From Anaerolineae bacterium (GTDB lineage Bacteria > Chloroflexota > Anaerolineae > 4572-78 > J111): a stretch of 64,000 nucleotides of DNA. The notes beneath the pieces are model-generated. The model saw only the letters and a program-made list of their open reading frames with translations. It did not search any database and was not told the DNA's origin. Made by a program: the position numbers and the translations under genes. Shown here piece by piece: positions 1 to 64,000 of the stretch (position 1 is the stretch's first letter; every line of letters begins with the position of its first letter). The stretch is from NCBI GenBank assembly GCA_023382535.1, contig JAHDWA010000051.1, positions 14,031 through 78,030 on the forward strand. The letters run 5' to 3'.

Positions 1-39
1 TTTAGGAAGAAGCTCGATTGAGCGCGGCACAGGCTGAAA

Positions 40-237
40 ATGGGGGGCAGAAAGATCGTTCTGGAATTGAGCGAGCACGAGGCGTTGCGCCTGCTGGAGC
101 TGATCAAGCAACAGATGGACGCCGACGAGCAAGTCTGGCGGCCGTATTGGGAACGCCAGGCCCACCACCTCCAACAATGCCTCGAGCGGGCTTCAGTAGA
201 AGTAAAAACAGAGGACAATTATGACCAACGAGAATGA
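40..237 (+). CDS. small hypothetical protein before the ABC genes
   Basis: A 65-residue reading frame starts at ATG 40, after an in-frame TGA at 19-21, so it is not the tail of a longer gene. The product is charged and helical, with the stretch KIVLELSEHEALRLLELI near the N-terminus, and has no membrane segment. It overlaps the start of the next ABC ATPase gene by 17 nt, which suggests translational coupling and the same operon. I do not recognise a family. The overlap and the protein-like composition favour a real gene, but no RBS is strong. Confidence 0.45.
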   Translation: MGGRKIVLELSEHEALRLLELIKQQMDADEQVWRPYWERQAHHLQQCLERASVEVKTEDNYDQRE

Positions 238-1186
238 GACCATCATCAAAACCGAGCAACTGACCAAACAATTCGGCCCGGTCGTAGCCGTAGATCACCT
301 GGAACTGGAGATCAAAAAAGGCGAAATCTTTGGCCTGGTCGGGCCGGACGGAGCCGGTAAAACCACGACCCTGCGCATGCTGGCGGCGATTATGGACCCG
401 ACCGCCGGCAGCGCCCGCATCGCCGGTTACGACCTGCGCCAGGAGCCGGAGCGGATCAAGGCCCACATCGGCTACATGGCCCAGCAGTTTGCCCTCTACG
501 GCGACCTGACCGTGCTGGAAAACATCAACTTCTTTGGCGATGTGTTTGGGGTGAAGGGCAAAGCCCGCCAAGAGCGCACGGAGCGCCTGCTCAACTTTGC
601 CCGCCTGACCGAGTTTACCAAGCGGCCCGCCGGCCGGCTGTCCGGGGGCATGAAAAAGAAGCTGGGGCTGGCCTGCGCCCTGATCCACTCGCCGGCGGTG
701 CTCTACCTGGACGAGCCGACCACCGGGGTGGACCCGGTCTCGCGGCGCGAGTTCTGGGACATCCTGGCCGATTTGCACGTCGAGGGCACGACCATCCTGG
801 TCAGCACGCCCTACATGGACGAGGCCGAGCGCAGCGCCCGCGTCGGGTTGATGTACGGCGGCCGGCTGATCGAGGTGGGCACACCTAACCAGATCAAGGC
901 CCTGCTGCCGGGCGAGTTAGTTGAGTTCCGGCCGGAGTCGGAACGGTTTCACGGCGTCGGCCTGCTGCGCCAGGCCAACCGGATTTTGACCCAGCAGGCC
1001 GGCGTGCTGGAGGTTCAAACCTATGGCGACCTGCTGCACGTTTTTGTAGACAGCGTCAGCCAGCGCCGGCCGCAGCTTGAAGCCGCCTTGGCCGCCGAGC
1101 AGATCGCGATGACCAACTTCCGCCAGACCGTGCCCCGGATGGAGGAGGCGTTTATCTCGTTGATTGGCAAGATGGAAGAAGCGTGA
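221..1186 (+). CDS. ABC transporter ATPase with degenerate H-loop (YbhF first-half type)
   Basis: Cytoplasmic ATPase subunit of an ABC-2 type exporter, 321 residues. Visible motifs are Walker A GPDGAGKTT at about 41-49, signature LSGGM at 140-144, Walker B LYLDE at 161-165, and DPVSRREFWD after it. The switch histidine expected in the H-loop is replaced by proline (STPYMDEAE, about 196-204), and Walker A has D where N is usual. Both traits are familiar from the less active half of tandem ATPases such as YbhF. The second, canonical ATPase follows at 1252, so I infer that the two act as an asymmetric pair. No ABC-2 permease gene lies in the window; it may sit to the left. Confidence 0.93.
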   Translation: MTNENETIIKTEQLTKQFGPVVAVDHLELEIKKGEIFGLVGPDGAGKTTTLRMLAAIMDPTAGSARIAGYDLRQEPERIKAHIGYMAQQFALYGDLTVLENINFFGDVFGVKGKARQERTERLLNFARLTEFTKRPAGRLSGGMKKKLGLACALIHSPAVLYLDEPTTGVDPVSRREFWDILADLHVEGTTILVSTPYMDEAERSARVGLMYGGRLIEVGTPNQIKALLPGELVEFRPESERFHGVGLLRQANRILTQQAGVLEVQTYGDLLHVFVDSVSQRRPQLEAALAAEQIAMTNFRQTVPRMEEAFISLIGKMEEA

Positions 1187-1227
1187 TACGTGATGCGTAA
1201 AACGTAAATTCACGCATCACGTATCAC
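1183..1227. repeat. 16-bp perfect inverted repeat between ABC genes
   Basis: GTGATACGTGATGCGT at 1183-1198 is repeated as its exact reverse complement at 1212-1227, giving a 16-bp stem with a 13-nt loop. The left arm includes the TGA stop of the first ATPase gene. It is built from near-repeats of TGATRCG, and related simple-repeat hairpins fill the next two gaps of this operon. It lacks a T-run, so it is not a standard terminator; it may stabilise or partly separate the transcripts. Confidence 0.8.
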
Positions 1228-1251
1228 GCATCACAATGGAGGTAATAAACA

Positions 1252-2214
1252 ATGACAACAGCAACTACTCCCAACAGCCCGGCCATCGAAGTCGCCGGCC
1301 TGACCAAAAAATTCGGCGACTTCGTGGCCGTCAACAACGTCAGTTTTGAAGTTCCCCGCGGCCAGATTTTTGGCTTTCTGGGGCCGAACGGGGCGGGCAA
1401 AACCACCACCATCCGCATGCTGCTGGGGCTGCTGGCCCCGACCGGCGGCACGGCCACTGTTATCGGCTTTGACGTGGTCAAAGAAACGGAAGTGATGCGG
1501 AAGCGCATCGGCTACATGACCCAGAAGTTCAGCCTCTACAACGACCTGACGGTGGCCGAGAACCTGGACTTTTACGGCGGCGTCTACGGCGTGGCCGGCC
1601 CCAAACTGCAAGAGCGCAAACAGTATATCCTGAAGATGGCCGGGCTGACCGGGCGGGAGCGGGAGCGCACCCGCAACCTGTCCGGCGGCTGGAAGCAGCG
1701 CCTGGCTCTTGGGGCGGCCATTATCCACGAACCGGAAGCCCTCTTCCTGGATGAGCCGACCGCCGGGGTGGACCCCATCTCGCGCCGGGCCTTCTGGGAA
1801 CTGATCTACGAGCTGGCCGAAGGCGGCACGACCATCCTGGTCACGACCCACTACATGGACGAGGCCGAACACTGCCAGGAATTGGTCTTCATTCAGCGGG
1901 GCAACCTGGTGGCCCAGGGGTCGCCGGAAGAGGTTAAAGTCACCCAGATGCATGGCGACGTGGTCGAAGTGGATACCGACAACGCCGGCCAGGCCATCCC
2001 TCTGCTGCGCAACTTGAACCTTTTTGAAGAGGTGGCGCTGTACGGCTCGCTCATCCACGTGGTCACGGCCAATGCGCAGGAGCACATCCCCCTGATCAAA
2101 CAAACCCTGACCGGCCACGGGCTGAACGTGACCTCGGTCGAGCGGATCGCCCCCTCGCTGGAAGATGTCTTCATCTCCAGCGCCCGGGAGGCGGAGAAAG
2201 TCGTTGGAAGATAG
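1252..2214 (+). CDS. ABC transporter ATPase, canonical (DrrA/YbhF second-half type)
   Basis: 320-residue ABC-2 exporter ATPase. Walker A GPNGAGKT at 44-51, signature LSGGW at 143-147, Walker B LFLDEPT at 164-170 and an intact H-loop TTHYMDEAE with H200. The start ATG at 1252 has GGAGGT at 1238-1243. It has a C-terminal extension of about 90 residues typical of drug/lipid exporter ATPases of this group. It pairs with the degenerate-site ATPase upstream and with two periplasmic-adaptor genes downstream, matching the order of a YbhFG-like export system; the substrate cannot be told. Confidence 0.95.
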   Translation: MTTATTPNSPAIEVAGLTKKFGDFVAVNNVSFEVPRGQIFGFLGPNGAGKTTTIRMLLGLLAPTGGTATVIGFDVVKETEVMRKRIGYMTQKFSLYNDLTVAENLDFYGGVYGVAGPKLQERKQYILKMAGLTGRERERTRNLSGGWKQRLALGAAIIHEPEALFLDEPTAGVDPISRRAFWELIYELAEGGTTILVTTHYMDEAEHCQELVFIQRGNLVAQGSPEEVKVTQMHGDVVEVDTDNAGQAIPLLRNLNLFEEVALYGSLIHVVTANAQEHIPLIKQTLTGHGLNVTSVERIAPSLEDVFISSAREAEKVVGR

Positions 2215-2320
2215 GAGTAAGGAGTAAGGAGTAGGAAGTAAGGGGAAACTTTTTCTTTCCCCTACTCCTTAGAGCGCTTCGCCTCCCCTTGGGGGACTCC
2301 CTACTACCTACTCCCTTATT
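2215..2320. repeat. intergenic heptamer repeats with inverted arms
   Basis: The gap after the second ATPase gene holds repeated GGAGTAA-type units on the left and their complements (TACTCCT/TACTCCC) on the right, with GGGGAAA and TTTCCCC next to the loop. The whole gap can fold into a long imperfect hairpin. The same design recurs at 3737-3820. Function unknown. Confidence 0.7.
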
Positions 2321-2335
2321 ATGGAGGTAAAAAAG

Positions 2336-3736
2336 ATGAAACACAAACTCATTCCTGTTCTCATAATCTTGTTAGTCGCCAGCGCTGTTGGGATAGGCTA
2401 CTGGTATTTCAGCCAGAATCCGGCGGCGCTGACCCAACTGCAACTAAAATTGGGCCTGATTGATCAGGACCAGGCCGGCGGCGTCTATCGCGTTTCCGGC
2501 TACATCGAGGCCGACGAGGTGGCCGTGGCTGCGGAAACGCGGGGACGCATCACCCGGCTGGCCGCGGATGAGGGCGATTGGATCGAAGCCGGCCAGACCC
2601 TGGTTGAGTTGGACACGGCCTTGTTAGAGGCTGAAGTGGAGCAGGCCCAGGCCAAAATCGCTACGGCCAAAGCCCACCTGGCTAAAATCGAGGCCGGGGT
2701 GCGGGCCGAAGAAATCGCCAAAGCCGAAGCGGCCGTGGCCGTAGCCGAAGCCAAAGCCGCAGCCGCCTACACCCAATGGCAGGATGCCCTGACCCTGCGT
2801 GACAACCCGCAGGAGTTGAACATGCAGATTGACGCGGCCCGCACCGCCCTGCAACTGGCCGAGTTGAAAATCGCCTACGCGGCCCCGCTGAAAGACGCCG
2901 GGGAAGCGGTCTGGGATTTACGTCAGCAGCAGTGGGACTTTTTCCAGGAAGGTTTTTATGTCTCCCGCACCCACCCCCAAACCGGCGACAAGATGAGCCG
3001 CCACATCACCTTTGAGGAAAGCCAAAAGCAGGACGCCGGGGTGGCCTGGAACTATGCCGGGGCGGATATGTGGGCCGGCTGGGTCAATTTGAATGGCGCG
3101 GTGGTCGAGCGGGACGACGCCGCAACCCGCTTGCAGGATTTGCTGCGGCTCCGGGATGACCCCCAGGAGGCCCAAGTCAAGGTGGCCCAGGCCCAGGCGG
3201 TCTACCAGACCGCCGTGGCCGAGGTTGAGGTGGCCCAGGCCCGGCTCGCGCTCCTGCAGGCCGGCCCCCGCGCCGAACAGGTGGCCGTGGCCCAGGCCCA
3301 GGTGCAGCAGGCCGAGGCCGGCCTGGCCGCGCTGCAAGTCAAGCAAGGCAAGGCGCTTTTGTCCGCCCCGCTGACCGGCCAGGTGGTGGACCGGGTGGCC
3401 CACGAGGGTGAGATCGCCGCGCCGGGCCTGACCCTGCTGACGCTGGCGAACTTGACCGACCTGACCTTGACCGTCTACGTGCCTGAGCCGGATATTGATC
3501 TGGTGGCGGTGGGGCAGCAGGTCGAGGTCTTTGTAGATGCTTTTCCGGGCGAACCGTTTGCCGGCGCGATCACCACGATCAGCGACAAAGCCGAGTTTAC
3601 GCCCAAAAATGTGCAGACCAAAGCGGAGCGAATTAACACCGTCTTTGCCGTCAAAATCAAGTTGGACAATCCGGATCAACGCCTGAAACCCGGCATGCCC
3701 GCCGATGCCATCCTGGCGGAAGGACCGGAATTATGA
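2336..3736 (+). CDS. HlyD-family periplasmic adaptor (membrane fusion protein)
   Basis: 466 residues starting at ATG 2336; GGAGG at 2323-2327 lies 8 nt upstream, so the in-frame ATG at 2321, which contains the RBS, is not the likely start. A single N-terminal membrane anchor (about 5-25) is followed by a lipoyl-like half (GYIEADEVAVAAETRGRI), a very long alanine/glutamine-rich coiled coil, the second lipoyl half (LLSAPLTGQVVDRVAHEGE) and a beta-barrel domain. This is the YbhG/HlyD architecture that links an inner-membrane exporter to the cell exterior. An insertion of about 100 residues with a tryptophan-rich stretch interrupts the coiled coil. Confidence 0.9.
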   Translation: MKHKLIPVLIILLVASAVGIGYWYFSQNPAALTQLQLKLGLIDQDQAGGVYRVSGYIEADEVAVAAETRGRITRLAADEGDWIEAGQTLVELDTALLEAEVEQAQAKIATAKAHLAKIEAGVRAEEIAKAEAAVAVAEAKAAAAYTQWQDALTLRDNPQELNMQIDAARTALQLAELKIAYAAPLKDAGEAVWDLRQQQWDFFQEGFYVSRTHPQTGDKMSRHITFEESQKQDAGVAWNYAGADMWAGWVNLNGAVVERDDAATRLQDLLRLRDDPQEAQVKVAQAQAVYQTAVAEVEVAQARLALLQAGPRAEQVAVAQAQVQQAEAGLAALQVKQGKALLSAPLTGQVVDRVAHEGEIAAPGLTLLTLANLTDLTLTVYVPEPDIDLVAVGQQVEVFVDAFPGEPFAGAITTISDKAEFTPKNVQTKAERINTVFAVKIKLDNPDQRLKPGMPADAILAEGPEL

Positions 3737-3834
3737 AGTAAGGAGTAAGGAGTAGGGAGTAAGGGAGTAAGGGATAATTTCCTCCCCCTACTTCCTACTT
3801 CCTACTGCCTACTCCCTTTTCACGAGGTGCAATC
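3737..3834. repeat. second intergenic heptamer-repeat hairpin
   Basis: Between the two adaptor genes, units such as AAGGAGT, AGGGAGT and AAGGGAGT on the left are matched by CTACTTC, CTACTGC and CTACTCCC on the right. It has the same style as 2215-2320 but not the same sequence, which suggests the repeat unit expands locally and is not a copied mobile element. Confidence 0.65.
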
Positions 3835-5721
3835 ATGATGAAACGAATTATCCCTATCCTGATCTTCTTAGCCGCTATCGGCGGCGCTTATTGGTGGTTT
3901 ATCCGAACGCCCGTAACCGCGCAGGAGCCAATTGGCTTGCTCGGTTCCGGCACGATGGAAGCCGAAACCGTCGCTATTACCGCCGAGTTGGGCGGACGGA
4001 TTATCGCCGTCCAGGTGGACGAAGGGGACGAGGTCAAAGCCGGCCAGGTGTTGGCCGAGTTGGACAAATCAGACTTGCTGGCCCAACAAACCCAGTTAGA
4101 GTCGGCTCAAGCCACGGCCAAAGCCAACCTGGAACTGGTCAGCGCCTCGGCCCGGCCGGAGGACATCGCCGCCGCCGAGGCCCAACTGGCCCAGGCCGAA
4201 ACCGCCCGCGACGGGGCCAGGTTGACCTGGCAGCAGCTCGCGGAGGTGGTCCATGACCCGCATGAACTGGCGGCCCAAATCAATCAGGCCCAGGCCCAGG
4301 TGAGCGAGGTCGAACACAATCTGGAACTGGCCCGGGTCTATCTGAAGCGGATGGAGATCCAGGCCGAGGCCGCCGGCCGCAATCAGACCACCCGGGCGGG
4401 CGGGAATGAAGGACTGGTCCAGGCTGAGGCGGCCCAGTACCAACGGCAAGCCGCCCAAACCGGGGTGCAGATGGCCGAAGTAGCCCTGGCCGGAGCCAAA
4501 CAGCAGGTGGCCCATCTCATCCAGATCCGCGACAACCCCTTACCGCTGATTGCCCAGGCCAATGCGGCCGAGGCTGCTTACCGCCAGGCCGAAGCGGCCG
4601 TCCAGGCGGCCCAGGCCAACCTGGCCGCTGTGAAAGCCAGCCCGACCGCCGAAGATATTGCCGTCGCCCAGGCCCAGGTGCGGGAGACAGAGGCAGGCCT
4701 GAAAGCCGTCGAAGTGCAACTGGCCAAGCAAACGCTGGTCGCTCCACGTGACGGTCTGATCAGCCGGCGGCTGGTCGAGCCGGGCGAGTTGGCCGCGCCG
4801 GGGACGATGCTCCTGGAGTTGAGCGATATTGAGACGGTAGATCTGACCGTCTACCTCCCCGAAACCCAAATTGGCCGGGTGAAGTTGGGACGGTTGGCGC
4901 GGGTCTATCCCGATGCGTATTCGAATGATGTCTTTGAGGGTACGGTCAGCTACATTGCGCATGAGGCCGAGTTCACCCCCAAGAATGTGCAGACGCAAGA
5001 AGAGCGGGTCAACCTGGTCTTTGCGGTCAAGATTACCCTGGCCAACGCCGACCATCGCCTGCGGCCCGGCATGCCCGCCGACGCCGAGATTTTGCCCACC
5101 CTTCAGGCCGGTTCAGTCGCCGCCCCGTCTCCGGCTCCCTCACCCCAGGTAACTGTGACTGCTCCGGTTACGCCGACGCCGGTTAAGGTGGCAGCAACGC
5201 CCACCATCGTCTCAACCCCGACGGCGGCGCCGGCTCCCCCGCTGGCTCAGGCCGAGATTGTCTCAGCCGGATTGAACGTACGGAGTGGGCCGGGGATCAG
5301 TTATACCATCATCGCCGCCTTGATCAAAGGGGACACTGTACCCATCTTGAAAGTTGACCCGGACACCGGGTGGTTATTGGTCCAGTTACCCGGCGGTGAA
5401 GAAACCGGCTGGATTTCAAACAACCCCGTTTATGTGTTGGTCAGTGAGGCTCGGGAAGGGGCTAAGGTTAAGCCGGTCAAAGCTGAGCCGACGCCTACGC
5501 CTACTAAAGCTGCCTCAGCAACGGCCAAAATTGTCTCGGCTGGTCTAAACGTGCGCAATGGCCCGGGGCTTTCCCATCCGGTCATTGTCACGCTGGTTAG
5601 AGGCGATACAGTGCCGGTGGTCAAGGTTGACCTGACGACCGGCTGGTTGCAGGTGCAGTTGCCCGATGGTGAAAAACTCGGCTGGATTTCGGGCGATCCG
5701 GCTTATGTGTCGGTGAAATGA
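3835..5721 (+). CDS. HlyD-family adaptor with two C-terminal SH3b domains
   Basis: 628 residues. N-terminal membrane segment (about 4-22), lipoyl halves (GSGTMEAETVAITAELGGRI and TLVAPRDGLISRRLVEPGE), long coiled coil, then a barrel domain, as in the preceding adaptor. After a Pro/Thr linker there are two SH3b repeats (both with the pattern IVSAGLNVRxGPG...GDTVP..KVD..TGW..VQLP.GE..GWIS). SH3b domains usually bind cell wall, so this adaptor may be tethered to the envelope. GAGGTG precedes the start; ATG 3835 and ATG 3838 are both possible. It closes the ABC export cluster. Confidence 0.9.
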   Translation: MMKRIIPILIFLAAIGGAYWWFIRTPVTAQEPIGLLGSGTMEAETVAITAELGGRIIAVQVDEGDEVKAGQVLAELDKSDLLAQQTQLESAQATAKANLELVSASARPEDIAAAEAQLAQAETARDGARLTWQQLAEVVHDPHELAAQINQAQAQVSEVEHNLELARVYLKRMEIQAEAAGRNQTTRAGGNEGLVQAEAAQYQRQAAQTGVQMAEVALAGAKQQVAHLIQIRDNPLPLIAQANAAEAAYRQAEAAVQAAQANLAAVKASPTAEDIAVAQAQVRETEAGLKAVEVQLAKQTLVAPRDGLISRRLVEPGELAAPGTMLLELSDIETVDLTVYLPETQIGRVKLGRLARVYPDAYSNDVFEGTVSYIAHEAEFTPKNVQTQEERVNLVFAVKITLANADHRLRPGMPADAEILPTLQAGSVAAPSPAPSPQVTVTAPVTPTPVKVAATPTIVSTPTAAPAPPLAQAEIVSAGLNVRSGPGISYTIIAALIKGDTVPILKVDPDTGWLLVQLPGGEETGWISNNPVYVLVSEAREGAKVKPVKAEPTPTPTKAASATAKIVSAGLNVRNGPGLSHPVIVTLVRGDTVPVVKVDLTTGWLQVQLPDGEKLGWISGDPAYVSVK

Positions 5722-5769
5722 GCCAGCAGGGGTGGCTTTACAGCCACCCCGCTATCGGCGAGGGGTCGG

Positions 5770-6738
5770 ATGATGGTCTGGTTACAATCTTTGTACGCCG
5801 AGATAAACTCTCACCTGCTGGCGCTCACCTGGCTGGAGGGGCTGGACCTGCTCCTGGTCACACTCGCCTTGTACCTGCTCTTAAACTGGGTGCGCCACAG
5901 CCGGGCGGCCTTCCTGTTCCGAGGCGAGGTGCTGACGGTGGTGGTCCTGGTCCTTATGACCCTGCTGCTGCCCTTGCGGACCTTCGATTGGCTGATCCAG
6001 CAGGCCCTGCTGGCCATGTTGTTCGCCACCCCGCTCATCTTCCAGCCGGAACTGCGTCACTTGTTGGAGCGGATTGGCCGCCGGGCCGGGGCCACTCCAA
6101 CCATTCGCCAGACGACGGTTGAAAATGTGGTGGCCCTCTTGGCCCGCGCCGTGGAGCGGCTGTCCGCCAGCCAGACAGGCGCGCTCATCGTCCTCGAATG
6201 GAAGGCTTCCCTGCAACGGGTGGCGGAAACCGGGGTGGCGATTGGTGGACAGATCAGCAGTGAGTTGTTGCAGGCCATCTTTTATCCCAAAAATCCGCTG
6301 CACGATGGCGCCGTTATCGTCCACGAAGATCAGCTCCTGGCGGCCGGTTGTGTCCTGCCGGTCGCGCAGCATCCCCTGCCCGGCCAACGCCGCTTGGGGA
6401 CGCGCCATCGGGCAGCGGTGGGCCTGAGTGAAAGCAGCGACGCCCTGGTCATCGTGGTTAGCGAAGAGAGCGGGACGATTTCGACCGCTCGCGATGGTCA
6501 TCTCCAGCGCCGGCTCGAGAGCGCCAGCCTGCGGCAGCAACTCCTCGATTTCTATCTTCCGACCACACCGCCCTCGTCCACCGTCTCGCTGCGGCTTTTG
6601 TCCAGCCGGTTCGTTTCCCGGCTGGGCCAACTTCAGTTCCGCCCCCGGCCCCACCAACTGCTGGCCAAGGCCGGTCTCTTTTTCGTCTCATTATTACTGG
6701 CCTTGGCCGCCTGGTGGAATTCATTATCGGGCGGATAA
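5770..6738 (+). CDS. cdaA: diadenylate cyclase (c-di-AMP synthase)
   Basis: Converts two ATP to cyclic di-AMP. Three membrane helices occupy the first 95 residues, followed by the DAC domain with its two active-site motifs, DGAVIVH (about 179-185) and LGTRHRAA (about 209-216). The family is usually near 270 residues; this protein has 322, including an extra C-terminal segment that ends in a predicted membrane helix (about 297-317). Usual CdaA partners (ybbR/cdaR, glmM) are not next to it. The identification rests on intact catalytic motifs and the membrane topology. Confidence 0.95.
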   Translation: MMVWLQSLYAEINSHLLALTWLEGLDLLLVTLALYLLLNWVRHSRAAFLFRGEVLTVVVLVLMTLLLPLRTFDWLIQQALLAMLFATPLIFQPELRHLLERIGRRAGATPTIRQTTVENVVALLARAVERLSASQTGALIVLEWKASLQRVAETGVAIGGQISSELLQAIFYPKNPLHDGAVIVHEDQLLAAGCVLPVAQHPLPGQRRLGTRHRAAVGLSESSDALVIVVSEESGTISTARDGHLQRRLESASLRQQLLDFYLPTTPPSSTVSLRLLSSRFVSRLGQLQFRPRPHQLLAKAGLFFVSLLLALAAWWNSLSGG

Positions 6739-6767
6739 ATCGGGTCTGGATAGATCTGAGGGCCGGC

Positions 6768-6790
6768 AAATCCGACAAAAGTCGAAGACG
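6768..6790. repeat. small hairpin repeat, copy 1
   Basis: AAATCCGACAAAAGTCG at 6768-6784 lies just after the cdaA stop and is repeated exactly at 7259-7275 after the next gene. In the second copy the arms TCCGAC/GTCGGA are perfect; here the last pairs are lost. Confidence 0.6.
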
Positions 6791-6826
6791 GGCCGCCGGA
6801 GAAATAGTACCCTATGAGTAAGTTAT

Positions 6827-6858
6827 ACCTGATGCCCCTGGAAATAAGGGCATCAGGT
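6827..6858. promoter_or_regulatory. 11-bp hairpin before the PRC-like gene
   Basis: ACCTGATGCCC at 6827-6837 and its reverse complement at 6848-6858 form a strong stem with a 10-nt loop, about 30 nt before the next start codon. There is no T-run. It could be an mRNA leader structure or an operator. Confidence 0.55.
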
Positions 6859-6888
6859 TAAATCGCAAAGGATAAATGGTGTAAAGAT

Positions 6889-7221
6889 ATGACTCAGCAT
6901 AACCATTCAGCAACCCCTGCCTCCTCTCAGCGGTTTTTTGAGCGCGGCCGGGTTTGCCTGGAGCCAGAGAAACTACCCATTGAAGTGAGCCGGGGGATGG
7001 CCATCCTGACCCAGGATGGCTGGGAGGCGGGCAAGGTGGCCGCGGTCGTGGTTGAGGACCCCAGCCAACAAGTAACCCATCTGCTCCTGGTTCGCCCCCA
7101 CCTGGTCTCGGATTATCGCCTGGTGCCGGTGAGCCTGATCGAGGAAGTGGGGGAAGAGATGGTCTCATTGGGCATTAGCAGTGAAGCTGTAGAGAGTCTG
7201 CCCGCCCGGCGCACCCCCTAG
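6889..7221 (+). CDS. PRC-barrel-like small protein
   Basis: 110 residues without signal or membrane segment. The middle part (about 36-75) has the look of a PRC barrel strand set: SRGMAILTQDGWEAGKVAAVVV, then LLLVRP and RLVPVSLIEEV, ending with an ESLP motif common in such proteins. PRC barrels bind RNA or act as stress/assembly modules; the specific role is unknown. Flanked by the two copies of the TCCGAC hairpin. Confidence 0.6.
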   Translation: MTQHNHSATPASSQRFFERGRVCLEPEKLPIEVSRGMAILTQDGWEAGKVAAVVVEDPSQQVTHLLLVRPHLVSDYRLVPVSLIEEVGEEMVSLGISSEAVESLPARRTP

Positions 7222-7258
7222 CCCGATTTGACGGTGAGTGCAAAGATGATTTACTTCC

Positions 7259-7280
7259 AAATCCGACAAAAGTCGGAGAC
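7259..7280. repeat. small hairpin repeat, copy 2
   Basis: TCCGAC-AAAA-GTCGGA forms a perfect 6-bp hairpin at 7262-7277. It matches copy 1 at 6768, and the sequence GTGACTCAG after it also resembles the ATGACTCAG around the start of the previous gene, so the two intergenic regions look duplicated. Confidence 0.6.
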
Positions 7281-7351
7281 AGGGGTATCAGGCAGTGATA
7301 AGATGTGACTCAGTGATACGATACCGGGTAAATCTATATGGAGGCCTTATG

Positions 7352-7765
7352 ATGAATTCACTTCTCTTGAAACATTCGCGCTGGCTGGGGGCGCTGGCCC
7401 TGTTTGCCGTTCTGTTTGGCCTGCTGACCCTGGTTTCCGGCGGATCGGTTCTGTTTGACAGCGCAGCCCGGCAGGCCGCCGGTAATTATGTATCCTTTGT
7501 CCTCTGGTTCAACTTCCTGGCCGGTTTTGCCTACATCATCGCCGGGGTGGGTCTGTGGATGTGGCAGCGCTGGGCGGTGTGGCTCTCCTTCTTGATTGCC
7601 GGCGCGACCTTGGTGGTTTTTATTATTTTTGGCGGCTATATCCTGAGTGGGGGCAGCTATGAACTGCGCACCCTGGGCGCAATGAGCCTGCGAACCGTTA
7701 TCTGGTTTGTTATCTCTGTTGTCGCCTACCGACAGCTAAATCCAAAATCCAAATCTAAAATCTAA
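7352..7765 (+). CDS. four-helix membrane protein
   Basis: About 137 residues with four predicted membrane helices and no recognised motif. The reading frame is open back to 7295, but GGAGG at 7340-7344 places the start at ATG 7352 (7349 is also possible). The stop is only 7 nt before the large permease gene, so the two are probably co-transcribed. No specific family recognised. Confidence 0.7.
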   Translation: MNSLLLKHSRWLGALALFAVLFGLLTLVSGGSVLFDSAARQAAGNYVSFVLWFNFLAGFAYIIAGVGLWMWQRWAVWLSFLIAGATLVVFIIFGGYILSGGSYELRTLGAMSLRTVIWFVISVVAYRQLNPKSKSKI

Positions 7766-7772
7766 AATCACT

Positions 7773-10172
7773 ATGGGCGTAATTCGTTACAAAATTTGGC
7801 GTGACTTGTGGGAAAACAAGGGCCGCACCTGGCGGGTGATTGCGATCATTGCCATTGGCGCTTTTGCCGTCGGTGCAGTTTTGGGCGGCAAAGCGTTTAT
7901 CCGCCAGGATGTGACCCGCACCTGGCAGGCCTCTCATCCGGCGACCATTGGCCTGGAGGTCAATCCGCCGGTTGACGACAGTCAGATCGAGTCCTTGCAG
8001 AATCTCAAGGAGATGGAGCGGGTCGAGGGCTGGTTCCAGGATAAAACAGTGCGCTGGCGGCGCACGCCGCAGGACCCCTGGCAGCCGGCCACCCTGGTCG
8101 CCCTGGCAGACTATGAGGAGCAGACCATCCGGCGGGTGACCCTGGACAGCGGCGACTGGCCGCGGCGCAAGTGCGTGGGGGTGCAGCGCGGGCGCGGCCT
8201 GGCCGCCGGCGACCAGCTTGAACTGCAAATTGACAACAAGGTCTACCCGGTGGCGTTGAACGGAGTGCTCTACAATGCCGGCCACCCCTCGCCGGCCATG
8301 CTGCCCGACCCGATGTTTTTCACCACCCGCGAGCGCTTCAGCCAACTTACCGGCGAGACCGGTTCCAGCCTCATCCTGGCCACCATCCCCCATTACAGCG
8401 ACGCCGCCGTCAAGGCCGCTGCCGACCTGCTCCAGCACGAGCTGGAAAAGCAGGACATCGAAGTCAGCCCGGCCATCTCTGCGCCGGGCGGCTTTAAAAC
8501 CCGTACCGGCCGGCCCGACCAGTTTACCAACCAGGATGCCCTGGACAGCATCTTTTTGATTTTGACGGTCATGGCCGCCGCCACCCTCGTTTTGGGCCTG
8601 TTTTTGGTCTATAACACCATCAATGCGGTGATTGTGCAGCAGGTCAACCAGATTGGCATGATGAAGGCCATTGGGGCCAGGTTCGGCCAGATTCTGGTCA
8701 TCTATCTCAGCCTGATCCTGGTCTATGCGGGGTTAGCTTTGGCGCTGGCCGTGCCCCTGGGCGCGTTGGGCGCGCACGGCCTGCGGGTGATGATGGTCCA
8801 GCGGGTGGGCATGCTCCCCGGCCCTTTTGAGATTTCAGTGACGGCGGTGGCAGTCCAGGCGGCGGTGGCGCTGCTCTCCCCATTGTTGGTGTCGCTGTTG
8901 CCCATCTACCTGGGAGCGCGCATCACCGTGCGCGAGGCCATCACCACTTATGGCCTGGCCGCTGCCTCCAATTGGCTGGATCGGCTGCTGGTTAAACTGG
9001 ATTTCATCCCCCGCCTGGCCTCGCTCACTGTGAGCAATACCTTTCGCAATCAGAAGCGGGTGCTCTTTACCCAGCTCACCCTGATCGGGGCCGGAGTGAT
9101 GTTTATGATGGTTCTGAACACACGGGCCACCATGACCCACACCTTTGGTGAGGCCCTCCTCTCGATCTTCCAGGCCAACGTGCTGCTCGATCTGGAAGAG
9201 GAGGCGCGGATCAGGCCCATTGAGACATTGGCCCACAGTCATCCCGAAGTGAGCACGGTCGAAGTCTATGGCACGGCCAAAGGGACGGCCCGGCCCCAGG
9301 GCCAACCGGAGTCCAATGACGATAGCAAAGTCAACCTGCGCGGTCTGCCCCTGCCTTCAAAGACCTATGTGCCCCAATTACGGGCCGGGCGCTGGCTGCA
9401 GGCGGGCGACGATTACGCCGTGGTGCTCAACCAGGAAGTGGCCCAGGCGATGGGGGTAGAGGTGGGCGACTGGATTACGATTGACATTCCCACCCAACGG
9501 GAGTCGGACTGGCAGGTGGTCGGCCTGCTCTTTGAGCCGGTGGACCAGGAAGTGGCTATCGTCCGGCGCGAGGTACTGCTGCGCGAAATGAATGAAGTGG
9601 GTCGAGGCCAATCCATCCGGGTGCAGACGATCAACCAGGATGCCGCCAGTGAGGCGGCCACAGCAGCCGACCTGCGGGGACTCTACGAAGCACACGGCTA
9701 TGAAGTCATAGCCAGCAGCCAGGATACTTCGCACCGGCTGGCTATGGAACGAACCCAGCGCATGGCCCTGATCTTCGGTATTTTGACGGCGATGGCGGTG
9801 ATGACGGCGGTGGTCGGGGCGGTGGCCCTCAGCGGCACACTGGCCATCAATGTACTGGAGCGGACACGCGAGATCGGGGTAATGCGGGCTATTGGGGCCT
9901 CAAGTTGGGTCGTGTCCGGCCAGTTTATCGGTGAGGGGCTGATCCTGGGCTGGCTGAGCTGGCTGCTGGCCATTCCGCTCAGTCTTCCGGCCGGCCGGTT
10001 GTTGAGTTTGGCCTTGACTCGCACGCTGCACATCGAGCTGGTGTATCAATTTTCGGCCTGGGGAGTCTGGTATTGGCTCGGAATCATTACGGTTCTGGCC
10101 GTTGTCGCCAGTTGGTTCCCGGCGCAAAAGGCTGCTCAGACCAGCGTGCGGGAGAGTTTGGCTTACGTCTAA
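7773..10172 (+). CDS. FtsX/MacB-type ABC permease
   Basis: 799 residues with the full duplicated FtsX layout: N-terminal helix (about 20-42), a large extracytoplasmic domain, three helices (about 255-375, with NQIGMMKAIGARFGQI), a second helix and extracytoplasmic domain, and three more helices (about 665-790, with TREIGVMRAIGASSW). The two coupling segments MMKAIGA and VMRAIGA are typical of MacB/LolE-like permeases that couple ATP hydrolysis to mechanical export of lipoproteins or peptides. No partner ATPase is adjacent, so it may use one encoded elsewhere. A LuxR-type regulator follows directly. Confidence 0.9.
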   Translation: MGVIRYKIWRDLWENKGRTWRVIAIIAIGAFAVGAVLGGKAFIRQDVTRTWQASHPATIGLEVNPPVDDSQIESLQNLKEMERVEGWFQDKTVRWRRTPQDPWQPATLVALADYEEQTIRRVTLDSGDWPRRKCVGVQRGRGLAAGDQLELQIDNKVYPVALNGVLYNAGHPSPAMLPDPMFFTTRERFSQLTGETGSSLILATIPHYSDAAVKAAADLLQHELEKQDIEVSPAISAPGGFKTRTGRPDQFTNQDALDSIFLILTVMAAATLVLGLFLVYNTINAVIVQQVNQIGMMKAIGARFGQILVIYLSLILVYAGLALALAVPLGALGAHGLRVMMVQRVGMLPGPFEISVTAVAVQAAVALLSPLLVSLLPIYLGARITVREAITTYGLAAASNWLDRLLVKLDFIPRLASLTVSNTFRNQKRVLFTQLTLIGAGVMFMMVLNTRATMTHTFGEALLSIFQANVLLDLEEEARIRPIETLAHSHPEVSTVEVYGTAKGTARPQGQPESNDDSKVNLRGLPLPSKTYVPQLRAGRWLQAGDDYAVVLNQEVAQAMGVEVGDWITIDIPTQRESDWQVVGLLFEPVDQEVAIVRREVLLREMNEVGRGQSIRVQTINQDAASEAATAADLRGLYEAHGYEVIASSQDTSHRLAMERTQRMALIFGILTAMAVMTAVVGAVALSGTLAINVLERTREIGVMRAIGASSWVVSGQFIGEGLILGWLSWLLAIPLSLPAGRLLSLALTRTLHIELVYQFSAWGVWYWLGIITVLAVVASWFPAQKAAQTSVRESLAYV

Positions 10173-10189
10173 ATAAAGGGAGGTCATGT

Positions 10190-10507
10190 ATGTCAAAACT
10201 AACCAGGGTGATACACTTGCCTCAAAACGGAACTTGCCCATACCCCGGCGCAACGACTACCCCCTTAAGCGAACGCGAGCGAGAGGTATTACATTGGCTC
10301 GCTTCCGGTGCGTCGAACCGTGAAATCGGCCGGAAACTATCCATCGCCGAGAGCACGGTCAAGCGGCACGTTTACCACATCTATGGTAAGCTGAATATAT
10401 GTAACCGCACTCAGGCCGTCCTGTGGGCGATAAAGCTAGGGGTAAGCCCAGGCGGTTTAATCGCCGATAGCCACGCCTGGAACGAGGCAAATGGACTCAA
10501 ATCGTAG
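10190..10507 (+). CDS. LuxR/GerE-type DNA-binding protein
   Basis: 105 residues starting at ATG 10190, with AAGGGAGGT at 10176-10184. It is almost only a GerE helix-turn-helix: LSEREREVLHWLASGASNRE, then IGRKLSIAESTVKRHVYHI. No receiver or sensor domain is present, so this is a stand-alone DNA-binding protein. It starts 17 nt after the permease stop and may control this group of membrane genes. Confidence 0.85.
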   Translation: MSKLTRVIHLPQNGTCPYPGATTTPLSEREREVLHWLASGASNREIGRKLSIAESTVKRHVYHIYGKLNICNRTQAVLWAIKLGVSPGGLIADSHAWNEANGLKS

Positions 10508-10590
10508 CCAGGCCGGGTTGTTTGCCGGCCTGCTTGAAGTTGAGCAACGGGCAATTTTTATCCATCATATCTTCAAGGGAGGAAAATCTT

Positions 10591-11034
10591 ATGACTCATC
10601 CGGTTATCACTAAACCTCAAGACAAAGCTAAGATGACCCGCAGCGATTGGCTGAAGTTGGGTCTCATTACGGCGGCTACCAGCATTGTCGCAGTCCTGGC
10701 GGTGCAAGCTCTGGCCGTTGCCCTCTGGCCGGAGATCTCCCTCTTTGCGCCGTTGGACAGCTACGTGCGCTCGGCTATTTTTACCCTGGTTCCGGCGCTG
10801 GGAGCAACGGCGCTGTTGGCCTGGTTGGTGGAACGCCGGGCGAGGCCGGTTCAAACCTTCATCATAATTTCAGGGGTAGTCCTGCTTGTCAGCTTCATTC
10901 CCGACTATATTTTGCCTGTCCCCCATAAAACGCTACTGGCCAGCAGCGTCGCTGCTTTCTTGCATGTGGTGGCTGGGGTTGTCACTGTGTTACTGTTGGT
11001 CATTGGCTATCAACGGCGCACTGGACAGACTTAG
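10591..11034 (+). CDS. four-helix membrane protein (DUF6069-like)
   Basis: 147 residues from ATG 10591, which has AAGGGAGGAAA upstream. Four predicted membrane helices, with a pattern (LFAPLDSYVRSAIFTLVPALGA, then a final pair of helices) like the DUF6069 family of uncharacterised proteins. Function unknown. Lies between a LuxR-type and a Crp-type regulator gene. Confidence 0.7.
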   Translation: MTHPVITKPQDKAKMTRSDWLKLGLITAATSIVAVLAVQALAVALWPEISLFAPLDSYVRSAIFTLVPALGATALLAWLVERRARPVQTFIIISGVVLLVSFIPDYILPVPHKTLLASSVAAFLHVVAGVVTVLLLVIGYQRRTGQT

Positions 11035-11255
11035 GGGCATTTGGTCGGAAGCTCAGGGTGGGTGGCCGTCTTGAACGATGAACCGCGCTCAAGTATAATG
11101 ATTGCTTGGCAGCGAGAAATTAGGGTAAGTTTGACCATTTGGCCGGCTCCCCGGTTGGTGGTGTAGTTTCTAAGGGTTGTAACAGAGCGAGGTGACGCAA
11201 ACAGAGGGCTACGGAGCGATGCGGAGGCTCAGGCCGGCCGGTAAAGGAGTCGCGA

Positions 11256-11954
11256 ATGTCCAATAGTACGATTGACCCATCAGCTGACTTGCGGAAAATA
11301 TCCTGGCTCACTGTGTTAGATCAAATCGGTTGGGCAGAGTTGCAGGCAGCCACGCAGTTACGTTCTTACGGTCCTGGGGAAGTGATCTTTTTGGAAGGCG
11401 ATCCCCCAGGGGCCTTTTACCTGGTTCATCAGGGGTGGGTGAAAGCCATCAAGCTATCGCCCGAAGGGCGGGAGCAGATTCTGGACTTTCTTGGGCCAGG
11501 CCAGCCGATTAATATTGCCCCCGTCTTTGCCGAACAACCCAATCCGGCCACACTCGTCGCTCAAGAGGCATGTGAGCTGTGGGTCATCCAGCAGTCCACC
11601 TTATTAACCCTGCTCGATCGTTATCCGGCCATGGCTCGGCTGGTCATCCGGGCCTTGGCTGGCCGCTTACTCCATACCATTTCCATGATTGAAGACCTAT
11701 CGTTACGCTCGGTGACGGCCCGGCTGGCTAAACTGTTGTTAGTGCAACTGGCCGATAGTGAGCAAACTGCTATTTCACGCCATCGCTGGGCCACGCAAAC
11801 AGAGATGGCGGCCCGCCTGGGAACTGTGCCGGATGTGGTTAACCGAGCTATACGCGACCTGGCCAGAGAAGGATTGATTCAGGTGGATCGACGCCAGATT
11901 GTGATTCTGGACCGAGCCGGGTTAATTGCCAAAGCTCAATTCTGGCAGCCCTAA
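11256..11954 (+). CDS. Crp/Fnr-family transcription regulator
   Basis: 232 residues. Cyclic-nucleotide-binding fold at about 20-135 (RSYGPGEVIFLEGDPPGAFY, then EGREQILDFLGPG) and a winged helix at about 150-225 (WATQTEMAARLGTVPDVVNR as the recognition region). The N-terminal cysteine cluster of Fnr is absent, so it is not an iron-sulfur oxygen sensor; the ligand is unknown. AAGGAG precedes ATG 11256. The 220 nt upstream hold no gene. Confidence 0.93.
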   Translation: MSNSTIDPSADLRKISWLTVLDQIGWAELQAATQLRSYGPGEVIFLEGDPPGAFYLVHQGWVKAIKLSPEGREQILDFLGPGQPINIAPVFAEQPNPATLVAQEACELWVIQQSTLLTLLDRYPAMARLVIRALAGRLLHTISMIEDLSLRSVTARLAKLLLVQLADSEQTAISRHRWATQTEMAARLGTVPDVVNRAIRDLAREGLIQVDRRQIVILDRAGLIAKAQFWQP

Positions 11955-12102
11955 TGGAAAAACCACCAGCCACATGGATGGTCTGTTGTGCCAACGCACA
12001 AGAACCAGCGTAAAGATGGCTTCTGTGCTCTATCGTTTATCAGAAAAATCGCTGGTCGTGATCTGGCCAATTCCCGTCTGAACGCAAGCGGGAGCCGTCG
12101 GT

Positions 12103-12195
12103 ACCCCGCAAAGAGAAGGTGCTGAGCCTGTTGGCTTAGGACTTGAGTAATCCCGAAATCGTCGAGCAGCTAAATCCCCCGACAGGCACGGTAGG
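12103..12195 (+). pseudogene. remnant of a LuxR-type helix-turn-helix
   Basis: Read in one frame this gives P-R-K-E-K-V-L-S-L-L-A, stop, D-L-S-N-P-E-I-V-E-Q-L, then TGTV. This is the GerE pattern (EVLxLLAxGLSNxEIAxxLxxxxxTV) broken by TAG at 12136. No start or complete domain remains. It is a decayed copy. Confidence 0.65.
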
Positions 12196-12200
12196 CGACG

Positions 12201-13457
12201 ATGGTAGTGTGGCGTTTGCCAAGTTGGATATCTCTATACCTACTGGGCTGCGCAGCAAGCCCTCAACCGACAGCGGCGATACCCCAAACCACGGCAGCCA
12301 CATCTCAAACCAACGTGACGCCAACTCCGGTTTCGAACCCATCCACGCCGGTAGTGGTAACTACAGAGACAATTGCCACACCGACATCTCAGCCCACTTC
12401 ACCAACGCCGGCAAACACGGCAGCGCTGGATACAACACTTCTGGAATCCTCGGGGCATCTGCTGGCCGTAACCAACTCGCAGGAGCAGTATGTCTCGCTG
12501 GTGGATCCCGCCCGAGGTGTCATTATCCAAATTGAGGCCGGCGCTGCCCCGTGGGGACTGGCCCAGGTCGGCAATCGCATGTATGTCTCCACCGCCGAGG
12601 GTATTGCGGTGATTGATCTGAACCAGCGCGAGCGGCTGGCCCTGGTACCCTACCAAACCGATGTCGGCCCACCGCAATATGGTGAATATCGGCCCGGTGG
12701 GATGGGCATTGTCGCTGCACCCGACGGGCGGCAGGTTTATGTGGGGGTCTACGTGTCGGGCCAGCCCAGCCAGCTTGAAATTCTCGACGCCGAAACCCTG
12801 ACCATTGCGGGCAGTGTTTCGGTCGGTATCCGCCCGTTTGATGTGCTGGTTAGCGCCGATGGCCGCGAGGTCTTCACCATTGACCACGACTCCTATTCTG
12901 TTACCGCCGTCGCTCCAATGACCTTGGCGACTCGCACTTTTGACGTCGCACCGCTGGGAAATGGCGCCTTTGACAAGCCTCATTATGCTGCTTTGGCCGC
13001 CGACGGACAGTTGTGGCTGCCGTTTCAGGGGCAGGCGCTGGTTAAATTGGATCCGGCCAGCGGCCAGTTTGACACCTTCCCGCTTACCGCCAACACGCAT
13101 CAGCACGGGGTGGCTTTAACCCCGGATGGGCGCTATCTGCTCATCGTGGGCACCGGGGCGGCTGGCGGGGCTAGCGCCGGACCAAGTTTGACTATTTTTG
13201 ACACCCAGACGATGGCGGAGGAGGTTATGCCGCTGGCTCGCCCCCACGAGGATATCGCCATCAGCCTGGATGGGAATTACGCTTACCTTACCGGCGGTTA
13301 CTTGCTAACCGGCGGTTGGGAGGGCTTGACCGTGGTTGATTTGCAGCACCGCACAAGCAGTGAACTAACCGTTGCCGGTTATCCGCTGGACATTGTGGAT
13401 TTACCTCCCCAAGATGCTGCCGAAGACAAGGGGGCAATATGGAACAACTCAATATGA
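12201..13457 (+). CDS. beta-propeller lipoprotein
   Basis: 418 residues with a short hydrophobic start ending in LLGC, a plausible lipobox, then a Thr/Pro-rich linker to about residue 75 and a YVTN-type beta-propeller (GIVAAPDGRQVYVGVYV, FDVLVSADGREVFTIDHD, HGVALTPDGRYLLIVGTG). Such proteins sit outside the membrane and bind partners or act as scaffolds. The ATG at 12201 follows the LuxR remnant, and the leader may have been remodelled by that decay. Overlaps the ankyrin gene by 19 nt. Confidence 0.8.
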   Translation: MVVWRLPSWISLYLLGCAASPQPTAAIPQTTAATSQTNVTPTPVSNPSTPVVVTTETIATPTSQPTSPTPANTAALDTTLLESSGHLLAVTNSQEQYVSLVDPARGVIIQIEAGAAPWGLAQVGNRMYVSTAEGIAVIDLNQRERLALVPYQTDVGPPQYGEYRPGGMGIVAAPDGRQVYVGVYVSGQPSQLEILDAETLTIAGSVSVGIRPFDVLVSADGREVFTIDHDSYSVTAVAPMTLATRTFDVAPLGNGAFDKPHYAALAADGQLWLPFQGQALVKLDPASGQFDTFPLTANTHQHGVALTPDGRYLLIVGTGAAGGASAGPSLTIFDTQTMAEEVMPLARPHEDIAISLDGNYAYLTGGYLLTGGWEGLTVVDLQHRTSSELTVAGYPLDIVDLPPQDAAEDKGAIWNNSI

Positions 13458-14038
13458 CGCTGACTGCCGCTGCTAAGCAGGGTGATACGGCAGCAGTGCA
13501 GGATTTATTAGCTCAAGGAGCCAGTGTTCACGCCAGCGATGACCAGGGAGTAACGGCGCTGATTGCCGCCGCCTACCAGAATCATCTGGAGGTGGCTAAA
13601 CTGCTGATTGAGGCTGGCGCGGATGTGAATGTACAAGACAACACCCAACAGAGCGCTTATCTGATTTCCACCGCCGAGGGCTATCTGGACCTGCTCAAGC
13701 TCACCTTGGAAGCCGGAGCCGACGTACACAGCCTGGACAGCTACAACGGCACCGGTCTCATTCGGGCTGCTGACCGGGGGCATATCGAGATCGTTGAGGA
13801 ATTGCTAAAAACCGATATCGCCATTGATCACGTCAACCGGCTAGGCTGGACGGCGCTGCTGGAAGCCATTATCCTGGGCGATGGCGGGCCGCGCCACACC
13901 AAGGTCGTCCGGTTGCTGGTGCAGGCCGGCGCCGATGTCAACCTGGCCGACCGGAACGGAGTAACGCCCCTGGCCCATGCCCGTCAGCGAGGTTTTGAAG
14001 AGATTGTTGGCATTTTGGAAAGTGCAGGCGCTCATTAA
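13439..14038 (+). CDS. ankyrin-repeat protein
   Basis: 199 residues with about five ankyrin repeats, from AAKQGDTAAVQDLLAQGASVH to GADVNLADRNGVTPLAHARQ. No signal peptide, so probably cytoplasmic; ankyrin repeats mediate protein binding. The start lies inside the end of the propeller gene, in another frame, which indicates coupled translation of the two. Confidence 0.9.
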   Translation: MEQLNMTLTAAAKQGDTAAVQDLLAQGASVHASDDQGVTALIAAAYQNHLEVAKLLIEAGADVNVQDNTQQSAYLISTAEGYLDLLKLTLEAGADVHSLDSYNGTGLIRAADRGHIEIVEELLKTDIAIDHVNRLGWTALLEAIILGDGGPRHTKVVRLLVQAGADVNLADRNGVTPLAHARQRGFEEIVGILESAGAH

Positions 14039-14786
14039 GATACGTGCTGGACGTGGTAGTAATGTGGAATTCACCGAGTAAACGTCAGAGGGTTGTTGAT
14101 CTTAGCTATGTCCGCAAAATGCGTATGTTAATTAGCACATACTAAGCCATAGCTGGAACGAGATAATAAGTACTTACTTCCAACAACCTTGTAATTTAGC
14201 CCTGTAATTTAGAAAAATTTGCCATGATGAGCAGATTTTCGGCCACTACGAGGGGGTTAGAGTCTAAATTACAAGGCAAGTTCCATCCACATGGGGTAGG
14301 ATGTTGAAGTCGGCAACATATTAATGGAGAATAGATTAGCGCAGCCACTACAGCAGTATAGGCAAGAACGATCTAAGAGGCTAGTCATTGGGTTCAAAGA
14401 AGTCTCTAATCAAGCAGATCTCCCGAGCGAATGACCTCAAAAGAACGCCTGCAATGATAGGGGTAGTTATATCACTGTGGAACACGTCTGGTATTACATA
14501 GTGATATAACTCTTTGGCCAAAAAGGAACATCTATTAAAAAGCGTTCAGTTCCAATCGGCTCTTGAAGAAGAGGATGGAAATAGGGTTTTAGTAAAGCAA
14601 CTAGGGATCACAAAGGTGATTTTAAGGGGATAGATTTTACCTGGTACATTGTACCAGGTGATCCGAGATTACAATGTCGCGAATTTGGCCATTATGAAGA
14701 AGATGGTAACCCTATGCTAGATTTCTAAACTTTTGCTTTAGGTTATAAGAGTATATATTTTTATGGTTTTAGACCTCATCCTTAGC
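14039..14786. other. 750-bp AT-rich gap with three inverted repeats
   Basis: No convincing gene. It contains CTTGTAATTTAG near 14187 with its complement near 14262, an 11-bp stem GTTATATCACT (14466-14476) with its complement (14500-14510), and a 21-bp palindrome at 14639-14659. Base composition drops sharply here compared with 1-14 kb, marking the left edge of the accessory region. Confidence 0.7.
14639..14659. promoter_or_regulatory. 21-bp palindrome, candidate operator
   Basis: ACCTGGTACA, one central T, and TGTACCAGGT form a perfect palindrome about 130 bp before the promoter of the next gene. Perfect symmetry of this length is typical of a dimeric repressor site. A candidate binder is the XRE-like or ParB-like protein encoded downstream. 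Confidence 0.6.
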
Positions 14787-14815
14787 TTGACAAATCCTTA
14801 AGAGTATGTTATTCT
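14787..14815 (+). promoter_or_regulatory. sigma70-type promoter
   Basis: TTGACA at 14787-14792, 17-bp spacer, TATTCT at 14810-14815. The coding start follows at 14852, so a leader of about 30 nt is expected. Confidence 0.7.
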
Positions 14816-14851
14816 ATGCTCTGGTAAATAGAACGTTCTTGGGAGATACTG

Positions 14852-15262
14852 ATGGCTTCTGTACAAAAATTAGAAATAGTGAATAAAAACGAGACTCTAT
14901 ATGCCAAGTTAAAATTTGGCACGAGTAATATCAACCTGGCGGCGGCCACGTTGATGATTAGCTTTTTTGGCGGTCGTTACGAAATCGAAGACGACGGATC
15001 AGTTTTATATCACTATCCCGGAGCCGATTTAGCAAAATATCTCGAGATGTACTATAAACTCGCGCACGTATTTGATACCGTGTGCGAGCTCATTTTGGAG
15101 GATGTGATTACGGTAAAACAGGCTGAGGAACATTGGGGCAAAACGAATCTCGGCCAAAACGCCAGCGGTAGATTGTGGATGAGGAGTTTAGGAGACTATC
15201 GCCGTAACAATCTGGCGATCACGACCCGGAGTGCCATGGAGCGCCTTTACGGCTCCTCGTAA
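14852..15262 (+). CDS. unknown protein, first gene of the control module
   Basis: 136 residues, soluble, no recognised domain. GGGAG precedes the ATG by about 8 nt and a good promoter lies at 14787. The N-terminal half is strand-rich, the C-terminal half helical (ILEDVITVKQAEEHWGKTN). Its position in front of a ParB-like and an XRE-like gene suggests a plasmid/phage-type control role, but that is only context. Confidence 0.7.
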   Translation: MASVQKLEIVNKNETLYAKLKFGTSNINLAAATLMISFFGGRYEIEDDGSVLYHYPGADLAKYLEMYYKLAHVFDTVCELILEDVITVKQAEEHWGKTNLGQNASGRLWMRSLGDYRRNNLAITTRSAMERLYGSS

Positions 15263-15263
15263 A

Positions 15264-15340
15264 CCCGGTAAAAAAGAAACCACCCGCTGAGACTCGACCT
15301 CTCACCGGGTGGCTAGGCGGCGCAAGGACCAAAGGCCGCC
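15264..15340. promoter_or_regulatory. leader hairpins before the ParB-like gene
   Basis: CCCGGTAAAAAAGAA at 15264-15278 recurs exactly at 16526-16540 before the XRE-like gene. Here it is followed by two stems: CCACCCG with CGGGTGG, and AGGCGGC with GCCGCCT. They may form an attenuator or mRNA processing site between genes of one operon. Confidence 0.55.
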
Positions 15341-15389
15341 TAATTAGTAAATATTATAATCAAAATAGCAGAATAAGCAAGGACCAAAA

Positions 15390-16388
15390 ATGTTAGACGA
15401 AAATTTATCTCAAGGATATTTTTCCCCGTACGATCCATCGCTTATATTTATCCAATCCCGCGTAAAACTAAATCAAGCGACCATTGAAAAGTACGCTGAC
15501 AAGATGAACAACGGCGTACGGTTCGAGGCAGTTAAAGCCATCCAGGACAGCAACGACCTCCTTTACGTCTGGGATGGCTACCATCGCGGTGAGGCTGCCA
15601 AGCTCGCTTGTGTGGAGTTGCTGGTAGAATTTCGGCCGGGTACCCGCCGAGAGGCAGAATGGGAATCACTTGGCGCCAATAAATTGCACGGTCTGCAACG
15701 GACCTCGGAAGATGAAGATAAGGTGGTCCGGCAGGCCTTGCTTGATTTTCCAAAGCAGAGTATCCGAAAAATCAATGAGCATACGGGTGTTGACCGCCGG
15801 CGCGTCGCGCGCATACGCCAGGAGCTCATCGAAGCTGGCGCGATTGCTGATAGTAGGGACGAGGTGGTTGTTGAGCGTAAAGGGCAGGTGTATCGCCAAA
15901 AGGTCCATCGCAAAGACCCCGCTACTCTCGTTGCCAACCAGCCGGAAGGTGCATCTGTCCTATCTACTATCTCGCAAGAAGAGAACTCACTTAATCAAGA
16001 TACTCGATTTCCCGCCACCCAGTTAGGCGAATTTGATTGCCCCCGCTGCTTGACCCAGCAGGTCGTCCATAGAAACGGCGGAGCCTGGTGTCTCGCGTGT
16101 GATGCCAAGTGGAACAAGCTGGACGAGTTCGATGCGGAGCGGTTGAGGCTCCAATCTGGAAGCGCTGCAAAAGTTCATTGTGCTTCTACGCATAATAGTT
16201 CCACTGCGTCTTCGGAATCATCACCCCTATCTCCGGAACCGTTACGTCATCAAGTGCAGGATTTGGCTGGCCGATTAATTAGCCAGATACCTGAGGAGCA
16301 GCTATCAGAGCTAGAAAAACGGTTACGCGCTCTGGCCGAGGAGTTTGGAGTTGAGTTAACTACAGCTCGATGTAATGAGAGATTATAA
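15390..16388 (+). CDS. ParB/Srx-fold protein with C-terminal zinc ribbon
   Basis: 332 residues. The N-terminal part has the ParB/sulfiredoxin-like fold: residues contributed by N-terminal IFIQSRVKLNQATIEKYADKM and the motif DGYHRGEAAKLA at about 62. A predicted helix-turn-helix follows (QSIRKINEHTGVDRRRVARI, about 123-142). A zinc ribbon, CPRC...CLAC, lies at about 217-236, and the C-terminus is helical. ParB-like proteins with this motif occur in plasmid partition, phage and element regulation; no ParA is next to it, so regulation is likelier than partition. AAGGACC precedes the start. Confidence 0.8.
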   Translation: MLDENLSQGYFSPYDPSLIFIQSRVKLNQATIEKYADKMNNGVRFEAVKAIQDSNDLLYVWDGYHRGEAAKLACVELLVEFRPGTRREAEWESLGANKLHGLQRTSEDEDKVVRQALLDFPKQSIRKINEHTGVDRRRVARIRQELIEAGAIADSRDEVVVERKGQVYRQKVHRKDPATLVANQPEGASVLSTISQEENSLNQDTRFPATQLGEFDCPRCLTQQVVHRNGGAWCLACDAKWNKLDEFDAERLRLQSGSAAKVHCASTHNSSTASSESSPLSPEPLRHQVQDLAGRLISQIPEEQLSELEKRLRALAEEFGVELTTARCNERL

Positions 16389-16525
16389 GGTTACATTCTG
16401 GGACAAATCGTAGCTATTCCAGGTAATTATGCTAAAATTTTTCATAGGGTCGATCCCTGAAATTTGGAAAATTTACACTGTTGACCGAAACATAGAAGAG
16501 GAGTAAACTTGAGTCATTTATTGCG

Positions 16526-16588
16526 CCCGGTAAAAAAGAAGTCACGTATCTTCTCGCGCACCGGCTAATCATTTCAGGTCGGATTTTT
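16526..16588. promoter_or_regulatory. second copy of the CCCGGTAAAAAAGAA leader motif
   Basis: Exact 15-bp repeat of 15264-15278, again followed by a C+G-rich partly self-complementary stretch before the next start codon. Shared leader elements suggest co-regulation of the two genes. Confidence 0.55.
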
Positions 16589-17176
16589 GTGACGGACCAA
16601 CAACTGACTGACCCACAACAACCAGATTACCGACCACGCCCCAACGAAAAACTGGGCGATTATCTGCGTCGACTTCGCCAGGCTGCTTCAGCAGTACAGA
16701 GTTACCCGGTCACCCTTGATGAAGTCGCTAACCTGTCAGCCACCTTAGGAGCACCAAACAGTTTCACCAAGGGCTGGCTTAGTTTGGTAGAATCTGGCAA
16801 GCGGTCCAAAAAGATAAGCAGTGAAAAACTGAAAGCAGTTGCCCACATCTATACCAACCTCCTGGGAACCAGGATTTCGGAAAATTGGTTGTTGGAGTTG
16901 GTCGGATATGCCCCAACTATAGAACTGCCTTTCTTGATCCGCGAGCAGGATGAATTGGTCGCCGAACACCTCAAGCGGACTGACATAAGGGCGTTGGTGG
17001 TGTACGCCGGTGAGCTAGCCAAGCTGGGGCAGGATAAGAGCATTGCCACCCTGGTTTCTCTGGCCAGAAGTCTCGTTCAGGCGGCGACGAACGAACAAAA
17101 AAATGAGGACCTCTTCAGTGACCCGGTTCAATCAGAGCACATTAAAATGTTTATGAAGCGGATGGGGCTTGAATGA
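16589..17176 (+). CDS. XRE-like helix-turn-helix protein
   Basis: 195 residues starting with GTG. After a polar N-terminus, residues 20-95 look like an XRE-type DNA-binding domain with an insertion (EKLGDYLRRLRQAASA, then FTKGWLSLVESGKRSKKISS, then EKLKAVAHIYTNLL). The C-terminal half is helical and may dimerise. It is the last protein gene before the tRNA array and probably regulates the element. Confidence 0.75.
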   Translation: MTDQQLTDPQQPDYRPRPNEKLGDYLRRLRQAASAVQSYPVTLDEVANLSATLGAPNSFTKGWLSLVESGKRSKKISSEKLKAVAHIYTNLLGTRISENWLLELVGYAPTIELPFLIREQDELVAEHLKRTDIRALVVYAGELAKLGQDKSIATLVSLARSLVQAATNEQKNEDLFSDPVQSEHIKMFMKRMGLE

Positions 17177-17435
17177 GGGACGAATTCTGGTATTTGTTCG
17201 GTTCTTTGCTATTCTGATCATCGCTTTAGGCTTGGGAGCGGCCTTCCAAGCCGACTTGCGCGCATCCAAACACCTGAGGTTTATCTTGATGGTCTTTGTA
17301 TAGATCATTATGGAAGCTGGCGGCAGCGTGATGAGGCACCAGGATAGACAAGGGCGGACATGGGAATTTTGGCGAACAGAATGCCGACGCTGCCACTAAT
17401 AAAAGCACAAACGTTCGATTTTTCGATGTTATGTC
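17177..17435. other. gap without supported gene
   Basis: A few short reading frames only, none with RBS and protein-like composition together. Ends at the promoter that precedes the tRNA array. Confidence 0.6.
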
Positions 17436-17465
17436 TTGACAAAAGGTCACAACTTGTGGTATTAT
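17436..17465 (+). promoter_or_regulatory. strong sigma70-type promoter upstream of the tRNA array
   Basis: Perfect -35 TTGACA at 17436-17441, 18-bp spacer, -10 TATTAT at 17460-17465. It points at the tRNA array and is the only good promoter seen before it. Confidence 0.75.
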
Positions 17466-17469
17466 ATCA

Positions 17470-17711
17470 CCAGTAGTTCAAAACTTTTTTAGGGTTATTC
17501 CAAGTTTAATGATGGCGCACAAATCTTATCAACGCCAATTTGATAATCATAGTTTACCCACGACTTCCAGAACACCGGAAAGCCTGCGGTCAGCTATTGC
17601 CTGCGCGTCCCCCATGATAGAAGGAGGGGTAGCTCCACCTTAATTGGCGACAGAATCCTCGTCTGTCATGGAGGCGCAAGCACCAAGATTGGTCTTGCGT
17701 CTTTTTGTTTT
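17470..17711 (+). ncRNA. candidate structured RNA or array leader
   Basis: Bounded by the promoter at 17436 and the terminator at 17675-17711, with no coding frame. It contains stems such as AAGGAG with CTCCACCTT and GACAGA with TCTGTC. It could be a roughly 240-nt small RNA or an attenuated leader whose readthrough transcribes the array. I recognise no known RNA family. Confidence 0.4.
17675..17711 (+). terminator. rho-independent terminator before the tRNA array
   Basis: CGCAAG/ACCAA (17675-17686) pairs with TTGGT/CTTGCG (17689-17699) with a one-base bulge, followed by TCTTTTTGTTTT. Confidence 0.75.
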
Positions 17712-17767
17712 AAATCATTTTTGCGAACTGAGCCTTGTTGGTACTTTAACAACCGAATTCTTTCCAG

Positions 17768-17868
17768 GGGTCGGTGTCCCGAGCGGCAAAGGGGGTTGAC
17801 TGTGGATCAATTGGCTATGCCTGTGTGGGTTTACCCGTACCGGGCACAGGCGAGTCCCACCCGGCCCT
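17768..17868 (+). tRNA. tRNA-Tyr-like gene with GTG anticodon and T-loop insert
   Basis: Acceptor GGGTCGG/CCGGCCC, Tyr-like D arm, 13-nt variable arm (GGC/GCC stem) and anticodon loop CTGTGGA: the body is Tyr type but the anticodon at 17802-17804 is GTG (His). A 19-nt insert (17833-17851) sits in the T loop after TTT; removal restores TTTGAGT. A separate normal tRNA-His exists at 19500. Confidence 0.7.
17833..17851 (+). other. 19-nt T-loop insert, copy A
   Basis: ACCCGTACCGGGCACAGGC between T-loop positions 56 and 57 of the Tyr-like gene. CCCG and CGGG can pair around a 3-nt loop. The 3' flank begins with G here but with A in the other copies, which fixes the insert boundaries. Confidence 0.75.
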
Positions 17869-17892
17869 CAGTTTTTCGGATTAATGTAATAA

Positions 17893-17964
17893 CGCGGGGT
17901 GGAGCAGCGGCAGCTCGCCAGGCTCATAACCTGGAGGTCGTGGGTTCGAATCCCACTCCCGCTA
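17893..17964 (+). tRNA. tRNA-fMet (CAT), initiator
   Basis: CGCGGGG acceptor with an unpaired C1/T72, GTGGAGCAGC start of the D arm, anticodon loop CTCATAA, T arm GTGGG/CCCAC. The first-pair mismatch marks it as the initiator. No CCA encoded. Confidence 0.93.
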
Positions 17965-18128
17965 AAATTCAAACCAAGGTCGAGGCAGGCCAGGTACCAC
18001 CAGCAATCTGGTTAGTCGAGACGACCGGTAAACGTCCGGCCAATGACTTGCCGTCGTGACAAAAGGTTCGACTTGTCTGCACAGAGAGATATACTCCCTT
18101 GCCCCGATATTGGCCTGAGTCTGACCAG

Positions 18129-18201
18129 GGGGCTGTAGCTCAGTTCGGAGAGCACCTCGTTTGCACCGAGGAGGTCAGGGGTTCAATTCCCTTCAGCTCC
18201 A
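18129..18201 (+). tRNA. tRNA-Ala (TGC)
   Basis: Acceptor GGGGCTG/CAGCTCC, anticodon stem CCTCG/CGAGG with loop TTTGCAC. Complete cloverleaf without CCA. Confidence 0.93.
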
Positions 18202-18284
18202 TCTTTGTGGACAGCCGGTAAGTTGTCCACATTCACATACTGTCGGTATGGGGTTGCTGCCAGGGATGAATTCTATTATTTTTC

Positions 18285-18363
18285 GCTCCAGTGGGGGAGT
18301 CTGGCCGTCCCCGCCGCCCTGTCAAGGCGGAGAATTTCACGGGTTCGAATCCTGTCTGGAGCG
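18285..18363 (+). tRNA. tRNA-Asp (GTC)
   Basis: Acceptor GCTCCAG/CTGGAGC, anticodon CCGCC-CTGTCAA-GGCGG, G73. The variable region (AGAATTTC) is slightly long. Confidence 0.9.
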
Positions 18364-18373
18364 CCTAAATATT

Positions 18374-18459
18374 GGAGAGGCTAGCCGATTGGTGACGGCA
18401 GCCCCCTGCTAAGGGGTCGAGGTGAATAGCCCTTGAGGGTTCAAATCCCTCCCTCTCCG
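18374..18459 (+). tRNA. tRNA-Ser (GCT)
   Basis: Class II tRNA, acceptor GGAGAGG/CCTCTCC, anticodon loop CTGCTAA, long variable arm, T arm GAGGG/CCCTC. Confidence 0.93.
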
Positions 18460-18542
18460 CTGATTAACTCGCCGAAATTATCCGGCAGTCAGGATACGAT
18501 TCTGCTATCGGTTACAAAAGTCGGGTTCTTCTACTAAAATCT

Positions 18543-18630
18543 GCGCCGTCGTAGCTCAGGGGCCAGAGCACCCGGCTTTTAACCGGGGGGCCAGTTCAGG
18601 TTTACGCAGGTTCGAATCCTGCCGGCGGCA
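18543..18630 (+). tRNA. tRNA-Lys (TTT) with enlarged variable loop
   Basis: Acceptor GCCGTCG/CGGCGGC, anticodon CCCGG-CTTTTAA-CCGGG, normal T arm GCAGG/CCTGC. The variable region is 18 nt and not the usual 5, containing CCAGTTCAGGTTTAC, so about 13 nt have been inserted. Confidence 0.85.
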
Positions 18631-18641
18631 CTCGATTTTAT

Positions 18642-18714
18642 ACCTCCCTTCCTCAAGGGATAGAGCGTTTGGTTGCGGACCAAAAGGTTGCAGGTTCAAG
18701 TCCCACCGGGGGTA
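18642..18714 (+). tRNA. degenerate tRNA-Arg-like gene (GCG)
   Basis: Anticodon arm TTTGG-TTGCGGA-CCAAA reads GCG. Acceptor ACCTCCC/CGGGGGT has one mismatch, and D and T stems are each poorly paired. GCG is not a usual bacterial arginine anticodon (ACG is). Possibly non-functional. Confidence 0.55.
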
Positions 18715-18772
18715 CAGTCCGTTGGTTCTCAATGTTCTGGGAAGATGGCGTTATGCTCCAAAAGCCCAGTAT

Positions 18773-18845
18773 AGCTGCGTAGCTCAGTCGGTAGAGTGGT
18801 TCTTTCATACGGAACGGGTCAGTAGTTCGAGCCTACTCGCAGCCA
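18773..18845 (+). tRNA. tRNA-Met-type (CAT), A1-C72 mismatch
   Basis: Acceptor AGCTGCG/CGCAGCC with A opposite C at the first pair, anticodon GTTCT-TTCATAC-GGAAC, T arm AGTAG/CTACT. Elongator Met or Ile2 (lysidine) cannot be told apart from sequence alone. Confidence 0.85.
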
Positions 18846-18933
18846 CAGGTCTGCGCTGTTGCAGCAGTGCTGCTTTTACTCTGGATTAGCTATAGATTCT
18901 TTAAGCGTTTAGTGAGATGTTACAACCTCACCT

Positions 18934-19027
18934 GGAGGCGTAGCTCAGCCTGATCAAAGCCCTGGCCTCATAAGCCAGCCGTCCTTAGTTCACCCGTGCC
19001 GGGGACAGGCAAATCCAAGCGCCTCCA
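18934..19027 (+). tRNA. tRNA with CAT anticodon (Met/Ile2) and T-loop insert
   Basis: Acceptor GGAGGCG/CGCCTCC, anticodon CTGGC-CTCATAA-GCCAG. T stem CTTAG/CCAAG has one mismatch and the T loop is split by a 19-nt insert at 18992-19010; removal gives TTCAAAT. Confidence 0.8.
18992..19010 (+). other. 19-nt T-loop insert, copy B
   Basis: ACCCGTGCCGGGGACAGGC, same position (56/57) and same CCCG/CGGG pairing as the other copies. Confidence 0.8.
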
Positions 19028-19063
19028 GATCAAAGATGGATGAGTTGACAAAGTCTATTCCAG

Positions 19064-19136
19064 GCTGATGTGGCGCAGCTGGTAGCGCGTCTGATTGAAA
19101 ATCAGGAGGTCGTCAGTTCGATTCTGACCGTCAGCA
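19064..19136 (+). tRNA. tRNA-Phe (GAA)
   Basis: Acceptor GCTGATG/CGTCAGC, anticodon TCTGA-TTGAAAA-TCAGG, T arm GTCAG/CTGAC. Confidence 0.92.
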
Positions 19137-19140
19137 CTCC

Positions 19141-19213
19141 AGCCTCGTAGCTCAGGGCTAAGAGCATCCCTCTGATAAGGGGAAGGTCGTCAGTTCGATC
19201 CTGACCGAGGCTA
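19141..19213 (+). tRNA. tRNA-Ile (GAT)
   Basis: Acceptor AGCCTCG/CGAGGCT, anticodon TCCCT-CTGATAA-GGGGA, T arm GTCAG/CTGAC. Confidence 0.9.
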
Positions 19214-19341
19214 TAGCTGGCTTCGTCGTCTCAAAGTGCACTTGGGTTTTTATTCATCGCGAGGTCGTTATATCCAGGCGCAGCCCTAGCCAGGCGGCGC
19301 TGTAGCATAGAGCAGCGCAGTGATGCTCAGAAAAACTATGT

Positions 19342-19405
19342 AGGAGCGTAGCTCAACCCGGTAGAGCGTCGATCTCCAAAATCGGTTCAAATCCTGCCGC
19401 TCCTG
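19342..19405 (+). tRNA. tRNA-Trp-like (CCA), variable loop and 5' T stem deleted
   Basis: Acceptor AGGAGCG/CGCTCCT and anticodon TCGAT-CTCCAAA-ATCGG are intact, but the T loop TTCAAAT follows at once. About 10-14 nt (variable loop plus 5' half of the T stem) are missing. 64 nt long; probably a deletion product. Confidence 0.65.
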
Positions 19406-19410
19406 CTGAC

Positions 19411-19486
19411 GCCGTCGTAGCTCAGTTGGAAAAAGAGCAATCGCCTCTTAAGCGATGGGTCGCTGGTTCGAGACCAGCCTGCGGTA
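19411..19486 (+). tRNA. tRNA-Lys (CTT)
   Basis: Anticodon ATCGC-CTCTTAA-GCGAT, T arm GCTGG/CCAGC. Acceptor GCCGTCG/CTGCGGT contains one mismatch and two wobble pairs. Confidence 0.85.
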
Positions 19487-19499
19487 TAGATGTATAGGT

Positions 19500-19572
19500 G
19501 TGGCCGTAGCTTAACGGGCAGAGCATCTGGTTGTGGCCCAGAAGGCTAAGAGTTCGAACCTCTTCGGTCACC
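19500..19572 (+). tRNA. tRNA-His (GTG)
   Basis: Acceptor GTGGCCG/CGGTCAC followed by C73, anticodon TCTGG-TTGTGGC-CCAGA. The base before position 1 is T, so the G-1 of His tRNAs is not encoded. Confidence 0.88.
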
Positions 19573-19582
19573 TATGGTACAT

Positions 19583-19653
19583 TCCGGGTTCGTCTAATGG
19601 TAGGACACTTGGTTCTGGCCCACGAGATTGAGGTTCGAGTCCTTGACCCGGAG
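19583..19653 (+). tRNA. tRNA-Gln (CTG)
   Basis: Acceptor TCCGGGT/ACCCGGA, anticodon loop TTCTGGC; one mismatch in the anticodon stem (CTTGG/CCACG). Confidence 0.85.
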
Positions 19654-19659
19654 TTTCGG

Positions 19660-19730
19660 TGGGATGTGGTTCAACGGTACAACGCTCGGCTGTTAACCGA
19701 GTAATGCGAGTTCGAATCTCGCCGTCCCAG
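19660..19730 (+). tRNA. tRNA-Asn (GTT)
   Basis: Acceptor TGGGATG/CGTCCCA, anticodon CTCGG-CTGTTAA-CCGAG, T arm GCGAG/CTCGC. Confidence 0.9.
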
Positions 19731-19902
19731 TGTAAATTTGATGACGGATCGGCGGCTAGATTGGGCCAGAAATATCACTTTGGCATCCCTTTGTTGACGA
19801 GAAACAGGGAAGTCGTGGTTCAGTGGAGAGAGCAGTCGAAGCGTATTTAAGAGATCAAAGTTCAATGCTCTGTAGCCGACAAACCCAACAAGGAAGATCA
19901 CT

Positions 19903-20115
19903 ATGGCTCAAAATATCTTTATCAAAGACTTGCTCCAACTGCCGCTTGACCAACGCCTCGATCTGGTTGTGGCGCTGGCTCAAAGTGTCACCGACGAGGC
20001 CCAGAAAAAGCTTCCGCCTGGACCGGTGGCTCACGTCGCAACCCTGCGCCATGCTGCCCGGGAACTGCGCCGAGTCACGAGATTAGACTACAACTATCAA
20101 CAAGATAAAGAGTGA
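19903..20115 (+). CDS. small protein inside the tRNA array, antitoxin-like
   Basis: 70 residues; AAGGAAG lies about 7 nt before ATG 19903, and the frame is the only protein-like one among the tRNAs. The segment LLQLPLDQRLDLVVALAQSV resembles the N-terminal helix of putative addiction-module proteins (LxxLPxxERLxLVxxL), but the rest is not typical and no toxin gene is adjacent. Might stabilise the element; uncertain. Confidence 0.55.
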   Translation: MAQNIFIKDLLQLPLDQRLDLVVALAQSVTDEAQKKLPPGPVAHVATLRHAARELRRVTRLDYNYQQDKE

Positions 20116-20143
20116 AGCGGCGAATCAATCGCCGCCTTTACCC

Positions 20144-20216
20144 AGGGATGTAGCTCAGTTGGCAGAGCGCCTCGTTTACACCGAGGAGGCCGGCAGTTCG
20201 AACCTGTCCATCCCTA
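20144..20216 (+). tRNA. tRNA-Val (TAC)
   Basis: Acceptor AGGGATG/CATCCCT, anticodon CCTCG-TTTACAC-CGAGG, T arm GGCAG/CTGTC. Confidence 0.92.
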
Positions 20217-20222
20217 TTCAGT

Positions 20223-20293
20223 GTGGTTGTCGTCCAACAGTAGGACTCTGGCTTTCCAAGCTGGCTATATCAGTTCGAATCTGTTCAACCGCT
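20223..20293 (+). tRNA. tRNA-Gly (TCC)
   Basis: Acceptor GTGGTTG/CAACCGC, anticodon CTGGC-TTTCCAA-GCTGG with wobble pairs, T stem with one mismatch. Confidence 0.85.
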
Positions 20294-20311
20294 TCTGAAT
20301 ATAGCAACAAT

Positions 20312-20421
20312 AGGCGGAAAACTCAGGGGTAGAGTGCCACGCCGACATCGTGGAAGCCGATGGTTCACCCGTGCCGGGTATACCGCAAGGCTTATCCCCT
20401 TTGGGGACAGGCAAATCCGTC
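20312..20421 (+). tRNA. tRNA-Val-like (GAC), C33, long T-loop insert, 3' acceptor missing
   Basis: AGGCGGA start, D arm ACTC/GAGT, anticodon CCACG-CCGACAT-CGTGG with C33 and not U33, T stem GATGG/CCGTC. A 46-nt insert splits the T loop (20367-20412). After the T stem the expected 3' acceptor strand is absent, so the gene as encoded cannot form a closed acceptor stem. Confidence 0.65.
20367..20412 (+). other. 46-nt T-loop insert, copy C (long form)
   Basis: Begins ACCCGTGCCGGGTA and ends GGGGACAGGC like the short copies, with about 27 extra nt between. The extra part contains ACCGCAAGG (GCAA tetraloop) and TCCCC/GGGGA hairpins. Confidence 0.75.
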
Positions 20422-20438
20422 CGAAGATTTTCAGTGAT

Positions 20439-20556
20439 CGAGGCGTGGCCCAGCCCGTCAGCGCGCTTGAATGGAGTTCAAGAGGTTGACAGTTCACCCG
20501 TGCTGGGTATACCGCAAGGGTATTCCTTCGGGGACAGGCAAATCCGTCTGCCCCGA
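20439..20556 (+). tRNA. tRNA-Pro-like body with GGA anticodon and long T-loop insert
   Basis: CGAGGCG/TGCCCCG acceptor and GTGGCCCAGCCCGTCAGCGC D arm resemble the tRNA-Pro(TGG) at 21068. The anticodon stem CTTGA/TCAAG encloses ATGGAGT, giving GGA (Ser codons) in a 7-nt loop. A 44-nt insert interrupts the T loop (20496-20539). Confidence 0.65.
20496..20539 (+). other. 44-nt T-loop insert, copy D (long form)
   Basis: Begins ACCCGTGCTGGGTA, ends GGGGACAGGC. The C-to-T change in the second arm keeps pairing as G-U. The centre has ATACC-GCAAG-GGTAT and a CC-TTCG-GG tetraloop hairpin. Confidence 0.75.
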
Positions 20557-20570
20557 CTTTAGAAGAGGAT

Positions 20571-20643
20571 GCGGTTGTAGTTCAGTCGGTAGAACATCTC
20601 GTTGCCAACGAGAAAATCGCCGGTTCGAGTCCGGCCAGCCGCC
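20571..20643 (+). tRNA. tRNA-Gly (GCC)
   Basis: Acceptor GCGGTTG/CAGCCGC, anticodon TCTCG-TTGCCAA-CGAGA, T arm GCCGG/CCGGC. Confidence 0.9.
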
Positions 20644-20653
20644 ATGCTTTTGC

Positions 20654-20728
20654 GCCGGCGTAGCTCAATCGGCAGAGCAGCTCGCCTGTACCGAGAAGAT
20701 TTTGTTGGTTCGAGTCCAACCGCCGGCT
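20654..20728 (+). tRNA. tRNA-Thr (TGT) with C33
   Basis: Acceptor GCCGGCG/CGCCGGC and T arm GTTGG/CCAAC are perfect. Anticodon loop is CCTGTAC, so position 33 is C and not U. Confidence 0.8.
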
Positions 20729-20876
20729 TGGTGTATTTGGCGCTGGATCAGATAGTCAGAATCTTACAGAGTGATCGTCCACCTGAATCCTGGCAGGGTA
20801 CTGCGCGAAATTCGTGTACTATTTTGGTAGTAGTGTTGTAAGGGTGGCCAACCCAGAGACAAGGGTATCTTTCAGT

Positions 20877-20949
20877 GCTGGTGTAGCTCATCGGGCAGAG
20901 CGGCGCTTTGGTAGAGCGCAGGTAGGCAGTTCGAGGTTGCCCGCCAGCT
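20877..20949 (+). tRNA. tRNA-Thr (GGT)
   Basis: Acceptor GCTGGTG/CGCCAGC, anticodon GCGCT-TTGGTAG-AGCGC. T loop reads TTCGAGG, slightly atypical. Confidence 0.85.
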
Positions 20950-20966
20950 TAGTTTCATAATTTTTC

Positions 20967-21025
20967 GCCAGCATAGCTCAGTATCTTTAAAGAGCAGCGC
21001 GTCGGTTCGAAGCCGGCTGCTGGCC
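20967..21025 (+). tRNA. tRNA-like gene lacking the anticodon arm
   Basis: 59 nt. Acceptor GCCAGCA/TGCTGGC, D stem GCTC/GAGC and T arm GTCGG/CCGGC are kept, but no anticodon stem-loop lies between D and T arms. Deletion product or a tRNA-like RNA of another use. Confidence 0.6.
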
Positions 21026-21067
21026 TTTTGGGTTAATTCAACGGCCTCAAGTTGAATAGACCTTCAG

Positions 21068-21141
21068 CGGAGCGTGGCGCAGCCCGGTAGCGCACATGCC
21101 TTGGGCGCAGGGGGTCGGCGGTTCAAATCCGTCCGCTCCGA
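21068..21141 (+). tRNA. tRNA-Pro (TGG)
   Basis: Acceptor CGGAGCG/CGCTCCG, anticodon loop CTTGGGC, T arm GGCGG/CCGTC. Confidence 0.9.
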
Positions 21142-21221
21142 CAAGAAAATGGAGTAAAGTAGACAGACCGCCTTGATACTGTTACTCATTCCTGGTTTAA
21201 GTCCTGATACCAGGTAATTCT

Positions 21222-21327
21222 GGAGAGGCAAGCCGATGGGTTAGACGGCAGTGGTCCCGAAAACCACCGAGGCGCAAGCCCTTGGAGGTTCACCCGTGCC
21301 GGGTACAGGCAAATCCCTCCCTCTCCG
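21222..21327 (+). tRNA. tRNA-Ser (CGA) with C33 and T-loop insert
   Basis: Class II, acceptor GGAGAGG/CCTCTCC, anticodon GTGGT-CCCGAAA-ACCAC (C33), long variable arm. T loop split by the 19-nt insert at 21292-21310; removal gives TTCAAAT. Confidence 0.8.
21292..21310 (+). other. 19-nt T-loop insert, copy E
   Basis: ACCCGTGCCGGGTACAGGC, same position and boundaries as copies A-D. Confidence 0.8.
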
Positions 21328-21343
21328 CTTCTTTTTATAACAT

Positions 21344-21414
21344 TGCGGGGTCGTCTAATGGTAGGACGGGTGACTTTGGATCACTTAATGCGAGTTCGAG
21401 CCTTGCCCCCGCAG
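21344..21414 (+). tRNA. tRNA-Gln (TTG)
   Basis: Acceptor TGCGGGG/CCCCGCA, anticodon GGTGA-CTTTGGA-TCACT. Confidence 0.9.
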
Positions 21415-21421
21415 CCTTGCT

Positions 21422-21506
21422 ACCGATGTGGCGGAATTCGGCATACGCGCCACGTTGAGGGCGTGGTGAGGGCAACCTCTTGCGAGTTCAAATCTCGCCA
21501 TCGGCA
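21422..21506 (+). tRNA. tRNA-Leu (GAG), A1-C72 mismatch
   Basis: Class II, anticodon CCACG-TTGAGGG-CGTGG. Acceptor ACCGATG/CATCGGC has A opposite C at the first pair. Confidence 0.88.
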
Positions 21507-21512
21507 CTTTTT

Positions 21513-21584
21513 GTCGTCATCGTCTAGTGGCCCAGGACATCACCTCTTCATGGTGATTACTCGAGTTGACTTTTGTTGACGGCG
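21513..21584 (+). tRNA. tRNA-Glu-like (TTC) with C33 and disturbed T arm
   Basis: Acceptor GTCGTCA/TGACGGC and anticodon TCACC-TCTTCAT-GGTGA (C33). The T arm is altered (GAGTTGACTTTTG) and lacks TTCRA. A normal tRNA-Glu lies at 21884. Confidence 0.6.
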
Positions 21585-21759
21585 CCTTTTTTGCTTTCTC
21601 GTACTGCGGAGAGCCAGCCGAGGGGTTTTCCGGTTGCGACCGAGCCCCCTACCTCCAGTAACCAGACCTGGCCTAATGGTAGGCAGAACATCCTCATGTC
21701 GAGGATGCCTGACTGTCGAGAGACAGCAGCAATGGAGGCTGATGAAAGCAGTACAATCT

Positions 21760-21844
21760 GGGGAGACAAGCCGATTGGCGACGGCAGCGATTTTGAAAAT
21801 CGTCGAGCGTAACAGCCTTGGGGGTCCGAATCCCTCTCTCTCCG
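21760..21844 (+). tRNA. tRNA-Ser (TGA)
   Basis: Class II, acceptor GGGGAGA/TCTCTCC, anticodon GCGAT-TTTGAAA-ATCGT. T loop begins TCC and not TTC. Confidence 0.88.
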
Positions 21845-21883
21845 TCTATTCAGAATCTGGGAGTACGAGATTTTTATTAACAA

Positions 21884-21956
21884 GACCTCTTCGTCTAGCG
21901 GCCCAGGATACCTCTCTTTCACAGAGGTGACATGAGTTCGAATCTCATAGAGGTCA
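21884..21956 (+). tRNA. tRNA-Glu (TTC)
   Basis: Acceptor GACCTCT/AGAGGTC, anticodon CCTCT-CTTTCAC-AGAGG, T arm ATGAG/CTCAT. Confidence 0.93.
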
Positions 21957-21960
21957 CTGC

Positions 21961-22032
21961 GCGGGTGTAGCTCAATGGTAGAGCGCGACTTTCCCAAAGT
22001 CGAGGTTGAGCGTTCGACCCTCTTCGCCCGCT
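21961..22032 (+). tRNA. tRNA-Gly (CCC)
   Basis: Acceptor GCGGGTG/CGCCCGC, anticodon CGACT-TTCCCAA-AGTCG; one mismatch in the T stem. Confidence 0.88.
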
Positions 22033-22345
22033 TTTGAGCTGGTGTGGTGGAACTGGCAGACACATGTGACTTGTGCGCCGTGTAACGACGGCAAGAATTG
22101 AGTCCACAGGACTCTGTAGGAAGGTGTAAAGAAAACCTACAAGCCCAACCGATTTAGCAGAAAGGGAAACCGGACTGTGAACATAGCATATCGGTGAAGC
22201 AGATTGAGGCAAAACTGGGGTAGCCAAGACGATACTGCAAGGGCTGGCTGACAAGGTGAAAGCTAAACTGCTTAAATCCTAATATCCAGGGGCCAAAGCG
22301 TGGGCCTACAGGAAAACCAGTTGTAAACCTGTAACTTGGGGAGTA

Positions 22346-22370
22346 AGGCTATTATTAAGTCGGATAGCCT
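22346..22370 (+). other. intron domain I EBS1 hairpin
   Basis: Seven-base-pair stem with an 11-nt loop; loop bases AAGTCG match the last six exon bases with one G-U pair. Supports the 5' splice site at 22072/22073. Confidence 0.8.
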
Positions 22371-22596
22371 GAATAGACACCGAACCAAGAACACGCCTCA
22401 GTGAGAGGTGGCAAGGATAAAAACGGGACACCTAAATCAGCCTAGAACGTTCAAGCCGATTGGAACACGGGATGGCCTACGGGACGCGAGTCCTATGGTC
22501 ACGGAGTCCCCATAGTAGTCAGCGGTAGGGAAAGCCTACTACACGGCGAAGGGGGACAGGTAAACCAAATCTCGAAGGACAAAAGAGGCGTGCGAA

Positions 22597-24375
22597 ATGC
22601 AAAATGCTCAAATGTACCTTGAGATAGTCAGGAGTCGAGGCGAAAGGAGGCTAGAACTTAGCAGAGTATATCGAAACCTTCAGAGCAGGGAACTTTTCCT
22701 TAGAGCGTATGCCAAGTTATATGCTAATGATGGCGTACTCACACCAGGAGTAGACCCGAATGACACCATTGACGATATGTCGCTCAAGAGGACAGATGAC
22801 ATCATCGAAGCCTTAAAAGCAGGGACATACCAATGGAAACCTGTACGTAGGACTTTCATTCCGAAGAAAAATGGCAAACTCAGACCCTTGGGCGTGCCAA
22901 GTTGGAGTGATAAACTGCTCCAAGAAGTAATCAGAATGGTACTCACTGCATACTACGAGCCACAATTTTTAGATGTGTCACACGGGTTCAGACCAGGACG
23001 AGGCTGCCACACAGCATTACAAAGCATTCGGTTCAACTGGAAAGGAACGAAGTGGTTCATTGAAGGCGACATCAAAGGCTGCTTCGACAACATTGACCAT
23101 AACAAACTGTTAGAGGTCATAGGACGAAGCATAAAGGACGAGCGGCTTCTAAAACTCTTAAAAGAGATGCTTGAAGCAGGATACTTGGAGGACTGGAAGT
23201 ACCACAAGACATATTCGGGAACGCCCCAGGGCGGGATTATCAGTCCACTTCTAGCAAACATTTTCCTCAACGAACTGGATACCTTCATTGAAAAAGAGTT
23301 AATCCCAAGATACACAAGAGGGGAGAAAAGGAAGCCAAACCCGGAATACATACGGCTGACCAAAAAGCTGCGACAAGCCAAAGAAGAAAGAGATATTGAC
23401 CTATATAGAGCCACCAGGAAAGAACGAAGAACACTCTCCTACGGAAATCCTGACGACCCAGACTATAGACGGCTCAAATATGTTCGATATGCCGACGATT
23501 TCTTAATAGGATTCGTCGGACCAAAATCCGAGGCTGTTGAAGTTAAGCAGCACATAAAAGAGTTTCTCGAAACTATCGGACTAACGATGTCCGAAGAGAA
23601 AACCCTTATCACCCACGCGACGACACAACGCGCCCGATTTCTTGGCTACGACATCTATATGGCAAAGGGTGACAGCCGAATGACAAACAAACGTCGCTCT
23701 ATCAATGGCGTGCCAATGTTCAGTGTTCCTAGTGAAGTCGCCAAAGAGTGGGAAACACGCTATACGCGCAACGGAAAACCCTACCATAGAAAAGGGTTAA
23801 CCCCTCGCTCGGACTACGATATTGTGATGACCTATAATATGGAATTTCAAGGGGTAGTGAATTTCTACCTTATGGCCCACGATGTCGCAGACAAACTATA
23901 CCCAGTAAAATGGATATTTATGCAATCGCTCGTTAAAACTCTAGCAGTCAAACACAAGCGAAAGACGACCTGGGTATATCGCAAGTATAGCCGCAAAGAA
24001 AATGGCCTGAAAGCCATCGTGGTGGAGGTTTCAACAGAAGGACGTGAACCGCTTAAAGCTAAGTTCGGAGCCAAACCCATCCGCTTCAAAAAATGGACGG
24101 TCATAGATGACAAGAAAGCCCAACTACTGACGGGAAGAAATGAGATAATAAGAAGGTTACTTGCCAACCAATGTGAATTATGCGCATCAACGGAAAATAT
24201 CAGAGTACATCATATTCGTAAACTCAAAGACCTTAAGCGTCGGTATGAAGGGCGTCCTGAACCGCCAAAATGGGTGGTCAGGATGATAGAAATGTGCCGA
24301 AAAACGCTGGTGGTATGTAAGAAATGCCATCAAGAAATTCACGCAGGAATCTATGATGGTTCAAGACTGAAATAA
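22597..24375 (+). CDS. ltrA: group II intron reverse transcriptase/maturase with HNH domain
   Basis: 592 residues encoded within intron domain IV. RT motifs: PKKNGKLRPLGVPSWSDKL, FIEGDIKGCFDNIDH, GTPQGGIISPLLANIFLNEL and the catalytic YADD at 298-301. A maturase (X) region follows, and the C-terminus (about 525-585) is an HNH nuclease with CELC...HHIRKL...CKKCHQEIH. The protein helps the intron RNA fold and copies it into new DNA sites. It appears intact, so the intron may still be mobile. Confidence 0.95.
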   Translation: MQNAQMYLEIVRSRGERRLELSRVYRNLQSRELFLRAYAKLYANDGVLTPGVDPNDTIDDMSLKRTDDIIEALKAGTYQWKPVRRTFIPKKNGKLRPLGVPSWSDKLLQEVIRMVLTAYYEPQFLDVSHGFRPGRGCHTALQSIRFNWKGTKWFIEGDIKGCFDNIDHNKLLEVIGRSIKDERLLKLLKEMLEAGYLEDWKYHKTYSGTPQGGIISPLLANIFLNELDTFIEKELIPRYTRGEKRKPNPEYIRLTKKLRQAKEERDIDLYRATRKERRTLSYGNPDDPDYRRLKYVRYADDFLIGFVGPKSEAVEVKQHIKEFLETIGLTMSEEKTLITHATTQRARFLGYDIYMAKGDSRMTNKRRSINGVPMFSVPSEVAKEWETRYTRNGKPYHRKGLTPRSDYDIVMTYNMEFQGVVNFYLMAHDVADKLYPVKWIFMQSLVKTLAVKHKRKTTWVYRKYSRKENGLKAIVVEVSTEGREPLKAKFGAKPIRFKKWTVIDDKKAQLLTGRNEIIRRLLANQCELCASTENIRVHHIRKLKDLKRRYEGRPEPPKWVVRMIEMCRKTLVVCKKCHQEIHAGIYDGSRLK

Positions 24376-24386
24376 GGTTTACTGGA

Positions 24387-24420
24387 GAGCCGGATGATGC
24401 GAAAGTATCAAGTCCGGTTC
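24387..24420 (+). other. intron domain V
   Basis: 34-nt catalytic hairpin with GAGCCGG/CCGGTTC arms, a GAAA tetraloop and a two-base bulge, the most conserved part of group II introns. Confidence 0.88.
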
Positions 24421-24549
24421 GCGTGGGGGGCGGTTGGAAAAGTGCCCATTTGTGGGTAACTCGCTGGCCGCCTACCCAACAAAATCGCGCGAGCTTTGGC
24501 TCATGGGAGTTCAACTCTCCCCACCAGCATCGAATCTAATGATATTTTC

Positions 24550-24633
24550 GCCGAAGTGGTGGAATTGGCAGACACACAACATTCAGGATGTTGCGAACAC
24601 AAGTTCATGTGGGTTCGACTCCCGCCTTCGGTA
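24550..24633 (+). tRNA. tRNA-Leu (CAG)
   Basis: Class II, acceptor GCCGAAG/CTTCGGT (first pair G-T), anticodon CAACA-TTCAGGA-TGTTG, T arm GTGGG/CCCGC. Confidence 0.9.
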
Positions 24634-24699
24634 CACCCCATAAAAGGTTGTGTTGATGAAATGTTCTGCGGCTGGCGAGTCGGTCGCCGTAAATAGTTG

Positions 24700-24773
24700 G
24701 CCTCCGTAGTCTAATGGATAGGACGGCTGTGTTCTAAACAGCGAAAGTGCGGGTTCGACTCCTGCCGGAGGCG
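24700..24773 (+). tRNA. tRNA-Arg (TCT)
   Basis: Acceptor GCCTCCG/CGGAGGC, anticodon GCTGT-GTTCTAA-ACAGC, T arm GCGGG/CCTGC. Confidence 0.92.
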
Positions 24774-24787
24774 CTGACTTATTTTTT

Positions 24788-24871
24788 GCCGAAGTGGTGG
24801 AATTGGCAGACACCCACGACTCAAAATCGTGTGAGCGGAAGCTCGTGTGGGTTCGACTCCCACCTTCGGCA
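24788..24871 (+). tRNA. tRNA-Leu (CAA)
   Basis: Class II, acceptor GCCGAAG/CTTCGGC, anticodon CACGA-CTCAAAA-TCGTG, T arm GTGGG/CCCAC. Confidence 0.93.
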
Positions 24872-24882
24872 CTTTGCCCTGG

Positions 24883-24968
24883 GGAGGGGTGGCAGAGCGG
24901 TCAAATGCGTCCGGTTGGAGGCTGGAAGTCGCGCTAGCGGCGCGAGGGTTCGAATCCCTCCCCCTCCG
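24883..24968 (+). tRNA. tRNA-Ser (GGA), last gene of the array
   Basis: Class II, acceptor GGAGGGG/CCCCTCC, anticodon TCCGG-TTGGAGG-CTGGA, long variable arm, T arm GAGGG/CCCTC. Confidence 0.92.
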
Positions 24969-25236
24969 CTAGAGAGTTATTATGAAACTGACCAAATTCC
25001 GCCAGCTTGTCAGGCCTCAGCTCCTCGGAATGGCGGCGGGTTGTTGACAGGGGAGATTGCTCAGGTTTGGAGACCGGTGGGATAGCTCTGAGCGGCGTGG
25101 TCGGTGTGCTGGCATGGTGACCGCTCTCGACAATGGCCCTATCACCTGAAGCAAGAGAGCCTGGTTGACTGGTTTCAGCGCTTATCAGGTAGGCCCACGG
25201 ACACGTTTTGGTTAAAAAGGACTGATCCAACTGAGG

Positions 25237-26271
25237 ATGCCGAACATGTTACTAAGCCGGGATGAATTCCGACAAGCTGTTTTTGAACGCGACAAATATC
25301 ACTGTGTTACCTGCAAATTCCTCGGCCAGGATGCTCACCACATCCTGGAGCGCCGCCTCTTTGATGATGGCGGCTATTACCTTGCCAACGGGGCAACGCT
25401 GTGCGCTGATTGCCATCTCAAAGCCGAGATGACGCTGATCAGTTGTGAAACAATCCGGGCTGTTGCAGGAATTACCGAGATCATCCTGCCACTGCACCTG
25501 GAGCCGGACTGCCGTTACGATAAGTGGGGCAATCCGATCTTGCCCAGTGGGCAGCGATTGCGGGGTGAACTGTTTTTCGACGAGTCGGTACAGAAGGCGC
25601 TGGCGCAGGGTCAAGTCTTGGGCCTCTTTACTAACCGGGTCAAATATCCGCGTACCTTTCACCTGCCCTGGTCATCCAGCGTAACCACTGACGATCGGGT
25701 CATTGGCGACTGCGGCCATTTCGTGGGCAAGGAAGTCGTCGTGACCGTCAAGATGGATGGCGAGCAGATCACGATGTACAGCGATTACCTGCACGCCCGG
25801 TCGCTTGAGTGGGAACGCCATCCGGCCCGCAGTTGGGTGGCCAATTTGCACGGCCGGATCGGTTGGCAAATCCCAGAGGCCTGGCGGATATGTGGCGAAA
25901 ATCTGTACGCCCGACACAGTATCCATTACACCCATCTAGCTGACTACTTTCTAGTTTTCTCGGTTTGGGATGAGCGAAATATCTGCCTCTCCTGGGCTGA
26001 TATGGAAGAGTGGGCAGCCCTGCTAGGCCTCAAGACTGTACCGGTTCTTTACCGAGGGATCTGGCAAGAAGGGGTAATTCGAGAACTGTTCCAGCCGACC
26101 TGGAATGGCGATCCGATGGAGGGTTATGTGGTGCGTCTGGCTGAAGCCTTCTCTTATAGTCAGTTTCGCCGATCGGTGGCCAAGTACGTCCGGCCGGGCC
26201 ACGTACAGACCTCCCATCACTGGCGCTATCAGCCGGTCATACCCAACAGGTTGGCCGCCGATCAGAATTAG
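25237..26271 (+). CDS. HNH nuclease-RNA ligase (Rnl2-type) fusion
   Basis: 344 residues. Residues 1-70 form an HNH domain (C23xxC26, HH at 34-35, C56xxC59H60). Residues about 85-330 are a nucleotidyltransferase ligase domain: nucleophile lysine in VKMDGE (K172), ENLYARHSI as motif III, EGYVVR near 295 as motif IV and VAKYVR near 314 as motif V. This set and spacing fit T4 Rnl2-type RNA ligases, which seal nicked double-stranded RNA such as broken tRNA. It starts 268 nt after the last tRNA. A role in tRNA repair or in joining tRNA exons is inference. Confidence 0.88.
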   Translation: MPNMLLSRDEFRQAVFERDKYHCVTCKFLGQDAHHILERRLFDDGGYYLANGATLCADCHLKAEMTLISCETIRAVAGITEIILPLHLEPDCRYDKWGNPILPSGQRLRGELFFDESVQKALAQGQVLGLFTNRVKYPRTFHLPWSSSVTTDDRVIGDCGHFVGKEVVVTVKMDGEQITMYSDYLHARSLEWERHPARSWVANLHGRIGWQIPEAWRICGENLYARHSIHYTHLADYFLVFSVWDERNICLSWADMEEWAALLGLKTVPVLYRGIWQEGVIRELFQPTWNGDPMEGYVVRLAEAFSYSQFRRSVAKYVRPGHVQTSHHWRYQPVIPNRLAADQN

Positions 26272-26317
26272 ATTGTACCCCATCAAGAGCTGGTGACATT
26301 GAATCGGGGGCAAGCTA

Positions 26318-26512
26318 ATGATCCCGTTCTACGGTGATCACGACGATGGACAGTGACGGACTCACCACTTCATCTGTTTTGGCTGCCGCAAGATGTGGCA
26401 GCCGCGCAGCCCCAAGTTTGGATTTGGCCATGTCAAGGCGGTGTGTCTTCATTGTGGTGGATTGTTTAGGAAATACGGCCCGGTCTTCCGGCCCCGTCAC
26501 GGTGCAAGCTAA
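26318..26512 (+). pseudogene. small zinc-ribbon frame with in-frame TGA
   Basis: From ATG 26318 the frame reads MIPFYGDHDDGQ, TGA (26354-26356), then RTHHFICFGCRKMWQPRS and on through VCLHCGG to TAA at 26510. Two CxxC pairs make a zinc ribbon. No start codon lies between the TGA and the first CxxC. Either a decayed gene, an assembly error, or readthrough of UGA (possibly as Trp). Confidence 0.45.
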
Positions 26513-26636
26513 AAGACTGGACTGCTTTGGAGGTCAGTCTGCGCCGACGACAGTGACCTCAGGTCGACTGATATCGGACGGGTCGTCAACACTGGCACTC
26601 ATCCCAACCGATCGGTGCTGGTACGTTAAATCGAAT

Positions 26637-27045
26637 CTCTGAGCCGGGGCCGTCGCTGGCCCGAAGTGGGCCAGAGGAACTTCCCCACTCTCAGCCCTGC
26701 TACGGCAGGGCAATGACGCCTCACGAAACAGCAAGTGAGGGCGCCTCGCTGAGAGGCGAGGCGACTACAACCGCAACAGAGAGTAGACCAGCCAGCGGCC
26801 TTCGGGCGCGGGTGATGGGTGAAAGGGTAGGGTAAGAGCCTACCAGCGGTCTTCGGTAACGAAACCGGCTGGGCGAGCGTGCGCCGGAGAGCAAGGCGAG
26901 TGGGCCGGGCCGATTTTGGTTCGGTCTCGTCGCAGCGACGACGGTGAGGCCGGGTCACACCCGGCAAGCCAGGAGTCGCCACCCATCCCAGCGAGGGGTG
27001 AGATAGATGATGGTTAAAACAGAATGGGGGGTACGCGGCTCAGAG
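26637..27045 (+). ncRNA. rnpB: RNase P RNA with altered P4 helix
   Basis: RNase P RNA cuts the 5' leaders of pre-tRNAs. Helix P1 is CTCTGAGCCG (26637-26646) with CGGCTCAGAG (27036-27045); P3 is TGGCCC/GGGCCA. Conserved blocks are present in order: GAGGAACTTCC (26674), CAACAGAGAGTAGACC (26773), GGGTGAAAGGGTAGGGTAAG (26817), GGAGAGCAAGG (26885), GATAGATGAT and ACAGAA (27002-27024). P4 is normally AAG-U-CCGGG with CCCGG-CUU; here it is ACU-U-CCCCA with UGGGG-GGU, so pairing and the bulged U are kept while the sequence differs. A T-run follows P1. Host or element origin is uncertain. Confidence 0.88.
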
Positions 27046-27384
27046 AAGTCTTTTTATCCTCACGAAGAGGGATTAAGCAGAAGCCCACAAATTGTGGAGA
27101 AAGAAACTATGTATTTGGGCCAAAGTCTCCTGGATAACTTGCAGACAAGCTTCCCGGCGGCTTTCCTATCAATACCGTGGTATGTCCCGTCACTGCCCGC
27201 AGCGCAACTGAACACAGAGGTTGACGCTCTGATGGAAGCAAGCACCCAAGTCACCGGACGACCCAGTGTGGTTACGTCCGAGATAGCACATGTTCAAATT
27301 GACCTGGTTTAATCCCTCTTCACCCCACCGACCGGCTTTACCAAGGGGGGAAGAGGCAAAAATCCTGGAAGGAAATAAAGCGAA
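27046..27384. other. gap between rnpB and the HNH gene
   Basis: A frame from ATG 27108 to 27312 (67 codons) exists, but composition and RBS give no support. A T-run at about 27050 may end the rnpB transcript. Nothing else recognised. Confidence 0.5.
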
Positions 27385-27912
27385 ATGGTCGGAGTTCTTC
27401 TTCTCAACGCTTCATTTGAGCCACTTTACGTCATCAGTCTTCAGCGAGCCGTTATGCTTCTGCTGGGTGACCAGGCTTTGCCCGTTCAGGGCGAGCCTAC
27501 GGCAGCCGTAATGCGCTCGCCTTCCATCTCCATTGAAATCCCTTCTGTCCTCCTGCTCAAAAAGTACGTGAATGTGCCCCGCCGTGGCGCGCGTTGGAGC
27601 AAGGCCGGAGTGTTGCAGCGGGACGGCTACCATTGTATCTATTGTGGAGTCCGGCTCGGTGACAAGCAGGCCGGTCGGGTCTTGAATCGCCAAGGTTTTA
27701 GCGTGGATCACCTAATCCCCTTGAGTCGCGGTGGTGATGACTCATGGGGGAACACCGCCGCAGCTTGTTTGCGCTGCAATGTTAAAAAAGAGGCCAGAAT
27801 GCCGCATGAGGCCGGGATGAAGCTCTTGTGGGAGCCAAAGACTCCGCGCACCAGTTATCTGGTTGTTCGCGGGACTGTGCCGGTGGCCTGGAAGAAGTAT
27901 ATTGAGATCTAA
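27385..27912 (+). CDS. HNH endonuclease family protein
   Basis: 175 residues. The N-terminal LLLNASFEPLYVISLQRAVM is typical of a widespread HNH family in Actinobacteria and Chloroflexota. The HNH part has CIYCG (about 92), SVDHLIPLSRGG (about 111-122), NTAAACLRCN. Zinc-binding and metal-binding residues are all present. The cellular role of this family is not established; linked to DNA processing. GGAAGG lies before the start. Confidence 0.9.
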   Translation: MVGVLLLNASFEPLYVISLQRAVMLLLGDQALPVQGEPTAAVMRSPSISIEIPSVLLLKKYVNVPRRGARWSKAGVLQRDGYHCIYCGVRLGDKQAGRVLNRQGFSVDHLIPLSRGGDDSWGNTAAACLRCNVKKEARMPHEAGMKLLWEPKTPRTSYLVVRGTVPVAWKKYIEI

Positions 27913-27950
27913 AAATCTGCGAGAAAATGTTCTTTGGGAAAATAGTCAGT

Positions 27951-27997
27951 AATTTTGTAAATAAGTTGGTAATTTTGTAAACAAGTTGGTAACAAAT
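27951..27997. repeat. tandem 20-bp repeat and 15-bp terminal inverted repeat, left
   Basis: AATTTTGTAAATAAGTTGGT (27951-27970) is followed by a second copy differing in one base (27971-27990). AAGTTGGTAACAAAT at 27983-27997 is the exact reverse complement of 35078-35092. This may mark one end of a 7.2-kb mobile segment. Confidence 0.6.
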
Positions 27998-28104
27998 CCT
28001 GTCCTCAAGGCGTAGGATTCGCGGTGGACGCTCCTAATCAACATCCTCCAGTCATTATATAGCCTGTCTAAACGGAGACCTTCGCCCGGATTGGGTATCT
28101 GTCG

Positions 28105-28998
28105 ATGTCAGATAGTACGATCTGGCGGCGAGCCGAGCGCTGGGGGGAAGGATTTAGGCAGATTGAAAAAGAACGTCAAGCAGCAGCCAATCGAGTGGCC
28201 CAGTTGGGAGAGGTGGGAGCGCCCCCGGTTAAAGTGGTGGAGCGAATGGGGGTGGGGATCGATGGGGCTAAAGTCCATATTCGACGGGAAGGCTGGAAAG
28301 AACTGAAAGTCGGTTGTGTCTTTGACATTGAGGTTTGGCTAATTTTTGACCCGGACACCAAGGAACATCTGGAACAAGGGCATGCGCTCAACAACAGTTA
28401 TGTGGCTCATCTGGGCGGCCCGGAAAGGTTTGGCCAACTGCTATGGGCGGTAGCTCAACAGCGAGGCTGGGAGCAGCCCTATGAAACTCAAGCCCTGGGT
28501 GATGGTGCCCCCTGGATTTGGAACTTGGTCAATTTTCACTTTTATGACAGCCGGCAAAGCGTTGATTACTACCATGCCACCGAGCATCTCCACCATGCCG
28601 CCGACCTGCTTTATCCGACCAACCCGGAAGCGGCGCAACGCTGGCTCAACCGCAATGAAACCCGCTTGTTCCAGGGACACACTGACCAAATTGCTTCTAA
28701 CTTGGCTCAAGCCGCCTCCAGTCACACCCAACGCCATAAAGACCTGCGCACTGAAGCCGACTATTTCGGCAAACACAAACGCCGCATGCAATATCTGGAA
28801 TTCCGAGAAGAGGGCTATCCGATTGGCTCCGGCATGGTCGAAAGTGAGGCCAAGCAATTTAAGGCCCGCTTCTGTGGCCCGGGTATGCGCTGGAGCCGGG
28901 AGAGGGCGGAATGGCTCATTCCCATTCGGGCCGCCATTATGAGCCATCAATTTGATATGCTTTGGCCTATTGTTTATAACTTGCCCCAAAACTGCTAA
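28105..28998 (+). pseudogene. ISKra4-type transposase, N-terminally truncated
   Basis: 297 residues with the C-terminal signature of ISKra4/UPF0236-type transposases: GVGIDGAKVHI, LGDGAPWIWNL, VDYYHATEHL and GYPIGSGMVESEAKQFKARF. Full members are over 400 residues and start with a zinc-binding N-terminal region, which is missing here. It is therefore probably inactive. The next transposase gene, on the other strand, overlaps its stop by 2-3 nt. Confidence 0.8.
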
Positions 28999-30372
28999 GA
29001 AACCATGCTTTGAGCGACGAGTGGTTCTACCCGTAAACCGAGACGATGGGCTTGACGTTGAAGATTCCTAACCATGCGGTCCCGGTGTTTTTGCTCATAG
29101 CCTTCCACTCCGACATCTCGATAAGCAGTCTTGTTCTTTAACATAAAGTGGATAATCCGTGCCAATTTGTGAGCAGCGGCCAGGTTTGTTTTTCCGGACC
29201 GTGTTTGGCCCGCATGTGGCGATAGTAGGCTCCTAAAGCGCTTTGGCTGCGGTTCAAGCCTTGGGCAGCCATGCGCAAGGCCTGGGCGGCCCGATTTTGT
29301 GTTTTGCGTCGCCCCCGCTTTTTAACCTTACCCCCCGTCACCTGATTGTTAGGACATACCCCGAGCCAGGAGGTGAAGTGTTTGACGGTCGGCCATTTAC
29401 TCATATCCAGACCGATTTCGGAGATGACTGTTTGCACCGTTAGCCCACTGATGCCATCAATTTGGGTCAGGTCGACCCCGGTCAACTGGTACAATTCGAT
29501 CCGAACATCAAAGAGTGGTTCATTACCCCTGGGCTTGCGTCGGCCTCGCCGGGATGGGGGCGGGGGGCATTGGGCCAGATCAATCACCGGCTTGAAGCTG
29601 GTATATTTGGCTTCAATTTCCTCATCACACTGCCGCATCTGTTGGGTATAGAATTCAACTAAGGCCAGGGCCTGTTTGAGGGCAAACAGATGTTCCTCTT
29701 GATAATGACCGGCTAACGCTTTGGCAATGTCCGCTTCCGTATGTTTACATTCCGGTTGCCGGTATTTGGCCAATTGGTGGGGGTCTCGTTCGCCCTCCAA
29801 AATAGTCTTGATAATCGCCAAACCAGTGACGCCGGTGATGTCCCTGACCACATTGGTCAGCTTCAGGTTCATCTGTTGTAAGGCTTTTTGCATATGCTGG
29901 ATGTGGGCCGAATGGTACCGGATCAGCTGTCGCGATGACGCACGAGGGCCCGTAAGGCCACCATCTCTTCGGTTGGGCGAAAGGAGGCTTGCAACAACCC
30001 ATAGGTGTGCAACTGCTGGATCCACTGACAATCCAACACATCACTCTTTTTGCCAGGCACATTCTTGATATGGCGGGCATTGATTAAGTTGACCTCAAAG
30101 CCTCGGTCGACCAAGATCTCATACACCGGGATCCAATACACCCCGGTTGACTCCATTGCCACCGTCGTCACCCCGCACTTCTCTAACCAATCAGCCAGCG
30201 CGTGCAAATCGACCGTGAAAGTCCTAAAACTCAGCACGGATTCCGTATCTCGACTTTCCGGCACACAGACGTAGATCTCATCATCCCCGATGTCTAATCC
30301 GGCCGCATTCAGATTGATTTGTTTCAAACTATTCAAGCTAACGACGGGTTGCTTTTTCCTTTGCTTACTCAT
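28995..30372 (-). pseudogene. IS110-family transposase broken by two frameshifts
   Basis: Reading from 30372: residues with the DEDD domain (AGLDIGDDEIYVCVPESRD, TTVAMESTGVYWIPVYEIL) run to about 29925; the frame shifts after ALVRHRD and continues with QLIRYHSAHIQ. The C-terminal transposase_20 part (QIDGISGLTVQTVISEIG, FTSWLGVCPN) follows; a second shift near 29190 leads into KLARIIHFMLKNKTAYRDVG, ending at 28995. All parts of an IS110 transposase are present but in three frames, so it is inactive unless both shifts are sequence errors. Confidence 0.85.
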
Positions 30373-30649
30373 TCTAAACGTCTCTCCTTATTTTACGCTT
30401 TGACGTTTAGACCCGACTATGTTGTTTGAAGGTAAACTGCTAAACGAGGTCGCAATGCCATCAATGCACAATTCACTCATAATCGGAACTACACTGAAAT
30501 ACGGGCTACTGGAGCACCATTTTTTTGACGGTCGTAACTGTCTAAACGCCACTCCTTATTGTACCTCAGTGGGCAAATCCGGTTTCTTTTTTGTACGGAC
30601 CACCTTCGGTGGTGGCCTCCCTGAAATACTCCCTCTCAAAAATTGCCCA
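30373..30649. other. IS110 flank with repeated motif, possible bridge-RNA region
   Basis: TAAACGTCTCTCCTTATTTT at about 30376 recurs as TAAACGCCACTCCTTATTGT at about 30541. IS110 elements encode their bridge RNA in the non-coding part upstream of the transposase, which would lie here. No gene seen. Confidence 0.4.
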
Positions 30650-30679
30650 TTGACCGGCAACCCGACTGTCGGGTATAAT
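30650..30679 (+). promoter_or_regulatory. promoter of the STAND gene with a palindrome in the spacer
   Basis: TTGACC (30650-30655), 18-bp spacer, TATAAT (30674-30679). The spacer contains the perfect palindrome CCCGAC-T-GTCGGG (30661-30673). A protein bound there would block RNA polymerase, so regulated expression is likely. Confidence 0.7.
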
Positions 30680-30728
30680 ACATTCAAAATTTCCCCTCAT
30701 TGTGCCACCTCATTGATACAAAGCGTAT

Positions 30729-33700
30729 ATGGATGATAAACTGCCAGCCAAAAATCGTAATTACAATCTCAGAAATATCCGCGCCCTTCTCATCAAAGGC
30801 TTCAGCGATGAGGAATTACGCAATCTATGTTTCGATATACCTGATTTCAAACCTGTCTATCACCAATTAGCTCAAAATAGCGGCAAAACGGAAATTGTGA
30901 GCCGGTTGTTGGCTCATGCGGAACAAACCTTCCAACTTGATCAACTCCTGGTCTTGGCTCAGGAGGCCAACCCTGCCGGTTACGAAGCCCACCAACCTTA
31001 CTTTGTTGATGCTTCTGTTTCTGACTCTCCCTACCTGGGTATGCAGTATTTCGATGTTAATGATGCCGACCGTTTCTTTGGTCGGGAGCACCTGACGGCC
31101 AAGTTGGTGAGCTACTTACAAGAGCGTCGTTTTTTAGCTGTCATCGGCGCATCGGGTAGCGGCAAATCATCGGTGGTTCGAGCTGGACTCATTCCTGCCC
31201 TCAGTCGAGAGCAGCCATTGGCCGATGGTACCTTCCCGCCTGAAGACAGCTTTCGTTGGCCTGTTCATATTATTGCACCTACGGCTCATCCCCTTGAAGC
31301 TTTGGCGACTTCTCTGACCCGTGACTCTGAGTCTGTCACCGCAACAGCCACCCTGATGGATGATCTCAAAACCGATGCTCGTAGTCTGCATCTTTATGCC
31401 GTTAAACTCTTGCAGCGTACTGCGCCTAAATCTACTAAACTGTTCCTGTTAGTTGACCAATTTGAAGAACTATTCACGCTTTGCCGTGATGAGACAGAAC
31501 GCCGTACCTTCATTGATAACTTGCTGACCGCTGCCGGTCTTTCCTCGTCCGGGACAAATGATGGACCTACGATTGTTGTCATCACGCTGCGGGCCGATTT
31601 CTACCATCACTGCGCCCAATATAATACTCTGCGCGAAGCCCTAGCCCGTTATCAGGAATATATTGGCCCTATGAGCGCCGATGAATTGCGCCAGGCTATT
31701 GAGCACCCGGCCCAAAGATCAGGCTACGAGTTTGAGCCAAGCCTGGTTGACCTGTTGCTGCGCGAGGTAGGCGATGAGCCGGGAACCTTACCTCTCCTAT
31801 CCCATGCCTTATTGGAGACATGGCAACGGCGGCGGGGGCGGACTCTCACTTTTGCCGGTTACCACGAGTCGGGCGGGGTGCGCGGAGCTATCGCCAAAAC
31901 TGCTGAAACTGTTTACAACCAACGCCTGACTCCAGCACAACAAGAGATTGCCAAACGAGTCTTTCTGAGTGTAACTGAGTTGGGTGAAGGCACTCAGGAT
32001 ACGCGCCGCCGGGCTACCCAGGTAGAACTTATCCCCGAGCCAACAGAAGCACCTTTAGTTGAAACTGTTCTAAAAACATTAGCTGATGCTCGATTGGTTA
32101 CTACCGGAGAAGGGACTGTTGAAGTCGCTCATGAAGCGCTCATCCGCGAGTGGCCCACCTTGCGGCGCTGGCTCGATGAGAACCGGCAGAGTCTCCAAAT
32201 CCATCGCCAACTGGCCGAAGATGCACTAGAGTGGGATAAAAACAACCGGGATGAAGGTTATATCTACAGAGGCAAACGCCTGACCGATGTAGAGAAATGG
32301 GTTGCTGAGCATGCAAACGAATTGACCACGCTTGAACGGGCCTTCATAGCGGCCAGCAAGCAAACCCGGCCCTTCTGGGCCGATTTGTCGAAACGTCCTC
32401 CCAAAACATTAAAGCAGTTAGCTTTCATTTATCTCATTTTGTGGCTGCTAATTCTTGTTTTTAGCTTTATTAGTTTCGGTATTAACTTCGGTTTTGCAGC
32501 ACTTGAATTGAGTTGGTTTTCAATTCTGGCTGGAGCAGTCGGTAGTTTGGCAAATATTGGGTATCAACTTTACCGCCGTGAGCGGCTGAAGGTGGAATTT
32601 GATTTTCCTTACATGGCATCTATCTTAGTCCAACCGTTTATTGGTCTTGCTTTAAGTATGGGGATTTATTTAGTTACAATTGTGAGTTTACTGCTGATCG
32701 ACAAATTTGATTGGGTCACCAGCGCTCCCCTGGTTGGACTCATGATAACAGCCAGCGGCTTTACAGGCTTCTACCAGCGTTATGTATCTAGTTTAGTTTT
32801 ACCCCAAATAAATACAGCTGAGGAGGCCAATAGGGATGATCTGATTGAGACGGCTGGGACGATATCATTTGCTGATGAACCGGCAAGGGACTATTTGCAC
32901 CCGGCTAAAAGTTTATCACCCAGGGTACTTATCGGGGGGGGAGTTGTTTATGCCGTAATTTGGTTGATCGTGTTGATTGGCGCCTTTATCTTTGGTGCTA
33001 TTATCTTTGCTAAAGAAATGAACAATATAAGTTCCTCTTTGGCTGGTCAGTCTGGAGGCTTGGAGGTTTTGTTTGGGGCGTGGTCTCCAATGCTAGCTGG
33101 CGGAATGGGAGGTACAATTAGCATTCTGTGGTATCTTTATCACTGGAAAAGGATGGGACAATTAGTTGAAAGGTCTTATATCTTAGCTATTTTAGTACAG
33201 CCCATTATTGGCCTTTTCTTTGGGCTGATAATCTACTTGGCTTTAGGAATTTTATTAACAACTAGGAGCTCAGATACTTTATTCTCACCCACTACTATGG
33301 TGATCCTGTTTATCCTGTCTGGACTGGCCGGCTTCCGCCAGCAATTCGTGGGACGACAGTTGGCGGGCATTGAGGAAGTCGAAGAAATCTATCAAGGTAA
33401 TCATCATTCTCCAGCGCTAATAGGAGGAAAAGGGGATGGGTTGGAGTGGGGTTTGTTCATTTTTATTTATGCCTTGATATGGTTGATTGTGTTTATTGGA
33501 GCTTTAATCTTTACCGGAAATATAAATAATGATATACAGTCTTTGGCTGGACAGTCCGGAGGCTTGGCGGCTGCGAGTTCAGCCTGGTACTCGATGCTAA
33601 TTGGTGGAGTAGCTGGTGCAATTTATATTTTATTTAGCCTGTGCCACTGGGGTACGCTGAAGCGTTCAGTGGATTTTTATGATGTCATGTCTATCCTGGT

Positions 33701-34988
33701 ACTGCCCATTCTTGGTTTATTTTTTGGATTAATCACTCATTTAGCCGTAATATCTGCTTTCTTGACCTTTAATGTTGCTGGAGCTGTTTCCATAAATACC
33801 GTTATGATATCTCTTCTACTCAGTGGTATAGCCGGCTTCCGTCAACAACGAATCGGTCTATGGGTGTTTGGAGCAAAAGGGATAACTGACACCAATTTTG
33901 GTGAAGTTTCCATGGCTAAACAAGAAACTGGAGTTGTCAATAGCCGGAAATTACAGCGTAAATCATCCCTTTTGGCCCTACTTACTTTTGGGTATGCTGT
34001 GATATGGTTGATTGTCTTTATTGCCGGCATAGTTTTTACTGGGAATATAAATTCGGCTATACAAAACCTTTCTGGACAATCAGGGGCCCTTGCAGCTATG
34101 GATGCAGCTTGGTATTCGGCACTGTACGGTGGAATCGGCAGCATCACAAGCATTTTGTTTGGACTATATCAGAAGGGTAAGATAAAAGAATTGTTTAACT
34201 ATTCCGATTTTTTGATTGCCCTGACGCAACCAATCAATGGTTTTTTCCTGGCGGCAGTGGCGCATTTAACTATAACAATTTTCTTCTTGACTTTCAATGC
34301 GTCTGGGGCAACAAGTCAATTCACGGTTATTCTACAAGTGATAGTCGGCTGGCTGGTGGGGCTTCGGCAGTGGCAGGTGGGAATACGTTTGGCCAGAATC
34401 GAGGCTGTGGGAAAAGCATACTTAGATAGAAGGTTGTCTGCTGTCACTCCAAGTAATGCCGCCATTAGTAAGTGGAATTTGCAATCAGGGCAGGTTGGGT
34501 GGAGTTTGTTTATCTTTGTCTATGGTCTGATTTGGTTGATTGTGTTTATTGGAGCCATAATCTTTGTTGGGAATTTAGCTATCTTTGTGCAACCGTTGGT
34601 TAGTCAATCGGATATCTGGAGGATTATGGTGGGGGCAATATGGTATTCCGCACTGTGGGGGGGAATTGGGAGTGTGGTCAGTTCGTTGTTTAGCCTCTAT
34701 GGTGTAAGAGAGACTCGCAGAAAGTCTACCTTTCAGTCTATCCGTTTTAGCTTATTGCAGCCCATTTTGGGCTTTCTTTTTGGGGCGGCAAGTCACTTTG
34801 TTGTTGTAGTGGTGTTCTTGTTCTTATTCGACACATCAGCAGTCTTTTCGCAAATGTTTGTGATTATGCAGCTAGTAGTTGCCTGGCTGGCCGGTTTGTT
34901 ACAGCGTTTTGTTTGGCCATTTGGGGCTATGTCCGGGGCACCGCTACCCTCTGAAAAAACTATCTTGACTCCTCAATCAGCCAACTAA
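30729..34988 (+). CDS. EAD-nSTAND1 ATPase with five tandem 4-helix membrane units
   Basis: 1419 residues. Residues 1-90 look like an effector-associated, death-like adaptor domain (IKGFSDEELRNLCFDIPDFK). Residues about 105-520 are an nSTAND1 NTPase: DRFFGRE, Walker A GASGSGKSS (140-148), Walker B LFLLVDQFEELF (about 238-249) and PGTLPLLSHALLETW. From about 555 to the end there are five repeats of roughly 175 residues, starting near 558, 735, 910, 1085 and 1261, each with about four membrane helices and the pattern Y-x-x-IWLIVFIGA...AWYS...GGIG. STAND ATPases act as switches in signalling, death and phage defence; a multi-pass membrane effector would fit pore formation. No partner gene is adjacent. 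Confidence 0.88.
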   Translation: MDDKLPAKNRNYNLRNIRALLIKGFSDEELRNLCFDIPDFKPVYHQLAQNSGKTEIVSRLLAHAEQTFQLDQLLVLAQEANPAGYEAHQPYFVDASVSDSPYLGMQYFDVNDADRFFGREHLTAKLVSYLQERRFLAVIGASGSGKSSVVRAGLIPALSREQPLADGTFPPEDSFRWPVHIIAPTAHPLEALATSLTRDSESVTATATLMDDLKTDARSLHLYAVKLLQRTAPKSTKLFLLVDQFEELFTLCRDETERRTFIDNLLTAAGLSSSGTNDGPTIVVITLRADFYHHCAQYNTLREALARYQEYIGPMSADELRQAIEHPAQRSGYEFEPSLVDLLLREVGDEPGTLPLLSHALLETWQRRRGRTLTFAGYHESGGVRGAIAKTAETVYNQRLTPAQQEIAKRVFLSVTELGEGTQDTRRRATQVELIPEPTEAPLVETVLKTLADARLVTTGEGTVEVAHEALIREWPTLRRWLDENRQSLQIHRQLAEDALEWDKNNRDEGYIYRGKRLTDVEKWVAEHANELTTLERAFIAASKQTRPFWADLSKRPPKTLKQLAFIYLILWLLILVFSFISFGINFGFAALELSWFSILAGAVGSLANIGYQLYRRERLKVEFDFPYMASILVQPFIGLALSMGIYLVTIVSLLLIDKFDWVTSAPLVGLMITASGFTGFYQRYVSSLVLPQINTAEEANRDDLIETAGTISFADEPARDYLHPAKSLSPRVLIGGGVVYAVIWLIVLIGAFIFGAIIFAKEMNNISSSLAGQSGGLEVLFGAWSPMLAGGMGGTISILWYLYHWKRMGQLVERSYILAILVQPIIGLFFGLIIYLALGILLTTRSSDTLFSPTTMVILFILSGLAGFRQQFVGRQLAGIEEVEEIYQGNHHSPALIGGKGDGLEWGLFIFIYALIWLIVFIGALIFTGNINNDIQSLAGQSGGLAAASSAWYSMLIGGVAGAIYILFSLCHWGTLKRSVDFYDVMSILVLPILGLFFGLITHLAVISAFLTFNVAGAVSINTVMISLLLSGIAGFRQQRIGLWVFGAKGITDTNFGEVSMAKQETGVVNSRKLQRKSSLLALLTFGYAVIWLIVFIAGIVFTGNINSAIQNLSGQSGALAAMDAAWYSALYGGIGSITSILFGLYQKGKIKELFNYSDFLIALTQPINGFFLAAVAHLTITIFFLTFNASGATSQFTVILQVIVGWLVGLRQWQVGIRLARIEAVGKAYLDRRLSAVTPSNAAISKWNLQSGQVGWSLFIFVYGLIWLIVFIGAIIFVGNLAIFVQPLVSQSDIWRIMVGAIWYSALWGGIGSVVSSLFSLYGVRETRRKSTFQSIRFSLLQPILGFLFGAASHFVVVVVFLFLFDTSAVFSQMFVIMQLVVAWLAGLLQRFVWPFGAMSGAPLPSEKTILTPQSAN

Positions 34989-35077
34989 TCTAAACCATCC
35001 CCAAAATAGTCGCCTCAAATTATTTTTGCCTAACTTAATTCCCCAAAAAATAACGGGTTTTGATACCTCAAGCTAAA

Positions 35078-35145
35078 ATTTGTTACCAACTTACCCTAAA
35101 AATGAGACCAAAAATGCCTCAAAAAAGTCCCTTTTGTTACCAACT
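35078..35145. repeat. right-end inverted repeats
   Basis: ATTTGTTACCAACTT (35078-35092) is the reverse complement of 27983-27997. A second copy, TTTTGTTACCAACTA, starts at 35132. Two copies at each end resemble repeated transposase-binding sites. Confidence 0.55.
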
Positions 35146-35162
35146 ATTTTCCTTCGGAACAG

Positions 35163-35204
35163 AAAAGAGCCTTGAGTTAAAAATACTCAAGGCTCTTTTG
35201 TTTG
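35163..35204. terminator. bidirectional terminator
   Basis: AAAAGAGCCTTGAGT and ACTCAAGGCTCTTTT form a perfect 15-bp stem with a 7-nt loop, giving a T-run on either strand. Confidence 0.85.
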
Positions 35205-35287
35205 ATTGCCTGATCCTCTAATGTTCTCCCATAAATGAAATTTGCCGCCAATGTTTTCAACACTGTAAATTTATCTTGTTTACAGTG

Positions 35288-35317
35288 TTGACAAAATCTA
35301 AAAAACCGTGTTATAAT
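35288..35317 (+). promoter_or_regulatory. sigma70-type promoter
   Basis: TTGACA at 35288-35293, 18-bp spacer, TATAAT at 35312-35317. Both hexamers are perfect. The next start codon is at 35545, leaving a leader of about 220 nt. Confidence 0.8.
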
Positions 35318-35403
35318 GAGGATAATCCCCAAAATATTTTTAGATTAAACTCTTCTTAGCCCTGCCTAACAAAGCCAAACATTACAGTTAAGGTAAACGC
35401 CTG

Positions 35404-35494
35404 CGGCCCGCGTGAGCATTTATTGCAATCACGTGGGCCGTCTGCTTATAGTTTAAAATTCAAAAAGCTCTGGCAAAGTAGCGCTCGCCAGAGC
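35404..35494 (+). promoter_or_regulatory. structured 5' leader with two strong hairpins
   Basis: CGGCCCGCGTGA (35404-35415) pairs with TCACGTGGGCCG (35429-35440), and GCTCTGGC (35467-35474) pairs with GCCAGAGC (35487-35494). It may be a regulatory leader or a small RNA. I recognise no riboswitch. Confidence 0.55.
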
Positions 35495-35544
35495 AGGGAC
35501 AGCGAACCATCCTGAATAGCTGATTATGACAGAAAGGACTAATC

Positions 35545-35847
35545 ATGAAAAACAGTACTACTCCTCAACTCAATGATGACTTGTATCTGGATATCCTCTT
35601 TCCGGAGGCAGTAAAGCAAGAGGATATTGAAATTGTCACTCCGGCTACTTGGGACACTCCTGGGCTTGTGCGCATTGGCAAAGCCATCCTCAAAGAAAAT
35701 CCCCAGAACACGGCAACCAAGTTTTTGATGTCATGGGTTGGCGGCGACCAGAAGATCGGCGCTGTGATCCCTGCGGACATGTTGGATGCACCGTTCGAGT
35801 CGGTCTATAAGATTGACCCAGCCTCCTTGAAGAAGCGAGACAGTTAG
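35545..35847 (+). CDS. small unknown protein
   Basis: 100 residues, acidic, soluble, no recognised domain. AAAGGA precedes ATG 35545, and a perfect promoter drives it. It is the first gene of a stretch of unknown genes up to 39 kb; function cannot be inferred. Confidence 0.65.
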   Translation: MKNSTTPQLNDDLYLDILFPEAVKQEDIEIVTPATWDTPGLVRIGKAILKENPQNTATKFLMSWVGGDQKIGAVIPADMLDAPFESVYKIDPASLKKRDS

Positions 35848-36173
35848 CCAACTGACGCTACCATCAATAGGACCCTGTGCTACTTATAGATGATAACCTT
35901 ACGGAAGTAATTGACCTGATGAACGACATCCATCGATAATATTTTCCTCGATATTATGCCCGGTTGTCAGACACTCTACAGACGGGTGCAGCCTACGTTT
36001 GATCATCGCTTGTCTGGCCCTCCGATACCTTACCGATCATTACCACAAAAAGCTTAATAAGCGATGCCACTCAGAATAACTTGCTCTTTAATGAAGAGAT
36101 GTGCGACCGACTTGGCGCGACAGTGTTTTCAGGCTGATGTTACCCTTAAGTCAAAAGAAAAGAGGATACCCAA
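35848..36173. other. gap without gene
   Basis: 326 bp; no frame, promoter or RNA fold that I can support. Confidence 0.5.
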
Positions 36174-36692
36174 ATGCTGGATAATCAACAATCTATTCAC
36201 CCTGTCCTCAAAAGGCCGATAGATAGCTTTCACTATTGGGACCTCAGTGCTGACCGGATGGTAAAGCACCTGCCCCCAAGCTCCTTCACAATTGTCGCGG
36301 CGATAAAAAATGAGGGGAACTGCACCGGTTGGAATTTATACGACCGGCAGGGCCGGTATTATCAAACCACGTGGAGTTTGGAGTTGTCTGGTAACAATCC
36401 GGATTCATTCTTCACCGAATCTGAGTATCAGGAAGCGCAGGCACAGGAGGAGATGGGCAGACTGCTTGATATCCTGGAAAAATTATCTCTATCCGAGTGG
36501 CCCATGTTTACCTACCTGGAAGAGTTTTTGCAGCAAGAGGCCAATCCTGTTTGGCTGGTCAACCATAAGACTGAACTTGAAAAAATTGTAGCTGAAACCA
36601 GGATGCGTAGTGAACATACGCGAGAGATTGTAAGACGATGTGTACTGACCTTAAGACCCATACCGTCCCCTTACATCCCTCAAGGGTTTTGA
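36174..36692 (+). CDS. module protein A1, unknown
   Basis: 172 residues; AGAGGA precedes the ATG. The C-terminal third (ETRMRSEHTREIVRRCVLTL) resembles the C-terminus of the gene at 37879 (ETAHQTQEIIQRCLQLQP), so the two are paralogs in part. No known domain. The end overlaps the next gene by 55 nt, indicating coupled translation. Confidence 0.7.
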   Translation: MLDNQQSIHPVLKRPIDSFHYWDLSADRMVKHLPPSSFTIVAAIKNEGNCTGWNLYDRQGRYYQTTWSLELSGNNPDSFFTESEYQEAQAQEEMGRLLDILEKLSLSEWPMFTYLEEFLQQEANPVWLVNHKTELEKIVAETRMRSEHTREIVRRCVLTLRPIPSPYIPQGF

Positions 36693-37534
36693 GATTAGAC
36701 GAGATTCTCAAAATGCTTCGCCCGATTCGCTTGGATGCTTTGTGTGACGTTTTGACAATCGAGTCGCGCCGGCTGAAGGCGCTTCGATTGGTTTACGATT
36801 TTTTCCCCGCCGAAATCCCGAATATCTTGCCCTGCAGCAACTGGTGGGACGTTACCGCCTACTTTTTGCGTCAGGTGAATGCCACCTGGTTCGAGATTGA
36901 CTGGGCGAGCATCGACGGCATCTTCCAGTGGTCGCATGAGGAACAGTGGTCGTTGTTATACGACTTACACCACCCTCTTGATGACGCGTCCGAAATAGAA
37001 GGGGCGATGGACTCATCGAAATGGTTGGCTAAAATCCTTGATGTAGTACCGGTCAATTGCTTAGGCTTCTGGGACGATTTTGGTGGAGGCGGTAGCGATA
37101 TCGACGAGTACCCGCCGCTTGAACTTTTGCGTTACTTGCTAATGCCCGCTTCACCCTATCCTACTAAGACCTGGGATGAGTTTTTTGTCAAGTATGACGT
37201 ACATGATTTCGAGTGGACAGACGAGGACCGAACAGTGGCCTGGGAATGGCTGCAAGGAGTGGGGTGGTCGGACCTCTACTCGGCTGAACCGTTATGCTGG
37301 CTGCCGGAATTGGCTCGGTATGCCTGCGCCTCTACCGGTAACTTCATCCTCGACCGTGCACCTCACTTCCTCTTGTGGGAGTTGGAGGATTGGTATCGCT
37401 GGGATAACCTGGACCAGGTAATAGCGGATTGGGAAGCTGCTCAGATTGTCCAAGGTAAAGCTAAAGCCCTGACCGCCTGGGCCGAAAGCAAACACGAGCG
37501 ACAACTGCTTTTTAATCTTATTACCAAACAATAA
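36638..37534 (+). CDS. module protein B1, unknown, Trp- and acid-rich
   Basis: 298 residues, soluble, rich in W, D and E. Paralog of the protein at 38127: shared features in order are LRPIRL, a FFP(A/E) segment, W(F)E(I/L)DW, a YPPLELL / HPPLELL segment followed by a one-residue-similar LL(M/T)P, AWEWL / AWQWL, and EPLCWLPELARYAC / EPLCWLLEVARYAC. No catalytic motif recognised. The true start may be a little downstream of 36638. Confidence 0.75.
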   Translation: MCTDLKTHTVPLHPSRVLRLDEILKMLRPIRLDALCDVLTIESRRLKALRLVYDFFPAEIPNILPCSNWWDVTAYFLRQVNATWFEIDWASIDGIFQWSHEEQWSLLYDLHHPLDDASEIEGAMDSSKWLAKILDVVPVNCLGFWDDFGGGGSDIDEYPPLELLRYLLMPASPYPTKTWDEFFVKYDVHDFEWTDEDRTVAWEWLQGVGWSDLYSAEPLCWLPELARYACASTGNFILDRAPHFLLWELEDWYRWDNLDQVIADWEAAQIVQGKAKALTAWAESKHERQLLFNLITKQ

Positions 37535-37878
37535 GGTGCCTCCATAACTGCGGAAGCAGTTCATCATACTCACACTGGCTTTGAGACCGGTCGCGTCCAA
37601 TCGGACGGTCACAAATTGAGCAGCAGCCACGAGTATCGCTGCTGAGCCAACGACCCGACTCACCGACCCACATTCATTAACACTGACAGGTGGATTTCAA
37701 AATGGAAAACCCAGGGAAGACGCTTAAGTCCTGCCCCAGCCCCTAACTGGAATCGAGGCCGAACCGTTAAGCAGGAACGAGTTTATTTCCTCACCTGTCG
37801 ACGATCCTCAGCCGATCAATCAAAATACTGAAGCAGCTCGACAAGTTCCGGGATCACGCTTAAAGAAGGATAAACCTT
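37535..37878. other. gap between the two module copies
   Basis: 344 bp without a supported gene or repeat. Separates the two A-B pairs. Confidence 0.5.
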
Positions 37879-38166
37879 ATGCCGACACAAACCCGGTATA
37901 TCACCCCTCCCTCCATCTTCGACATCAGAAGCCCCGCCGACCTCATCGAGCGGCTTTTAATGCTGGAACCCGCTCAACCACCCCCTTTACTACAACTGTT
38001 TGCCAAAATGCTTGCCGGCGAATTCTCTGCCGATCCGGATCTATTGATGACACACGCCGACGAATTTCAAGCGCTTATTGACGAAGTTTATGAGACGGCT
38101 CATCAAACGCAGGAGATCATACAACGATGCTTACAACTTCAACCAGGCTCCTCGACCCGGGTCTGA
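37879..38166 (+). CDS. module protein A2, unknown
   Basis: 95 residues with GAAGGA before the ATG. Shorter than A1 and matches only its C-terminal part. Overlaps the next gene by 40 nt, as in the first pair. Confidence 0.68.
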   Translation: MPTQTRYITPPSIFDIRSPADLIERLLMLEPAQPPPLLQLFAKMLAGEFSADPDLLMTHADEFQALIDEVYETAHQTQEIIQRCLQLQPGSSTRV

Positions 38167-39008
38167 CCACCCTCCCAGGCAGAAATATCCTCTCCCCAAA
38201 GGTGGTAGCCCGACTCCAGCCGATTCGTCTCGTAGTAGCGGGCTGGGCTTTTTCCCCCGAACCCCGACGAATCATGGCCTTACATCTGGTCAAGCAATTC
38301 TTTCCAGAGCATTTGCCGGAAGCCTTCCTTAAGGGCGACTGGGTCGAGACACTCTGGTTTTTCCTGGGACTGGTTGACGAGCAAAAATGGTTCGAGTTAG
38401 ACTGGCATAATCTGGAGGCCCTTTATGAGTGGTACCATCAAGAATACGCTCCTGAACCGGAAGAGGAATATGACAGCCCCTATTGGATTGAGCAAATCCT
38501 CCGCCGCATCCCGGCGAGATGTTACGGATTTTGCCCCAATGGAGATGAATTCGAGGACGTCACCGCTCATCCTCCCCTTGAACTGCTCAATATCCTCCTG
38601 ACGCCCGGCGGACACCAGGTTTCGAGCACTTTAAGGGATCTGGTGGGTGACGAGCGGTTATGTGCCCTTGAGTGGGATAAGGAGGATCAAATCTCTGCCT
38701 GGCAATGGTTGAAGGCACAGAACCTGGAGAACTCACTGCCGGAACCCCTTTGCTGGTTACTTGAAGTAGCCCGCTATGCTTGTGGGGAAACCAGTAATGG
38801 CCTATTGGATGCCGATCCGTGTCTGGAAGGGTGGGAATACTTCGAAAATAGCTGGACAGCCGAAAACATTGAGTATTTGCAAGCTGAAAATCAGGAAGCT
38901 CAGACGATTCTGGAACACGTCCGGCAATTTGAAGCTTGGGCCAGGGGACCGGAAGAAATGCAGTGGTTGTTCGATTTCTTAACTGGAAAATTGGAGGTTA
39001 TTGCCTAG
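38127..39008 (+). CDS. module protein B2, unknown
   Basis: 293 residues, paralog of B1 over almost the whole length (see there), for example LQPIRLVV, WFELDWHNLEALYEWYHQE and EPLCWLLEVARYACGETSNG. No family recognised. The repeated A-B order with overlaps suggests the two products work together. Confidence 0.75.
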   Translation: MLTTSTRLLDPGLTTLPGRNILSPKVVARLQPIRLVVAGWAFSPEPRRIMALHLVKQFFPEHLPEAFLKGDWVETLWFFLGLVDEQKWFELDWHNLEALYEWYHQEYAPEPEEEYDSPYWIEQILRRIPARCYGFCPNGDEFEDVTAHPPLELLNILLTPGGHQVSSTLRDLVGDERLCALEWDKEDQISAWQWLKAQNLENSLPEPLCWLLEVARYACGETSNGLLDADPCLEGWEYFENSWTAENIEYLQAENQEAQTILEHVRQFEAWARGPEEMQWLFDFLTGKLEVIA

Positions 39009-39531
39009 ATGATGCGAACTCAAGACTCGCTACCGCATCGCACCATAACCGATCCGGTTCCGCCTGGCCGGATGAGCATGTTTTTCATGGCTGGGTTTCC
39101 ACAGCTAACCGCATCAGGTTCGGCTTTAGATGACTTGTTTTTGTCAGAAGCAGAAGAAGGTGGCAAGAAGATCAATTTTCTCGCCTTTCTTGTCTTTTTA
39201 CGTGACTGGACGGCGACCCGGTTTGACTTACCGGAGCGGGCGGCAAATCAGATGGAAGATATCGTGATCTTCTCTTCAGCCGTCTTTATTTGCCAGGCTA
39301 ACGTGCTGGATAGCCGTTTTGATAACACTCATTCGGAAGGGCAAGGTTATCATTTGATCGTTACTAACCCCCCTTTCTCAGGAACGGTTCACCCGCAACT
39401 CCTGCCTGCCAACCTGAGTTGGTTAAAGGGATCTCTGCCGGGGGGTGTTTTTGACCCTTATAGCGGTATTGCTACCCAGATTCTGATCTTTCGACGTGGT
39501 GGCCAAAGTGAGTCGGTGTGGTTTTATAGAA
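39009..39531 (+). pseudogene. remnant of a type I restriction methylase (HsdM)
   Basis: The frame shows YHLIVTNPPFSG, the N6-adenine methylase motif IV, and soon after LPGGVFDPYSGIATQILIFRRGG and VWFY, which in HsdM lie over 100 residues further on. An internal in-frame deletion has removed the stretch between, and the start region is not HsdM-like at the beginning. The homology ends where the IscB element begins. No hsdS or hsdR is present. Confidence 0.7.
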
Positions 39532-39591
39532 TCTTCGGCCCGAAAACCCATCGGTCGCCTTGCGCCGATAGGATGAAGGGCCGTTTTCCGG

Positions 39592-40914
39592 CTACACTTT
39601 CTGACACATCCCTTTGCGCCAGCGCAATGGCGACACGAGTGCTGTCTTCACCGGTTTGGGCAGGCCATCCAGTTTGATGTAAGCCCCATAGTTCTGGATG
39701 CCTTTGACTACATATTTCTGCCCCGCAAATCGGACCAGGTCGCCCGGTTGGTAAGGGTAACGCTGCCGCCGAATACTGACCCGGCCTTTGGAGAGCTTCT
39801 CGCCCCGATAGACGTGCAGATTTTCTCCACTCAAGTTCTTGTTGCGAGTTCGTCGCCCGCTGAACAACTTCTGCCCGCTGGTTTTCTTGCCGGTGCGGGT
39901 GTCAAGATACTGGGCGTCATAGAACTTCTGGAGCGAGCGGTTGTTGCGCCGGATCTGCTCCAGATAGAGCGTCTCGGCCCGGGTCTGGGTTGTCCCGCCA
40001 GCTATGACAAAGGCATCGTGGTGATGGCTCTTGGATAGACTCAGCGCGATCCGCTTGCTCTTGGTCACATAGCCGTAGGTTGCCTCGGCTTCCAGGGCCT
40101 CGGTCAAGCGCCAGCGGACGGTGGTCATGAAAGTCTCCGGCCTGAAAGAGTTGAGCTTGGGCTGCCAGCCGTGCAGGAAACCACGGGGTTGATGGTTGGC
40201 CGGGGTGTGACAAAAGACACACAGGGTAATCAGGTTGTCCGGGCGGTCGCTGTGGTCCCCCTGCCAGTAGCCCAGGTGATGGACTTGCAGGGGTTTGGGT
40301 TTGTCAAGGTGAGCACAGGTCGGGTTCTGGCACTCGTGTCCATCCCGATGCAGAATGTACTCGCGCACATTCCAGAAGTTCGCCTGCTCGCCCTGCTGAT
40401 ACTCGACCCCGCTGATCCCCGGCGTCTTTAAGGCCTGGATGTCAAAGTTGGCCACTTCGATGGTCAATCGCCGGATGGGGACCAGACCCCGCAATTTCTG
40501 CTCGGCCAATTGAATGTGGCTGTCCAGTTTGTGCTGGATCGAGGGCGCCAGCCAATCTTCCGGCTGGTATTGGCGGTTGCCCCGGGGCTTGCGGTGGCGC
40601 AGACGACCACGCCGGGTCCGCCGGTACATCGCGCGCTCTTCGCGCCGTTCGACCATCCCTTCCAGTAGGGTTAGCTCTCCGCCGACCAGCTCCTCGGTTT
40701 CATTGACAGCCGCAAAGCCGACGTGGCCGTAGCCGGCGTCGATGCCTCCATCGGCCGCCTGTACGTAGCCGCTTGACCCGTGCAGCAGCCGGATCTGGTA
40801 GGGGTTGTAGCCTACCGGCTCAGCCTTGCCGCTCTCACACAGCAACCGCGCCTTCCGCTCGGTCGTCGGCATCAGCTGCCGGCCTGCTTTGTTGAGCACA
40901 TACACCTTACCCAC
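39592..40914 (-). CDS. iscB: RNA-guided endonuclease IscB
   Basis: 440 residues, typical IscB length. PLMP-type N-terminus (RQLMPTTERKARLLCESGKA), RuvC-I GGIDAGYGHVG (D59), arginine-rich bridge helix (YRRTRRGRLRHRKPR, about 98-112), RuvC-II TIEVANFD (E153), HNH with C195, C200, HH 212-213, N227 and CVFCH at 232-236, RuvC-III HHHDAFVIAGG (D300). All catalytic residues of both nuclease domains appear present, so it could be active. IscB, the ancestor of Cas9, cuts DNA guided by an omegaRNA encoded just upstream. Confidence 0.93.
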   Translation of the reverse strand: MGKVYVLNKAGRQLMPTTERKARLLCESGKAEPVGYNPYQIRLLHGSSGYVQAADGGIDAGYGHVGFAAVNETEELVGGELTLLEGMVERREERAMYRRTRRGRLRHRKPRGNRQYQPEDWLAPSIQHKLDSHIQLAEQKLRGLVPIRRLTIEVANFDIQALKTPGISGVEYQQGEQANFWNVREYILHRDGHECQNPTCAHLDKPKPLQVHHLGYWQGDHSDRPDNLITLCVFCHTPANHQPRGFLHGWQPKLNSFRPETFMTTVRWRLTEALEAEATYGYVTKSKRIALSLSKSHHHDAFVIAGGTTQTRAETLYLEQIRRNNRSLQKFYDAQYLDTRTGKKTSGQKLFSGRRTRNKNLSGENLHVYRGEKLSKGRVSIRRQRYPYQPGDLVRFAGQKYVVKGIQNYGAYIKLDGLPKPVKTALVSPLRWRKGMCQKV

Positions 40915-41245
40915 ACTCTACTCCTTCACTAACTTGTTTTTGCAGGCTAACAAAAAGCCTGCCTCCCTTTACGGGGAGTGGTCCACTTAGCCCATATTAT
41001 CCCGAAGTTTGTTACTGGCCACACTTCTCCTACCCTCAGAGATGTTTAGTCGCCAGCCGCGCCGATCCGGATGAGTGGAGTGTCCGGGACGCCTATCTAT
41101 CCTCAGTGACCTGAGGAAATTTCCGGGTAATGTAGCCCAACCGGCCTTCGGGAAGAACCGGTCAGACTGAGGCTAGCCAACCGGGCTTGCAGGAATAAAG
41201 CTTTCCTCCAAGCCCACCGTTCCCATCAGGGACGGTGGGTAGTTG
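40915..41245 (-). ncRNA. probable omegaRNA of IscB
   Basis: About 330 nt upstream of iscB on the same strand without coding potential and with many stems, for example CCCACCGT/ACGGTGGG at 41215-41243, GGCAGGCT/AGCCTGCC near 40955-40975, and an AACCGG-rich arm near 41130-41160. Position and size fit IscB omegaRNAs; the guide would be at the high-coordinate end, outside the element. Exact ends are not determined. Confidence 0.65.
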
Positions 41246-41335
41246 ACGAGGTCGAAACGATGGAAACGGATCGAGAGAGCCTTTTCAACAGAACAAGCGC
41301 ACCGGGGGCCAGAGCTGGCTGGAACGGCGGGCCGA

Positions 41336-41971
41336 TTATACCTGGTAATCAAGTATTCGATGACACCAATGTTTCAACTCATCAAGAGACATATCCCATT
41401 TCATTCGATTAACAGCAGAACAACAAAGGACAATGTTGCCTTTTATATATCCTTTTTCTGGTTCAATCTTGTCAATAGATACCGAAAAATGATTATCTCC
41501 ATCAACTGTCATCTGAACGCCTGTATAAGAACATTTGCCTTGTTGTTGTGTCCAGAGTTCCATCAAGTCTTTATCCGTTATGGAAAATGGTATACCTCTT
41601 CTCAAAGAACGCATTTGGGCGGCCCTTCTTCTGGATTTCAAGCCACCTTCAATACTGCGGCCTTCGCGGTTTATTCTCTCGTCTCTCTCACACTCCCGGC
41701 AATACCCAAATCCCCGTCTGAAATTCTCAGAGGTAAGGGGTTTAATAGTATTGCATTTCCAGCACAATTTGAGTCCCTTCGCCTTCAATTCGTCTACTTC
41801 TCGAAGGCGTTTGGCTTTATCGGAACGAAGGTCAAGGTTTTTACACTTGGAAGCTATGCTCCCGGTATGTCTATTGAGCAATTTACCAATTTCAACATAG
41901 GTAAGGCCATTTGAAATGTGCTGTTTCAATTGTTCGATTTCGTCATCAGTCCAGAGTTTATATGCCTGCAT
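41336..41971 (-). CDS. HNH endonuclease with Myb/SANT-like N-terminus
   Basis: 211 residues. N-terminal helix-turn-helix of SANT type (WTDDEIEQLKQHISNGLTYV EIGKLLNR), a CWKC...CREC zinc finger at about 74-95, and a C-terminal HNH-like region (CSYTGVQM...SIDKIEPEKGYIKGN...LCC). This layout is common in homing-type nucleases of phages and introns. It ends right before a TnpB fragment, suggesting it invaded or replaced part of tnpB. Confidence 0.75.
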   Translation of the reverse strand: MQAYKLWTDDEIEQLKQHISNGLTYVEIGKLLNRHTGSIASKCKNLDLRSDKAKRLREVDELKAKGLKLCWKCNTIKPLTSENFRRGFGYCRECERDERINREGRSIEGGLKSRRRAAQMRSLRRGIPFSITDKDLMELWTQQQGKCSYTGVQMTVDGDNHFSVSIDKIEPEKGYIKGNIVLCCSAVNRMKWDMSLDELKHWCHRILDYQV

Positions 41972-42002
41972 TATAATTCCTCAAACAAAAGATTTGAAGG
42001 AT

Positions 42003-42344
42003 TTATATCACACACGTGATAGGATAGCAAATATAACGGGGATAGCCTGGCTTCTCGCCTTGTCTAATCCGGCGAAAGAAGGCGTCAAAGGCTTTATCCA
42101 ACCGGCGCAAGGTCTGCTGAACCGAGGTGTAGTTGACAAAAGCGGCATCCTCATCAAAATCCCGTATCGCTTTGAGTTGGTTAGCCTGGTCAACATAGCT
42201 AAGGCTCTTTCGGTTCATTCTCCAGGCCAATCGGCGCTCGGTCAGAGCATCGTTATACAAGCCCCGGTGAATTTCCAGGATGCAGTCAAGCGTCTGGCGA
42301 TGTTCTCGATTCGAAAAAAGACGGTACTTGTAAGAGAGATTCAT
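42003..42344 (-). pseudogene. TnpB N-terminal fragment
   Basis: 113 residues match the N-terminal domain of IS200/IS605-type TnpB: YKYRLFSNREHRQTLDCILE, LYNDALTERRLAW, and RRLDKAFDAFFRRIRQGEKP GYPR. The match stops after GYPRY; RuvC parts are missing and the next gene downstream is the HNH protein. Inactive fragment. Confidence 0.82.
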
Positions 42345-42441
42345 TCGATACCTTCAGATTTAGCTTTTTCTCTTTGGATAGCTCTTTGAGTAGCCTTTCA
42401 GCCTCTGGGCTAAGACGAGAACTAGTTGATTTATCTTTCAT
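42286..42441 (-). CDS. possible small protein overlapping the TnpB fragment
   Basis: 51 residues from ATG 42441. Its first part, RLSPEAERLLKELSKEKKLN, is protein-like, but the last third overlaps the TnpB start in another frame and looks random. Perhaps a short frameshifted regulator. Low certainty. Confidence 0.3.
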   Translation of the reverse strand: MKDKSTSSRLSPEAERLLKELSKEKKLNLKVSNESLLQVPSFFESRTSPDA

Positions 42442-42580
42442 ATGGCCTTACGCAGATAGACACGCCCAGCCACTCGTTGCTGTCATCACCGGTAATGTCA
42501 TATATCTGGTTGGCATTGCCCGTGTTTTGAACCAGACCCCGGCTCTTGCCCTTGAAGGTCGAGACGATTTTTTGCTCCGC
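42431..42580 (-). pseudogene. 49-codon protein-like frame directly after the stop of the next gene upstream
   Basis: Continuing in the same frame after the TAA at 42581-42583, the sequence reads AEQKIVSTFKGKSRGLVQNT and then GNANQIYDITGDDSNEWLG before TAA at 42431-42433. It looks coding but has no ATG or GTG start. It may be the former C-terminus of the upstream gene or a separate gene with an unusual start. Confidence 0.4.
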
Positions 42581-43147
42581 TTACTCTGGGCGGGGATAAA
42601 TCGTCTCTATTTTGGCTGTTTCTATAACTACTTCGTCCAGGATTTCAAATGTGGTCCCGTTCGCCATTTTGGTCATTAGTTCATCCCGGCAACTCTGGCA
42701 GCGGTTAACGGTGTAAGGTTCACCGCCGGATTGTAGGGTGAGTTGATAGCGGGCTATTTTGCGGCAACGAATCAGGGTCAGGCTATTGCTGCTGGGGCTG
42801 CGGTAGTAGGCATCACAGCGCGGCTTGTTAAGATTGGATTCGGCTTGGATCTTTTGGCTTGGGGCGATCTGGGCAGGAGCGTCCTGGGTCGGGATTCTGC
42901 GATAACGGCGGACCACTAGGTTAACTAAGGGTTCGGTCTCAACCAGTTCGTAGCCCTTGAGAAATGCTTGCACTTCGGGATTGGTTAGGGAGATGTTCTG
43001 GCTAAACGGCGGGCGTCTTGGGAAACCGGCCCGCTTAATCCAGGCGATAGGTGCATCAGGGTTGGGAGTGCAGTGGCAGCCGACTTTTTTGCTGGCGATT
43101 ACCAGGTCAAAGATTGCCGGTTGGGTAACGGTAGAGGGAGTAGACAT
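42581..43147 (-). CDS. unknown protein with CxxC motifs
   Basis: 188 residues, soluble, with several cysteines (CHC near 24, RCRK near 127, and a C-terminal CQSCRDEL) suggestive of zinc binding. No known family. Its start codon overlaps the end of the preceding gene, so both are one operon. Confidence 0.6.
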   Translation of the reverse strand: MSTPSTVTQPAIFDLVIASKKVGCHCTPNPDAPIAWIKRAGFPRRPPFSQNISLTNPEVQAFLKGYELVETEPLVNLVVRRYRRIPTQDAPAQIAPSQKIQAESNLNKPRCDAYYRSPSSNSLTLIRCRKIARYQLTLQSGGEPYTVNRCQSCRDELMTKMANGTTFEILDEVVIETAKIETIYPRPE

Positions 43148-43422
43148 TACTGCCCCTCCTTAAATTCGCCCCTGTGCAGGGCTATGGCTAACATTCTGGC
43201 GCCAAAGGGGCTGGCCGCTGATAGAATGCGGACGGCGTAGTTGACGCATTTACTGATGTTGCGATTAATGAAAGAGCAGGCTGTTTTGCGCTTTTTGGAA
43301 GAGAAAATGGAGGCGGCCGCAAGTTTGGACGCTTTCACAGCGCGGAAATAATTAACGTCGGCATCTTGGGGTACTTTGACCCATTGGCCGCTTGAAAGTA
43401 TAATCCTGTGTACACTTGCCAT
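43147..43422 (-). CDS. small basic unknown protein
   Basis: 91 residues, strongly basic (K/R), no recognised domain; possibly nucleic-acid binding. AGGAAAGG precedes its ATG. First gene of a two- or three-gene leftward operon, divergent from the small regulator at 43703. Confidence 0.6.
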   Translation of the reverse strand: MASVHRIILSSGQWVKVPQDADVNYFRAVKASKLAAASIFSSKKRKTACSFINRNISKCVNYAVRILSAASPFGARMLAIALHRGEFKEGQ

Positions 43423-43513
43423 TGGTGTGTCCTTTCCTGGGTGCTAATGGTGGGTCAGTTTTTGGGCCGCTTTGGTGTGACAGCACCGGGCGGCTTTTTT
43501 TATCCTTTGCCAT

Positions 43514-43532
43514 TGTATCATAAAAGGATACA
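43514..43532. promoter_or_regulatory. operator-like TGTATC inverted repeat
   Basis: TGTATC-N7-GATACA, a perfect inverted repeat upstream of the leftward operon. Confidence 0.6.
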
Positions 43533-43592
43533 TCTGTCAATCATATTACGATATTTTTATATCATATAATGAAAATATAGACACAGTTATGT

Positions 43593-43679
43593 ACTTTTGT
43601 ATCGTTTTAGCATTGGCAAAATAAACCCCAAGCAGTGTATTATAAGATAGTTCGTAAAAGTTGACTTTTGTATCGTTTT
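43593..43679. promoter_or_regulatory. two 16-bp direct repeats before the small regulator
   Basis: ACTTTTGTATCGTTTT occurs at 43593-43608 and exactly again at 43664-43679; both contain TGTATC like the inverted repeat at 43514. Likely binding sites for the adjacent helix-turn-helix protein. Confidence 0.65.
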
Positions 43680-43702
43680 TTGATAAAGTCGGAGGTATGC
43701 CG

Positions 43703-43957
43703 ATGATAGTTAAACTTAAAAGTTACTTAGCGAAATTGGAAGATGAGGAGCGCTTCAAGTCGGTAGGTGAGCGTCGTGTAGTCCCCACTATTACTGATCT
43801 GGCTAAAGAGGCGGGGGTCAGTCGTGTTCAAATGCAAAGAGTAGTTAGTGGGGATATTCAAAGCCTAAAGCTAAGCGTAGGAGGAAGCATTATTAAAATT
43901 CTTCGTCAACGAGGCTTTGATACCGATATTAATGACATTCTAGAGTATCGTGACTAA
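43703..43957 (+). CDS. small helix-turn-helix regulator
   Basis: 84 residues from ATG 43703, 7 nt after GGAGG (43691-43695). The core TITDLAKEAGVSRVQMQRVV is a XRE-like helix-turn-helix. It lies divergent from the operon at 43422 with TGTATC sites between, so it probably controls both directions, including itself. Confidence 0.75.
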   Translation: MIVKLKSYLAKLEDEERFKSVGERRVVPTITDLAKEAGVSRVQMQRVVSGDIQSLKLSVGGSIIKILRQRGFDTDINDILEYRD

Positions 43958-44310
43958 CGAAGATTCGAAGCGCGAATAAAAGTTAATAAATCCCTTCAAA
44001 GCGCGTTGTCAGGCCAGCAACGTGGTGGAACATATCACTAGCCTAACCCTACACAGTCAACCTGCAAGAAGGTGTCACTATGGCTGACGCTGTTTTATTA
44101 CGTCGCCTTGACTCAGGCGAGTCCGCCGCCCCAAAACGCTATAAAAAACCGATTTTTAGCGACTAGTCATAACCAGGAGCAAAATCCTGGATCTCTAGAT
44201 GGCGACAACTATGGGTATTGGTACGATATACGTAATAGATCCAGGATGTAGCCGCCTCGGACACAACTGAGAGCTGTGACCTTACAAAAGTAGGGTAAGG
44301 AGATTTTTTT
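43958..44310. other. gap with an 11-bp inverted repeat
   Basis: ATCCTGGATCT (44184-44194) and its complement (44237-44247) could form a long hairpin. No gene. Marks the right edge of the accessory region. Confidence 0.5.
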
Positions 44311-46062
44311 ATGTCGCATCCAGAAAAAATACCCGTGAAAGCCTTCTGGGAGGCCATAGAGCAGCGGCTGGCCGCCTGCTCTGCTGACGAGTTGCGCGCC
44401 ACCCTCCGAGCTATGGCTCAGGAGACGCTCCCAACAGAGCGGGCAGCCTTTCTGGCGAAACTCAAGCCGGTTGAAGAAACGATCCCCATCGCGCAGCAGA
44501 CCACACAGCAGGAGGATTTGCTAGCCGACATTGACGACCTGATTCAGGAACTCAAAGCAGCGATGAGGAACGCGGATGACTGGGAAGAGCGATATAATGA
44601 GTGGGGCGAGTATGATGACGAGGATAGCCTGGGACCTTACGAGGAGTTCGTCGAACCCCTGGCCAACCTGTTTGATCGGATCGAGGCTGCCTTTGATTAC
44701 GGCAATCTAGCCCTGGCCCGTACCGCTTATCAAAAACTGTTTGAGGTGTTGAATCTCGAAGACGACTACGGTCGCGGGGTGCATGCCTCCGACCTGATGG
44801 GAGTGGACCTCGGCGAAGAACGGGCCCGCTACCTGCGCGCAGTCTATGAGATGGAGCCGCCCGAGAGCCGTCCTCAGGCCCTATTTGAGCAGATGCGGTC
44901 GGGGCTGCTGAAATCCCGCCTGATGCTGGAGGATCTGGTTCAGATTTCCCCCAGATCACTGCCCGACCGAGAGAAGTTTCTGGCGGATTGGATCGCCTTC
45001 CTGTGGACCCAAAGTGGGAGCGAGGCCGATGGCTGGCTGCGGGAGGCCATTCGGCTCTCCGAGGGAACGCCCGGACTGGCAAGGCTGGCGCGGACTGAGG
45101 GACAGACCCGCCCCCGGGCTTACCTGGATTGGTTCACCGCGTTGGAACAGGAGGATAAATATCAGGAGGTTCTCCTGGCGGCCCAGGAAGCTTTGCAAAC
45201 ACTTCCGGCTCAACTGCCCATCCGTGCAGCCATCGCCGATCACCTATGTGCTGCTGCCGCCCGGTTGAACGAGACGGAAGTGCTGCGCGCCGGGCGCTGG
45301 GAAGCCTTCCTGTCCAGGCCAACCCTCCAGCGCCTGCTCGATCTGTGGGACACTGCATCTGCTGTTGAAGAACGAACGGCGCTGATGCGGCGAGCGGTTC
45401 AACACATGCAGGCTTATGCAGCTCGCCCACCCAGCCGCCAGGGCGATGTTAGGGGGGGTGATGATGGTTTGGAGAGCCCAGTCTGGATTGGCAAATCCGT
45501 TCTGGCTCACGCGTACCTGCTGGCTGAAGACTTCGAAGCGGCCCACCAGCTCGCCGCCGGGGAGAAAGCGCTGGGCTGGAGCAGCAGTGAGAACCCGCAA
45601 GGACTGGTGCTGTCGTTCTTCCTGGTGCTGTTATCCGGGAGGGCGCCAGGGGCGCTGCCCTCGAACCTGACCCAACTCTGGACGGGAGGCTTACAATCGA
45701 GTGTCGGTTTTTGGATAGGCGGTGGGGCAGGGGAAGATCAGGTGCGTCAGCGCTTGGAGCGCGCCTATGCGGAGCTGTTCGCCAGAGGATCGTTGAGCCA
45801 CGACCGGCAGGAGGAAATCCTGTCCTGGTGTCTGGACGTGACCCGACAGCGGGTGAATGCCATCGTGAGCGGCCAGCATAGAGGAAGTTATGACAAAGCC
45901 GCTATGCTGACAGCAGCGTGCGCGGAGGTGCTGCGGCTGCGACAGAACCAGCAGGTCGCCAGATCACTTGTTGATGAGATCAGCAATCGCTTCCCCCGCC
46001 ACCGCGCCTTTCAAGCCGAGTTGAAGGCCGCCGTCCAGCGCATGGAGCGCAGCCTGCGGTAA
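44311..46062 (+). CDS. large helical-repeat protein, unknown
   Basis: 583 residues, almost entirely helical with TPR-like pairs (for example YLDWFTALEQEDKYQEVLLA, AHAYLLAEDFEAAHQLAAG). An acidic segment lies near 80-115. No catalytic domain. Such alpha-solenoids act as binding scaffolds; similar proteins in other bacteria stand beside SWIM or nuclease genes, and here a nuclease-like gene follows 91 nt later. AAGGAG precedes the start. Confidence 0.75.
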   Translation: MSHPEKIPVKAFWEAIEQRLAACSADELRATLRAMAQETLPTERAAFLAKLKPVEETIPIAQQTTQQEDLLADIDDLIQELKAAMRNADDWEERYNEWGEYDDEDSLGPYEEFVEPLANLFDRIEAAFDYGNLALARTAYQKLFEVLNLEDDYGRGVHASDLMGVDLGEERARYLRAVYEMEPPESRPQALFEQMRSGLLKSRLMLEDLVQISPRSLPDREKFLADWIAFLWTQSGSEADGWLREAIRLSEGTPGLARLARTEGQTRPRAYLDWFTALEQEDKYQEVLLAAQEALQTLPAQLPIRAAIADHLCAAAARLNETEVLRAGRWEAFLSRPTLQRLLDLWDTASAVEERTALMRRAVQHMQAYAARPPSRQGDVRGGDDGLESPVWIGKSVLAHAYLLAEDFEAAHQLAAGEKALGWSSSENPQGLVLSFFLVLLSGRAPGALPSNLTQLWTGGLQSSVGFWIGGGAGEDQVRQRLERAYAELFARGSLSHDRQEEILSWCLDVTRQRVNAIVSGQHRGSYDKAAMLTAACAEVLRLRQNQQVARSLVDEISNRFPRHRAFQAELKAAVQRMERSLR

Positions 46063-46153
46063 AATTCGACCGGATATATTTTTCTATGCCCCTCTAACTG
46101 GCACAATCGCCAGGCCGCAGATGACTGCTATCATAACCTCAAGGAGTCGCAGT

Positions 46154-47242
46154 ATGACGCTGAAAATCTATGAGGTCCACGGTATTCGCCACCAGGCTGT
46201 CATCTTTGCCGATACTCCTGAAGAAGCTGTAGCCCGGGCTATTGAGCGGGGACTGGTCGGTAACTGGGAACACCCGGAAGCTATTGAAGTACCCTTGCCT
46301 AAAGGGTATCGCCTGATCTATGACCCGTTGGTTGGGACGATGGAGCAGGCCGAGTTGCCTCTCCCGCTTGAGGAACCCCCGCCCGAACCAGCCCATATCC
46401 TTACCCGCTCTGGGGTCAAAGTTTACGACGATTGGCGCGACAATATCATTGTAGATGCGGACGCACCGCCGGTCGCCTGGAAGGCGGGACGAGATCTGTT
46501 TGGGGCTAACACGAGTGTGCCGGGCCGGCCTCGTCTGGCCAGCGAGAACAGTGAGGATGCCCTCTCCTGGAACCTGTTCCGTACCCTGGAAAAGGCCGGG
46601 CGATTGGAAGTAGTTTCCCGCGCCCTTGACTTGGAGGACGAATTTCAGGCGCTTTACTGGTATCGCCCCTGGGACAGCGCCGAGCCGCTGCCAGAGATCC
46701 AACGGGCGTTAAAGCACGTGGAGCCGAGAAAGGGTTACCAGACCGAAACTGATGTGATCCTCAAGGGGCATCGTTACCTGGTTATGGTGGAGAGTAAGTT
46801 GGGCAAGCCAGGGATGCAGTTACGTTCCTGGGCGCATACCAGCAGCCTGTCGGCGCCAGCCGGCTACGAAGCTCCCTTGCGGGCACTGCTGGCTGCTCCC
46901 GCCGAGTGGCAAAAAACAATGCTCCGTTTTTACCAACTCCTGCGCCATCTGGTGTTGGCCCAGGTCTTGTGCCGCCCGGAGGTGTGGGGCCTGGAGCCTC
47001 ATCTCCTGGCGATTGTCAACGGGCTGAACCGTCACGCCGATTTGCGAACGCATGCCGAAGAATTTGCCACCTTCCAAAAGAGCCTGAGTCTGCCCACCAG
47101 GCAGACCCATCTGCTCACCTGGCAACAGCTCTTAGCCCGCGCTGAAGCGACCTTTGATCCGGCCGTCCAGCCGCTATTAGCTCACGCGGCGACATTAAAC
47201 TATCTGCGCCAGCCGTCTCCTACTGGCCGGCTGCGGTTTTAA
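46154..47242 (+). CDS. PD-(D/E)XK nuclease-like protein
   Basis: 362 residues from ATG 46154, which has AAGGAG upstream; the longer frame to 46121 has no RBS. A small N-terminal domain (to about 60) is followed by a domain containing ETDVILKGHRYLVMVESKLG, a D...E-x-K arrangement typical of PD-(D/E)XK nucleases. No known member recognised. It might work with the solenoid protein encoded before it. Confidence 0.65.
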   Translation: MTLKIYEVHGIRHQAVIFADTPEEAVARAIERGLVGNWEHPEAIEVPLPKGYRLIYDPLVGTMEQAELPLPLEEPPPEPAHILTRSGVKVYDDWRDNIIVDADAPPVAWKAGRDLFGANTSVPGRPRLASENSEDALSWNLFRTLEKAGRLEVVSRALDLEDEFQALYWYRPWDSAEPLPEIQRALKHVEPRKGYQTETDVILKGHRYLVMVESKLGKPGMQLRSWAHTSSLSAPAGYEAPLRALLAAPAEWQKTMLRFYQLLRHLVLAQVLCRPEVWGLEPHLLAIVNGLNRHADLRTHAEEFATFQKSLSLPTRQTHLLTWQQLLARAEATFDPAVQPLLAHAATLNYLRQPSPTGRLRF

Positions 47243-47409
47243 ATAAGAGAGACAATGCCCGTTCATCCTCTTTTGAGTCACCTGCTGCGTGCTGACCTCT
47301 CGTAGAACGCACGTGGAATTGATGCCTGTTTTGGTTGCGCAGCCATGGGGTGAGTTTGGCTAGTCCACTCAAACGAGGCAGCAGTTATGTTCAGCCCAGA
47401 TCAATTGGA
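47243..47409. other. gap
   Basis: No feature seen. Confidence 0.4.
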
Positions 47410-47745
47410 TCAGACCACTGCTGTTGGCGTGATAGTAGAGGTCAGCCTACCCAGGGACGTTACGCCCTCGTCGGCGGCGCTCCCACCCTCCCTCTCCCCC
47501 CAGGCTAGATTATTACCCGCTCCACTACCTACTTCATTACCCAAATTTGCCATTTCCTCTGGCTGGCTAATGTCGGGCTGTGGTGGTAGCCCATCCAGCG
47601 GTATCCCCATCGGACCATCTTTATAGAAAACGATTTTGCTAGCAGCCATGTTCATAAAGTAAATTTCAGCCGAACCCGGTTCTCTGTCTTTATCAGATAG
47701 AAATACAATCCCCCTTCTCCACTTGCCACTACCGTCGCCCCTCAA
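47410..47745 (-). pseudogene. TolB-like fragment
   Basis: The stretch GIVFLSDKDREPGSAEIYFMN resembles the propeller start of the intact protein encoded at 47912-49750 (VILFLSSRDHDPQTEAEQRQ). The rest is a low-complexity tail. Likely remains of a duplicated propeller gene. Confidence 0.5.
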
Positions 47746-47911
47746 TCAGAGCCAGTCGCCACAGTGATTGGGCCCTGCACCAGCCTCGCTGGCAGTCAAG
47801 CAATTTCACCTGCCGCCAACTCCCATCCGCTCATCAATCCAAAACTTCAACTTGTGTTCCGTAACCAATTGGCGCTATTCAGCGCATGCTTCTTAGGCCA
47901 GCCCCCTCCTT

Positions 47912-49750
47912 TCAATACGAATTTGTGTACCAGACTTCGCATGGCTGTGGATAATTGCCGGTTTCGTCCACCACGGTCAGGCGTAAACCGTAAGGGCCGT
48001 TCGGCACGGTACTGGCGTCAAGCATCATCAGTTTGTCGTTATCCACCGGGTAATCGCGCTCGAATAGATAATTCCAGCCACCGCCAGGTGTGGTCGAGTA
48101 TTCCAGCCGCCAGTGATGAAAGCGGTTGATATTGGCTGTGCCAATAATGAAGTTGTCACGGTCGGTGAAGACCGCGCCGGGTTGGGGCGAGGTGATCTGC
48201 ACGCCCGGATTGGGGCAGTTGGACGGCGCGGCAGGTGTGGGTTTAGGTGCTTCGACAACAGGCTGGAGTGTCGGGGTGGGAAATTGGGGAATAACCGTTG
48301 GGAGAGGAGTGACCTGATCTGCCGCGGAGCTAAGAATGTCATCCGGCGAGAGAGATAACCAGAGAGGAGCCAGATTGGCATCGCCCACACTCGTAAGTTG
48401 ATTGGGTTCACCTCCATTGGCATCTATTACGAAGATATCTCCTCTGTAGCTATCGCCGACATTAAAAACAATTCTCTGGCCATCCGGCGACCATTTCGGT
48501 TCCCAGGCGCTTTGGTTCTTATCTAATGAGGTTAACTTCCGGGGGTTGCCGCCGTCAGCCTCAGCCACCCATACTTCAAAGCTAAAGTCACCGGGGGATT
48601 TAGGACCTTCATAGGCCAAGCGACGACCATCCGGCGACCAGAAGGCCCGGCGAGGGTTGCTATATTGGCCAGGTATGATACGATGAGCTTCGCTCCCATC
48701 TGGTTTCATCAGCCACAGTCCATCTTGTGCCTCATTATACCAGTTGCGCATAAAAATGATCCACTCCCCATCGGGAGACCATGCTGGAAAACCATCGCCC
48801 CAGGCATCAGCCGGGGGAGAGGTCAACGGCTGAAGTTTAGCTTGAGGGTCGGCCAGGTAGTAGATAACTCCCGGCACATCAACACAACAAAATACAATTT
48901 CACCACGAGGCGACCAAGCCGGCAGCGAGGGTCGTTGCGGTCGGGCTGCACCCGGCAAGGTGAACTCCAATTGAAGCTCGTTAACCATCTGCCGGGTGGC
49001 TAGGTCAAAGACGTACCGGCCGTTGACGACCACCTGATTAGGTTTGAAGTAGGGCGTGATGGAAGGTTCCAGGTTTCCCCAGCCCTGGTTGCCAGGACTG
49101 AGGCGGATTTGGCCGCTGCTATCCGGTCGCATGGCGTACAATTCCAACTCCCGATTTTGGCCCAGTTGGCGTTGTTCCGCCTCGGTTTGAGGGTCGTGAT
49201 CGCGGCTCGATAGGAACAGGATGACGCCTTCCGAGGCGGAAGTTGACCCGGCCAATGTGTCACCGGTAGAAGTGAGCGAGTCGCCGACGCTTCCGCCGGA
49301 GAGATTATCTCCGGCGACGCTCTCTGAGGTCTCCATTTTGGCCGGCGTATGGGTGGCTGTAGCTGTTGCTTCAGGCGAGGGTGTGGGTGTCGCTGTAGGT
49401 GGGACAGGCGAAGGTGAGGGTACTGGCGTTGCTGTGGGCAGGGCAGGCAAGGGTGTGGCTGTAGTAACTGCAACCGCCGGGGTCGTCGGAATCATCACTG
49501 CTGGTCTCTCCTGCCGCCCCCACCAGATTCCGCCACCTATAGCCACAACCACACAACCACCTACCCACAGGCCAATCGCTAAGGTCCACAATAGCCGGCG
49601 ATGACTTCCGGGTGATGTTGGTATGATCTCGTTAGAGTTTGCAGTCAATGACGCAGCCAGAGTTGGGTTCGCTGCCCCACAATTGGTGCAAAAGCGTCCA
49701 TCTGTTGCGTTAGCCTGCCGGCATTGAGGACAAATCCACTGCTCGATCAT
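47912..49750 (-). CDS. membrane-anchored TolB-like propeller protein with zinc ribbon
   Basis: 612 residues. Zinc ribbon at the N-terminus (CPQC...CTNCG, about 7-30), one membrane helix (about 52-75), a long Pro/Thr linker, then a six-bladed PD40/TolB-like propeller (FPAWSPDGEWIIFMRNWYNE, RAFWSPDGRRLAYEG, EPKWSPDGQRIVFNVGD). The C-terminal domain (VQITSPQPGAVFTDRDNFII) is an Ig-like module. The ribbon is cytoplasmic and the propeller outside. First gene, on this strand, of a cell-surface cluster. Confidence 0.85.
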   Translation of the reverse strand: MIEQWICPQCRQANATDGRFCTNCGAANPTLAASLTANSNEIIPTSPGSHRRLLWTLAIGLWVGGCVVVAIGGGIWWGRQERPAVMIPTTPAVAVTTATPLPALPTATPVPSPSPVPPTATPTPSPEATATATHTPAKMETSESVAGDNLSGGSVGDSLTSTGDTLAGSTSASEGVILFLSSRDHDPQTEAEQRQLGQNRELELYAMRPDSSGQIRLSPGNQGWGNLEPSITPYFKPNQVVVNGRYVFDLATRQMVNELQLEFTLPGAARPQRPSLPAWSPRGEIVFCCVDVPGVIYYLADPQAKLQPLTSPPADAWGDGFPAWSPDGEWIIFMRNWYNEAQDGLWLMKPDGSEAHRIIPGQYSNPRRAFWSPDGRRLAYEGPKSPGDFSFEVWVAEADGGNPRKLTSLDKNQSAWEPKWSPDGQRIVFNVGDSYRGDIFVIDANGGEPNQLTSVGDANLAPLWLSLSPDDILSSAADQVTPLPTVIPQFPTPTLQPVVEAPKPTPAAPSNCPNPGVQITSPQPGAVFTDRDNFIIGTANINRFHHWRLEYSTTPGGGWNYLFERDYPVDNDKLMMLDASTVPNGPYGLRLTVVDETGNYPQPCEVWYTNSY

Positions 49751-49810
49751 AAGAATTTCCTCCTTTTAAAAAGGTAAATAGGCGAATTGCGCATGGTCAC
49801 ACCTTACACT

Positions 49811-50605
49811 TCACAACAATTTCTCCAAATGAGCCAAGACCTGCTCTTTGGTTATTGACCCAATTTGAACGGCGCGGATAATCCCATCGGCGTCAATGAA
49901 ATAGGTGGTAGGGATAGAGCGCACCTGGTAAATTTCACCGGCCCAGCCATCCTCATCTAGCCAGACGGCGAAACTAACCTCGTTATCGTGGGCAAAACGC
50001 TCCACGTTTTCTAGCTTTTCCCGCTCGTTGATGGCCAGGACAACCACGCCCTGCGGCCCATACTCATTATGGATGGCCTGCAAAGTAGGCACTTCGTGAG
50101 CACAGTAGGGACACCAACTGGCCCAAAAGTTGAGGATAACGATTTTGCCCCGCAGCCCGCTCAAGCTAACCCGGCTGGCCCGGTTGCTGCCCAGGGTGAA
50201 ATCGGGGGCGATGTTGCCCACGCGCAAGCCCTCGACCGGCTGGGGGATAGGGGTGGGTGGGAGTGGGGTAGAGGTGAACGTGGAGGTTGGGGTCGGGGAG
50301 AGGGTTGGTGTGGCTGTGGGCAGGGTAAGTTTATCCCCAGCGGCGGAAATGAGTGTGGGCGTTACGGTGGGAGAGGGGGTCCATGGTGGGGTTGGGCTGG
50401 GAGGTGAGGGGACGATGAGACGGGGAGTTGGGGAGAGGGTGGGTGATGCGCCGGCTGGGGGAGTGGTGGCGGCGATGGTCGTGGGTTCGGTAGTGGGTGG
50501 CGATAGAACCAGCAGGCCGAGGAGAATTACAGCCGCAACCATAAACAGTGACCCACCGATCAGAACGGCAAGTAACAAATGGTTTTCTTTGAGTAGATTT
50601 GACAT
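49811..50605 (-). CDS. TlpA/ResA-type thiol-disulfide oxidoreductase
   Basis: 264 residues. Membrane anchor at about 12-34, Pro/Thr-rich linker to about 122, then a thioredoxin fold with FWASWCPYCAHEVP (C165, C168) and IPTTYFIDADG. Acts outside the membrane in reducing or forming disulfides, for example in cytochrome maturation. It shares the linker style with its neighbours. Confidence 0.92.
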   Translation of the reverse strand: MSNLLKENHLLLAVLIGGSLFMVAAVILLGLLVLSPPTTEPTTIAATTPPAGASPTLSPTPRLIVPSPPSPTPPWTPSPTVTPTLISAAGDKLTLPTATPTLSPTPTSTFTSTPLPPTPIPQPVEGLRVGNIAPDFTLGSNRASRVSLSGLRGKIVILNFWASWCPYCAHEVPTLQAIHNEYGPQGVVVLAINEREKLENVERFAHDNEVSFAVWLDEDGWAGEIYQVRSIPTTYFIDADGIIRAVQIGSITKEQVLAHLEKLL

Positions 50606-50632
50606 ACCCTCCCTCCTTGCCTTACCTGCATA

Positions 50633-53600
50633 CTATTTTAGGATCATCGGTAAGTGGACAAACCTCATAACTGACGTCTGGGCATAGTGGGAAGTCCACA
50701 AGGCAGGATTACCCGTACTGGTTGCGGCAATCCGAAGGACATCAACATCACTTATGTCGGCAGTGGGGGGAATGGTGATGCTGATAGCGAGTTCACGGGT
50801 CTGACCAGGTGAAAGTGAAGCAGTTGTTGGGATCGAAGTCAAATCCGCCCATCCTAAACTTGAAGTGCCGGTGAGCGTGTAAGTATCACTGTTGTCGCCA
50901 ATGTTGCTTATGGTGAAGGTGTAAACCGTGGTATAGCCTGGCGGCGCAATCAGACCACCGGGACCAGTTAACCCGATTTTATATGGATCGGGGATAAGAT
51001 TATCTTGATCAAGCGTTAGCTCATTTGGTGACGCGCTACTGGTAACTTCTAGAGCACCTGCTGTGCTAGCTGTGCTACCGATCACTCCGCCGCCGGTATA
51101 ATTCAGGTTTTCCCAGTCAAAGGAGCTAATCAAGGTTTCGCTAGATGGAGAGGTATACCACCCTGTTTTGTTATTGATGTTCGCGGAAACATTTGTTTCG
51201 TTAGAGTTGCCATTGCAGTTCCAATCAATGTGACTGTTAGCGGAAAGAGTTTCTCTGATGCTCTCATTAGGGCAGGTCCACCTGGTACCATACTGGGCGG
51301 TCGAATTGCCGCCATTTAGACCAACTGACTCGTTCAGGCTAGTCTCAACCAAGTTTGGAATTTGAGGCGGACCGGATCTAGAATAGTCGAAAGTGCCTCC
51401 ATTATGATTGTCATAAATCAAACCCCGCATTTGGAAAGCATAGTTCATCACACTCAAGTAATTTGGTTTTCCGATAATGGCATCTCCGCCACCCTCATCG
51501 AACCCAAGATTATGCCCCAACTCGTGCATAAATGTGCCCGCTTGTTGAAAGGGTGTACCTACTAAAACATTAGTCAACGGGCCAAGATCACCACAAGCCG
51601 TCTCCTTACCTAAACCAAATCCGGCTAATGAGACAATAAAGTCAACATTTGGTATTGGTCGAGGGGTTGCCCCACTAGTACAAGGCAGACCCTCAATAAA
51701 GTGCGCAAAGATGGCGTAATGAAAAATGCCATTTCGTGCAGAATCAAATTTGGTTTGCTTCAGTTCATAAAATTTCGTCCAAGATAGATAATCATAGTGC
51801 GGCAATCGATCAGAACGACTGAAGCTACCCCATCTTGCATTCGGGTCGTCTGGCTTCATTGGTGTATCGGATCCGAAATCAACATGCAAATTGATACCTG
51901 GAATACCGTCCGGGTTGTTCACGGGAGCATTCTTAAAGGCTTCAACTACAAGAGCTATGGCATCCGCATTTGGCTTGTGACTGTGCTTTATACATGCGTT
52001 GCCAACGCCAATACACGCTTCCATATAATCAATTTCGACAAAAATATCTTTATGATCTGGATCAGCACCCATATCACGCAGGTTGACACCATTGTGACCA
52101 TTAATCTCCCAGTCGTTGGGCAAACCATCGCCATCCCGGTCAACTGGTTCTTCGCCTCCCAAGGCCAACTTCGTTACAAACGCATCCTGGTTGCCATTGT
52201 GTAATGCGTCATACACCCCGCTAGTAACAGGGAAGTTACTAGAATCGGTCCGCCCTGTAATATAGACAGAACCACTCGGATTTACGGTGATACCATATCC
52301 ATATTCCCAATCATCCGTATCACTACCACCAAGAAAGGTGCTATAAACCAACCCACTACCGCCTGAGTTTACCTTCGTCACAAAAGCGTCGCCGGCGCTA
52401 TTGGTTAAGTCAAAAGCATTGGTAGTAGTAGGAAAATTAGTAGAGTCCGTACGTCCGGTGACATAGGCAGTGCCAGTGGTATCCACAGCAATTGCGCCAG
52501 CGAACTCATCACCACTGCCGCCAAGGAAGCTGCTGTAAACCAACCCACCAATCGCGCTTACTTTCGTTACAAAGGCATCTACACTGTACTGACCACCATT
52601 GAAAGTTTGGTCAAAAGCGCCGGGGGTAGTCGGAAAGTTAGTGGAGAAAGTGTCTCCTGTGACATAGGCAGCTCCGTTAGTATCCACCGCAATATCAATC
52701 CCATCGTCATTACCACTACCACCCAGGAAGGTACTGTAAACCAATCCGTTGCCGTTTGGATTCAATTTTGACACAAAAACATCCCTGGCACTGTTGTATG
52801 TCGAATCAAAAGTACCGGGAGTAGTGGGGAAGTTGGTGGAATCGGTGTTCCCGGTAACAAAGACAGCACCGGTAGCATCCACCACAATACTGATTCCCTC
52901 ATCGTTGCCGCTGCCGCCAAGGTAGGTACTATAAATTAGGCCACTACCCGCAGGATTCAACTTTGTTACAAATACATCGTAGTACCAGTAGTAGCCGCCA
53001 TCATAGTAGTAGTTATACGTTGTATCGAAGGCGCCAGGGGTGGTGGGAAAACTTGTGGAATAGGTGGACCCTGTAATGTAAGCAGCACCAGTGGTGTCTA
53101 CTGTAATGCCTCTTCCCTCGTCATTCCCGTTGCTGCCAAGAAAGGTACTGTAGGCGAGTGCTTTACCATCAGGATTTATTTTCGTCACAAAAGCATCGGG
53201 AACGCCCAAGAGTGTTCGATCAAAAGCTCCAGGGGTGGTGGGAAAATCAGTGGAATAAGTATATCCAGTAATATAGGCCGCCCCAGCGAGATCTATCGCA
53301 ATGCTGTACCCGAAGTCACTGTCACTACCGCCGAGAAAGGTACTGTAGGCTAACCCTGTGCCATTAGGATTTAACTTTGTCACAAAGATATCTTGTCCAC
53401 TAATCGTTTGATCAAAAGTGCCGGGAGTAGTGGGAAAGTTGTTAGAGAATGTAGTTCCGATAACATAGGCTGCACCCGTCGCATCAACCACGATACCGTA
53501 GCCAATGTCGTCATCGCTGCCTCCAAGAAAAGTGCTATAAAGCAAGTCAGAAGCACCTGATTGGAAATTTACAATTTCGGATTGTGGGTTAGGAACTGTG

Positions 53601-54397
53601 GCCGTGAATGGCAAGGCCACTTGATTTCCTATAAGCGTGGGACTGGTCAAGTTTGTATTCGTAATACCAACTACTTGAATCAGTGGCAAAGAAAGTTCAC
53701 CTACGCTAGTAGTTAGACGTAGATAGTCGCCATCCAAGTGCATTGCTTCGGCCCCATCCACCCGCAGGCGTACATCTTGAAACAGAGAACGACTACCTAT
53801 ACCTAGATTGGTGTTGTCCTTTACTATTAATTGCCAGATCCATTGTCCCTTTACGCTAGCCAATTCCAAGTTAATGCCGGGATAGAGATCTACATAGCGC
53901 ACACCACTCCACACAGGCATGCTTGCTCGCCACTTAGACGGGTCATTGCCAATAAAAAAGGAAGCAGATGTATTCAAGCGGTTAAAAGGTTCGATACGAG
54001 GATGAGGATTGGCCCCGGCGAAACTCAGTTTAAGGTTGATGCCCTGTTGGAGCGATGCGGGAGGGCCAGCCAATGTCTCGATGCTTTTTTTCTGCTGCGC
54101 CTCCAGGTCGGGTCGTTCAAATACTGTCATCCAGATCGCCTCGTCGGTCAACCATATCATCCCCGGCCCGCCGCGTATCTGGAAACGGACACGCTCATCG
54201 AGCTGGCCTACATTCTCAACGAACATGAGCGGCATGTCATGAAGGGTATCATATACATGGAGGCGGTCGGAAGCAGGAGGAGATGTCGTGATGATCAGGA
54301 ATTGTGTCTGCGCTACTGAAGGCTGCACATTACTGAATGTAAATAAGGTGAGCGTCAAACCTGCTAGGAAAACTGAGATGAAATATCGCGTTTTCAT
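50633..54397 (-). CDS. secreted SBBP-repeat protein with zinc-peptidase motif
   Basis: 1254 residues from ATG 54397, next to GGGAGGG. Signal peptide, then about nine SBBP repeats (YSTFLGGS...GYGIVVDATGAAYVIGTT...FPTTPGTFD). A later domain (about 760-1040) has TFMHELGHNLGFDEGGGD, a HExxH zinc motif near 956. A C-terminal beta domain leads to the tail VMRFVHLPMILK. Probably a surface-exposed propeller adhesin-protease; the substrate is unknown. Confidence 0.85.
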   Translation of the reverse strand: MKTRYFISVFLAGLTLTLFTFSNVQPSVAQTQFLIITTSPPASDRLHVYDTLHDMPLMFVENVGQLDERVRFQIRGGPGMIWLTDEAIWMTVFERPDLEAQQKKSIETLAGPPASLQQGINLKLSFAGANPHPRIEPFNRLNTSASFFIGNDPSKWRASMPVWSGVRYVDLYPGINLELASVKGQWIWQLIVKDNTNLGIGSRSLFQDVRLRVDGAEAMHLDGDYLRLTTSVGELSLPLIQVVGITNTNLTSPTLIGNQVALPFTATVPNPQSEIVNFQSGASDLLYSTFLGGSDDDIGYGIVVDATGAAYVIGTTFSNNFPTTPGTFDQTISGQDIFVTKLNPNGTGLAYSTFLGGSDSDFGYSIAIDLAGAAYITGYTYSTDFPTTPGAFDRTLLGVPDAFVTKINPDGKALAYSTFLGSNGNDEGRGITVDTTGAAYITGSTYSTSFPTTPGAFDTTYNYYYDGGYYWYYDVFVTKLNPAGSGLIYSTYLGGSGNDEGISIVVDATGAVFVTGNTDSTNFPTTPGTFDSTYNSARDVFVSKLNPNGNGLVYSTFLGGSGNDDGIDIAVDTNGAAYVTGDTFSTNFPTTPGAFDQTFNGGQYSVDAFVTKVSAIGGLVYSSFLGGSGDEFAGAIAVDTTGTAYVTGRTDSTNFPTTTNAFDLTNSAGDAFVTKVNSGGSGLVYSTFLGGSDTDDWEYGYGITVNPSGSVYITGRTDSSNFPVTSGVYDALHNGNQDAFVTKLALGGEEPVDRDGDGLPNDWEINGHNGVNLRDMGADPDHKDIFVEIDYMEACIGVGNACIKHSHKPNADAIALVVEAFKNAPVNNPDGIPGINLHVDFGSDTPMKPDDPNARWGSFSRSDRLPHYDYLSWTKFYELKQTKFDSARNGIFHYAIFAHFIEGLPCTSGATPRPIPNVDFIVSLAGFGLGKETACGDLGPLTNVLVGTPFQQAGTFMHELGHNLGFDEGGGDAIIGKPNYLSVMNYAFQMRGLIYDNHNGGTFDYSRSGPPQIPNLVETSLNESVGLNGGNSTAQYGTRWTCPNESIRETLSANSHIDWNCNGNSNETNVSANINNKTGWYTSPSSETLISSFDWENLNYTGGGVIGSTASTAGALEVTSSASPNELTLDQDNLIPDPYKIGLTGPGGLIAPPGYTTVYTFTISNIGDNSDTYTLTGTSSLGWADLTSIPTTASLSPGQTRELAISITIPPTADISDVDVLRIAATSTGNPALWTSHYAQTSVMRFVHLPMILK

Positions 54398-54471
54398 TGT
54401 TTCCCTCCCTCCCGCAATCATTTATCTAGGCAAAGGGGCAAGTCCTTACTCATCCCAATGCCTTTTTGGTT

Positions 54472-55923
54472 TCAATAGCCTCGCAAAATCACCGGTAAAT
54501 AAACCCGTCGTGTTTCCCCCAACACCCCCCACAGTGAAAAATGGTTGGGGCTGGCAGTGACGCGGTTGCTGGCGGTATCCAGCCCACTGGTCGACTCTTT
54601 CACCCACTGTGAGCCGTTCCAGAAGTATAGGGCTAAGGTGTTCTCGATGGCCGAGCCTTGTTCAGCTGCACTATACTGCACTGTGATTGTGTAGGGTTTG
54701 GCGAGTTGGGCCGGCTGACCGGTACTGCTGTAGACGGCAGCGATGTCGAAGAAGTGACTAATTCCGATCAGGTTGCCGGGGGAGGGGACGCTGTTGGCGA
54801 GGCGAGGCGTGTGGGTGATAACAACGGTACTGGGAAAAGTCCCGGCGGCAAAGGTGTAGGTGGTCTGGTCGGCGGATGAGATCAGGCTGCCACCGGCGGG
54901 GGTAATGAGGCCGACTACAGGCGTGGTAACAAGGGGTCGATAAACGACGATCTTGTTATTACCCGTATCGGCCACGTAAACGTAGCCGTTGCTGCCTACA
55001 GCTACCCCACGCGGATTCTGAAACTGTCCCGGCCCACCCCCTTGACTCCCGAACTTAGTCATGAATTTATCCTGTTGAGAATCGAAGACCTGAACTTGGT
55101 GGTTGCCTGTGTCGGCTACGTAGACACAACCATTCGCGTCGGTGGCCACCGAACTGGGCTGGTTAAACGGTTCGCCGTCGGCCCCTGCCCGGTCCCAATT
55201 CCTTCTCCAGGTGAGCCGATAATCAAATTGCATCACCCGATTGCCGCCGGTATCAGCCACATATATAAGGATGTCGAACGGACTTGGGTTAATGTAGGTC
55301 GCCACATCCTGCGGCGCTACCGGCAAATACGGCGCGGGGTCACAGTGGCCCCAATCGTCAATAAATTGCCCGTTGCTGTGGAAGCGCAAGATTTGGCAGG
55401 CATTTCTGTCTACCACATAAACATTTTTTGTACCGCTATCTTCCCAACCGGCGACACCCCACGGATTTAGCATACGCCAGGTGGAACTATCGCCGTCCTT
55501 CCAACCGCCGATGATCTGCCCTTCCGCGCTGTAATAGAGGATGCGATGTTGACCTGTATCGGCAATATACATATAGCCATTGGGGCCCGTCTCTATGCCG
55601 TTGGGATTGATCATCACCCGGCCATCTTCGTTGCCATATTCCAGCAACGAACCTCCCAGCGGGTCAAATTTCTGGATGCGGCGGTTGTCTCTGTCAACCA
55701 CATGGATGTTGCCCGCAAGGTCTACGGCCACGGCGACCGGGGCTTGAAACTGTCCAGGCGCGCTGCCAGTATTGCCCCACTGTCGAACCCACTCAAATGA
55801 GGTGGGGCAGGAGGTAGCCTGGGGTGATTGAGCTATGGCAGTCGACTCACCATCCAGCGCAAACAGCGCCAGCACTGTCAGACTTGCCAGTAGAGCAGCC
55901 ATCGTGAATCGTCGCGTATTCAT
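54472..55923 (-). CDS. secreted NHL-repeat propeller protein
   Basis: 483 residues. Signal peptide (to about 32), NHL repeats (NIHVVDRDNRRIQKFD, YMYIADTGQHRILYY, YVADTGNHQVQVFDS, YVADTGNNKIVVY), a beta domain, and the C-terminal tail TRRVYLPVILRGY. The tail resembles that of the SBBP protein 74 nt downstream, suggesting a shared sorting or anchoring route. Confidence 0.88.
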   Translation of the reverse strand: MNTRRFTMAALLASLTVLALFALDGESTAIAQSPQATSCPTSFEWVRQWGNTGSAPGQFQAPVAVAVDLAGNIHVVDRDNRRIQKFDPLGGSLLEYGNEDGRVMINPNGIETGPNGYMYIADTGQHRILYYSAEGQIIGGWKDGDSSTWRMLNPWGVAGWEDSGTKNVYVVDRNACQILRFHSNGQFIDDWGHCDPAPYLPVAPQDVATYINPSPFDILIYVADTGGNRVMQFDYRLTWRRNWDRAGADGEPFNQPSSVATDANGCVYVADTGNHQVQVFDSQQDKFMTKFGSQGGGPGQFQNPRGVAVGSNGYVYVADTGNNKIVVYRPLVTTPVVGLITPAGGSLISSADQTTYTFAAGTFPSTVVITHTPRLANSVPSPGNLIGISHFFDIAAVYSSTGQPAQLAKPYTITVQYSAAEQGSAIENTLALYFWNGSQWVKESTSGLDTASNRVTASPNHFSLWGVLGETRRVYLPVILRGY

Positions 55924-56335
55924 AGTTCTATTCCCTTCAGAAATAATGTCGTAACAGGCGTCGTCATTAGCCGAGTGACTGGTGTGGCAGCCAGAAAAAC
56001 GATCCTATGGACGGCTTTAAATAGCATATGGTCAGGCGAAGAGGTCTTGGCGATAGATTAGCCAGGAAAAAACGTGGTTGGATAGGGTCGGAGGAAAGGA
56101 GATAATAACTTGAGGGAGACGCGTGTCGGTTAGTGCTTGTCCGGACCTCTTCATTATATCAATAAGGATAGCTAACAAATAGTGACAAATGTCACAACTT
56201 CAGTGATGACCGGGTTAGCCAGGTGATGAGCGAACAACTGGGATAAATCGCTCTTGACAATCCCACTTTATCAGAAGCAGCCGGGAAAGTATAGGAAAGA
56301 TTGCCGAAGATTGAGGGAAAATTTGAGGAGATTTG
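55924..56335. other. gap without gene
   Basis: 412 bp; no supported feature. Confidence 0.5.
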
Positions 56336-56677
56336 TCAGGGATTTTCGGCAGGGACGGCTTCAAACCGCAATTGTGCGGCAGCGGCGCTCAAGCCAATCT
56401 CATCCTGGTCTTTGAGGATACACGGCTCGTGGAGGCGCTGGCCGTTGAGATAGGTTCCGTTGGCGCTGTTGCTGTCGTGCAGCAAATAACCGCGCTGCGG
56501 GTCATACTCAATAACCGCGTGGATACGGGAGATCGTCTCCTGAGAAATTTGTATCTGACAGGTATCGGCTCGGCCGATCATACAGACATCGGTTTCCAGC
56601 AGAAATTGAGCGGGTTGAATATTCTCACTCAGAGCTACGAGCCTGGCAAGTCGAAGAGGCAGTAAATGGGATCGCAT
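56336..56677 (-). CDS. FHA-domain protein
   Basis: 113 residues, only an FHA domain: CMIGRADTCQIQISQETISR, IHAVIEYD, SNSANGTYLNGQRL. FHA domains bind phosphothreonine. A kinase is encoded 850 nt away, which may phosphorylate its partner. Confidence 0.9.
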   Translation of the reverse strand: MRSHLLPLRLARLVALSENIQPAQFLLETDVCMIGRADTCQIQISQETISRIHAVIEYDPQRGYLLHDSNSANGTYLNGQRLHEPCILKDQDEIGLSAAAAQLRFEAVPAENP

Positions 56678-56810
56678 GGATCCTCCTTGCGATGAAAACC
56701 AGTTTATCTCCTAGCTCTATTGTAAACGAATAACCTGTCAGAAATCCAGGAAAAAATCCTCCAAATTTGCGGAAAATTAGCCGACGACACGAAGACCGAG
56801 GGGGTGATCG

Positions 56811-57425
56811 TCAAAGGTCAAGCTGAAAACCCAAACCCCGGCGGGTGACGAGCATCTCTCTGGCCTCAGGGCTAAGATCGGCCAGCTTCTTGCGCAGCTT
56901 GACCACCAACTTATCCAGGCCTTCGTCGTCCGGGCCGGGGTCGTAAGCCCGCTGCCAGACGGCCTCGGCGCATTTGTCACGCAGACAGATATCGCCGCTA
57001 TGCTGATAAAGATGATAAAGGAGGCGAAATTCATTGAGGGTGAGTTGGATTGGCTTATTATTCAAGAAAAACTGCATGGTCTGCCCATCATAGTTGAGCC
57101 GGGGTAAGATCTGAGCCGTTGCTTCGGCGTCTTCGAAACGTAACAGGGAGGCGCCGGGGCCCAGGCCAATTTCATCCTGATCTTTGAGCAGATGCTTCTC
57201 GTGGATACGCTTTCCATTGGCATAGGTGCCATTGGCGCTGTTGGCATCGTGCAGATAACAGTGCGGTCCATTTCGCTCAATGGTGGCATGGATGCGGGAG
57301 ATAGCCTTATCGGGAATAATGATCTGGCAACTCTCAGCCCGCCCAATGACGCAGATATCGGTTTCAAGGGTCAACATCCCCGGCTGAATATCATCACGGA
57401 GCGCAATCAGTACGGGCGGGCGCAT
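56811..57425 (-). CDS. FHA domain fused to a winged-helix DNA-binding domain
   Basis: 204 residues. FHA at about 1-95 (CVIGRAESCQIIIPDKAISR, NSANGTYANGKRI), paralogous to the protein at 56336, then an OmpR/PhoB-type winged helix (about 108-204; LTLNEFRLLYHLYQHSGDIC, VVKLRKKLADLS). It can link kinase signals to transcription. Similar EmbR-like proteins bind phosphorylated targets of PknB-type kinases. Confidence 0.9.
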   Translation of the reverse strand: MRPPVLIALRDDIQPGMLTLETDICVIGRAESCQIIIPDKAISRIHATIERNGPHCYLHDANSANGTYANGKRIHEKHLLKDQDEIGLGPGASLLRFEDAEATAQILPRLNYDGQTMQFFLNNKPIQLTLNEFRLLYHLYQHSGDICLRDKCAEAVWQRAYDPGPDDEGLDKLVVKLRKKLADLSPEAREMLVTRRGLGFQLDL

Positions 57426-57528
57426 GAGCCCTCCTCCTTAGCGCGACTGCCGACGGCCGAGCCTACGGGCTTCGCTGTTCGGCTCACGCCAAAGACTCAG
57501 GAAGAAGCCGCCGACTGTCGTGAAGTAT

Positions 57529-59541
57529 TTAATAGGCTTCTCTGATAAAGGTCGCGTTATCGGAAAACAGCACGTAAGCTACCCCGCGAGCGCGGCCATC
57601 ACTGTCGCGAAAGATAATCCCCTGCTCAAACCTCTGCAAGAGATTAATTCCGTCCTCAAACCCATGTTCAACGTCCAGCCCCCACCCGATTTGTTCCCGA
57701 ATGTCTGTACGAGCACACCACAAGCCGCCAAACCCTCGTACCGGTTGGAGCAGGCCGGGAGGCGGCTGAGCCTCGCAGCTTGTGGGAGGCATCCCTTCTT
57801 TCCAGAGGGACACTTCCTCAGGGAAAAATTGCCAACTGCCATTCTCCTGGCCAAGGGTAACCAGATAAAAATTACCCAGTTTGGACCAGAACATATGCCC
57901 CCGCTCAAACGGCTGCTCGGCATAAAACCCACTGACCGGCGTTGGTTGCTGCGGACAGCCGAGCCGGCTCTTATACTTCTCCCACAGCCCCCGAAATTCT
58001 CCTTGGGGGTTATTGGCGCAGGCAATCGGGATGGGGGTTAGGGTGGGCGTGTCCGCTGGGGTGGGAGAGGGCGCCGGAGTATCGGTAGGTGTCGGCGCAG
58101 GCGTGTTTGAGGCAGTTGGCGTGATGGTAGGGGTTGGCGTAGGTTCGGCAATGACCGGAATATCAATGATGGGCATAAATGCCTCGATCTGCTCCGTACT
58201 CACCCAGCCCTCCTCACCGCTGATGCTTTTGACCCTAAGCCAATTGCCCTGAGCATTACGGCCCAGGAGCGCTACATTGGCCTCGCTCTTAAGTGTACCG
58301 ATAAGGCTAAATGCCTCGCCGGGTCCCTCGTGCAATTGAACAGGGCCGCGCTTGATCACTCCAGCCATCGAGGGGCGCGGCGTGGGCGTCGCTGTCGGCG
58401 GTGGGGATGGTGTAGGACTAGGTGTAGCCGATGCGCTTGTTGTGGGGTTGACCATTGCCGCTACCGGGGTTGCGCTAGGCTCCGGCAAGGATGTGGGTTG
58501 GCCGCCCCTGGACAGGATGATGGTAGCTGCCCCGCCGACCAGCAATAATCCTGCCGTCCCAATCCACACAGGCCACTGCCTCCATCCGGCTGCCCCTTTT
58601 CTTTTCTGAGCAGGAGCTGCGATATCCACGAGGTCGGATACGGGTGCCAGGGGCGGTTTAAGGCTGGATAACTCGGTGACTTGCTCAGTCACATGCCCCT
58701 GCAAATCCGCTCTTGGTTGCACGATCTCGCCCCTGGCCGCGGTCGCCAGGTCTGCCGCCAGGTCGCCGGCAGTCGCATAACGCTGTTCCGGGGTCTTGGC
58801 CATGGCTTGCCGAATGACCCACTCACACCCCGGCGGCAGGTCTGACTTTATTTCTCGCAGGTTGGGGATTTCAGCGGTGATATGTTTCATCAGGACGGCA
58901 ATGGGGGTATCAGCTTCGTAGGGTAACTGGCCGGTCAGCGCGTGAAAGACAATGACGCCCAGGGCATAGATATCGCTGCGTCCATTCAGATTTTTAGATC
59001 CACTTCCCTGCTCAGGACTCATGTAGGCCGGAGTGCCAATGATCGCCGATCCGGTGTAGCTTGCCGCCGCTTCAACGGCCTTAGCTATGCCGAAATCTGA
59101 TAGGTAAGCTTGGTCTTGATCATCGAAGAGAATATTACCAGGCTTCAAATCCCGGTGAATGATCCCATGAGCATGGGCCTTGTCCAGTGCCCGGGCGACC
59201 CGATTAATGATGGGCAGCAGTTCGGGTAGCTCAAGTGGGCCTTTTGTCAGCCGATTGAGCAGCGAGCCACCCAGCATACAGCGCATGACAATATAAGGCT
59301 GATTTCCCTCCTCGCCGTAATCGTAGACCGGTACAATACAGGGGTGTTCCAACCTGGCTACGGTTTCGACTTCCTGCTGGAAACGATTGGTGAAGTGCGG
59401 ATCGGCGGTCAGATGACTCGGTAAAACCTTGACCGCTACTTCCCGTTTCATAGCCGGATCAAAGGCCAGGTAAACCACGGCCATGCCCCCTTGCCCTAAG
59501 GGGCGCTTAACTTGATAGCGACCAAATTTCTGGCTTGCCAT
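57529..59541 (-). CDS. PknB-type Ser/Thr protein kinase with SH3b domain
   Basis: About 670 residues from the ATG at 59541, placed before FGRYQVKRPLGQGGM. Kinase domain: glycine-rich loop GQGGMAVVY, AVKVLP lysine, catalytic HRDLKPGNILF, DFGIAKA. A membrane helix near 337-355, a Pro/Thr linker, an SH3b domain (about 395-460), another linker, and a C-terminal domain with several tryptophans and cysteines. Signals through FHA proteins encoded next door. Confidence 0.92.
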   Translation of the reverse strand: MASQKFGRYQVKRPLGQGGMAVVYLAFDPAMKREVAVKVLPSHLTADPHFTNRFQQEVETVARLEHPCIVPVYDYGEEGNQPYIVMRCMLGGSLLNRLTKGPLELPELLPIINRVARALDKAHAHGIIHRDLKPGNILFDDQDQAYLSDFGIAKAVEAAASYTGSAIIGTPAYMSPEQGSGSKNLNGRSDIYALGVIVFHALTGQLPYEADTPIAVLMKHITAEIPNLREIKSDLPPGCEWVIRQAMAKTPEQRYATAGDLAADLATAARGEIVQPRADLQGHVTEQVTELSSLKPPLAPVSDLVDIAAPAQKRKGAAGWRQWPVWIGTAGLLLVGGAATIILSRGGQPTSLPEPSATPVAAMVNPTTSASATPSPTPSPPPTATPTPRPSMAGVIKRGPVQLHEGPGEAFSLIGTLKSEANVALLGRNAQGNWLRVKSISGEEGWVSTEQIEAFMPIIDIPVIAEPTPTPTITPTASNTPAPTPTDTPAPSPTPADTPTLTPIPIACANNPQGEFRGLWEKYKSRLGCPQQPTPVSGFYAEQPFERGHMFWSKLGNFYLVTLGQENGSWQFFPEEVSLWKEGMPPTSCEAQPPPGLLQPVRGFGGLWCARTDIREQIGWGLDVEHGFEDGINLLQRFEQGIIFRDSDGRARGVAYVLFSDNATFIREAY

Positions 59542-62111
<2,570 letters not shown>

Positions 62112-62698
62112 TCATTTAGTTGACCAAATTTAGCCCGCCGCAAGCTACCGCCCTTTGATGCGAGAAGATAGGCGAGCTGAATCAGGTCAAACTAGAATCT
62201 GAACATCATCTTGCTCATAGCCACGAAAATGATGTTCGATTCTGGCGAAATAAGGTATAATTGCTTATATCGAGGTTCTTCCAGGCCTCTCCAGCAATCT
62301 CGCGCCACACGCATCCCTTAATTCGTCAGGCTCCTCCATCGCACCAGCAGCGATTTGGAAGTGAAGCCAAGCGGGAGGAAATGCCAAAGGATTTATCAAC
62401 CGGCAGGTACCGTTATTGGAAGCCTCCATAGACGCGCAGGTTGACCCATTCAACTTAGACTTTACCGAATCTGAAATCGTCTCCGGCCCAGCCGCCGAGC
62501 TGATTACTTTCTCTATGCCTGCTCGCGACCCGGCTGAGGCAGCGCCTTTACGGTCATAGCCGACGATCCGAGCGGTGGGACCGGCTCCATGACGCCATGC
62601 TGGTCCCAGGCGGATGTCGAGGCGGCCGAAGTCAAGTGGGAACAGGGTGGCTATACCAACTTTTGCACCATTCTATAACTATCTCCATGGAGATTCTC
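62112..62698. other. gap without supported gene
   Basis: 587 bp with short frames only; some protein-like stretches but no complete gene. Confidence 0.5.
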
Positions 62699-63754
62699 AT
62701 GCTTACAATCCAAAACTACCTCCGCTTAAAACAACTCGCCCGATACCTCGTCAATACCGAACTCGTCCTTGGAATCGAACCCGTTGCCAGCCGGAAACCC
62801 CGCCTGGTCGCCAGCGACGAGATCGAAGCTCAAATCGCCTATCTCCAATCAAGACTACAAGAGCTGGGGGGACCCAAACTGCGGCGGACCTCGTTTCAAT
62901 TAGACGACCATACCAGAGCCTACAAAGGTTGGATCCTGGGTGATCTCTGGGAAGGTTGGGTTATGCCTTTCTTTGAGAAGGAGGTCGCCGATCAAATAGC
63001 CCAGGATCTAGACCGATTGCCTTTTAGCAAAACCTGGTACGATCCTTCTCAAAATGGATACTATTTCTGCTTGAATGGGCGTCCCCATGGAGCTGCGGAG
63101 AAATTTACAAGCCAGCTCATCGAAGATCAGATGCTCTATCCGTTAGGGGCTGGGAGCTGGAAATGGCTAGAGGCTAGTCCCGGTTTAGAGTATCTGGATT
63201 TGTTGACCCGCGACGATTTCCCGGCGCTTCTCGAACAGGGGCTGCGGGATTTCAGCGGTCTGGTCTTAAGCGATGTCATCTACTCGATTGACGAAAAGTC
63301 CTCCATCGATTTGCAAAAAGCGAACTTAAGCCGGGCAAACTTGAACTTTGTCTATATGCGGGGCGTCAATCTATCTGGAGCCACGTTGCAGAACAGCACC
63401 CTGATCGAAGCCAATCTCAACCACGCCGACTTGAGCCAGGCTAATCTGAAAGATACACTTCTGATTAAAGCGCAGCTTAATCAAGCCGACCTGACTGAGG
63501 CTAATCTGGCGGGGGCTAACCTGGCGGGAGCTGAGTTGAATCAAGCCTTGTTGTATGGGGTGCGCCTGGATCTGGCTGATCTCACTGGAAAATGGGAAGT
63601 GGGTAACTATCAATTCAATAAGGCGGTTAGCATGGACGGCACTCGCTATGATCATTCAACCAAGTGGCCAACAGGATTTAGCCCGCTAGTGAACAAGGCC
63701 ATCAAGGAACAAGGTCAAAAGAACTCGATACAGACCAGATGCTGGCCTTGTTGA
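62699..63754 (+). CDS. pentapeptide-repeat protein
   Basis: 351 residues. Start chosen at ATG 62699 with GGAG about 8 nt upstream; an upstream extension lacks support. Residues 1-200 form an unknown domain; residues about 210-295 are pentapeptide repeats of the A(D/N)LxxA type (ANLNHADLSQANLKDTLLIK). The repeats form a right-handed helix used for binding. No further function evident. Confidence 0.85.
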   Translation: MLTIQNYLRLKQLARYLVNTELVLGIEPVASRKPRLVASDEIEAQIAYLQSRLQELGGPKLRRTSFQLDDHTRAYKGWILGDLWEGWVMPFFEKEVADQIAQDLDRLPFSKTWYDPSQNGYYFCLNGRPHGAAEKFTSQLIEDQMLYPLGAGSWKWLEASPGLEYLDLLTRDDFPALLEQGLRDFSGLVLSDVIYSIDEKSSIDLQKANLSRANLNFVYMRGVNLSGATLQNSTLIEANLNHADLSQANLKDTLLIKAQLNQADLTEANLAGANLAGAELNQALLYGVRLDLADLTGKWEVGNYQFNKAVSMDGTRYDHSTKWPTGFSPLVNKAIKEQGQKNSIQTRCWPC

Positions 63755-64000
63755 GTAATGCGTCCTATGTAAATCGGTTAGCGCCGGCGCCATACTGTCA
63801 AGCGCTGCAAAACCTATTAAATATTCATGGCCGAGGCAAAGGAAAAAAAATTTATCTGCATCCCGGCCTCAACCGCGACGTCGAAGATCCCGGGCGGGCA
63901 AAAATGTTTGGTCAGGGGCTGTAACGCACCGTAAGCAATCGTATAGGACACTAGGTTCTTTTGACATTTCATCTTAACCAGATGAGAGCGATAACAAAAG
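63755..64000 (+). other. window end, no firm gene
   Basis: A 61-codon frame starts at 63739, overlapping the previous stop by 16 nt. No further support for it. Confidence 0.35.

Follow-up and report, generated by a model that had tools for sequence, protein, structure and literature searches.

A recurrent hairpin-coding insert between T-loop positions 56 and 57 in five genes of a bacterial tRNA array

The stretch of Anaerolineae DNA that we analysed, 64,000 nucleotides in all and referred to here as the window, carries a dense tRNA cluster of bacterial type, with more than 30 tRNA genes between 17.8 and 25.0 kb. One insert interrupts five of these genes between T-loop positions 56 and 57, three times as 19 nt, once as 44 nt and once as 46 nt; the inserts and their carriers, the rest of the array, its possible promoter and the two HNH genes described below lie on the forward strand. 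The remaining array (17893-24969) consists of 28 tRNA genes called by ARAGORN and six relics recognized by eye, of which the relic at 19342 exceeds the Rfam cut-off, and a group II intron is predicted in the tRNA-Leu(TAA) gene of the array. A possible array promoter at 17436-17465 (TTGACA, 18 nt, TATTAT) matches the consensus at 11 of 12 positions, in a region that has 6 such sites where 5.8 are expected. Beyond the array, 3.9 kb downstream of the last insert, lies a gene encoding a fusion of an HNH nuclease domain and an RNA ligase (25237-26271; PF09414, E 1e-32; PF01844, E 8.6e-4, slightly under the PF01844 cut-off). Its K172-x-D-G motif and residues H34, H35, N51 and H60 do not vary between the window protein and 20 relatives aligned with it, and a sequence search against solved structures gave no match at E 0.01. 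A separate HNH endonuclease gene follows at 27385-27912 (PF01844, E 8.5e-11). Transposase-like genes of the IS110, ISKra4 (under the NCBIfam cut-off) and IS605 types also occur in the window.

With 28 ARAGORN-called genes packed into a dense cluster and the HNH endonuclease gene beside them, the locus resembles the tRNA array units described in mycobacteria and in their plasmids and phages, for which the accessible text of two papers gives an HNH gene as the usual companion (PMC5966550, PMC12803027). The tRNAs of those units are described as redundant and structurally odd, as they are here, and are discussed there as antidefence. An XRE-type regulator together with HNH is reported for about 87% of G2 arrays (PMC5966550, accessible text); in the search for such a regulator near our array, 16589-17176 matched HTH_31 at E 0.0034, under the Pfam cut-off. 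The present locus differs from the mycobacterial units in that the same insert occurs in five genes, with an HNH-RNA ligase gene downstream of them, and the words intron, T-loop and RNA ligase have no occurrence in the main texts of the two papers.

The three 19-nt inserts, I1 (ACCCGTACCGGGCACAGGC, 17833-17851), I2 (ACCCGTGCCGGGGACAGGC, 18992-19010) and I3 (ACCCGTGCCGGGTACAGGC, 21292-21310), are found both by a 19-nt pattern and by a covariance model built on the T arm together with the insert, and the long forms I4 (46 nt, 20367-20412) and I5 (44 nt, 20496-20539) by the covariance model. With up to 3 mismatches allowed, the pattern has 3 matches where 0.02 are expected, a number reached in none of 100 shuffles. 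Each long form becomes I2 exactly by a single deletion, of 27 nt from I4 and of 25 nt from I5. When the flanking halves are joined without the insert, the T loop has 7 nt in every one of the five genes, which bears out the original prediction on this point as well as on a near-identical insert at one joint of unrelated tRNA bodies. The predicted CCCG/CGGG hairpin is likewise present throughout, paired in 20 of 20 cells including one G-U pair, where a C-to-T change in I5 preserves pairing. For the further suggestion of a maintained structural element this constancy carries little weight, since three of the four pairs never vary. The ends of the insert are conserved and its middle is variable; its boundary can be drawn in two ways, one base apart, because I2-I5 have an A on either side of it. 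The flanking T stem is paired in 88% of cells, with both sides changed in three of five pairs, and its covariation score across the insert was reached by 2 of 500 shuffles. Thus the T stem covaries among the copies, and the insert interrupts real T arms. Two further ideas about the insert were dropped: pairing of its tail with the D loop, which extends to 5 bp in I2 only (the I1 tail instead pairs over 7 bp with its own variable arm) and has no partner common to all five, and origin from the group II intron, for which GGGGACAGGTAAACC at 22552 resembles the 3' part of the insert but, with up to 2 mismatches allowed, chance alone would give 0.4 matches in the window.

Neither ARAGORN nor Rfam calls any of the five carriers as they stand, and removal of the inserts raises the ARAGORN count from 28 to 32 by adding the carriers of I1, I2, I5 and I3. 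The I1 carrier (17768-17869), called only after removal, has T rather than C at position 56; it is the Tyr-like gene first proposed and has a class II body, and ARAGORN reads its anticodon as GTG (His). The I2 carrier (18933-19028, anticodon CAT) lacks GG in its D loop and, with the insert in place, matches Rfam only below threshold (18.6 bits at 18934-18987). The I3 carrier (21222-21328) is a tRNA-Ser(CGA) gene in which C33 replaces U33. The I5 carrier (20439-20557) has a Pro-like body, closest to the Pro tgg gene of the same array, an anticodon read as GGA and no GG in the D loop. The I4 carrier (20311-20428, ends placed by eye) is tRNA-like and Val-like, with GAC in the anticodon loop and C33, and is never called, with or without its insert; its T stem is kept, and its 3' acceptor strand pairs at no more than 4 of 7 positions with upstream 7-mers. 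Most stems are intact in the I1, I2 and I3 carriers, which counts against decay. A-C mismatches in the T stems of the I2, I3 and I5 carriers had suggested overwriting of the 3' T-stem strand during copying, an idea that was dropped; the 3' strands of the I5 and I3 carriers are also those of Pro and Ser genes in the array, so that, judged by eye, it is the 5' strands that changed there.

All five carriers have lost residues that tRNAs widely keep: C56 is changed to U in I1, G18G19 is missing in I2, U33 is C in I3 and in I4, which also lacks an acceptor partner, and G19 is lost in I5. Such loss affects only 3 of the 28 ARAGORN-called insert-free genes of the array (Fisher 2.4e-4; p 3.5e-3 with the six relics added as defective controls) and, among 451 distinct tRNAs from other loci, 51, against 4 of 4 ARAGORN-callable carriers (p 1.9e-4), in comparisons where the residues were picked after the genes had been seen, few genes are compared and the use of ARAGORN calls favours well-formed genes as controls. 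The G19:C56 elbow pair is lost or changed in three of the five carriers, compared with 1 of 28 insert-free genes (p 0.007) and 14 of 451 in other loci; wobble pairing is still feasible in the G19-U56 elbow of the I1 carrier. In predicted folding, the insert-free sequences of the four callable carriers have a cloverleaf further from the best fold than do insert-free genes (Mann-Whitney p 0.0066), the I2 carrier alone being unremarkable, with energies rough enough that insert-free genes too miss the cloverleaf by up to 10.8 kcal/mol. With the insert retained, the T stem is predicted to form with a probability of 0.00 in all 4 of these carriers.

The covariance model, at E up to 10, finds the five copies and nothing else in the window, and it finds nothing in 90 of 94 other loci (the set without L001, L002, L004 and L005). 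An exact pattern (TTC, hairpin, 0-30 nt, ACAGGC) has no match in viral contigs and one in genome contigs, in locus L001, judged to be chance and with no ARAGORN tRNA in its 8 kb. A short form without flanks likewise has no match in viral contigs, and a relaxed hairpin pattern picks out 16 viral stretches, none with an ARAGORN tRNA. By blastn against plasmids and phages, the insert regions gave short matches in 18, 5 and 8 records (best E 0.01), none under a tRNA annotation. A scanner that joins T-loop halves tested 7,536 candidates from 95 sources and recovered all the known inserts except I4; its three other rows (L011, L015 and L069; two of 71 and 66 nt, one of 5 nt) were judged to be chance. 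The neighbouring protein 15390-16388, used as a guide to related contigs, led to no relative.

That a single element has spread to the same position of tRNA genes with unrelated bodies is supported by the sequence of the copies and by the one deletion that separates I4, and likewise I5, from I2, and to this extent the idea of a spreading mini-intron holds up; its intron half is not supported, in view of the residue loss in all five carriers and the lack of any known intron architecture. We put at about one in two the chance that the hairpin-coding insert was copied as DNA from T arm to T arm and is not spliced, leaving five genes unfit as normal translating tRNAs. Copying could have followed breaks in the array and used short T-arm homology, which in four of five copies is GTTC on the left and AAATCC on the right; the obvious candidates for making such breaks would be the HNH endonucleases that the array itself encodes. 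A comparable case is the SegB homing endonuclease of phage T6, where, in the accessible text, a tRNA-adjoining nuclease drives recombination around tRNA genes with the help of short homologies; that system differs in using a GIY-YIG enzyme and amplifying segments, and a T-loop insert is absent from that text (PMC13096335). The copies may be tolerated because, for every carrier, the array has an insert-free tRNA (His gtg, Met cat, Ser tga, Val tac and Ser gga) that, with wobble taken into account, should read the same codon under the genetic code. The altered RNAs would be dead, which is the simpler case, or decoys for tRNA-cutting defences. Counting against copying and retention are the exact position in all five genes with a 7-nt loop restored each time, as for an intron, the conserved ends and the hairpin kept in all 20 cells, and flanking homologies of 4-6 nt, very short for recombination.

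These same features, the exact joint, the restored loop (with four of five carriers called once the insert is removed) and the conserved ends around a variable middle, would be expected of a true T-loop mini-intron, cut from the precursor while the T stem holds the ends together and resealed perhaps by the HNH-RNA ligase, whose K-x-D-G and HNH residues are intact. The predicted group II intron in tRNA-Leu(TAA) adds that the array tolerates introns. We consider splicing doubtful, if the best placed of the alternatives, because five of five bodies would still be without a widely kept residue afterwards, and because neat excision should preserve G19:C56, which is changed in three of five. A weak exon-insert helix does exist in a common register: GTTC can pair with insert AGGC at three of four positions in I2-I5 (two G-U) and GTTT at all four in I1 (two G-U), so that the C56-to-U change in I1, which supplies the fourth pair, may be adaptation rather than decay. 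The helix is thus complete in one of five copies, and by eye the geometry is a 1-by-3 internal loop rather than the 4-bp central helix with two opposed 3-nt bulges of a bulge-helix-bulge motif, even in a relaxed test (3 shifts, 16 offsets, G-U allowed) in which the four pairs of I1 also occur at offsets 1 and 1. The adjoining enzyme leaves room for splicing. Among 80 viral loci with a ligase of this type, 28 have at least three tRNAs in the fetched flanks, yet none of the 90 other loci searched contains a match to the insert model; HNH-RNA ligases also adjoin arrays without inserts, and there is no sign that ligases of this type go with such inserts.

Group I introns in bacterial tRNA genes lie in the anticodon loop, span hundreds of bases and splice themselves; Reinhold-Hurek and Shub reportedly described them in 1992. 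Our insert also sits inside bacterial tRNA genes, but its 19-46 nt cannot hold such a ribozyme, and no Rfam match, and so no group I or II ribozyme core, overlaps any insert at E up to 10. To our knowledge, only archaea have so far provided examples of a short element inserted again and again at the same joint of unrelated tRNA genes, and we found no bacterial case in the literature searched, whose coverage leaves out most subscription journals. A close likeness is to the tRNA introns that have been transposed between genes in Thermoproteales, an order of archaea (Fujishima et al. 2010, as described in the accessible text of PMC4090602), where, as here, very similar inserts occupy one position in unrelated tRNA bodies. 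Those introns have bulge-helix-bulge splice motifs, whereas our array is bacterial in kind and the helix mostly incomplete. It is improbable that the insert represents a new type of bacterial tRNA intron, mobile, homing to the 56/57 joint, and excised and resealed by the HNH-RNA ligase at the array end; such an intron would be a bacterial counterpart of the Thermoproteales introns that relies on different enzymes.

Retention could instead be functional, the hairpin projecting from the tRNA corner as an extension that replaces the G19:C56 contact; the products would be tRNAs that withstand defence enzymes which cut tRNAs, or decoys that soak such enzymes up. The hairpin kept in all copies, the loss or change of G19:C56 in three carriers and the discussion of tRNA arrays as antidefence systems in the accessible text of PMC12803027 are consistent with this, but the predicted collapse of the T stem with the insert kept, the lack of a D-loop partner common to the five copies and the missing acceptor stem of the I4 carrier make it unlikely. 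Insertion of a short hairpin into a T-loop motif by a transposase or integrase, with any effect on the RNA incidental, would fit the strict target position, the use of tRNA T loops as common integration sites and the transposase-like genes of three types in the window, but we think it rather unlikely, as 19 nt is very short, no copy lies outside tRNA T loops in the window, and by eye the five copies, with ends ACCCG and AGGC, lack terminal inverted repeats and, apart from a single ambiguous A, any target duplication.

Whichever reading holds, the insert hides five genes from ARAGORN and Rfam. If it is spliced, it would represent a new RNA-processing system; if, as we favour, it was copied and retained, it would show how the tRNA arrays of mobile elements get remodelled. 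The HNH-RNA ligase found beside many arrays is a lead in its own right.

A dense array of tRNA genes lies on the plus strand of the window, with 28 genes called by ARAGORN from 17893 to 24969; Rfam at its gathering scores returns 27 tRNA matches and one group II intron domain in the window. The five tRNA genes interrupted at T-loop joint 56/57 by the related inserts I1 to I5 receive, as they stand, no call from either, and the I2 carrier gives a sub-threshold Rfam match only. Removing all five inserts raises the ARAGORN total to 32 genes, the gain being the carriers of I1 (insert at 17833-17851), I2 (18992-19010), I3 (21292-21310) and I5 (20496-20539, 44 nt). The carrier of I4 (20367-20412, 46 nt) has a T stem and is at best a relic, since its 3' acceptor strand pairs with upstream sequence at no more than four of seven positions. 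With three mismatches allowed, the 19-nt pattern has three matches in the window against 0.02 expected.

The array has other irregular members. By eye, six insert-free tRNA relics are shortened or missing an arm (19342-19405, which nonetheless scores above the Rfam cut-off, 19812-19883, 20967-21026, 21511-21580, 21608-21662 and 21667-21742). The variable region of tRNA-Lys(ttt) (18545-18631) is about 13 nt longer than usual, and in tRNA-Asp (18285-18365) the D loop and the variable region are both enlarged. A predicted group II intron (22073-24480; RT/maturase 22597-24375, domain V match 24385-24480) interrupts a tRNA-Leu(TAA) gene behind the first base of its anticodon, within the anticodon loop; ARAGORN calls Leu(taa) once the exons (22038-22072 and 24481-24529) are joined, and the intron site is presumably that used by cyanobacterial group I introns. 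In the array leader (17600-17720), a T run behind an inverted repeat, seen by eye and not among the sites listed by a scan of the region, is possibly a terminator or attenuator.

Removal of 27 nt between two GGG runs of I4, or of 25 nt from I5, yields a sequence identical to I2, and each long form is thus separated from I2 by a single deletion or insertion. I1 and I3 differ at two positions inside the insert. In four of the five copies the left flank reads GTTC and the right flank AAATCC, and I1 deviates (TTT and GAGTCC). The tRNA bodies are unrelated, as the original prediction held. Each was compared with a library of 519 tRNAs, 28 of them from the window, to find its nearest body. For the I3 and I5 carriers these are two genes of the array itself, Ser gct and Pro tgg respectively; for I4 it is Val tac of comparison locus L020; for I2, Ile gat of L033 ranks first and Met cat of L020 second. 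For the I1 carrier, the best scores spread over Lys ctt (L041), Asn gtt (L071) and Tyr gta (L020), so that the isotype is unsettled; its description as Tyr-like comes from the first reading and from the form of class II Tyr tRNAs. Two carriers may combine the body of one type with the anticodon of another (17768-17869, class II Tyr-like with GTG; 20439-20557, Pro-like with GGA).

When the five T arms are aligned together with their inserts, 88% of T-stem cells are paired and three of the five T-stem pairs have changes on both sides. The covariation score for T stem and hairpin combined was reached by 2 of 500 shuffles, and it fell from 0.400 to at most 0.067 when partners were shifted by one to three columns. 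The insert therefore breaks genuine T arms of differing sequence. The CCCG/CGGG pairing predicted for every copy is present in 20 of 20 cells; because three of its four pairs are invariant, this conservation is compatible with a structure rather than proof of one.

Each of the five carriers is missing one or more of the residues kept by most tRNAs (G18G19, U33, T54, T55, C56, A58): the I1 carrier has U56, the I2 carrier has no GG in its D loop, the I3 and I4 carriers have C33, and the I5 carrier has lost G19. Such losses occur in 3 of the 28 insert-free ARAGORN genes of the array (Gly tcc, Thr tgt, Ser tga; Fisher p 2.4e-4, or 3.5e-3 with the six relics counted as defective controls), p-values that are only indicative because the residue set was chosen after the genes had been inspected. 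Among distinct tRNAs of other loci, the figure is 51 of 451. In three of five carriers the elbow pair G19:C56, which directly adjoins the insert, is absent or altered (to G-U in I1); the same holds for 1 of the 28 array genes and for 14 of the 451 tRNAs from elsewhere. As a group, the four callable carrier bodies make poorer cloverleaf folds than insert-free genes do (Mann-Whitney p 0.0066), the I2 body alone being mid-range, and all four have a predicted T-stem probability of 0.00 when the insert is retained.

We give about an even chance to a model, built on sequence comparison, in which a short insert was copied from one T arm into another, likely by recombination following breaks in the array. 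The insert would likely stay in the RNA, and the carrier genes would likely no longer function in translation. The analysis shows the insert's position, the identity of the copies, the covariation, the residue losses and the lack of relatives matching the exact pattern, from which the route of copying, the retention and the loss of function are inferred.

That the insert is a spliced mini-intron, as the original prediction considered, seems unlikely. A precise intron would keep G19:C56 under selection, yet this is the pair altered in most carriers. In a relaxed bulge-helix-bulge test, tRNA GTTC pairs with insert-end AGGC at three of four positions in I2 to I5, and the C56-to-U change of I1 completes the GTTT/AGGC helix at four of four, which favors splicing. 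This helix offers a second reading of that change and leaves our weighing of the explanations as it was. The helix is not a bulge-helix-bulge motif, because it is weak, with two G-U pairs in all copies, takes in G53 of the T stem, and in the short forms faces the hairpin across a 1-by-3 internal loop (by eye). Also against splicing, a T-arm-plus-insert model has no match in 90 other loci (1.79 Mb), and the neighboring ligase goes with arrays rather than with the insert. A retained, functional elbow extension and, after it, a mini-transposon are each very slightly more doubtful still.

The exact insert pattern has no match in viral_contigs and one in genome_contigs (84,980 species), at a locus without a tRNA; a copy whose flanks differ, as those of I1 do, escapes this pattern. 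The window is presumably outside both collections, since four of its own copies would match. It probably derives from a metagenome, and the style of its proteins hints that the host phylum may be Chloroflexota. Judged from PMC4090602, tRNA intron transposition in Thermoproteales is the closest described pattern.

Downstream of the array, a 344-aa protein (25237-26271) joins an HNH domain to an RNA ligase domain, and the ligase half (residues 134-339) shares 51% identity with plasmid proteins of Deinococcus radiodurans that are annotated as RNA ligase family. Further along, a 1419-aa protein (30729-34988) with EAD7 and nSTAND1 domains and, by eye, a long hydrophobic C-terminal part resembles STAND proteins of defence or signalling in its style. 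Relatives of the HNH-RNA ligase are abundant (7,912 of 7,999 candidates match, scoring being restricted to best-sharing candidates). A search with its alignment gave 111 viral relatives; of the best 80 loci, duplicates included, 28 carry at least three tRNAs within the flanks retrieved, which extend to 10 kb at most. On a Variovorax plasmid, array, ligase and HNH gene follow the same order as in the window; among ten other phage and plasmid records (L007-L016), at least three tRNAs lie near the ligase in L012 only. Such fusions adjoin tRNA arrays repeatedly, on viral contigs and on a megaplasmid (L006, 15001-16062). The term RNA ligase does not occur in the main texts of two tRNA-array papers (PMC5966550, PMC12803027). 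Because arrays adjoin the ligase in many loci and the insert model matches none of the 90, the HNH-RNA ligase is associated with tRNA arrays in many genomes, not with the insert, and its role at these arrays is probably tRNA repair.
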